Source: a virus
DNA: 21,206 bases
Direction: 5' to 3' (one strand)
IMG/VR virus record: IMGVR_UViG_3300028879_000012
Coordinates: 1-21,206 of that record
The notes under the pieces: generated by a model
What the model saw: only the letters and a program-made list of their open reading frames with translations
The model's database searches: none
What the model was told of the DNA's origin: nothing
Translations under genes and position numbers: made by a program
In this document: one piece after another, positions 1 through 21,206 of the stretch
Numbering within the stretch: position 1 is the stretch's first letter
Layout: the number at the start of each line of letters is the position of its first letter

Positions 1-297
1 CTGTTGATTAGCGAAGGGGTACGTCCCGATCGCATTGGATATCAGCGTCCCGCCCGGGATGACGATGTAACGCGCCAGGTAATTGTCCAGGCCGCCGAGA
101 AGCGACGCCGTGCCATTGATCGCCGTGGATTGGCCGAACAGAGAGATGATCGGCATCTGGCCGCCGGCCGCATTTGCCGCAATCCCGCCCACCAGAATGA
201 TCGGCGATATCTGGTAGGACATGTCGTAATCCGACACGCCAGAGGGAATCAGTCCCGATGAAAGGGCTTCCGACACAATGGATGGAATGGCGCTCAT
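1..297 (-). CDS. Tail/baseplate-region protein, cut by left edge
   Basis: The N-terminal 99 codons are present and the frame is still open at the left edge, so this is a 5'-complete, 3'-truncated gene. It starts with an ATG that overlaps the tape measure stop as ATGA, which indicates coupled translation. The product begins MSAIPSIVSEAL and is rich in small and hydrophobic residues (Ile, Gly, Ala, Ser), with no charged coiled coil, signal peptide or obvious membrane helix. Its place directly after the tape measure gene in a myovirus suggests a tail-hub or baseplate component; that is inference from order alone. I do not recognise the family. Confidence 0.75.
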   Translation of the reverse strand, partial: MSAIPSIVSEALSSGLIPSGVSDYDMSYQISPIILVGGIAANAAGGQMPIISLFGQSTAINGTASLLGGLDNYLARYIVIPGGTLISNAIGTYPFANQQ

Positions 298-2084
298 ATC
301 GCCGCCGCGTTGGCTGATACGGCCACGTTGGTGCCGGACTTATTGGTCACGACGAGATTGACCGTTGTCTTGGATTTGTTCGATGCCATCAGCGACAAAA
401 CCTTCTGGATCTGGTTCTGCGTTTCCGTCGGCGCAAAGCGCTCCCAGTCCGCACCGTGCTTTTTTATATCCGAATCCAGTGCGGCGGGCTTCCAGTTGTA
501 GGCGGCAATCTCTTTTCGAACGTCTCCTCCGTAGCGCTTGCTCAACTGGGCATAAAGCTTCGCTGCCCCCGTGGAACTCTGCTTGAAGTCGTAGACGTTG
601 TTGACGCCCAATGCAGCGGCCGTTTCTGGCATGAACTGGAAAAGTCCCTGTGCGCCTGCAGCTGATGTTCCTGGGTCCAGTCGGCCTGACGATTCGACCT
701 GCGCTGTAGCTCCAAGCAGGCCCGGTTGCAATGCCTGATTCTTTTCCAAATTTGAAAGGTAGGCCTGATTATTCGGGTCAGTGAGTACGTTACCCGCAAT
801 CGCCGATTTTATGGTTCTGGATGGGTTCCAAATAGCTTTCCCCACTCCCACCATATTTTCCCAGACGTCATCCGCAACCCGCTCTACTTTGTCAGTCGTG
901 GAAGCATCTTGGGGGTGAAGGACGCTATTTGCTCGGTCGACTATCCATCCCATCGCCTTAGCTAGGCTCTTCAGGTTATCGACAAATCCTCTCACGTCAT
1001 CCTTGAAATCCTGAGAACCCAAGTACGTCGCAAATGTGGTCAGGCCATCCTGCATCGACTTCATGTTGGCGTCGGTAAACACGCCATTGATCAGGATTTC
1101 CGCATCCTTTTCCAGGTTCGTGATGAAGCTGGATAGCGCACCATTTTTGTTGAGATCGGAAAGCTTGTTGGCGAAGTCGATCTCTAGGTGGTCGCCTGCG
1201 TTCTTCAGACTGCGACTGAAGTCATAGAGCGCGTTGATTGAGCTGTTGCTCTGGCTGAGTCCGGGCGCATCGGCCTTGTACGTTGCATAGGCTTTCTCAA
1301 GCTCGGAGCGCGGTGTGTTTCCCTGCCGTCGAACATCAGCCAGTGACATGCCGGACTGAGTAAATCCCGTGGCCATGAGGTTGGCATCGGTATGCTGCGA
1401 TTCCGGCGTGGAGGCCCACCAGTCATGCGCCTTAAGGGCGAGCTGAGCGGACAACGATCCGGCATCTGTACGCTGCACATCGGTCTGGCTCATCCCCGTT
1501 GCACGGGCCAGCCAGACGCGGCCGACATAGCTGTTTTGGGCGTCAGCGACGCTGGTCAACGTGCTGCGGTCAATGTTGCGCGAAAGATCGTTGTCAAACG
1601 CTCGGTTCTGTCCGGTGGTCAGGCCCAGGGATCGCCCGCTGCGCTGATTAGCCACCGCACTGTTCGCCAGCGCATCGATCCCGAAAAGGCCAGCTGCTGC
1701 CGATCCAATACCGATCGCGCCAAGCTTGAACAGGAACTTGCCGATGCCGAAAACCGATTCACCCAGCGCCTTGGCATCTTTCGCCATCGCCTTTAGATTG
1801 TTCGATCCGACATTCGAGGCAGAGCCGAACTCGCGCTGTGCCGCGGCGGCTTCCCGCAGGTTCTTTGTCAGTGCCGAAGCGTGGCCCGCCGACTCCGTCA
1901 TCGATCCCAGGATCGCAGCGGCGGTGACTTCCAGTGCTTCTGACGATTCCGTACTCGCCGCATTGACGGCTTTCCAGTCGTCCGGCATCGCCTCCAGCTT
2001 TTCCTTGTACTGCTCGAAAAGCTGAAAGAAGTCCTTGAACTGCGCGTCCGAGACTTCGATTTCAATGACGGATTTAGTGACCAC
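294..2084 (-). CDS. Tape measure protein with C-terminal lytic transglycosylase domain
   Basis: This 596-residue protein should set tail length and travel through the tube at infection. It starts at GTG (2084), preceded by an AAGGG ribosome site, inside the last codons of the frameshifted chaperone product. Residues 1-100 are charged and helical; residues about 112-140 are hydrophobic and Gly/Ala-rich, as in the membrane-inserting segments of tape measures. Residues about 452-550 resemble a soluble lytic transglycosylase (Slt) domain: Gln-Val-Glu-Ser-Ser-Gly with candidate catalytic Glu464, then Gly-Leu-Phe-Gln-Phe-Met-Pro and a later Ala-Ala-Tyr-Asn. That domain would cut host murein locally at DNA entry. 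Position after the tail assembly chaperone supports the call. The length is modest for a tape measure; at the usual rough 0.15 nm per residue it implies a tail of at most about 90 nm. Confidence 0.88.
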   Translation of the reverse strand: MVTKSVIEIEVSDAQFKDFFQLFEQYKEKLEAMPDDWKAVNAASTESSEALEVTAAAILGSMTESAGHASALTKNLREAAAAQREFGSASNVGSNNLKAMAKDAKALGESVFGIGKFLFKLGAIGIGSAAAGLFGIDALANSAVANQRSGRSLGLTTGQNRAFDNDLSRNIDRSTLTSVADAQNSYVGRVWLARATGMSQTDVQRTDAGSLSAQLALKAHDWWASTPESQHTDANLMATGFTQSGMSLADVRRQGNTPRSELEKAYATYKADAPGLSQSNSSINALYDFSRSLKNAGDHLEIDFANKLSDLNKNGALSSFITNLEKDAEILINGVFTDANMKSMQDGLTTFATYLGSQDFKDDVRGFVDNLKSLAKAMGWIVDRANSVLHPQDASTTDKVERVADDVWENMVGVGKAIWNPSRTIKSAIAGNVLTDPNNQAYLSNLEKNQALQPGLLGATAQVESSGRLDPGTSAAGAQGLFQFMPETAAALGVNNVYDFKQSSTGAAKLYAQLSKRYGGDVRKEIAAYNWKPAALDSDIKKHGADWERFAPTETQNQIQKVLSLMASNKSKTTVNLVVTNKSGTNVAVSANAAAI

Positions 2085-2789
2085 GCAGACCCTTCAGAAG
2101 CTCGTGCAGATACCGCTCGCGATACGCGCGGGCTGACGGATGGGGAAAGTCAAAACGCGACAGGGATTCGTTGAATCGCGTCGTCGCCAGTTCGTTCAAG
2201 AGGGAAGCGATGACGCCTGGCTCGTTGCGGAAGCATCGGTTTTCGTCAATGTCGGCAAGGAATTGATGAACTCCATAGGCGCCAAGGAGGTGATCGAACC
2301 CTTCAAGACCGATGCTGTGCCTTGCATGACGGACTTCCGTTCCGCCTTTCTCGCCAGCGCACAGTTGCATGTAAAAAAAACGATGGCGCTCTCCGTCTCG
2401 CGCCAGTCGTCTTCGTCAATCGCGCCGTTGGCAATAGCGGTGTCCACCGGCAGCATGTTCCAACCGGCGCCGCTGGGACAGAGGATCGTGGTCAACCGGC
2501 GAATCTCTGCCAACAAGGCCAGAACTCCGCCATCCAGCGGGTTGTTCTCCCCGTCGAACTCGCCTCGCTCCGCCGATTCTTTGCGCCCCTCATCCATCAG
2601 CGTGAGCACGGCGATGCGCGGACCCGAGGACACCATGAACAGCGCGCCCTTGCTCATCATGGAGGACTTGGCGGCGGCAATGGTTCGGTAGTTCGCCTCA
2701 AACACTTCGCGCGAAATCGGGACGTGGTAGCACGTCGGCCCGTTCTCACTGATGGGAAAGACGAGATTCAGCTTTTCATTGATTTGCAC
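2074..2789 (-). CDS. Tail assembly chaperone, -1 frameshift (gpGT-like) product
   Basis: This is the predicted fusion formed when ribosomes slip back one base on the T run at 2373-2380. Residues 1-139 are shared with the unshifted product; base 2373 is then read twice and translation continues Tyr-Met-Gln-Leu through 98 more codons to the TAA at 2074, giving 238 residues. The shifted frame is open without interruption and reaches into the tape measure start, overlapping it by 11 bases. Its extension has a plausible protein composition (charged helices, Arg-Glu-Arg-Tyr-Leu-His-Glu-Leu-Leu near the end). In lambda and most long-tailed phages the homologous extension binds the tape measure and is made at a few percent of the short form. 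The shift itself is predicted, not shown. Confidence 0.75.
2196..2789 (-). CDS. Tail assembly chaperone, unshifted (gpG-like) product
   Basis: This 197-residue protein lies between tail tube and tape measure genes, the standard place of the tail assembly chaperone that coats the tape measure while the tube polymerises. It starts at GTG 2789 with an AAGGGAG ribosome site seven bases upstream. The N-terminal half is a mixed alpha/beta region with Phe-Pro-Ile, Val-Pro-Ile and a Met-Met-Ser-Lys-Gly helix region. Codons 137-139 (Val-Phe-Phe) sit on a run of eight T on the coding strand, where a -1 shift gives the longer product described separately. The unshifted tail after residue 139 ends at 2196. 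The family is not recognised by sequence; the call rests on gene order and the slippery site. Confidence 0.8.
   Translation of the reverse strand: MQINEKLNLVFPISENGPTCYHVPISREVFEANYRTIAAAKSSMMSKGALFMVSSGPRIAVLTLMDEGRKESAERGEFDGENNPLDGGVLALLAEIRRLTTILCPSGAGWNMLPVDTAIANGAIDEDDWRETESAIVFFTCNCALARKAERKSVMQGTASVLKGSITSLAPMEFINSLPTLTKTDASATSQASSLPS
2373..2381 (-). promoter_or_regulatory. Slippery site for programmed -1 frameshift
   Basis: On the coding strand the bases read G followed by eight T and then ACA. In the zero frame this is GTT TTT TTT ACA, containing the heptamer T-TTT-TTT, so both P-site and A-site tRNA-Phe can re-pair after a one-base backward slip. The next codon becomes TAC and the new frame is open for 99 sense codons. 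I did not identify a definite downstream stimulatory hairpin. Confidence 0.75.
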
Positions 2790-2818
2790 GGTTTGCTCCC
2801 TTAAGCAAAATGAATCCC

Positions 2819-2884
2819 TTGAAAAGACGCTACGGCAAGCAGCAAGGGAACTGCCTTTCGGTTCTCACCTAGCCGTAGCTTCAA
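2819..2884 (-). terminator. Hairpin between tail tube and tail chaperone genes (attenuator or processing site)
   Basis: Within the roughly 95-base gap between the tube stop and the chaperone start there is a perfect 8-base inverted repeat: GCTACGGC (complement of 2872-2879) and GCCGTAGC (complement of 2829-2836), with a 35-base loop. A second pair, TTGAA/TTCAA (2880-2884 with 2819-2823), extends the stem across a five-base bulge. Only a short TTTT follows, so it is not a textbook terminator. It could reduce read-through after the highly expressed sheath and tube genes or protect the 3' end of their message. Confidence 0.5.
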
Positions 2885-2885
2885 C

Positions 2886-3326
2886 TTAGCTGGCGGCCCA
2901 GAGTTCGCTGTTGGCGATGAAAATGCCCTTGATCGTCAGCTTGAACACCGGGTCGGTGCCGTCGTAGGCGCCTGGATCGATGTCGTTGATGATCGCGTTC
3001 TGGAAGGTCATGGCCGGAAAATTGGCCGAGTCCGGATACACCACGATCGATCCGATATCGCAGAGCAGCTGCGCTTGGGAAAGCCATGCGGCCGACAACG
3101 CCTGCGTCCGAAGCAGGCCAACCGAAATAGTCGACATGACGTACGGTTCCGGTGAGGTAACGCCACCGGTGGCTGTTGGAATCAGCTCGCCGAACGGACC
3201 ACCAAAGGCGATCTTGGCGAAACTCTTGCCCATGTAGGGCGCCGTAATACTGAGGTAAGGCGTTTGGGGAACGACGATCGAGCAGCGAAGCCGATTCAGT
3301 GTGCCCTGCGGTACAAAGGTGGTCAT
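2886..3326 (-). CDS. Tail tube protein
   Basis: The 146-residue product is the size of a myovirus tail tube subunit and its gene directly follows the sheath gene with a 10-base gap. The sequence is mostly short beta strands with few charges; the C-terminal half contains Asp-Ile-Gly-Ser-Ile-Val-Val-Tyr-Pro and ends Phe-Ile-Ala-Asn-Ser-Glu-Leu-Trp. It would stack as rings around the tape measure to form the inner channel. A GAGG ribosome site precedes the ATG. A hairpin follows the stop, as might be expected for a high-copy structural gene. The assignment rests on size, fold-like composition and position between sheath and chaperone. Confidence 0.8.
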   Translation of the reverse strand: MTTFVPQGTLNRLRCSIVVPQTPYLSITAPYMGKSFAKIAFGGPFGELIPTATGGVTSPEPYVMSTISVGLLRTQALSAAWLSQAQLLCDIGSIVVYPDSANFPAMTFQNAIINDIDPGAYDGTDPVFKLTIKGIFIANSELWAAS

Positions 3327-3336
3327 TTGTCAGTCC

Positions 3337-4662
3337 TCAAGGCGCAAAGAAGGTGGCGTTCAAGTTGAACGTGATCGTCAGGAACCCGTTCTGCGTCACC
3401 AGCGTGGCCGACAGGCCGTTGTAGATACCCGCGGCGTAGTCGTCCGGGTTGGCGGCGGTGTAGTCGGCGAACGACACGGCGGAGACCACCACGCTATTGG
3501 CGCAGCCAAAGGCAACCGCGCTATTGCCCCGGTTCTGGGCAACGGCCTGCAGGTTGTTGATGCCGGCCTGGTCGTAGAGCAGCGGCGGATTGGTATTGGA
3601 GCCGTTGATGATCGCGGCGGCCAGATCCTGATGCGCGTTGATGCGGAACCAGTCCAGCCCGTACCATGCGGCCGACTGCTGGCCGTCCATCGTGGTGCCC
3701 TTGAAGACGCACGCCGTCGAGATGCCGCCTTCGGCACCGGTGATGATCAGGTTGCCGTAATCGGACAAAATGGCGTTGATCGTGGACTGGTTGCCCATCT
3801 GCGCCCATGGCGTGACGCCAAAGACGTAGCGGTACTGCATTGGCGCCAGCTGGTTCGACGCACTGGGGTTGTTAACCAGCCACTGGTAGAACAACGAGGC
3901 CATTTGCACTTCGGTGCTGGCCGCCGTCGGGCTATCCACCAGAGTGAACACGGACTTGTTCGGTCCATAGACGGAAAGATTCGCCGCCGTCGTAGTGACG
4001 AAGAAGTACGTCTGCCCTGAGGGACTGGCGTATTCAGCCGCCAGCGTATTCAGACCCGCAGCGTCCGCCGCATCCCACGACTTCGGCACAAGATAGCTGT
4101 AGAACTGCTGCGGCGAACTGTTGGCCGTCAGCCACGTCTGCAGCGCGGCAACTGCGGCGGTATTGGTCAGGACCGGGCCCAGTTCCAAAACATAGAAGCC
4201 GACCGTCTGACCTTGAGCAGCGAACGTGGTCGCGACATCGGTCAGGAAGGCCGAGCTCGGCGGGGTATAGGTACCGGGAGACGTTTCCGAGCCGGGGTTG
4301 CTGGTCAGTGTGAAAGTAAACGTGTCGGCACCGGTGACGGTCGCCAGATAGGTGCCGTTGTATGCGGCAGGCACGGCGCCGGCAATGGTGGTCGAAAAGG
4401 TCTCACCGGTGGTGAACTCAACCGCCGCCACGGCGGTTGCCGTCACGGTGCCGGATGCCCATGCCAGAGAGGCCAAGGCCAAGGGCGCCACCAGGATGGA
4501 TGTCAGATCGGAAGGCGTACCCACGTACTGCCAGTGACCGGCTGCAAGGGTAGTGCCTCCCGTAGAAACGGCCGCGCCACTCCGCTGAAGCTGAGACGGC
4601 ACAGGCGCTCGCGTCACGGTCGTATTGATCGTGACGATGGTCGGTGTAATGGACTGCGCCAT
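3337..4662 (-). CDS. Contractile tail sheath protein (DUF3383-like)
   Basis: The product forms the contractile outer tail sheath of a myovirus. I chose the ATG at 4662, which has a CAGGAG ribosome site eight bases upstream and gives 441 residues beginning Met-Ala-Gln-Ser-Ile-Thr-Pro; the frame extends upstream to 4743 but that part is Arg-rich and overlaps the previous gene. Features typical of the DUF3383 family are visible: an N-terminal extended arm, a middle region with Tyr-Phe-Phe-Val-Thr-Thr, the Trp-Tyr-Gly-Leu-Asp-Trp-Phe-Arg-Ile-Asn segment (about 290-300 residues in), and a C-terminal strand ending Phe-Asn-Leu-Asn-Ala-Thr-Phe-Phe-Ala-Pro. Residues about 66-134 form an inserted Thr/Ala/Gly-rich beta domain that also occurs in the neck protein at 6378-7055. 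It is followed at once by the tail tube gene. Confidence 0.88.
   Translation of the reverse strand: MAQSITPTIVTINTTVTRAPVPSQLQRSGAAVSTGGTTLAAGHWQYVGTPSDLTSILVAPLALASLAWASGTVTATAVAAVEFTTGETFSTTIAGAVPAAYNGTYLATVTGADTFTFTLTSNPGSETSPGTYTPPSSAFLTDVATTFAAQGQTVGFYVLELGPVLTNTAAVAALQTWLTANSSPQQFYSYLVPKSWDAADAAGLNTLAAEYASPSGQTYFFVTTTAANLSVYGPNKSVFTLVDSPTAASTEVQMASLFYQWLVNNPSASNQLAPMQYRYVFGVTPWAQMGNQSTINAILSDYGNLIITGAEGGISTACVFKGTTMDGQQSAAWYGLDWFRINAHQDLAAAIINGSNTNPPLLYDQAGINNLQAVAQNRGNSAVAFGCANSVVVSAVSFADYTAANPDDYAAGIYNGLSATLVTQNGFLTITFNLNATFFAP
4261..4467 (-). repeat. Inserted beta-type domain, copy in tail sheath
   Basis: This stretch encodes residues about 66-134 of the sheath. It opens with Leu-Ala-Trp-Ala-Ser-Gly and contains Ala-Val-Pro-Ala-Ala-Tyr-Asn-Gly-Thr, Thr-Phe-Thr-Phe-Thr-Leu and Asn-Pro-Gly. 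The same order of motifs occurs in the neck protein copy at 6600-6806. Alternating polar and hydrophobic residues suggest a small Ig-like beta sandwich exposed on the virion. Confidence 0.7.
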
Positions 4663-4679
4663 GTGGGCGGCTCCTGTGA

Positions 4680-4973
4680 TTACGAGTAAGCGACCGCGAG
4701 AACCTGGGCGGCTCCGGGGACGACGACGATGCCGACAGCGCATGGCAGCGTGAAGCTGTACGGGCCGATCGCTTCGGGAATGCTGCCGATGAGATTGGCC
4801 GCACTTACGGCACCGGTGGTGGCGCAGTCATGGATGCTTCCGACGCCGGTACCGAGCACGCTGTTGTTGACAGTGAACACGGTGCCGGGCAGCGCTTTGA
4901 CGACGGTCGCCGCGGTGATGTTGAGAACGGTGGAATTACCACCGGCGCGCGGAGTAAGGGGATTCTGAGGCAT
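4680..4973 (-). CDS. Small structural protein upstream of the sheath
   Basis: This 97-residue product is nearly free of charged residues and rich in Val, Ala, Gly, Thr and Ser, with several predicted beta strands; it lacks a signal peptide. Such composition is common in phage decoration or fibre-base proteins. It sits between a 318-residue neck-region protein and the tail sheath, with an AGGAG ribosome site before its ATG. It begins Met-Pro-Gln-Asn-Pro-Leu-Thr-Pro-Arg. It is clearly within the structural operon, but I do not recognise the family and its location in the virion is unknown. Confidence 0.7.
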   Translation of the reverse strand: MPQNPLTPRAGGNSTVLNITAATVVKALPGTVFTVNNSVLGTGVGSIHDCATTGAVSAANLIGSIPEAIGPYSFTLPCAVGIVVVPGAAQVLAVAYS

Positions 4974-4984
4974 GAGAAAAGCTC

Positions 4985-5941
4985 CTACGGGGTAGTGGTG
5001 ATGTCAGCCGAGAGAATGAAGCGCCGCGCTATGGCATCGGCGGTGCCTTGGTAGTAAGACGCGGAGATGTTGATGGTCTTTTTCATCGCGAGAGCCGCGA
5101 TTTCCACTTGCGTACGCTTCGCATCCCTGACGGCGGGCGAATTGCAAAAACCGAAGTTGTCGGTATTGAGCGAGTAGTCCATCAGCGCGCGGAAATACTG
5201 CAGCGCCTTCTGGTTATTGAATCCGTACAGGGTCAGCGTCACGTCATCGAGCATCAGCTGCGAATCGGGAAGGCTGTAGAGCTGTGGTGAGTCCGGCACA
5301 TACGCCGGCGTGCCGGGAAATCCGTCGATTGGAAACGATCCCAGTGCCGTCGTCTTGGCCGGCTCGATGTGCGCCACGATATAGGGCGGCGTCACGTTGT
5401 CCGGTACAAGAAACGACGGATAGACCGGCGCCATCGCGTTCTGACTCAGCCAGATCGGTAGGCTGTTCGAAACGATCGGTTCGTTCGGTAAATCGGCGGC
5501 GTCCTCCACCAGCTGCGAGGCAAGCGCCGGATAGACCGCGTAACCGGAGTAGTGCCACAGATCGGCTTGCTGATAGAACGAGGCGTGATCGGAAAAGACG
5601 ATCTGCAGTGCAGTGCCATCAATCGCCCAAGTGCCTACCCACATCGTTCCGGGGCTCACCGAATTGAGCGCAGTAACCTCTTCCTCTGCGGTGAAGATGA
5701 ACTTGTTCGCCGCGACCGTCTGATCTTCTTCTTGCCGGCGATCGGTGATGCGATGCAAAGAACCCTTGAAGGACTGCTTGACCGCACTAGCCACCCAGAA
5801 CACGTAGCCGTCTTGCGAGAGAACGACCTTCGTGTACTGCGTGAAGGCAACCGTCTGGTTATTCGATAGTGTCTCTACGCCGGCATCCAGTGCAGCCCGC
5901 AGGCCCAGCGGAGCCTGTGCGGTTTCACTGATCAGGCCCAT
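4985..5941 (-). CDS. Conserved head-tail/neck-region protein, function unknown
   Basis: A 318-residue soluble protein whose ATG overlaps the preceding stop as TGATG. It has a mixed composition with many aromatic residues (several Tyr-, Phe- and Trp-containing strands) and a Pro-rich centre around residues 160-220, and ends Ile-Thr-Thr-Thr-Pro. It lies between a tail-completion-like protein and the small pre-sheath protein, so a connector, tail terminator or minor tail role is likely. I see no catalytic motif, coiled coil or membrane segment and do not recognise the family. Confidence 0.75.
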   Translation of the reverse strand: MGLISETAQAPLGLRAALDAGVETLSNNQTVAFTQYTKVVLSQDGYVFWVASAVKQSFKGSLHRITDRRQEEDQTVAANKFIFTAEEEVTALNSVSPGTMWVGTWAIDGTALQIVFSDHASFYQQADLWHYSGYAVYPALASQLVEDAADLPNEPIVSNSLPIWLSQNAMAPVYPSFLVPDNVTPPYIVAHIEPAKTTALGSFPIDGFPGTPAYVPDSPQLYSLPDSQLMLDDVTLTLYGFNNQKALQYFRALMDYSLNTDNFGFCNSPAVRDAKRTQVEIAALAMKKTINISASYYQGTADAIARRFILSADITTTP

Positions 5942-6381
5942 CAGTTAACAATCCCTTCCATCCACACGCGGAATGAGGCGACATACAGGCCGGTGTCAAC
6001 GAAGGCCACGCGCGCCGGATTGGCTTTCGCGTTCGGTGTTTTCTTGCGCTGACTGTTGCCGTTGATCGCGGCCTGAATAGGATGCTGCAACCAACGCCCC
6101 TGCATCAGATCGCCGCTCGAAATGAAATCGCGAAAACGTTCCTCGATCTTGTTCATCGCGCCGCTGAAGTTCGTCTTGCCCGGTCCGCCCATCGCCATGC
6201 TTTCCAGCGCGCCAGCCATCTCGTTTGCTAGCGCGTCGGCAATGAAGTCCTGATTCAGGTCGTAGAACGTCTGCATGATGTGGTAATCGGCCTCAAGGAA
6301 GCCGGCCACGTCGGTCGTTGTCGTGCCCTTCCCGTCGTCGTTGGTATAGGCAACATCGACATTGCCCAGATCCAGTTTCAC
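5941..6381 (-). CDS. Probable tail-completion/neck protein
   Basis: I place the start at GTG 6381, where it overlaps the preceding stop as GTGA; the reading frame extends upstream to an ATG at 6441, but that would lie inside the previous gene. The 146-residue product begins Val(Met)-Lys-Leu-Asp-Leu-Gly. It is helical in the middle and ends with Pro-Ala-Arg-Val-Ala-Phe-Val-Asp-Thr-Gly-Leu-Tyr, a pattern of the kind seen in small tail-completion proteins that join the connector to the tail. Position in the neck gene cluster agrees. Family membership is not certain. Confidence 0.65.
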   Translation of the reverse strand: MKLDLGNVDVAYTNDDGKGTTTTDVAGFLEADYHIMQTFYDLNQDFIADALANEMAGALESMAMGGPGKTNFSGAMNKIEERFRDFISSGDLMQGRWLQHPIQAAINGNSQRKKTPNAKANPARVAFVDTGLYVASFRVWMEGIVN

Positions 6382-7055
6382 GACAGCCCCACCACGTTCA
6401 TTCCCCACTGCTGCGAGTAGGCAATCCAGGCGCGCCCCCACGGGGTTTTCAGCGAGTCCAGCGTGGTCAGCGAGGCATTCTTCAGCCAGTCCGGGACCAC
6501 CAGCGTCTGACTGGTTGCCTGATCGGCACTGGATGACACCGGACCCACGGTGTAGCTCAGGATATTGAGCGACGCGCGAAGGTTGGCGAAGAACAGTGTG
6601 CTGAACGTGCCGAACGCTGTTGCCGCGCCGGGATCGGTGGCGAGCGGATAGCTAAAACTATTCATCCCGGCATTCGTCGCCGTCACCGTGCCGTTGTAGG
6701 CATCGGGTGCGGCGCCTTGAATGGTTACCGCGAAGCTGGTGCCTGCCACGTCGCCCAAGGGCAGAGCCGTTGTCGCTGCCACGACCCCGGATGCCCAGAC
6801 CAATGCGGTGATCATCAGATTGGATTGATCCGGCGCCCAGCTGATCAGCCAGTTCACCCCGAAGTTGTACACCGCGATCACGTACTCGATCGGGGGGTAA
6901 CCCGCGGGCGTCTTGATGGTTCGATCAATGCCGTGCGTCAATGCCCACTGGAAGTAATCCGAGTCCACAGGCAAGGCATCGGGCGTAATGCCCTGTCCCT
7001 GACAGTAGGTCACGAAGTCGGCCAGATTAGGCACCGTGGGATTGACGAAGGACAT
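6378..7055 (-). CDS. Head-tail connector-region protein with inserted beta domain
   Basis: A 225-residue protein whose start overlaps the previous stop as TGATG. The flanking parts (residues 1-83 and 153-225) look like one small helical domain: an N-terminal segment with Asp-Tyr-Phe-Gln-Trp-Ala-Leu and Asn-Phe-Gly-Val-Asn-Trp-Leu, and a C-terminal segment with Thr-Pro-Trp-Gly-Arg-Ala-Trp. Between them, residues about 84-152 are a Thr/Ala/Gly-rich beta domain related to the one in the tail sheath. Without that insert the protein would be about 155 residues, the size of typical connector adaptor proteins. The adaptor role is inferred from position between capsid and tail genes. Confidence 0.65.
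   Translation of the reverse strand: MSFVNPTVPNLADFVTYCQGQGITPDALPVDSDYFQWALTHGIDRTIKTPAGYPPIEYVIAVYNFGVNWLISWAPDQSNLMITALVWASGVVAATTALPLGDVAGTSFAVTIQGAAPDAYNGTVTATNAGMNSFSYPLATDPGAATAFGTFSTLFFANLRASLNILSYTVGPVSSSADQATSQTLVVPDWLKNASLTTLDSLKTPWGRAWIAYSQQWGMNVVGLS
6600..6806 (-). repeat. Inserted beta-type domain, copy in neck protein
   Basis: This stretch encodes residues about 84-152 of the neck protein. It opens Leu-Val-Trp-Ala-Ser-Gly and contains Ala-Pro-Asp-Ala-Tyr-Asn-Gly-Thr and Asp-Pro-Gly, in the same order and spacing as the sheath copy at 4261-4467. Protein similarity is visible by eye; nucleotide similarity is weaker, so the duplication or acquisition is not recent. Confidence 0.7.
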
Positions 7056-7558
7056 CAGGCTTTCGGCATCTTGTCGGAGCCATTCGGCGAAACGGACAGA
7101 CTGAACTTAGTTTCCTTGCCGGTCGGCTTACGACCGCGCGGAACCTGCTCGATAATCTCGACCTCACTTTCCGAGGCCATGCGCTCGTTGGTGTTTGGAT
7201 CGCGGTTGGCTTTGTCGAATCCCAGCGCGGTCATCTTTGCCTCTTCAGCGGATCGAAGCATGGCGCGATCAATGACGGCCTCATGACCATGCACAATCGC
7301 ACTCTCGCTGATCGGCTTGCTGGTGCTGTAGAACAAGCCGGGGAAATCTTCCAGCTTGCCATTTACGGCGGACGCTGGACGCGCGCCGTAACGCTCCAGC
7401 TGGCTGATGACAGCCTGCTCCGAAGCGGGGCTGAAACTTTTTGGCACCTGGACCTGACGACCGGCAGGGATCTGCACGAAGTAAGGCCGCGTCATCTCCG
7501 GCACGCGGAAATGATGGTGCCAGCGTTGATTGGTGGTGTTGGCGATGAAAAGTGACAT
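7055..7558 (-). CDS. Hypothetical head-region protein downstream of the capsid gene
   Basis: A 167-residue soluble protein with an AAGGGG ribosome site before its ATG. The N-terminal part (residues 1-60) contains Trp-His-His-His-Phe-Arg-Val-Pro and a Pro-Ala-Gly-Arg-Gln-Val segment like a short beta domain. The C-terminal half is helical and charged, ending in a flexible Lys/Ser-rich tail. Genes at this position after the major capsid protein often encode head completion, decoration or connector proteins. I recognise no family; the role is unknown. Confidence 0.7.
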   Translation of the reverse strand: MSLFIANTTNQRWHHHFRVPEMTRPYFVQIPAGRQVQVPKSFSPASEQAVISQLERYGARPASAVNGKLEDFPGLFYSTSKPISESAIVHGHEAVIDRAMLRSAEEAKMTALGFDKANRDPNTNERMASESEVEIIEQVPRGRKPTGKETKFSLSVSPNGSDKMPKA

Positions 7559-7573
7559 GGGGAACCCCTTAAA

Positions 7574-7600
7574 GGTTCAGCCACCGAAGTGGCCGAAGGA
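7574..7600 (-). promoter_or_regulatory. UUCG-loop hairpin after the capsid gene
   Basis: Between the capsid stop and the next start the transcript contains GCCAC-TTCG-GTGGC (complement of 7580-7593), a 5-base perfect stem capped by the very stable UUCG tetraloop. It is not followed by a run of T, so it is more likely a 3'-end stabiliser or weak attenuator than a full terminator. Confidence 0.5.
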
Positions 7601-7607
7601 TGGTGGA

Positions 7608-8636
7608 TCAGGCGTACTGGAAGTTCAGGATGAACAGGCCTTCTGGACGAAGGTTCCAGCCCGAGGTGCAACGCAGTTCGTAAACGTCAGTCACGCCGCC
7701 ATCGGGAATCGGCGTGGTGATCTTGCGTGGAGCTGGCATGTCGCAGTACATCGCGTTGACGTCGCGCATGGACGGCTGCAGATCGGCGAACTCGTTGGTG
7801 TTGATGTCCACGTTCTGCAGATTCTCGATCTCCGGAATCGTCAGCAGCAGCAGATCGGAACCGCCCGAGCCTTTGCCGATCAACGTGTCGTCGTAGTAGA
7901 TCTCGAAGCTGTTACCAGCCTCTTCGAGAACACTCTTGATCACGCCTCCAGTGGTTTCCGAACCGGCGCCCGGACGCTGGTACTGCACGACCTGCACGAT
8001 GTCGCTGAGCTGCCAGGCCAGGCCGACGCGCTGAGGGCAAACCAGAATCACCCGGTTGGAAATGCTCTTGCCGGACTGGAACATGTTTGCCTTGAGCTGC
8101 GCCACCTGTCCGAGCATGAACATCGCCATCTCGCCGTTGTCGTACGTCGACACGCTGTCGTTGCCGTAGCTGTCAGGTGGCAGCGTGACCTGCGTAGCAT
8201 TGCCCGAGTTGATCAGGCCTTCGCCGTTGGCCGGGTTGATGCCGTAGATCAGGCCCGTACGCATGGCCTGGAAGATGCCCTGACGGCCACCGAACTCCTG
8301 CGCCTTGGGCAGCGACACGTTCCACGTCGCCGCTTCCGCAATCGCGTGGTGATCGTAAATCGCTCGGGTACGAAACAGGTAGGTGGGCGTGCTGTACATC
8401 GATGGCACGAAGGTTGCACTCGGCAGCTGGTTGTACGAGGCCTGCGAAGCCTGCGCATCCGTGCGGATGTCCAGAGCGTGCACGTACACGTACTTGTCCA
8501 CTTCGCCCAGCTTGACCTTGGGGACACCGCGAGGAAGGACTTCGAACGCACCCGTGGGCTGCGCCCAGGTCAGGATGAGATCGGGTTCCGAGAAGCTCGG
8601 CGTGACTTTGGCTTGAGAAACAAAATAACCACTCAT
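7608..8636 (-). CDS. Major capsid protein (DUF2184-like)
   Basis: The 342-residue product has the size and pattern of the DUF2184 group of HK97-fold major capsid proteins: an N-terminal arm, a segment around residues 55-75 (Leu-Asp-Ile-Arg-Thr-Asp-Ala), a middle region rich in Gly, Asn and Ser (Gly-Leu-Ile-Tyr-Gly-Ile-Asn-Pro-Ala-Asn-Gly-Glu-Gly), and a C-terminal half with Leu-Pro-Pro-Asp-Ser-Tyr and Ile-Leu-Val-Cys-Pro. It begins after a strong AAGGAG ribosome site. Upstream are the fused protease/scaffold and the decoration gene, the expected order. There is no long N-terminal delta domain in this protein, consistent with a separately encoded scaffold. A hairpin with a UUCG loop follows the gene. 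Confidence 0.88.
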   Translation of the reverse strand: MSGYFVSQAKVTPSFSEPDLILTWAQPTGAFEVLPRGVPKVKLGEVDKYVYVHALDIRTDAQASQASYNQLPSATFVPSMYSTPTYLFRTRAIYDHHAIAEAATWNVSLPKAQEFGGRQGIFQAMRTGLIYGINPANGEGLINSGNATQVTLPPDSYGNDSVSTYDNGEMAMFMLGQVAQLKANMFQSGKSISNRVILVCPQRVGLAWQLSDIVQVVQYQRPGAGSETTGGVIKSVLEEAGNSFEIYYDDTLIGKGSGGSDLLLLTIPEIENLQNVDINTNEFADLQPSMRDVNAMYCDMPAPRKITTPIPDGGVTDVYELRCTSGWNLRPEGLFILNFQYA

Positions 8637-8648
8637 ATCGTCGGCTCC

Positions 8649-9254
8649 TTAAATCTGAATGACGGCGACAGCACCGGCGACCCAGGACACAACCCCGGTA
8701 CCGGCGTTGTAGCTGACGACTTTGCTGTTGGTGTTGACGGAAAGAACCTTGATACCGGCAAGGGTGATGGCGCCGGCCGTGCCGGATGCCGTGAGCTCCT
8801 GAAGCGCCGGGTCCCAGTACAAGGCCTGATTGATGTTGCCCGCCTCAATGGTGGCTACCTCAGCGGCCAATACGGCGACCTTGATGCGGGCGCCACTGCC
8901 CAGACGGAAGAACGTGGTGGTCTGCGTCGGTGCCAGCTGCGGAACAGTGTTGCCGGGCGTGACGATGGCATTGGACGACTGCGTGAATACCGTCCAGCCG
9001 GTCAGGTTGCCGACCGCCGTGGCGATCGTGATGGTGGTGCCGAGACTGGCCTCGCCATTCGTAGCAACCGATTCAGTGATGGCGATACCGCCATAGATAG
9101 GCTGGGCCACCGATGCGCCGATCTTGCCGGAAGCAAGCTCCATGCGGGTCGACGGATCATCGACAAAGTCACCCTGGTAGTAGCCCTGGGTGCTGACATC
9201 GAACGTTCCATAGGGAGACGTGGTCAGCTGCGGGTTGAAGGTAATGCCGGCCAT
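8649..9254 (-). CDS. Head decoration/structural cement-like protein
   Basis: A 201-residue protein whose ATG overlaps the scaffold stop as TAATG. It begins Met-Ala-Gly-Ile-Thr-Phe-Asn-Pro and is almost entirely beta-prone, rich in Thr, Ala, Val and Gly. Residues about 120-135 (Ala-Arg-Ile-Lys-Val-Ala-Val-Leu-Ala-Ala-Glu) and the C-terminal Val-Val-Ser-Trp-Val-Ala-Gly resemble the cement proteins encoded just before the capsid gene in DUF2184-capsid phages. It would bind the outer capsid surface after expansion. The role is inferred from composition and position; the family match is by eye. Confidence 0.72.
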   Translation of the reverse strand: MAGITFNPQLTTSPYGTFDVSTQGYYQGDFVDDPSTRMELASGKIGASVAQPIYGGIAITESVATNGEASLGTTITIATAVGNLTGWTVFTQSSNAIVTPGNTVPQLAPTQTTTFFRLGSGARIKVAVLAAEVATIEAGNINQALYWDPALQELTASGTAGAITLAGIKVLSVNTNSKVVSYNAGTGVVSWVAGAVAVIQI

Positions 9255-10099
9255 TAGTTAGCTCCCTTATTCACGTCGCGGTTGATTCGGGCGACGTAGC
9301 CGGGGGCTTTGAAAGAAGCCATCCAGCCATTCGGGTCGCCGGTATAGGTGGTAATGGGCCGACCGGTGGACATGTCGGTGTGCGCCATCAGGCGACCGGC
9401 AGGCTGGCTTGCAGGGCTGCGTGCGGCTACCGCGGCATCGGCGTAGATCTGACCTTCGATGATCGCGAACGACGGCGCATCCAGTGAGTCCAGACGAACG
9501 TCCTTGGCGGACTCGCTGTGCTTCTGGAACTTCGCCGCCAGACGCTTGCGATAGCCGATCGGGCTTTCGTCATACAGCGGGGCGCTGACGCTGTCACCGA
9601 ACATCTGGGCGACGCTGTCGGCACGCAGCTGCGCACGGCTCAGCGCGTCACGGTCTTCATTCGTCCGCGGCTTGGTGAGGCTGGCAACGCTATTGCGTAC
9701 CTGTTCGAGATCGGCGCGCAGCTTGGCATTGTCGGCACGCAAAGCGGAGTCGGCACGTTCGGCCTTTTCCTCTTTCTCGCCCTCCTTCACCGCCTCCTTT
9801 TCGTCTTTTTCTTCCTTCTTGCCGTCTTTCTCGGCCTCTTCCTTGGAGTCCTTACGCTCGTCCTTGTCGGAGTCCTTGCGATCGGCCTTTTTCTCGCTTT
9901 TCTCGTCTTTCTCTTCGTCCTTTTTGGACTCGGAATCCTTACGATCCAGCATCTCGCCGTCGTCGTCCTTGCGAGCGTCTTTCTTCTCGTCCTTCTTGGC
10001 TTCCATCGCGTCCATACGGGCGCAAAGAGCATCAAATCGCTCGGTGGAATCCTTACGCATTGCGTCCGCCCAGGCCGGGGCCTGATCTTCAGTTGCCAT
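9254..10099 (-). CDS. Nested in-frame scaffold protein
   Basis: Inside the fusion gene an ATG at 10099 (codon 317) is preceded by AGAGGA about eight bases upstream. Translation from it would give a 281-residue scaffold protein (Met-Ala-Thr-Glu-Asp-Gln) lacking the Nudix and protease parts, exactly at the boundary where the charged scaffold region begins. This mirrors lambda, where Nu3 is translated from within the C protease gene, and would supply scaffold in excess over protease. The good ribosome site and the match to the domain boundary are seen in the sequence; use of the start is inference. Confidence 0.6.
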   Translation of the reverse strand: MATEDQAPAWADAMRKDSTERFDALCARMDAMEAKKDEKKDARKDDDGEMLDRKDSESKKDEEKDEKSEKKADRKDSDKDERKDSKEEAEKDGKKEEKDEKEAVKEGEKEEKAERADSALRADNAKLRADLEQVRNSVASLTKPRTNEDRDALSRAQLRADSVAQMFGDSVSAPLYDESPIGYRKRLAAKFQKHSESAKDVRLDSLDAPSFAIIEGQIYADAAVAARSPASQPAGRLMAHTDMSTGRPITTYTGDPNGWMASFKAPGYVARINRDVNKGAN

Positions 10100-11047
10100 G
10101 TTTGTATCCTCTTGAATGTTGACGCCGTTAGGCGCGCCGCCCTTGTCCCATACACCCGCTGGGCAAATCGCCAGATGGTCGAGATAGGACGGTTTACCTT
10201 CGATTAAAACCGTCTTCCCATCCTCTAAACGGATGGTTTCAGTTGAACCGGCGTCACGAAACACAACGGCCGGGCTTGTCGATATGTGCGAGGTCAGCAT
10301 CAGCTGCGCCGCGTCCGTATCAAACACTTTGGCGATGCCGCGAACCTCATCGCCCTGGATGTAGCACTGGATCATCGTGCCAATGGCACGGTCCCGATAT
10401 TCTTCGGTGTTGAGGATCGAATCTGGAGGATGCTCGAAGATCAGCGGCAACCCGTTGCATCTCTCCACATAGTCGTCGGTCAGAAACTCGGACACCGGCC
10501 GACTGACGTATTCATCCAGTGCGGATCGGAAACTGGTTCCCGTACCAGTCACCCGAAGATCGAACATCCAGATGTTTTCGTACTTCTGCGGACTCAGCAG
10601 CTCGTCGGCGCGTATCGCCTTGGCGATGTCGAGTTCATGCCCGGAGGCGAGCTCAATCGACCGCCTGACTTCGGGATGCGTGTTCGCCGGCAGATCGGAA
10701 GGATGAAACCAGCCCGCAGCCAGTGATTCGTCATCCAGCACCGGCTCGAATACCGGAACATCTTTGATGTAGCAGCTGAAACGAATGCCATCGGATAGCG
10801 AATTACGAAACGGCCACATCGGACCATCGGGAACCTGTCCGACTTCCTCTGTGCATTCTCGGATCGCGCAATCTTCGGGCGACTCGTCCGGCTCCTGATG
10901 TCCGCCAGGCTGGACCCACTGACCGTCGTCCTTGTTCTGGACGAGCAGGAACAGCGGGCCGCGGGAACGTAGCAGGATGCCGGCGCAAGCGATCGCATTA
11001 GCGTCGGCGAACTTCTCCCGATGCCTTGCTCGCGAACTGATGGACAT
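9254..11047 (-). CDS. Nudix hydrolase - DUF2213 prohead protease - scaffold fusion
   Basis: I chose the ATG at 11047 (AGGAAG ribosome site six bases upstream) rather than the first ATG of the frame at 11092; this gives 597 residues. Residues about 15-135 are a Nudix domain with a near-perfect Nudix box at 49-70 (Gly49, Glu55, Arg63-Glu64, Glu67-Glu68, Gly70), which binds Mg2+ and hydrolyses nucleoside diphosphate compounds. Residues about 165-310 match the DUF2213 capsid-protease type, with His206 in Phe-Glu-His-Pro and Ser258 as candidate catalytic residues. Residues about 317-500 are an extremely charged Lys/Asp/Glu region with repeated Arg-Lys-Asp-Ser followed by coiled coil, like a scaffold. 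The last 80 residues form a compact tail. Protease and scaffold in one frame are common; the Nudix part at the front is unusual. Confidence 0.82.
   Translation of the reverse strand: MSISSRARHREKFADANAIACAGILLRSRGPLFLLVQNKDDGQWVQPGGHQEPDESPEDCAIRECTEEVGQVPDGPMWPFRNSLSDGIRFSCYIKDVPVFEPVLDDESLAAGWFHPSDLPANTHPEVRRSIELASGHELDIAKAIRADELLSPQKYENIWMFDLRVTGTGTSFRSALDEYVSRPVSEFLTDDYVERCNGLPLIFEHPPDSILNTEEYRDRAIGTMIQCYIQGDEVRGIAKVFDTDAAQLMLTSHISTSPAVVFRDAGSTETIRLEDGKTVLIEGKPSYLDHLAICPAGVWDKGGAPNGVNIQEDTNMATEDQAPAWADAMRKDSTERFDALCARMDAMEAKKDEKKDARKDDDGEMLDRKDSESKKDEEKDEKSEKKADRKDSDKDERKDSKEEAEKDGKKEEKDEKEAVKEGEKEEKAERADSALRADNAKLRADLEQVRNSVASLTKPRTNEDRDALSRAQLRADSVAQMFGDSVSAPLYDESPIGYRKRLAAKFQKHSESAKDVRLDSLDAPSFAIIEGQIYADAAVAARSPASQPAGRLMAHTDMSTGRPITTYTGDPNGWMASFKAPGYVARINRDVNKGAN
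9743..10003 (-). repeat. Low-complexity charged repeat (Lys/Asp/Glu) in the scaffold
   Basis: This part encodes roughly 85 residues that are almost only Lys, Asp, Glu, Ser and Arg. The motif Arg-Lys-Asp-Ser occurs three times here and once more just upstream at the scaffold start. The DNA shows the matching short repeats of TCCTT(G/A)CG on the plus strand. Such tracts are prone to length change by slippage. Confidence 0.7.
10097..10113 (-). promoter_or_regulatory. Internal ribosome binding site for the scaffold
   Basis: The coding strand reads AAGAGGAT, seven bases, then ATG. This is as strong as the sites before the separate head genes here and lies mid-gene, where coding needs alone would not require it. 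Confidence 0.55.
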
Positions 11048-11138
11048 CGGCACTTCCTGAATGGCATAGCGAAGCATCCGAGCCCAGCCCATCAGGCCGG
11101 TGCATAATCGGATTTCATTCGTATTGAGGGGACAATCA

Positions 11139-11504
11139 ATGAAACGTCTGGCGCTACTACTCGCGTTTCTGCCGGTTACAGCCTTGGCGCAAGACGATCA
11201 ACGCACGCAACTGCCGATACCGCCGAGCTGCAGCGTGCAGGAGGCGATTAACTACATGAACGCTCAACTGCCGCCGCTGCTCAACGAGCCTGAAACCGAG
11301 GCCGAACATATCGTCTCGATCAAGTCGTTCGCCGATCTACCGCGCACCAATGTGGAATGGCGAGATGCCACGCCAGGTCAGCACTACCAACTGAACTGCT
11401 CGATTGCAATCACCATGACCGGTGGGCAGGTGATCTATGGTCAGTTCAGGGCTCTAACGCAGGCTAACGGAACGATCACCGTAGGCTTCAAACCTTCGCG
11501 TTAA
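11139..11504 (+). CDS. Secreted protein, probable moron on the opposite strand
   Basis: This gene runs against the late operon, between the head morphogenesis gene and the protease fusion gene. I chose the ATG at 11139, which has an AGGGG ribosome site and begins with a clear Sec signal peptide: Met-Lys-Arg, a hydrophobic stretch (Leu-Ala-Leu-Leu-Leu-Ala-Phe-Leu-Pro-Val), then Ala-Leu-Ala before Gln-Asp-Asp. The 121-residue precursor would give a periplasmic protein of about 102 residues with two cysteines that could pair. An ATG at 11100 in frame is less likely because it would place residues before the signal peptide. Its stop overlaps the stop of the converging head gene by three bases. 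A single-gene insert with its own direction suggests a cargo gene possibly expressed in the lysogen. I do not recognise the family and no strong promoter is evident. Confidence 0.75.
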   Translation: MKRLALLLAFLPVTALAQDDQRTQLPIPPSCSVQEAINYMNAQLPPLLNEPETEAEHIVSIKSFADLPRTNVEWRDATPGQHYQLNCSIAITMTGGQVIYGQFRALTQANGTITVGFKPSR

Positions 11505-12313
11505 GCCGCAATCCGCACCGCATCCAGTGCAGTCTTTCCAGATACCGTCAGCATGTCGGCTGGAAGATCGCGCAGGTTGTAGATCCACACGTAGTAGCAC
11601 CGGCAGAAAACTTCTTCACCCGGCGCCGTCTGTTCGTCGGTGTAGCCAGCACCCTTGTTGATCAGGCCTTTGTCAGCTGCCCAGCTGCCGCGCACGGCGA
11701 ATACCTTGCCGTTGCGCTCCATATGGTCATGGCGGGCGTTGTACGTCTTGTCGACCGATCCATGGTCACGCCACTTGCCGGCGATCGCGCCACCTTCCTT
11801 GGCGATCACGTCACTGATCGAGGCGACCAGCTTGTGGCCCTGGTCGATGATGCAGCGGCGCTCTTCGTACTTCGCCTGACGCAGGGACTTCGCCACGTCT
11901 GTTTTCACCGTCACGCGATCCACCACGCGCGAGCCGCCATCCGGAATGGACGTGGCCCAACCCGAGAACCGCTGCAGCGTCTTGTCGATGGCCTGTTCGC
12001 GATTCAGTTTGATCAGGTCAGCACTCGCCAGAACGCGGCGCGTCAGTTCAGCGCGTAGTTCAGGCTTGATCCGCTCCACCGTGAACCGCGGAATCTCCCG
12101 GTGGGTGCGTTTGACCGCCGCTGGCGAGATGGCCCGCTTGTAGACCGACTCCAAGGCCTGCTTGGTACGCGACTCGATCACCTTTGGCGTCGGCATCTCG
12201 GCCTGTGCCGTTTCCCGCAACCGCTTCAGCCAATGTGTCAGGCGAAGCGGGTCGTCAAAACCTTCCAGCGTGAAGCTGTTCACCGCCGCGGTCAGGGCCT
12301 CGTTGAAAGTCAT
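11501..12313 (-). CDS. Head morphogenesis protein (SPP1 gp7/Mu gpF-like)
   Basis: The start overlaps the portal stop as ATGA. The 270-residue product has an N-terminal helical half and a C-terminal region with the features of the phage Mu F / SPP1 gp7 group: Asn-Ala-Arg-His-Asp-His-Met near residue 190, then a Pro-Gly-Glu-Glu-Val-Phe-Cys-Arg-Cys motif near residue 235 whose His and Cys residues may bind metal. Such minor head proteins associate with the portal and are ejected or remain inside the head. Gene order portal-MuF-protease/scaffold is standard. The stop overlaps the converging moron gene. Confidence 0.85.
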   Translation of the reverse strand: MTFNEALTAAVNSFTLEGFDDPLRLTHWLKRLRETAQAEMPTPKVIESRTKQALESVYKRAISPAAVKRTHREIPRFTVERIKPELRAELTRRVLASADLIKLNREQAIDKTLQRFSGWATSIPDGGSRVVDRVTVKTDVAKSLRQAKYEERRCIIDQGHKLVASISDVIAKEGGAIAGKWRDHGSVDKTYNARHDHMERNGKVFAVRGSWAADKGLINKGAGYTDEQTAPGEEVFCRCYYVWIYNLRDLPADMLTVSGKTALDAVRIAA

Positions 12314-13767
12314 TCGTGCGCACTCTCAACGATCGGCTCGCCAGGCTCTTTCACTGGGTCAGGCGTCGGTGGCTCGTAGTTTTCGATCAGCTCAAGGTCG
12401 AGATTCAGCGGCGTGTCTTTCAGCATTGGCTGACCGTTCGCCACATCGGACAACCAACCCGCGGCAGACGCGGCATTGACCGGATCGAGCCGCGGCAGCA
12501 ACACCTCGAACAGCGCGATCGCGGACTTCATCACGATGTCGGATGTCTTGAACTTCTCGCTGTCCGGCTCCGTCAGCAGGTTCGGCCATTCCGCCTTGAA
12601 CGCGTTGCTCCAGTCCACCAGCGCGGTTTCGTAGGGAACGGCTTTGTACTGCTCGGGAAACTTTCGCTGGATGGACGCGTAGAACTCAGGGTTCCAGGCG
12701 ATATGCCGAACGATCTTGTCGAAGAACCGATAGATCGAGTCCATCTCACGCCGGAAACCATCCACGAACGTGGCGATCGCCTTCGCGTCCTCTGAGCCCT
12801 CACCGAAGCCTTCCGCAAGGGTTTCGTCATTGAGCATCGAGGCCGGCATGGGAGCAGATGCAGCGATGTTCTTCAGGATGTTGTTCCGGGCGAACTCGGA
12901 GGCATCCTTGATGTTTTTCAGGTCCAGTGACTCGACGTTTTCCTCAGTGCCGATGGACAACACGTTGCCGGTTCGGCCGCCTTGCAGCATTCGACGTTTT
13001 ACCGCACCGAAGGTCAGGCTCAGGCGATCCAGCACCGACCCAGGCGAATGCATCTTGAAAACCAGCAAACCGGCTTTCTGGGTGATGAAGTCGTCCGTGA
13101 TCATGGACTGGATGTAGCTTTTCAGCGGGAACAGGGCGCGCTGGTAGACCGAGCGACCCACGAAGCCATACGCCGAACTGGTCCATTCGATGTAAATGGG
13201 CTGCTCGTTCATGATCACGCTGGCGCGGCTGGCGTGATACGACTTGCCAGCGACCGAGATACCGCGAGGCTTCAGGAAGGTCGGACTGTTCGGGTCCTGA
13301 TCCATCACCAGCGAGCCGGACGTGTTCAGCGGGTCCAGAACGTTGAAGCCCAGCTCCAGCTCATGCAGCCTGTCATACGGAAGCGGTTCGTTGGGATCGA
13401 GATCCTTCGCCAACGCCACGCATGACGCGATGCCGTAAACCCGGCTCAGCGTCACCGTTCTCTTGATCAGCTGATCGGCCCCTTCGCCTCCCAGCTTGTT
13501 CCATGCGACATTGAACGCTTCGATCAGCTCATCTTCCGGGCCACCGGGGATGGTGATCAGTCGCTTTTGACTCTGCGCGATGTCGATGGGCTTTTCAGCC
13601 ATCTTTGCGCCGAGCGGGTGATACGTGTAAAGCGTCTTGGCCGTCTGGTACGAGGGAGACGAGCCCGGAACGATGTCGTCGCATTCAAGCAGCGCCATGA
13701 GCGACGACGGAACGGATGAGCCAATGCGCAGAAAGGCCGACCCTCCCGAATCGTTTTCGTCACTCAT
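12310..13767 (-). CDS. Portal protein (DUF1073-like)
   Basis: This 485-residue protein follows TerL after a three-base gap. It has the pattern of the DUF1073 portal family: Tyr-His-Pro-Leu-Gly-Ala near residue 50, Arg-Val-Tyr-Gly-Ile-Ala-Ser near 110, a middle part with Arg-Ala-Ser-Val-Ile-Met-Asn and Gly-Phe-Val-Gly-Arg-Ser-Val-Tyr-Gln, and a helical stem region with Ala-Pro-Met-Pro-Ala-Ser-Met-Leu near 305. It would form the dodecameric ring at one vertex through which DNA is packed and ejected. Some members of this domain family are fused to the anti-CBASS nuclease Acb1; no such extra domain is present here. Confidence 0.87.
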   Translation of the reverse strand: MSDENDSGGSAFLRIGSSVPSSLMALLECDDIVPGSSPSYQTAKTLYTYHPLGAKMAEKPIDIAQSQKRLITIPGGPEDELIEAFNVAWNKLGGEGADQLIKRTVTLSRVYGIASCVALAKDLDPNEPLPYDRLHELELGFNVLDPLNTSGSLVMDQDPNSPTFLKPRGISVAGKSYHASRASVIMNEQPIYIEWTSSAYGFVGRSVYQRALFPLKSYIQSMITDDFITQKAGLLVFKMHSPGSVLDRLSLTFGAVKRRMLQGGRTGNVLSIGTEENVESLDLKNIKDASEFARNNILKNIAASAPMPASMLNDETLAEGFGEGSEDAKAIATFVDGFRREMDSIYRFFDKIVRHIAWNPEFYASIQRKFPEQYKAVPYETALVDWSNAFKAEWPNLLTEPDSEKFKTSDIVMKSAIALFEVLLPRLDPVNAASAAGWLSDVANGQPMLKDTPLNLDLELIENYEPPTPDPVKEPGEPIVESAHE

Positions 13768-13770
13768 GAA

Positions 13771-15048
13771 TCAATAGCCTTTGTGATCGCCGAGTGCGAT
13801 AGCGCACCCGTACGTAAAGCAGTCCAGAAGGTCGCGCGGTCCGTCTTTCTGGCCCATGCGGAAACCGCAGACCTGCGAGGTCATGTGGTTGCGCGTCTGG
13901 CCCTTGTAGTTGATGACTTTGTTCCACGCGTAATCGCTGGCTTTCACGAGCCCTTGGAACACGTAGCCCGACACCGACAAGCAGCGACCCTCTTTGCCCG
14001 CCGCCGTCATGGCTTCGGGGATAGGGCTGGCGTTCATGCCTGCGCGTCGCGCCTGCTGCAGCAACACAATGCCGCTGGCCTTGTCCTCGATCCACGCGCC
14101 CATGTTTCCCTGACGTGCTTTCGTCAGAACCGCCAGTTCTTCGAGCCGCATGTTGACGCTGGGCAACCAGTTCATCAGCAAAGAACCTTCGATCTGAAGA
14201 ATCTCCCAATCCAGGATGACCAGTGGGGTGCCGTGAAACTTGTTGCGGGCGTAGTAGATGACCGCCGTACCGTCGTGCTCGATGCCATCCTTGAGCGCGG
14301 TATCGATGATCGCAAAGACCTGATCGCACCGTTCCGGGTAGGGAACAGGATGACCGTCTTGCAGCAACGAGTCCTCAGAGAAGAACGCTGAACCTTTCCA
14401 GTCGACGAACTCCGCCAGGTATTCCTGCTGGTAGACCAGCGGCGGGTATTCGTCTTTCAGCTTTTCCACCACCTCAGGATCGAGATGCGGGTTCGCCGAC
14501 GTCGGAGCATGCACTTCATGCCAACCCTCAGCAGGATTGGTGCAGGCCTCATAGAAATAGTTGTCTTGGTCGATACCCTTGGGGGTACCGGCCATGATGA
14601 TGTTGCCGTTGTAGTCCAGCAGCGTGGGCCGTATGGACTGGTCGATGATCTCTTTCAGCCCCTTGGACTTGAGGCTGGCTTCGTCAACGATAACGGTGTG
14701 GTACTTGCGGGATCGGCCCGCGTTCTCATCTTCCAGCGTCCAGAACTCGATCAGCCCGCCCGTGGTTAGCTGGATCAGCTGGTCAATCTTGGACTTCGAC
14801 TGAATGATCGGCTTCAGGGTGTGAATCAGGTTCCCGTAAGTCGGTGCGTTGAGCTTGTACTTCGGGCCAAGCCAGCCGACACGCTTTCCAGTGAAGGCTA
14901 GCTTTGCTGCACATCGCTCCAACAGCGCTGTCTTGCCGAAGCGTCGACCGCAACGGATGACGACCTTCTTGTGCTCCTGAAACAACCGCGCGATTTCGAC
15001 CTGCTTGGTGTGCAGCTTCTGCAGCTCGACCGAACCACGCCTACTCAT
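13771..15048 (-). CDS. terL: Terminase large subunit
   Basis: The packaging motor and nuclease, 425 residues, with a start overlapping the TerS stop as ATGA. The ATPase part has a Walker A motif Gly-Arg-Arg-Phe-Gly-Lys-Thr (34-40), Walker B Val-Ile-Val-Asp-Glu (119-123, with Asp122 and catalytic Glu123) and a coupling motif Ala-Gly-Thr-Pro (153-156). The nuclease part has Ile-Ile-Asp-Thr (Asp249) as first acidic residue, Trp-Ile-Glu-Asp-Lys in the middle and Asp-Leu-Leu-Asp-Cys near the end. Length is normal for a TerL. The packaging type (cos or pac) cannot be told from this sequence. Confidence 0.93.
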   Translation of the reverse strand: MSRRGSVELQKLHTKQVEIARLFQEHKKVVIRCGRRFGKTALLERCAAKLAFTGKRVGWLGPKYKLNAPTYGNLIHTLKPIIQSKSKIDQLIQLTTGGLIEFWTLEDENAGRSRKYHTVIVDEASLKSKGLKEIIDQSIRPTLLDYNGNIIMAGTPKGIDQDNYFYEACTNPAEGWHEVHAPTSANPHLDPEVVEKLKDEYPPLVYQQEYLAEFVDWKGSAFFSEDSLLQDGHPVPYPERCDQVFAIIDTALKDGIEHDGTAVIYYARNKFHGTPLVILDWEILQIEGSLLMNWLPSVNMRLEELAVLTKARQGNMGAWIEDKASGIVLLQQARRAGMNASPIPEAMTAAGKEGRCLSVSGYVFQGLVKASDYAWNKVINYKGQTRNHMTSQVCGFRMGQKDGPRDLLDCFTYGCAIALGDHKGY

Positions 15049-15479
15049 ACGTCGGGATCGGGGTCAACGAGCGGTGGTTCGTCACCATCTCCCGTCTCTA
15101 CTCGATCCCGCCACTTAGCCGGCTGGCGATTCTTGAGCCAAAAGATCATGGACGTTGTATCAGGCGGGTAATGCTCGATCGTCTTGGCCCGAATGATCTG
15201 ACCCTGAAACTGAAACACTTTCTCTGACTTGTGGCTGTAGCCCATGGCGCGACGAAACAAGGACTTCTCAACCTGAGCGTCCACTTCTTCCTTGGTGCGT
15301 TTTAGGGCGTCCGAAAACTCAAAGTGCTTTAGCTTCCACAGCGCAACCGTGGACTCTGATACCTGGAAGAAATCAGCAATCTCCCGATCACCAGCACCCA
15401 ACCTAACAAGCTTTATCGCCTTACCGACAAACTCATCCTTGTACTTCGATGGGCGGCCACCCTTATTAGCGTCCGCCAT
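15045..15479 (-). CDS. terS: Terminase small subunit
   Basis: A 144-residue protein directly upstream of TerL. It begins Met-Ala-Asp-Ala-Asn-Lys-Gly-Gly-Arg-Pro-Ser-Lys-Tyr and has a helix-turn-helix at about residues 35-55 (Gly-Asp-Arg-Glu-Ile-Ala-Asp-Phe-Phe-Gln-Val-Ser-Glu-Ser-Thr-Val), as expected for a subunit that recognises the packaging site. The C-terminal half contains Phe-Trp-Leu-Lys-Asn-Arg-Gln-Pro-Ala-Lys-Trp-Arg, a signature of small terminases, and ends in a Pro/Asp tail. It would form a ring that hands the DNA to TerL. Confidence 0.9.
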   Translation of the reverse strand: MADANKGGRPSKYKDEFVGKAIKLVRLGAGDREIADFFQVSESTVALWKLKHFEFSDALKRTKEEVDAQVEKSLFRRAMGYSHKSEKVFQFQGQIIRAKTIEHYPPDTTSMIFWLKNRQPAKWRDRVETGDGDEPPLVDPDPDV

Positions 15480-15490
15480 ACATCAACCGA

Positions 15491-15634
15491 TCAAACGACC
15501 AAATGACGTTCCACAAGGAACGCCAGCGTAGCCAGCAACAGTCCCAGTGAAACGAGGTTGATCCGGCTCGATACGGGAATTGCTCCGAGAAGGAACACGA
15601 CCGCCGAGGCTATCCAGAGAATGAGCGAAAGCAT
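15491..15634 (-). CDS. 47-residue membrane protein at the end of the lysis cluster
   Basis: A short gene whose ATG overlaps the previous stop as TGATG, so it is well supported as a coupled cistron. The product has two hydrophobic segments, about residues 2-18 (Leu-Ile-Leu-Trp-Ile-Ala-Ser) and 26-40 (Leu-Val-Ser-Leu-Gly-Leu-Leu-Leu), joined by a short loop with Ser-Ser-Arg. Both length and topology are compatible with a small holin, pinholin or antiholin. It ends 11 bases before the terminase small subunit start. No family recognised. Confidence 0.65.
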   Translation of the reverse strand: MLSLILWIASAVVFLLGAIPVSSRINLVSLGLLLATLAFLVERHLVV

Positions 15635-15933
15635 CAGACTACGGCCGCAGCAGGAACGGCGGGCGTAACCGCAGCAGCGGCAGCGGCTGGGCTATGTGCA
15701 AACGCTACTGCACCCTCAATCAGCGGAGCAATCAGCTTCTCCAGCTCGGCGACCACGTTGGTGTCGGTTTCGAGCTTGGCGATGTATGCCTGAATCGCGG
15801 CAGTGACCGATGCCAGTTTGGCCGAGCCCACTGAGTCCGCCAGCAAGGTGTCAGCCTGGGAGACAAAAGCCGAGATGACCGGAAGCAGGGAGGGGATGAG
15901 CGCGAGGGCTTTGAGCAGGACAGCAAAGTTCAT
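15634..15933 (-). CDS. Small hydrophobic protein in the lysis cluster
   Basis: The open frame reaches back to a GTG at 16146, but the part before 15947 is overlapped by the Rz1-like gene. The ATG at 15933 has a GGAG ribosome site and lies just after the Rz1 stop, so I take it as the start, giving 99 residues. Residues about 3-24 are hydrophobic (Val-Leu-Leu-Lys-Ala-Leu-Ala-Leu-Ile-Pro), the middle is helical, and the end is an Ala/Pro/Val-rich tail. It may be a membrane-associated or holin-type protein. Function unknown. Confidence 0.65.
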   Translation of the reverse strand: MNFAVLLKALALIPSLLPVISAFVSQADTLLADSVGSAKLASVTAAIQAYIAKLETDTNVVAELEKLIAPLIEGAVAFAHSPAAAAAAVTPAVPAAAVV

Positions 15934-15946
15934 GGTGATCTCCGGT

Positions 15947-16258
15947 TTACTTGATGACACCATCGGCGCGATAGGCGTCGAGGCAAGAGGCGGTAGCGTT
16001 TCGCTTGATGGCGGCGTCTCGGTAGATACCGGCGACGGTGATGGCCCAGGCTGATTGCTCGGCACTGTAGGCACCAAGACTGGCTTGGTCGCTGACTTTG
16101 GGGCCCAGTGGATAAGCTGGTAGAACTTCGAAAGCAGTGCGTTCACCGCACATCACCGTTGGTGGCGTCGATGGCTTTGTTGACGTCGACGGACTGCACG
16201 CTTGCAGGCTGGTCACGATCATCAGCAAGACGATCAAGCGCAGATTGCGTTTCCACAT
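15947..16258 (-). CDS. Outer membrane spanin (Rz1-like lipoprotein)
   Basis: The ATG at 16258 lies inside the Rz-like gene in another frame, with an AGAGGA ribosome site eight bases upstream. The 103-residue product has a lipoprotein signal: Met-Trp-Lys-Arg, a hydrophobic stretch, then the lipobox Leu-Gln-Ala-Cys (Cys at residue 21). The mature part starts with a Ser/Thr/Pro-rich linker. Two further cysteines occur, in Met-Cys-Gly-Glu and Ser-Cys-Leu-Asp. Nesting of a small lipoprotein gene in the inner spanin gene is the classical Rz/Rz1 arrangement; the two proteins bridge the periplasm and fuse the membranes in the last lysis step. At about 80 mature residues it is longer than the lambda protein. 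Confidence 0.85.
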   Translation of the reverse strand: MWKRNLRLIVLLMIVTSLQACSPSTSTKPSTPPTVMCGERTAFEVLPAYPLGPKVSDQASLGAYSAEQSAWAITVAGIYRDAAIKRNATASCLDAYRADGVIK

Positions 16259-16430
16259 GGGCGGCGTCCTCTTGCTTGGTCGCGGTATCGCGGATGGTGT
16301 CGGCTTCGTGCAGTGACTTGTCGCGGGCAGCTTCTTGAGCGGCGGCCGCTTTCTTGGCGCTACGTCCATCTAGCCAGCCGGCAAGCCACCTGATGAGCGC
16401 GGCGGCTATGGCTTCGAGGATTGTCATCAT
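16143..16430 (-). CDS. Inner membrane spanin (Rz-like)
   Basis: The start overlaps the previous stop as ATGA (a second ATG follows at once). The 95-residue product has an N-terminal hydrophobic segment (about residues 3-20, Ile-Leu-Glu-Ala-Ile-Ala-Ala-Ala-Leu-Ile) and then a long charged, Ala-rich helix typical of the periplasmic coiled coil of an inner membrane spanin. The Rz1-like lipoprotein gene begins within it in another frame. The hydrophobic segment is short and contains Glu and Arg, so it is a weak membrane anchor by eye; the nested partner is the stronger evidence. Confidence 0.75.
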   Translation of the reverse strand: MMTILEAIAAALIRWLAGWLDGRSAKKAAAAQEAARDKSLHEADTIRDTATKQEDAAHVETQSALDRLADDRDQPASVQSVDVNKAIDATNGDVR

Positions 16431-16648
16431 CCGAGTGGACGTTTACGTCGGTCGAAATAAACATCAGCGACCAGAGCTCCCCACCGCGAATAAATCCACA
16501 GACGGCGCCCTGACGACGGCGCGTGTACCTGTAGCTTCACTAGACTTGCAGAGAACAGCCTCCACCAAGGCCAGTCTTGTGGACCATGCTTTGGCCGTAG
16601 TTCCGGACGCATGTGAGCAGCGGATCCATCAAAGTGAATTCTCATCAT
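16427..16648 (-). CDS. Small basic hypothetical protein in the lysis cluster
   Basis: A 73-residue protein coupled to both neighbours by ATGA overlaps. It is rich in Arg, Trp and His, with Pro-Gln-Asp-Trp-Pro-Trp-Trp in the middle and a basic end (Asp-Arg-Arg-Lys-Arg). There is no signal peptide or clear membrane helix, although the Trp-rich part could lie at a membrane surface. Not recognised. Confidence 0.55.
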   Translation of the reverse strand: MMRIHFDGSAAHMRPELRPKHGPQDWPWWRLFSASLVKLQVHAPSSGRRLWIYSRWGALVADVYFDRRKRPLG

Positions 16649-16863
16649 TTCTTGTCCGTGTATTTCAGCAGCAAATCGGCGTAACGCTCTTGGCAGTGCT
16701 GCAGCTCGTCTTCGTAGCGATTGCGCGTGGCAATGCCGCGATCAGCTTCGCCGCGCGTCACGTTGGACTGCATATAGCCGTAGCCGGTGCCGCCAAGACC
16801 GGCCAGCATCATTACGACCGCAAGCACATTGGGAACGCCGCGCTTATGCTCGATCTCGTTCAT
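16645..16863 (-). CDS. Small single-pass membrane protein
   Basis: A 72-residue product with one hydrophobic segment (about residues 11-30, Val-Leu-Ala-Val-Val-Met-Met-Leu-Ala-Gly) followed by a charged helix of about 40 residues ending in Lys-Lys. The start overlaps the previous stop as ATGA. This topology resembles an inner membrane spanin, but it has no nested lipoprotein gene, and the later pair at 15947-16430 fits better. It may be a second spanin-like or a holin-regulating protein. Confidence 0.6.
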   Translation of the reverse strand: MNEIEHKRGVPNVLAVVMMLAGLGGTGYGYMQSNVTRGEADRGIATRNRYEDELQHCQERYADLLLKYTDKK

Positions 16864-17186
16864 GGCGTCGGTGTCGCTGGCTGAGCGGCTGGGGTGGATT
16901 CGGTGGTGATCTTGCCGGGTATTACAGTTGTCGAGGTTGTTACCGGTGGCGTGCTGGTAGAAAGCAACTGCGCTTGGTGATCTGAGCTGGCACTACTGCC
17001 GAAGAAATAAGCCACGACAGCACCAGCTAAGCCATTCCATGCCGTCAGGATCATCACCACGACGTTTGCCGTATCAGTCGTACGCGGCAGACCGTTCTGC
17101 ATGATGTAGTAGTCAAGAAAACCGGCACCCATAACCACCATCACCGCCAGAATTGACGATGTGATGCCGCGGTGGGTGCCTTGCAT
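16860..17186 (-). CDS. Putative holin (two membrane segments)
   Basis: The previous stop overlaps either GTG at 17189 or ATG at 17186 (TGATG); I use the ATG. The 108-residue product has two hydrophobic segments, about residues 9-28 (Ile-Leu-Ala-Val-Met-Val-Val-Met) and 41-62 (ending Val-Val-Ala-Tyr-Phe-Phe-Gly-Ser-Ser), then a Thr/Pro/Ser-rich tail. The Ala-Tyr-Phe-Phe-Gly-Ser-Ser ending after a membrane helix is familiar from small phage holin-like proteins. It lies close to the endolysin gene, which has no signal peptide and so needs a holin. Best holin candidate here, but not proven. Confidence 0.65.
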   Translation of the reverse strand: MQGTHRGITSSILAVMVVMGAGFLDYYIMQNGLPRTTDTANVVVMILTAWNGLAGAVVAYFFGSSASSDHQAQLLSTSTPPVTTSTTVIPGKITTESTPAAQPATPTP

Positions 17187-17485
17187 CACTTCGCCCCGGC
17201 GAGCGCGTGGATTTCCTCCATCGCCCAGTTGTAGATCGTGTTATCGAGGATCGTCACGCGCGTAATTCGCTTGCGATTGATCATCTTCACTTCGACCGAT
17301 GTGCTTTGCTGGATAGCCAGCAGGATGAAGCCGATCTTCTGCTTGACTGGATCGGGCTCTTTTAAAACCGTGATCGCGTCACTCGCCAGCCGGCGAACCA
17401 TGTCGAGAAGTTCAACGGTGGGCCGTTTGTCTCGCGAGTCGAGAGCGAAAACGATGCCCTGCATAGAGGTAAGGGCGCTCGTCAT
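17186..17485 (-). CDS. Hypothetical protein between endolysin and holin
   Basis: A 99-residue soluble protein joined to the endolysin gene by an ATGA overlap. It is predicted mostly helical (residues 20-60) with a beta segment Arg-Ile-Thr-Arg-Val-Thr-Ile-Leu near residue 75. It has no membrane segment or signal peptide. Co-location with lysis genes is the only clue to its role. Confidence 0.65.
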   Translation of the reverse strand: MTSALTSMQGIVFALDSRDKRPTVELLDMVRRLASDAITVLKEPDPVKQKIGFILLAIQQSTSVEVKMINRKRITRVTILDNTIYNWAMEEIHALAGAK

Positions 17486-17997
17486 GCCACCGATCCAGTC
17501 ACGTTCGCCAGTGACGTGATAGTTCCGCCTGCGTTGCGATAAACGTCGCGTAGACCGTCGAGCTGCTGCTCATGCTGTCCGTACCCGGCGCCAGGCAGCG
17601 AGGCCCAAAGATGCGCGATAAGCACAATCGCGGCATCGAAGTGACCCGCCAGAATCGACGGCAGCGCTTGGGCTTCCTTGATCTGCTGGATAGCCATCCT
17701 GTCCTGACTCACCGGCCCGAAGTCCGGCAGGTTGAGCATCGACTTGTAGGCCAGCCAGTTGCGGAACAGCTCCTGATACCGACCAGCAGCCGTGGAGTCA
17801 TACCGCGAGTTATACACGTTCGGGTGCGTCGCGTAGCTGGTGAACAGCTTGGGCTTCGTCGGCGTCGAACCCACCAGAACGTCATATCCATCGTCGCTGG
17901 CAATCAGCCCAGCGGCGCTTATCTCACTCCACGCAATGGTGTCGAGCAGCGCGCAGACGTTACGTCCGCCGGCTGCGTCTGGCGTGATGCGTGGCAT
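17482..17997 (-). CDS. Endolysin, lambda R-type lytic transglycosylase (GH104)
   Basis: The 171-residue product aligns by eye along its whole length with phage lambda endolysin R (158 residues): Leu-Leu-Asp-Thr-Ile-Ala-Trp-Ser-Glu (candidate catalytic Glu25, matching lambda Glu19), Gly-Tyr-Asp-Val-Leu-Val-Gly, Thr-Ala-Ala-Gly-Arg-Tyr-Gln, Pro-Val-Ser-Gln-Asp, Gln-Gln-Ile-Lys-Glu, and Ile-Trp-equivalent Leu-Trp-Ala-Ser-Leu-Pro-Gly-Ala-Gly-Tyr-Gly-Gln. It cleaves murein between MurNAc and GlcNAc, leaving 1,6-anhydro ends. No signal peptide or SAR segment is present, so release depends on a holin. It is the first large gene of the late operon. Confidence 0.93.
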   Translation of the reverse strand: MPRITPDAAGGRNVCALLDTIAWSEISAAGLIASDDGYDVLVGSTPTKPKLFTSYATHPNVYNSRYDSTAAGRYQELFRNWLAYKSMLNLPDFGPVSQDRMAIQQIKEAQALPSILAGHFDAAIVLIAHLWASLPGAGYGQHEQQLDGLRDVYRNAGGTITSLANVTGSVA

Positions 17998-18129
17998 AAA
18001 AGGTTTCCAGCCCGGTCAGCGGTCGGCTGATTGGGGTTTGTGCTTTTGGGCGATCAGTGGGCGAGGCGCGCTGGCGTCAGCACGACGTGAGCTATGGCGC
18101 GGTGGCCGGTGCTGGAAAGTGGTTGCGGA

Positions 18130-18216
18130 CTAGCCGCCTTTTGTTTCGCTGTCGATGAAGGCGGTGGTATCAATCCCGTTTCCGGTACCGCTGATGCAAT
18201 CGGTCGTGCCTTTCAT
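18130..18216 (-). CDS. Possible 28-residue leader peptide
   Basis: A short ORF with GGAGAG five bases before the ATG. It encodes a polar peptide starting Met-Lys-Gly-Thr-Thr-Asp-Cys-Ile and ending Lys-Gly-Gly, rich in Gly, Thr and Asp. No homologue recognised. The good ribosome site in otherwise empty sequence is the main support. Confidence 0.4.
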   Translation of the reverse strand: MKGTTDCISGTGNGIDTTAFIDSETKGG

Positions 18217-18320
18217 CGCACTCTCCAATAGGTTTGCTGCTGCCGGGTGCTTCTTTGCGAGCGTGGCTCAGGACTTCGCCGGCGTGGCGACTGTGCGAGC
18301 TAGCAGCAAATTCGGGCAAC

Positions 18321-18347
18321 AAAAAAGCCCGCGGTTAGGCAGGCTTT
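18321..18347 (-). terminator. Intrinsic terminator after the early/middle operon
   Basis: On the minus strand AAAGCCTGC, a 6-base loop, then GCGGGCTTT forms a 9-base stem (one G-U pair) running into six T. It lies about 58 bases after the GIY-YIG-like gene. Confidence 0.85.
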
Positions 18348-18404
18348 CTTACGAAGTGCCTTGTTTCGCTGGCAATTCTACTTGTCGCAAAAAATATCTG
18401 ACTT

Positions 18405-18887
18405 TTATGCGCACTGCAAGGGGTATTTTGCTCTCTTGGGCTTTTTCTTCTCCGAAACCTTTAGTGCGACATACGCATTTAGCTGCTCGGGAGTGATTTT
18501 CTGCCAATCAACACTCTTTCCTGTATGCGTAGCAATGATCGATTTGACCACTCCGTGAAATTCCTGCTTGTCGAAAGCGTTTGTTAGGTCAAACCGGAAC
18601 CACTCGCCCCGCGTCTTCCGGTGTCGAAAGGCCTGATGGATGCGGCGCTCAATGTGGCCGGCCAATTCCTTGCCACCGATCTGCGTGTGTAGAACGGTCT
18701 TCATCTCAAATATCAGGCCCGTCTTCAGGGTTCGTATGCGGTCGTACACCTGTGAACTTATACCAACCTTCACATAAGCAACGCTGTTTCCATCCAGGCA
18801 AAACAGGCAATAGAGCCGCCAATCGTTGAAAGTCATTCGCATACGACCATGCGAATCGTATATGTCCCATCGTTCGCGACGATCCAT
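18405..18887 (-). CDS. GIY-YIG-like protein (T5orf172/MUG113 type)
   Basis: The ATG overlaps the previous stop as TAATG. In this 160-residue protein, residues about 25-100 have the order of elements of the T5orf172/MUG113 branch of the GIY-YIG nuclease superfamily: Leu-Tyr-Cys-Leu-Phe (GIY position), Tyr-Val-Lys-Val-Gly-Ile-Ser (YIG position), Asp-Arg-Ile-Arg-Thr-Leu (the Arg), and His-Ile-Glu-Arg-Arg-Ile-His-Gln-Ala-Phe (the metal-binding Glu) followed by Gly-Glu-Trp-Phe. The C-terminal part is Lys-rich. It may cut or bind DNA; a free-standing homing-type nuclease or a phage DNA-processing enzyme are both possible. It is the last gene before the terminator. Confidence 0.65.
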   Translation of the reverse strand: MDRRERWDIYDSHGRMRMTFNDWRLYCLFCLDGNSVAYVKVGISSQVYDRIRTLKTGLIFEMKTVLHTQIGGKELAGHIERRIHQAFRHRKTRGEWFRFDLTNAFDKQEFHGVVKSIIATHTGKSVDWQKITPEQLNAYVALKVSEKKKPKRAKYPLQCA

Positions 18888-19318
18888 TAAGCGCTCCTCG
18901 CCAGACCAGCCAGCGTCCCCGCTACTCGCTGAAACGCCACGTCGTAGTACGTGAAATATGCCCGCTTACCCATTTTCTTTCCCCAGAGTGTTTCGGCTAG
19001 CTCAAGGCGCTCCACTGATTGACGGCCAAAGCCGCAGTAGTACGCACGGAGAACCGCTGACAGGTGCGGGTGTTCGTGGTGAATGTCATGGACGATCGTC
19101 TCGATCTGCCAATCAAGCTCGGGGACGACCATGGGAGCGAAGCCGGTTGGTCGTTCCGGCATCTCCCCGTGATGCTCGATCAGCACGGCAAGCATGTTCT
19201 TGCTTTTGTAGCCAAGGTCGAAACCGGATCGGTTTATGTTGAACTCGCGACCCCATGAGTCGAGGCGGCGGTCAACGTAGGCATCAAAGGTGTTCGTATT
19301 GGCCTGGGCGCTGGTCAT
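18887..19318 (-). CDS. Putative late-gene regulator (antiterminator Q/RinA-like)
   Basis: I place the start at ATG 19318 (AGGGG ribosome site, ATGA overlap with the previous stop), giving 143 residues. The C-terminal part (about residues 70-140) has Ala-Val-Leu-Arg-Ala-Tyr-Tyr-Cys-Gly-Phe, Arg-Leu-Glu-Leu-Ala-Glu-Thr-Leu-Trp and Tyr-Tyr-Asp-Val-Ala-Phe-Gln-Arg-Val-Ala-Gly. This looks like the sigma-region-4-type helix-turn-helix of phage Q1/RinA regulators. Its place just before the terminator and the late operon is where such regulators are found. The family assignment is by pattern only. Confidence 0.45.
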   Translation of the reverse strand: MTSAQANTNTFDAYVDRRLDSWGREFNINRSGFDLGYKSKNMLAVLIEHHGEMPERPTGFAPMVVPELDWQIETIVHDIHHEHPHLSAVLRAYYCGFGRQSVERLELAETLWGKKMGKRAYFTYYDVAFQRVAGTLAGLARSA

Positions 19319-19506
19319 TTGTTTCCCCTGATTCGTCGTAACTGTTCGGCAAGATGCGGGGTATCTCCCCAAGTCCTACCCCCATCCCTTGGGGTTAATT
19401 TCCTTTTCTGGAGCTGGTGGATCTGACAGGATTTTTCGGGTTCGGACAGCACGTCGGCGCTGAAAACCGAGTGGCGAGGATTGGGGGATCGGCGGGCGCG
19501 GATCAT
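19315..19506 (-). CDS. Small hypothetical protein (start uncertain)
   Basis: With the ATG at 19506, which overlaps the previous stop as ATGA, the product has 63 residues, rich in Arg and Pro. The same frame opens upstream to an ATG at 19578; that longer form (87 residues) would begin with a Cys-Lys-Arg-Cys-Asn-Lys-Tyr-Arg-Arg motif matching the previous gene's C-terminus. The operon habit favours the short form, the motif conservation favours the long. Codon use is less typical than in neighbours, and a GC-rich hairpin lies inside, so the gene itself is not certain. Confidence 0.4.
   Translation of the reverse strand: MIRARRSPNPRHSVFSADVLSEPEKSCQIHQLQKRKLTPRDGGRTWGDTPHLAEQLRRIRGNK
19367..19394 (-). 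promoter_or_regulatory. G/C-rich hairpin upstream of the putative regulator gene
   Basis: CCCCAAG (complement of 19388-19394) and CTTGGGG (complement of 19367-19373) form a perfect 7-base stem with a 14-base G-rich loop. No T run follows. It lies about 50 bases before the regulator start. Confidence 0.35.
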
Positions 19507-19811
19507 GGAAACATTCCGTCGATATTTGTTACAACGCTTGCATTGACCATCCGGCGATACTTGTTGCAGTGCTTGCATCGCGGCCAGTTCCCTTCGTGCA
19601 GTGCTGGCGCCCGTTCTGTGGTGTAGCCGGCCACGTCGCAGAGTGATTCATAGATGTTCATGTCGGATCGGACGTCCATCACTGCGCGGTAATCGGCATC
19701 ACGGTCGACCCAGTAATGCGTTCGCTGACCGCTAAATGGAAACTTCGCCCAGCCGCCCGTGAATCCTTCGATCGGTCCGCCTGAGATGATCGCCACGGCT
19801 TGTTGATTCAT
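19503..19811 (-). CDS. Small protein with C-terminal Cys-x-x-Cys motif
   Basis: A 102-residue protein whose ends overlap both neighbours as ATGA. Residues about 14-50 contain Gly-Gly-Trp-Ala-Lys-Phe-Pro-Phe and Arg-Thr-His-Tyr-Trp-Val-Asp-Arg-Asp. Near the end, Pro-Arg-Cys-Lys-His-Cys-Asn-Lys-Tyr-Arg-Arg could be half of a zinc-binding site. After it the sequence (Val-Asn-Ala-Ser-Val-Val-Thr-Asn-Ile-Asp) is an out-of-frame reading of a second DNA copy of the same motif. Function unknown. Confidence 0.6.
   Translation of the reverse strand: MNQQAVAIISGGPIEGFTGGWAKFPFSGQRTHYWVDRDADYRAVMDVRSDMNIYESLCDVAGYTTERAPALHEGNWPRCKHCNKYRRMVNASVVTNIDGMFP
19517..19580. repeat. Imperfect direct repeat, two 30-base copies
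   Basis: Copy one is 19517-19546 and copy two 19551-19580, start-to-start distance 34 bases, so not in phase. By my alignment 24 of 30 positions match. On the minus strand both can encode Cys-Lys-x-Cys-Asn-Lys-Tyr-Arg-Arg, in different frames. Confidence 0.7.
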
Positions 19812-19966
19812 CCAGCCCTCCTCCGCTTAACTTCCCGCCGAAGCATCGCCAATTGCCTCTGTCGTGCCTTGACCACTGCCAGAGCTTCGGCAAGTGCCAC
19901 CTTTGCCGCCTCAACTACATCAGGCAGCGTCTGCATCGGTATCGACTCGTAGCCGGTGGGTTTCAT
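19808..19966 (-). CDS. 52-residue helical protein
   Basis: A short gene filling the gap between two others, coupled to both by ATGA overlaps. The product starts Met-Lys-Pro-Thr-Gly-Tyr and is then one long Ala/Val/Leu/Arg helix, ending very basic (Arg-Glu-Val-Lys-Arg-Arg-Arg-Ala-Gly). It could bind nucleic acid or form a coiled coil. Not recognised. Confidence 0.6.
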   Translation of the reverse strand: MKPTGYESIPMQTLPDVVEAAKVALAEALAVVKARQRQLAMLRREVKRRRAG

Positions 19967-20301
19967 GGCTTGGCCTCAATCTCAATCCGCACCCCAAACT
20001 TTCCACGAGCGCATTTCTCTTGCGCGTAGTTCCATGTGAAACCGGGATCGTTGTCGGCGAGTCCGTAGGCGTCGGCGATTCCGTCTCTGAGGCTCTTGAA
20101 GGCCCCAACACAATTATCGGAATCGAGCACACCCGCCGATATCCGCGTCATCGTCACAACGCAAGGGAACGGCCTTTCTGCGCATTTGACGGACAGGTAA
20201 GCCGCAGTTCGCTCAGCCTTGACTCGGCGAGCTCGGCCCCGAAAGTGTTCCCGAGCATTCAAACCGGCCACGGTCTTGATGGGGAGTTCGATGCGGGTCA
20301 T
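19963..20301 (-). CDS. RusA-like Holliday junction resolvase
   Basis: I use the ATG at 20301 (ATGA overlap); the frame opens further upstream to 20394 but would run into the previous gene. The 112-residue product has the size of RusA and its acidic signature: Asp60-Ser-Asp62-Asn63, Lys69, Asp73 and an Asp83-Asn-Asp85 pair, then Gln-Glu-Lys96 near the end. RusA resolves branched DNA during recombination or before packaging using such Asp residues and Mg2+. Basic Arg/Lys residues cluster at 17-30. Phages often carry rusA in the same region as ninI-like phosphatase genes, as here. Confidence 0.65.
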   Translation of the reverse strand: MTRIELPIKTVAGLNAREHFRGRARRVKAERTAAYLSVKCAERPFPCVVTMTRISAGVLDSDNCVGAFKSLRDGIADAYGLADNDPGFTWNYAQEKCARGKFGVRIEIEAKP

Positions 20302-20534
20302 GGGGTGAACCACGCAGGACAAGCGAATCGGCTGGTAAACAGATAACCCTCCACATTCTCCGAATCGAGTTCTGAGGCCTCGGGCCAGTTGCAAAGGATT
20401 TCCGCCTCGTCATCGGCATAAGCCACGACAATTGAATGATCTTCACCAAACCCGCTGCACCAATAGGGATGCTTGATCGGCCAGTTGACGGGCCGATAAT
20501 CGCCAGCGCTAGTTTTGAACCTGCAGCGGATCAT
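20298..20534 (-). CDS. Small hypothetical protein
   Basis: The ATG at 20534 overlaps the previous stop as ATGA; an ATG at 20549 in the same frame is less likely. The 78-residue product has several Trp and Cys residues (Pro-Tyr-Trp-Cys-Ser-Gly-Phe-Gly, Leu-Cys-Asn-Trp-Pro-Glu-Ala) and Val-Val-Ala-Tyr-Ala-Asp-Asp-Glu-Ala-Glu. It resembles small phage accessory proteins of unknown role. No specific family recognised. Confidence 0.65.
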   Translation of the reverse strand: MIRCRFKTSAGDYRPVNWPIKHPYWCSGFGEDHSIVVAYADDEAEILCNWPEASELDSENVEGYLFTSRFACPAWFTP

Positions 20535-20800
20535 GCCTCCACCTCGCAATCCGTCTGCCGGGTCAGGCTGGCTGGCTCGGCGGGTGGGTTGATGGGCTGA
20601 AGTTGCCAGTCATCAATGCATAGAAGATCCTCATCCTCTGGGAAGTCGACTCCGTAGTCATACATCCACCCATCTGGGTGATCCTCTACGATCGCTATTT
20701 CCGCTATGGTCCCGATACAGCCATTAGTGACCGGCAAATCGTCCAGCGTAGCCACAACCAGGCGCACCAAATCCCCAACCTTAAACCGAAGCCCGCTCAC
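20531..20800 (-). CDS. Small SH3/KOW-like protein
   Basis: An 89-residue acidic protein whose start overlaps the phosphatase stop as ATGA. It begins Phe-Lys-Val-Gly-Asp-Leu-Val-Arg-Leu, then Gly-Cys-Ile-Gly-Thr-Ile-Ala-Glu-Ile, and later Tyr-Asp-Tyr-Gly-Val-Asp-Phe, the strand pattern of a small SH3-like barrel. Such proteins can bind nucleic acid or protein partners; no function is evident. Confidence 0.65.
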   Translation of the reverse strand: MSGLRFKVGDLVRLVVATLDDLPVTNGCIGTIAEIAIVEDHPDGWMYDYGVDFPEDEDLLCIDDWQLQPINPPAEPASLTRQTDCEVEA

Positions 20801-21206
20801 CCTTCACCGCCTGCGGGCTCGCGCGCGATGTGAGCATCAGTGCTTACGTAGTGAATCGTTAGCGGGTACGTCAGTTCAATCGCTGTCAGGTACTTGCCGA
20901 ACACCGCGCCGGTATCGATGTAGACCACGTTGCCGAGCCGCTGAGGTCGTTCAAGTGGGGTGTGCCCGACGACCAGATAGCGGAGCCCTTCAACTTCTGA
21001 GTCATCGCAGCGCGTGATCTTCGTTCTGGACCAAAGCGCGGTCTCTGTGACATTCCGTAGCCTTGTCTTGGATGCTGAGTTATCCAGCGCATCGCAGAAC
21101 GCAGGCCATGAGTCGCCACACTCCGCATGCACGATGCCGACTAACCCGTCTTCTGTGCCTATCTCGATGGCGTACGGCAGGGAGTCGAAAGCATCCGCGT
21201 AAAGCC
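20797..21206 (-). CDS. Serine/threonine protein phosphatase, C-terminal part, cut by right edge
   Basis: The frame is open to the right edge: upstream of the internal Met at 21132 it continues with Leu-Pro-Tyr-Ala-Ile-Glu-Ile and Gly-Ile-Val-His-Ala-Glu-Cys, so the N-terminus lies outside. Visible motifs of the lambda-phosphatase (NinI)/PphA type of metallophosphoesterase are Val-His-Ala (metal ligand His) and Val-Val-Gly-His-Thr-Pro-Leu, then Ile-Asp-Thr-Gly-Ala-Val-Phe-Gly. These bind two metal ions and remove phosphate from proteins or small substrates. The N-terminal Asp-x-His and Gly-Asp-x-x-Asp motifs would be off the window. Confidence 0.85.
   Translation of the reverse strand, partial: LYADAFDSLPYAIEIGTEDGLVGIVHAECGDSWPAFCDALDNSASKTRLRNVTETALWSRTKITRCDDSEVEGLRYLVVGHTPLERPQRLGNVVYIDTGAVFGKYLTAIELTYPLTIHYVSTDAHIAREPAGGEG

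Follow-up and report, generated by a model that had tools for sequence, protein, structure and literature searches.

Nudix domains fused to phage head proteins are already in print. A 2022 report describes them attached to the portal, to MuF and to the capsid-processing serine peptidase, and offers the hypothesis that they are injected (PMC9503650, section 3.5.2). The protein described here belongs to the same architecture class and the same role, packaging in the head followed by injection, is proposed for it, whereas the part of that report drawn on here mentions neither a nested scaffold start nor a cut-site motif and does not count Nudix-bearing proteases. DUF2213 together with a NUDIX hydrolase domain (PF00293) is one of eight Pfam architectures given in PMC8770471 and matches ours, although in the portion of that paper covered here DUF2213 figures as a phage-associated domain that is putatively essential and has no known function, and not as a capsid protease. 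Polyvalent proteins, in the portion of PMC5512222 consulted, join effector domains to an assemblin-like peptidase that is always C-terminal and is proposed to process proteins during virion assembly; by comparison, most members of the present family have one recognised enzyme only, and a scaffold often lies behind the peptidase. Nudix proteins of jumbo phages are treated in PMC7824862, where a fusion to the protease is not among the contents covered here.

The Burkholderia phages Bcep1 and BcepNY3 also encode a Nudix domain in the head operon, as in our locus, but at the C-terminus of the portal and not at the N-terminus of the protease, and BcepNY3 has an annotated nested pair, gene 13 for the prohead protease and 13' for the scaffold. 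The scaffold of lambda (gpC/Nu3) is made from an internal start in the frame of the protease, like the nesting predicted here, and the lambda protease is of another family and is not known to have a Nudix domain. The fold of our protease part is common to T4 gp21 and herpesvirus assemblin, neither of which, to our knowledge, carries a Nudix domain. Our literature search, which reached few subscription papers and so gives weak evidence of absence, found no further prior art beyond the papers cited and nothing on a Nudix in Bcep781.

The window is the whole 21,206-nucleotide stretch of DNA that was analysed, from the IMG/VR virus record IMGVR_UViG_3300028879_000012. Its late head operon has the gene order TerS-TerL-portal-MuF-fusion-MCP, and within it the Nudix is covalently linked to a head component. 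The features are given below, with residues numbered from the ATG at 11092.

15045..15479, minus strand: terminase small subunit (PHROG 309)
13771..15048, minus strand: terminase large subunit (Pfam/PHROG searches)
12310..13767, minus strand: portal protein (Phage_portal_3; Pfam E=6e-16)
11501..12313, minus strand: MuF-like head morphogenesis protein (PHROG 324, E=1e-25; Pfam Phage_Mu_F 13.9 bits against a cut-off of 29.6)
11055..11058, minus strand: AGGA, 7 nt upstream of the ATG at 11047; likely ribosome-binding site for the long form
9254..11047, minus strand: Nudix-protease-scaffold gene, long form, from the ATG at 11047 (open frame, Pfam and PHROG)
10643..10993, minus strand: Nudix domain, residues 34-150 (Pfam and fold)
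10838..10903, minus strand: Nudix box, residues 64-85
10121..10633, minus strand: assemblin-like capsid maturation protease, residues 154-324, with conserved His221, Ser273 and His306
10107..10111, minus strand: GAGGA, 7 nt upstream of the internal ATG and resembling a ribosome-binding site
9257..10120, minus strand: charged scaffold region, in which [KR]xDS occurs seven times (residues 346, 384, 405, 413, 446, 490 and 533)
9254..10099, minus strand: predicted nested scaffold product, presumably expressed from Met332 (ATG 10097-10099)
8649..9254, minus strand: head-region protein of unknown function (PHROG 6268)
7608..8636, minus strand: probable major capsid protein (PHROG 6671; PHROG 264, major head protein, matches weakly)

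The open frame of the fusion gene covers 9254-11092 and gives 612 amino acids counted from the first ATG. The first-pass annotation had placed the start at 11047 (Met16), and judged from the sequence this does appear to be the better choice, since AGGA lies 7 nt upstream whereas the 23 bases ahead of the ATG at 11092 hold no such site by eye. Its reading of the gene as Nudix, capsid protease and scaffold in one frame is borne out by the open frame, the Pfam NUDIX match, a confident structural model and the fold of the protease. A stop or frame error between Nudix and protease was not found and is unlikely: one further contig (L002) has an identical fusion gene, another (L003, part of a 46.8 kb record) matches the window exactly across 13,836 bases, and the same frame stays open in a 72% relative. 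The identical gene in two more contigs also makes an assembly fault unlikely, although both seem to be other metagenome records of the same virus and hence are not independent species. No near-identical DNA was found in phage records for window positions 8000-20000. Residues 36-600 match positions 4-540 of the 545-position profile of PHROG 6216 over nearly its full length (E=7e-139), by which the protein is an additional member of a family already catalogued in fused form, with no function assigned there. The window alone thus adds one member to a known family.

The fusion, which the first-pass annotation had called unexpected, is in fact the commonest form among the loci sampled, besides being catalogued in PHROG and described in the section of the 2022 report cited above. 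Among 105 loci, the Nudix was fused to the protease in 75, encoded by a separate gene just upstream in nine and missing from 21, where missing means no Nudix within up to ~4 kb upstream, or less at contig ends (e.g., 0.8 kb in L104). These loci include the best 80 of at least 579 viral matches, with the window's own virus (L016) and its 72% relative (L017, L018) among the 80, so the counts lean to near relatives. Ten further rows brought the set to 115 (83 fused, 9 separate, 23 none), and dereplication at 90% left 80 rows (57 fused, 5 separate, 18 none), both again including loci from the best 80 of at least 579. Of 14 phage records matching the protease, 12 also match the Nudix part. The Nudix part matches 30 phage records, the best 18 of which (near-copies included) are all in head modules: 12 with the protease, five with the portal, as in the Bcep phages, and one separate beside head genes. 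In Burkholderia phage Bm1, a separate Nudix gene sits between the head morphogenesis gene and the protease, with three small genes before the protease. Shewanella phage QDWS and Pantoea phage PdC23 are among the carriers.

Since 21 of the 105 loci (including the best 80 of at least 579 matches) have no Nudix in the stretch examined, the domain is dispensable to the protease, and the idea that it is a standard part of all such proteases is rejected. Nor is it a known non-Nudix part of all DUF2213 proteins, the outcome that the first-pass annotation had named as fatal to its reading: it is a true Nudix, and some relatives lack it. Nudix presence requires at least nine changes on the protease tree, where the window's sister row (L019, 81% identity) has none; rows at least 90% identical to the window, L004 among them, do have the Nudix and were merged with it. 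The Nudix and protease identities are correlated over 62 rows (Mantel r=0.69, 0 of 999 permutations as high), and thus the two have mostly evolved together.

The front end of the protein is an intact-looking predicted Nudix enzyme. It matches Pfam NUDIX at residues 35-144 (E=2e-13; 51 bits, cut-off 21.1), and an NCBIfam search of it returned only matches far below the cut-offs. The Nudix box had been described as near-perfect, which is accurate: the core G64-x5-E70-x7-R78-E79-x2-E82-E83-x-G85 is complete, with Cys80 and Gln86 off-type at what we take to be the two hydrophobic positions of the textbook box. Across the survey set, with the window and near-copies counted, 88 of 92 Nudix domains keep the full core pattern and 91 of 92 keep RE-x2-EE; once dereplicated, the full pattern stands in 59 of 62. 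L111 has an E to K substitution within the box. The structure prediction that had been proposed placed Nudix and protease in a single confident model (mean pLDDT 90.1, pTM 0.86) with a canonical Nudix fold (Z 17.7, 118 aligned, 1.9 A to 4dyw). The nearest solved structures by sequence are the Ap6A hydrolase Ndx1 and diphosphoinositol phosphohydrolases, and by fold various MutT, Ap4A and decapping enzymes. Reading a substrate from these neighbors was dropped, as Ap4A/Ap6A hydrolases, MutT, NudC, Dcp2 and NrtR are all among them, and because they spread over so many enzyme types we claim none; the candidates named by the first-pass annotation (alarmone, NAD, ADP-ribose, capped RNA) are not told apart by any of these results. 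In one pair of sequences, dN/dS was 0.12 for the Nudix (bootstrap 0.06-0.20), 0.07 for the protease (0.03-0.13) and 0.25 for the scaffold (0.12-0.42), with overlapping bootstrap ranges for Nudix and scaffold. In a Nudix tree of 135 columns and 70 rows, in which outgroup branches are long and the deep forks do not resolve, a portal-fused pair falls beside the enterobacterial protease-fused clade (85% SH-aLRT, not starred), and RB43 NudE lies with other outliers on long branches at weakly supported deep forks. The grouping of such domains with T4 NudE (PMC9503650, in the part covered) is by this sequence tree neither confirmed nor excluded.

The first-pass annotation had called the next domain DUF2213 protease-like. 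DUF2213 (PF09979) scores 18.9 bits at residues 196-313, below the curated 22, so that the label is marginal by sequence and formal membership does not follow. As a Foldseek search of the two-domain model gave only Nudix entries among the 50 matches listed, the protease part was folded and searched alone. Its top match was then 5jbl, T4 gp21 (Z 10.2, 132 aligned, 3.1 A, 12% identity), with herpesvirus proteases next (Z up to 8.2). Foldseek itself did not reach an E of 0.001, its best being 1.6e-3, yet its first 44 rows were all of the assemblin/gp21 class. The predicted fold therefore supports a capsid protease. Of the candidate catalytic residues, H221 is conserved in 79, S271 in 79, S273 in 80 and H306 in 78 of the 80 dereplicated rows. 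The Nudix match ends at about residue 150 and the protease starts at 154, leaving hardly any linker.

The scaffold part is highly charged, as had been claimed. The present analysis adds a nested scaffold start that the first-pass annotation did not contain. A Shine-Dalgarno-like site with an ATG right behind the protease occurs in 54 of 61 rows, while elsewhere in these proteins 80 of 819 in-frame Met codons have such a site; the 61 are what is left of 80 rows after dropping 17 with a scaffold of less than 120 residues and two without the end motif. Within 45 residues, 60 of the 61 have a Met; the site is at least four bases long in 54 and at least five in 26. The remaining seven comprise six with a Met and no such site and one with no Met, and some show Val at the Met position. 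Such a conserved in-frame start would imply a separate scaffold product, with the Nudix riding only on the long form.

[KR]xDS motifs number 212 in 18,317 scaffold residues, four in 7,945 Nudix residues and two in 13,333 protease residues, and this crowding in the scaffold and rarity in both folded domains makes them candidate sites for cutting by the protease. For the SPN3US prohead protease, cut sites have been mapped by mass spectrometry (PMC10052503, as far as covered here). When dipeptides with at least 15 expected were ranked, AD, DA and EE were also in excess, and K or R two before D was common even without a following S; the DS excess could come from composition or from helix caps in a coiled coil. 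No DS motif was seen at the start of the capsid protein. The window protein lacks the candidate cut motif both in its Nudix domain and at the joint with the protease, and its Nudix should therefore stay on the protease. In L060 and L068 the joint does hold [KR]xDS, so this retention need not apply to all relatives.

Taken with the architecture, the predicted folds, the conserved active-site residues, the head-operon setting and the conserved internal start signal, we lean, by a little over even chances, towards the Nudix being head cargo on the long form of a two-product gene, probably ejected with the DNA to hydrolyse NDP-X. The gene would give the Nudix-protease-scaffold protein and, probably in greater abundance, the scaffold alone from Met332. 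Through its scaffold tail, the long form would be taken in limited numbers into the prohead, a location that the first-pass annotation had suggested and that is plausible, and the Nudix would thereby be loaded at the copy number of the protease. The protease would then cut the scaffold, most likely at the [KR]-x-D-S motifs, and since the joint lacks the motif an intact Nudix-protease core would be left inside the head. Its most likely use would be ejection with the DNA and hydrolysis, early in infection, of an ADP-ribose or NAD derivative, a dinucleoside polyphosphate or similar. Packaging and ejection are a proposal, as virion proteomics of a carrier was not found in the literature searched, which took in few subscription papers. 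Should the Nudix prove to be cargo, the host nucleotide signal that these phages encounter on entry could be read from what the purified domain hydrolyses, and the protease N-terminus, together with its scaffold, would offer a natural means of packing enzymes of choice into phage heads. From the published idea, the nested start and the [KR]xDS motifs allow fragment masses and copy numbers to be predicted directly.

A shared operon neighborhood would be enough to explain the fusion without any cargo duty. The Nudix might instead act within the infected cell, ahead of assembly or while it is under way, as an enzyme of late house-cleaning or decapping, the fusion being an accident of gene order that serves co-expression and not delivery. 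The nearest structures listed above suit such an enzyme, whose substrates would be damaged nucleotides, dinucleoside polyphosphates or RNA 5' ends, and the separate Nudix genes in Bm1 and in nine of 105 loci (including the best 80 of at least 579 matches) indicate that attachment to the protease is not required. However, these separate genes still lie within the head operon, and adjacency alone explains less well why the Bcep phages have the Nudix on a different head protein; we regard this explanation as rather unlikely, with perhaps one chance in four.

The correlated identities of Nudix and protease and the near absence of a linker would also suit a regulator or structural part of the protease, one that sets the moment of proteolysis by binding a nucleotide or metal, or that holds the protease in place within the prohead core. 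This we consider improbable, because the active-site residues are kept beyond the needs of a structural part and the Nudix is absent from 18 of the 80 dereplicated rows (including loci from the best 80 of at least 579 matches), the sister L019 among them, with at least nine changes in Nudix presence on the protease tree. During T4-type maturation the core is digested, and a Nudix degraded with the scaffold would leave the head as a passenger without a lasting role, for which its repeated loss or gain also speaks. Against this stand the low Nudix dN/dS of the one pair, catalytic residues kept over deep divergence, and a Nudix domain and joint free of the candidate cut motif in the window protein, and we think it very unlikely.

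Returning to the Nudix as head cargo, the relatives suggest that the front end of the protease is a place where enzymes that become part of the phage head can be exchanged. A bolder form, which we hold tentatively and rate as somewhat doubtful, is that the protease N-terminus is a cargo dock into which Nudix, ADP-ribosyltransferase, RNase-like or ferritin-like domains are swapped, with nested-start scaffold loading them at protease copy number, [KR]xDS cuts releasing or keeping them, and enzymes acting on host nucleotides being delivered. If true, the head-maturation machine would double as a delivery system for such enzymes. Ten proteins were searched against Pfam, nine of them survey N-termini chosen by eye from forty. 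Apart from NUDIX, the extra N-termini of L019, L022, L098, L071 and L073 and the insert between Nudix and protease in L060 gave no match above the cut-off, and the L019 N-terminus has short PHROG matches only. In three relatives, Pfam places an ADP-ribosyltransferase, an RNase-like and a ferritin-like domain, one each, in the same N-terminal region, and these alternative domains are effector-like (ART, PBECR1).

The fused gene is real, looks active and belongs to a known kind. It lies in a head operon ordered small terminase, large terminase, portal, MuF-like protein, fusion, PHROG 6268 protein and probable major capsid protein. The features discussed here, all on a viral fragment of 21,206 bases, are:

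3337-4743, tail sheath gene (PHROG 205)
9254-11092, minus strand, fused Nudix-protease-scaffold gene, 612 residues
11139-11504, plus strand, small open frame separating the MuF-like and fused genes
18405-18887, minus strand, MUG113/T5orf172 domain protein, on the terminase side of the head operon

The union of Nudix, protease and scaffold in one frame, reported in the first-pass annotation, holds: the gene is identical in two further IMG/VR contigs, one of which matches the window over 13,836 bases, and the same frame is open in a 72% relative found in two contigs. The start proposed there, 11047, is likelier than the ATG at 11092 (from which residues are numbered) because AGGA stands 7 nt ahead of it. 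Pfam assigns residues 35-144 to NUDIX (E=2e-13), and PHROG 6216, which has no function assigned, covers residues 36-600 (E=7e-139); the fused form is therefore an existing family. Phage Nudix domains fused to MuF, portal and capsid-processing serine peptidase proteins, which may be packaged and injected, are described in the available portion of PMC9503650; that of PMC8770471 lists DUF2213 together with NUDIX, and that of PMC5512222 describes assemblin-like peptidases as C-termini of polyvalent proteins. From these portions, the fusion and its packaging and injection hypothesis are already known, while a nested start, a cut motif and the fusion frequency were not found in them.

A model of residues 17-330 built from 52 sequences (the window and its loci) had a mean pLDDT of 90.1 and a pTM of 0.86, and its first part matched solved Nudix enzymes with Z up to 17.7. 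When modelled by itself (pLDDT 91.0), the protease part was closest to T4 gp21 (5jbl; Z 10.2, 132 residues, 3.1 A), followed by herpesvirus assemblins (Z up to 8.2). Foldseek E-values for this model were weak (best 1.6e-3), and the first 44 rows were all gp21 or herpesvirus proteases. A viral-model library returned DUF2213 and prohead protease entries; its top match was an uncultured phage protein labelled Nudix, aligned over 320 columns with rmsd 10.8. The protease call made through DUF2213 is supported by the gp21/assemblin-like fold and is marginal by sequence, where the Pfam match (residues 196-313) scores under the curated cut-off.

The Nudix core pattern is complete in 88 of 92 domains; three of the four deviants have only the last glycine altered, and the survey row L111 has lysine in place of the final glutamate of EE. 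For the single pair compared, the window gene against its 72% relative, dN/dS was 0.12 in the Nudix, 0.07 in the protease, 0.25 in the scaffold and 0.29 in the C-terminus; the Nudix range (0.06-0.20) overlaps that of the scaffold (0.12-0.42). The retained core and the low Nudix ratio suggest that the enzyme is probably active; no substrate can be read from its nearest relatives by sequence and fold.

An in-frame ATG (Met332) directly follows the protease, with GAGGA at 7 nt. Such an internal start site occurs in 54 of 61 rows, versus 80 of 819 other in-frame Met codons in the same proteins, and BcepNY3 is annotated with a like nested pair. We infer two products, a long form and the scaffold alone; the Nudix enzyme would then be carried solely by the long form. 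The best-supported mechanism would have the enzyme taken into the head as cargo on this minor protease form.

Candidate protease cut sites of the form [KR]xDS are suggested by the scaffolds, in 61 of which DS was observed 296 times against 112 expected. It is the most over-represented dipeptide by z among those with at least 15 expected, exceeds expectation in 58 of the 61, and has K or R two residues ahead of D in 204 of the 296 cases. A composition effect remains a rival explanation of the DS excess: AD, DA and EE are likewise in excess, and in the control, D without a following S, K or R occupies the same position 501 times and D 356 times, which makes K and R common at this place whether or not S follows. 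The full motif reaches 11.6 per 1000 residues in scaffolds versus 0.5 in Nudix and 0.15 in protease parts, with 6 in 2,376 N-terminal residues outside folded domains; the Nudix-protease joints have 3 in 405 residues. All seven copies in the window protein fall within the scaffold. In seven survey rows (L019, L031, L041, L060, L068, L076, L108) the putative cut motif lies no more than 12 residues from where the protease begins; L060 and L068 carry a Nudix, so the joint could be cut there.

Separate searches with the Nudix and protease parts, as proposed earlier, showed that 12 of the 14 phage records matching the protease, several of them near-copies of one another, also match the adjacent Nudix part. 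Translation of five of the 12 (those of QDWS, PdC23, RothD, one Yersinia phage and Chronis) gave a single frame; in the remaining two of the 14 records, Rac-SA53 and pPE4, the protein starts at the domain border. A survey of 105 loci, comprising 80 viral loci (the best 80 of at least 579 matches, copies of the window's virus included) and 25 from bacterial genome records, found the Nudix fused in 75, as a separate gene directly upstream in 9, and absent from the stretch examined in 21. With ten earlier rows the counts are 83, 9 and 23 of 115, and after dereplication at 90% they are 57, 5 and 18 of 80. Given these numbers and the span of PHROG 6216, the fusion can no longer be called unexpected, as it had been.

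On the protease tree of the 80 dereplicated rows, the pattern of Nudix presence calls for at least 9 changes. The window's sister row, L019 (81% identity), has no Nudix; L004 (92% in the protease, merged with the window at dereplication) has one. Across 62 rows, Nudix identity correlates with protease identity (r=0.69, a value reached in 0 of 999 permutations). Together with these changes, the correlation points to an old association in which the Nudix was repeatedly lost, gained or replaced. The fused gene is labelled 'glycosyl transferase' in Yersinia phages (L013 and other vB_YenM records), and the Nudix-less gene 'TolA protein' in Rac-SA53 and pPE4 (L009, L015), the latter probably because of charged scaffold repeats, since the Chronis scaffold has a TolA match under the cut-off.

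Nine survey N-termini tried against Pfam yielded three other domains: a PBECR1 nuclease domain ahead of Nudix in L027 (39.7 bits, cut-off 27.6), an ADP-ribosyltransferase domain ahead of Nudix in L038 (70.8, cut-off 23.4), and a rubrerythrin/EncFtn-like domain fused before the protease and replacing Nudix in L041 (L041:3701-4000; 32.5, cut-off 22.8). The Nudix differs in placement in Burkholderia phages, forming the portal C-terminus in Bcep1 and BcepNY3 and a separate gene among head genes in Bm1. The Nudix part matched 30 phage records, of which the 18 best all lie in head modules; the other 12 are six Streptomyces, two RB43 (NudE), Mx1, GR7B, NadM of phage OC and one unannotated phage. The match in Myxococcus phage Mx1 is inside a 1479-residue protein (L123:1271-5710) that looks polyvalent. 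Cysteine-rich stretches (CxxCxxF...C...WCxLF and similar) precede Nudix or protease in L071, L073 and L074; we take them to resemble high-potential iron-sulphur proteins, for which the L071 and L073 N-termini had no match in Pfam.

Many relatives' proteases open with a short motif (SEKQHRAMEAAAHG-STLGIP-SVGEEFV and variants), borne by the N-termini of L007, L004, L019, L021, L022, L024, L027, L028, L031, L033, L038, L089, L096 and L108 and located also at L121:4001-4105 and L124:3001-3159. In Pseudomonas phage Amjad_SA a large gene that follows the large terminase carries the motif at its C-terminus; BUCT555 has it as a 52-residue gene, and phiKZ-like phages have it too (PHIKZ165.1). In all, 67 phage records match it at E 0.01, and it may be a head-interior tag.

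Elsewhere in the window, the small frame at 11139-11504 has a signal-peptide-like start (MKRLALLLAFLPVTALAQ) and no match in Pfam or PHROG. It looks like a later insertion because the flanking MuF-like and fused genes are 1 base apart in Shewanella phage QDWS. The tail sheath gene points to a contractile tail. The MUG113/T5orf172 domain is presumably akin to GIY-YIG, and its protein is possibly a homing endonuclease.

Follow-up and report, generated by a model that had tools for sequence, protein, structure and literature searches.

An out-of-phase second copy of a putative zinc-knuckle motif behind a small phage gene is probably a relic of local duplication or recombination

Near the 3′ end of a small gene on the minus strand of a phage genome, here called U, the motif CKHCNKYRR is followed almost at once by CKRCNKYRR, which lies in the -1 frame relative to U. 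The locus raises the question of whether the second copy belongs to a working protein, encoded by the downstream open reading frame (ORF D) or by U and D together, or is leftover sequence. The analysed DNA, referred to as the window, comprises a 21206-base virus record and is identical to positions 8493-29698 of the 46.8 kb contig IMGVR_UViG_3300028801_000005. By our reading of the translations, an integrase-like ORF and early genes are present on this contig, which makes a temperate tailed phage the most likely source. The minus-strand order is a NinI-like phosphatase, a RusA-like resolvase, small genes, U, D, a Q-like gene, a T5orf172/MUG113 protein, and packaging and structural genes; it is similar to that of the nin region of lambdoid phages. 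The features of the locus are listed in Table 1.

Table 1. Features of the locus, in window coordinates.
Feature	Position	Strand	Basis or remark
Gene U, 102 aa	19503..19811	-	PHROG 28088; tblastn to Pseudomonas phages; alignments; codon score
Motif copy 1, CKHCNKYRR	19551..19577	-	U frame; aligns with CKNC near the C-terminus in all relatives
Motif copy 2, CKRCNKYRR	19516..19542	-	-1 frame; U reads ASVVTNIDG here; probable relic
ORF D, long form, 87 aa	19315..19578	-	frame holding copy 2; without relatives and without coding signal
ORF D, short form, 63 aa	19315..19506	-	from ATG 19506; ATGA overlaps the U stop; doubtful gene
Q-like gene	18887..19318	-	~49% identity to putative antitermination protein Q of Cylindrospermopsis phages

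The duplication of the motif in two frames, noticed in a sequence-only reading of this DNA, is real, and both ORFs and both motif copies were located on the minus strand. That reading also described two close copies 34 bases apart; their closeness held, and the start-to-start offset was measured as 35 bases, with 8 bases between the motifs. The two peptides are identical at 8 of 9 residues. The copies differ at 5 of 27 bases, at codon positions 2, 3, 3, 3 and 3 (four of the five at the third position), and on the 5′ side their similarity breaks off sharply at ATGCAAG. Exactly two matches to the back-translated motif were found in the window; shuffled windows gave an expectation of 0.00. Except for its own antisense reading, the pair is the sole out-of-frame pair of 9-mers with at least 7 identities within 100 bases on both strands of the window. 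From these results, the repeat is not due to chance. The antisense reading (RRYLLQRLH/RRYLLQCLH) is also alike at 8 of 9 residues, which indicates that the conservation of residues is not peculiar to the sense frame.

In the whole viral collection, the back-translated motif was found in five stretches, one of which is this same phage. Small phage proteins ending in CKRCNKYR(S/R), with no detectable kinship to U, are encoded in L031 (5768-5793) and L035 (2061-2086); each has one weak PHROG hit and none in Pfam. They suggest that a C-terminal CKRCNKYR(S/R) knuckle may arise repeatedly and independently. The motif matches in L033 and L034, whose frames encode no such protein, were rejected as chance.

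U matched the profile of PHROG 28088 with an E value of 3.1e-9 (residues 6-84 of the protein, positions 12-86 of 91 in the profile), AGGAGG lies 5 bases ahead of its start, and its codon score, trained on the window's other genes, was 0.13, with its own frame ranking top. Relatives with 28-43% identity to U were found in Pseudomonas phages and prophages and in one IMG/VR contig (~40% identical). None was found in plasmids, and among 398 genomes from the phylum of the Pseudomonas hit, PHROG 28088 was detected only in the centre genome itself. The L007 candidate was rejected as a relative of U: it is a chance GGWAKFPF match within an unrelated protein. Alignment of U with its relatives gave the invariant columns G20, W21, K23, F26, H32, C58, G74, W76, R78, C79, K80 and C82, and the whole residue set of PHROG 28088 (GW.K..F, H, C, GxWxRCKxC) is present in U. 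H32, C58, C79 and C82 probably form a metal site in this family. The AlphaFold model of U was poor (mean pLDDT 56).

The C-terminus of U is where it departs from its family. Every relative found has a single CxxC (C79-x-x-C82) and ends 7 residues past C82, an end observed in all PHROG 28088 members compared rather than set by a formal criterion. In U, 20 residues follow C82, a terminal length unlike that of the PHROG 28088 members. The seventh of them is the V of ..NKYRRMV; 13 more then follow, NASVVTNIDGMFP, so that the protein ends in ..GNWPRCKHCNKYRRMVNASVVTNIDGMFP. Because the relatives stop 7 residues past C82, the segment NASVVTNIDGMFP, which lies over copy 2, is an addition. U would thus be a small protein of the zinc-knuckle type that naturally ends right after CKHCNKYRR. 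The motif had been taken to be preserved in two frames, but the homologues found, at 28-43% identity, all carry one copy only, with no second motif in any frame, which is the outcome named beforehand as speaking against this view.

The frame of D is open for 110 codons and reads MQALQQVSPDGQCKRCNKYRRNVSMIRARR... from 19578 onwards. In its own frame, the codon score was -0.10 for the short form and -0.15 for the long form, against positive values for all 28 called genes (0.04 to 0.46), and the D frame was not the best of the six over its stretch. No relatives of D were found in phages (tblastn), viral contigs (degenerate scans), PHROGs or Pfam. A start at 19578 would sit 76 bases inside U, preceded only by AAGG, 12 bases upstream. 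Ahead of ATG 19506, only GGA is present as a ribosome-binding site; this ATG and the U stop share ATGA, as is the case between several neighbouring genes, and the D stop likewise overlaps the ATG of the next gene (19318) by ATGA. Since these overlaps at both ends are of the kind seen in neighbouring genes, 19506, which lies past the motif, is the more likely start, should D be a gene at all.

The third-position differences had been taken as a sign that the same residues were selected in both copies. A simulation was run on the 27 bases, under an assumed transition bias and with 5% of residue changes allowed to pass. Given five differences, the probability of at most one residue change was 0.01 with neither copy selected, 0.04 with copy 1 alone selected, and 0.74 with both selected. 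The differences therefore favour a model in which both copies diverged while selection kept the same residues, and this part of the claim is partly supported. Of the 8 matching residues, 5 have the same codon in both copies, which is the most frequent outcome when codons are chosen independently. This points to a divergence that is old or took place in different lineages. Present translation of copy 2 is not required by these data. The selected divergence may predate the present state, when both copies were in frame or evolved in separate lineages before recombination, and so the value of 0.74 is no proof that copy 2 is translated now. Only one further copy of the locus was found; being 100% identical, it offers no polymorphism for a substitution-rate test of present selection.

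We consider it likely that copy 2 is a fossil of local duplication or recombination and not a working motif. This reading is based on the coincidence of the 13 extra residues of U with copy 2, on D being without coding signal or relatives, and on U being without a slippery heptamer; the sharp break of similarity at ATGCAAG is as expected from a junction. We infer that copy 2 is untranslated in its own frame, and also the following order of events. A local rearrangement would have left a diverged second 3′ end of a zinc-knuckle gene right behind U, one base out of phase. In one possible history, this would be an in-frame 36-base tandem duplication via ATG microhomology (cgATGc .. ccATGa), with a unit from ATGCAAGC up to just before ATG(A), which would have kept U in frame. 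One base would later have been lost between the copies, giving the offset of 35, and one base inserted after copy 2 (at CGG-A-ATG or in the TTT run), with the U stop still at ATGA. Alternatively, recombination in the mosaic nin region may have set U before the 3′ remnant of a related gene. The U frame now crosses copy 2 out of phase, which gives the protein a C-terminal tail, and stops at TGA 19505-19503. Duplication and recombination fit the data alike, and copy 2 would be a relic under both. Several points count against the relic: the simulation result is also expected from a translated copy 2, and a D frame open for 110 codons with an ATGA junction to the next gene shows more order than junk needs. 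The 36-base duplication requires two compensating indels, and the recombination history is without a known donor. The relatives of U are at most 43% identical.

Among the alternatives, the earlier proposal was that the downstream protein really begins at 19578. D would then be a gene starting within U, with CKRCNKYRR as a working N-terminal metal-binding motif and both copies selected. The base differences are best fitted by the both-selected model, the D frame stays open across the overlap, an AAGG is available, and CQIH further along could complete a metal site. This start, however, shares the lack of coding signal and of homologues with the rest of D, it lies inside U whereas ATG 19506 yields the usual ATGA overlap, and the relatives of U show no trace of a second motif. 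We regard it as quite unlikely. It is likewise improbable that the motif is used twice, so that U would end with copy 1 and an overlapping D would begin with copy 2, both selected after an out-of-phase duplication. A start at ATG 19506 leaves copy 2 only in the preceding stretch; such a D, coupled to U by ATGA, is compatible with the relic. It is consistent with the ATGA overlaps at both ends, as among its neighbours in the operon, and with a gap of 141 bases at this place in two Cylindrospermopsis phages that carry a relative of the next gene; in one of these phages, Cy-LDV1, the gap holds an unannotated ORF ending in the same ATGA overlap. That ORF is nevertheless unlike D in sequence, and the negative codon score, the absence of relatives and the GGA as sole ribosome-binding site make this gene, too, unlikely.

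A fusion of U and D had also been suggested. Ribosomal frameshifting by -1 would produce, or a sequencing error would conceal, one protein with two tandem CxxC 12 residues apart, and the offset of 35 (36-1) does mean that a -1 shift restores an exact 12-residue repeat. No slippery heptamer X_XXY_YYZ was found in the U frame, though, and the relatives end directly after the single motif. The second contig with this phage, from an assembly that may or may not be independent, shows 0 differences across the 21206 bases and so gives no indication of an assembly error. A fusion is accordingly very improbable.

Further observations concern the neighbourhood. In the phage collection, the only relatives of the Q-like gene were those of the two Cylindrospermopsis phages (49% identity), in which ~141 bases separate RusA from this gene. 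Such a link was unexpected, since U, from the adjoining region, has its relatives in Pseudomonas phages. In Cyanophage Cy-LDV1 (L029 2337-2492), the unannotated ORF between RusA and the Q-like gene has a GTG start, reads ..DCFYCWGERMCEHPELCFPE.., contains four cysteines and overlaps the Q-like gene by ATGA. Between U and the Q-like gene of the window, a hairpin, CCCCATCCCTTGGGG (19378-19395), is followed by TTAATTT on the plus strand; it is terminator-like only for the gene-free strand. Outside the window, the same phage (L040 8614-9417 and 10918-11343; G001 36913-37716 and 39217-39642) has two early ORFs with long low-complexity repeats, AYAYAAAAADAD.. and GYGDGYGDGDGYG.., by appearance short-unit DNA repeats in coding sequence that are possibly variable in length.

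The repeat is thus real, local and mostly ordinary, and the chance that a genuine overlapping gene lies here is small. Were both frames to code for protein, the locus would show clearly how a duplicated piece of a domain can be recruited, out of phase, to form part of a new overlapping gene. Seen as a relic, the locus is a small and clean example of a phage gene end lengthened by wrong-phase reading of leftover sequence, and it warns against taking third-position differences between two copies as sufficient proof that both are translated at present. No literature directly on this feature was found.

The closest known system is PHROG 28088, a small nin-region protein of Pseudomonas phages such as BUCT566, Haboob and vB_Pae_BR313c, whose gene lies between the replication genes and NinG. 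U aligns with it over nearly the whole length, including the invariant H32, C58, C79 and C82, but U is longer by 13 residues at the C-terminus, which are encoded across an out-of-frame second copy of its own C-terminal motif. In mosaic temperate phages, module borders can bear partly duplicated genes and remnants of gene ends. The likeness to such remnants is in a short, diverged leftover of a gene end beside an intact gene; the leftover described here differs in being out of phase and in overlapping and lengthening the frame of the intact gene. Mosaicism is the subject of, for example, PMC3945230. With overprinted phage genes, the locus shares two open frames over the same bases, whereas its second frame, D, has neither a coding signature nor conservation in the distant relatives found.
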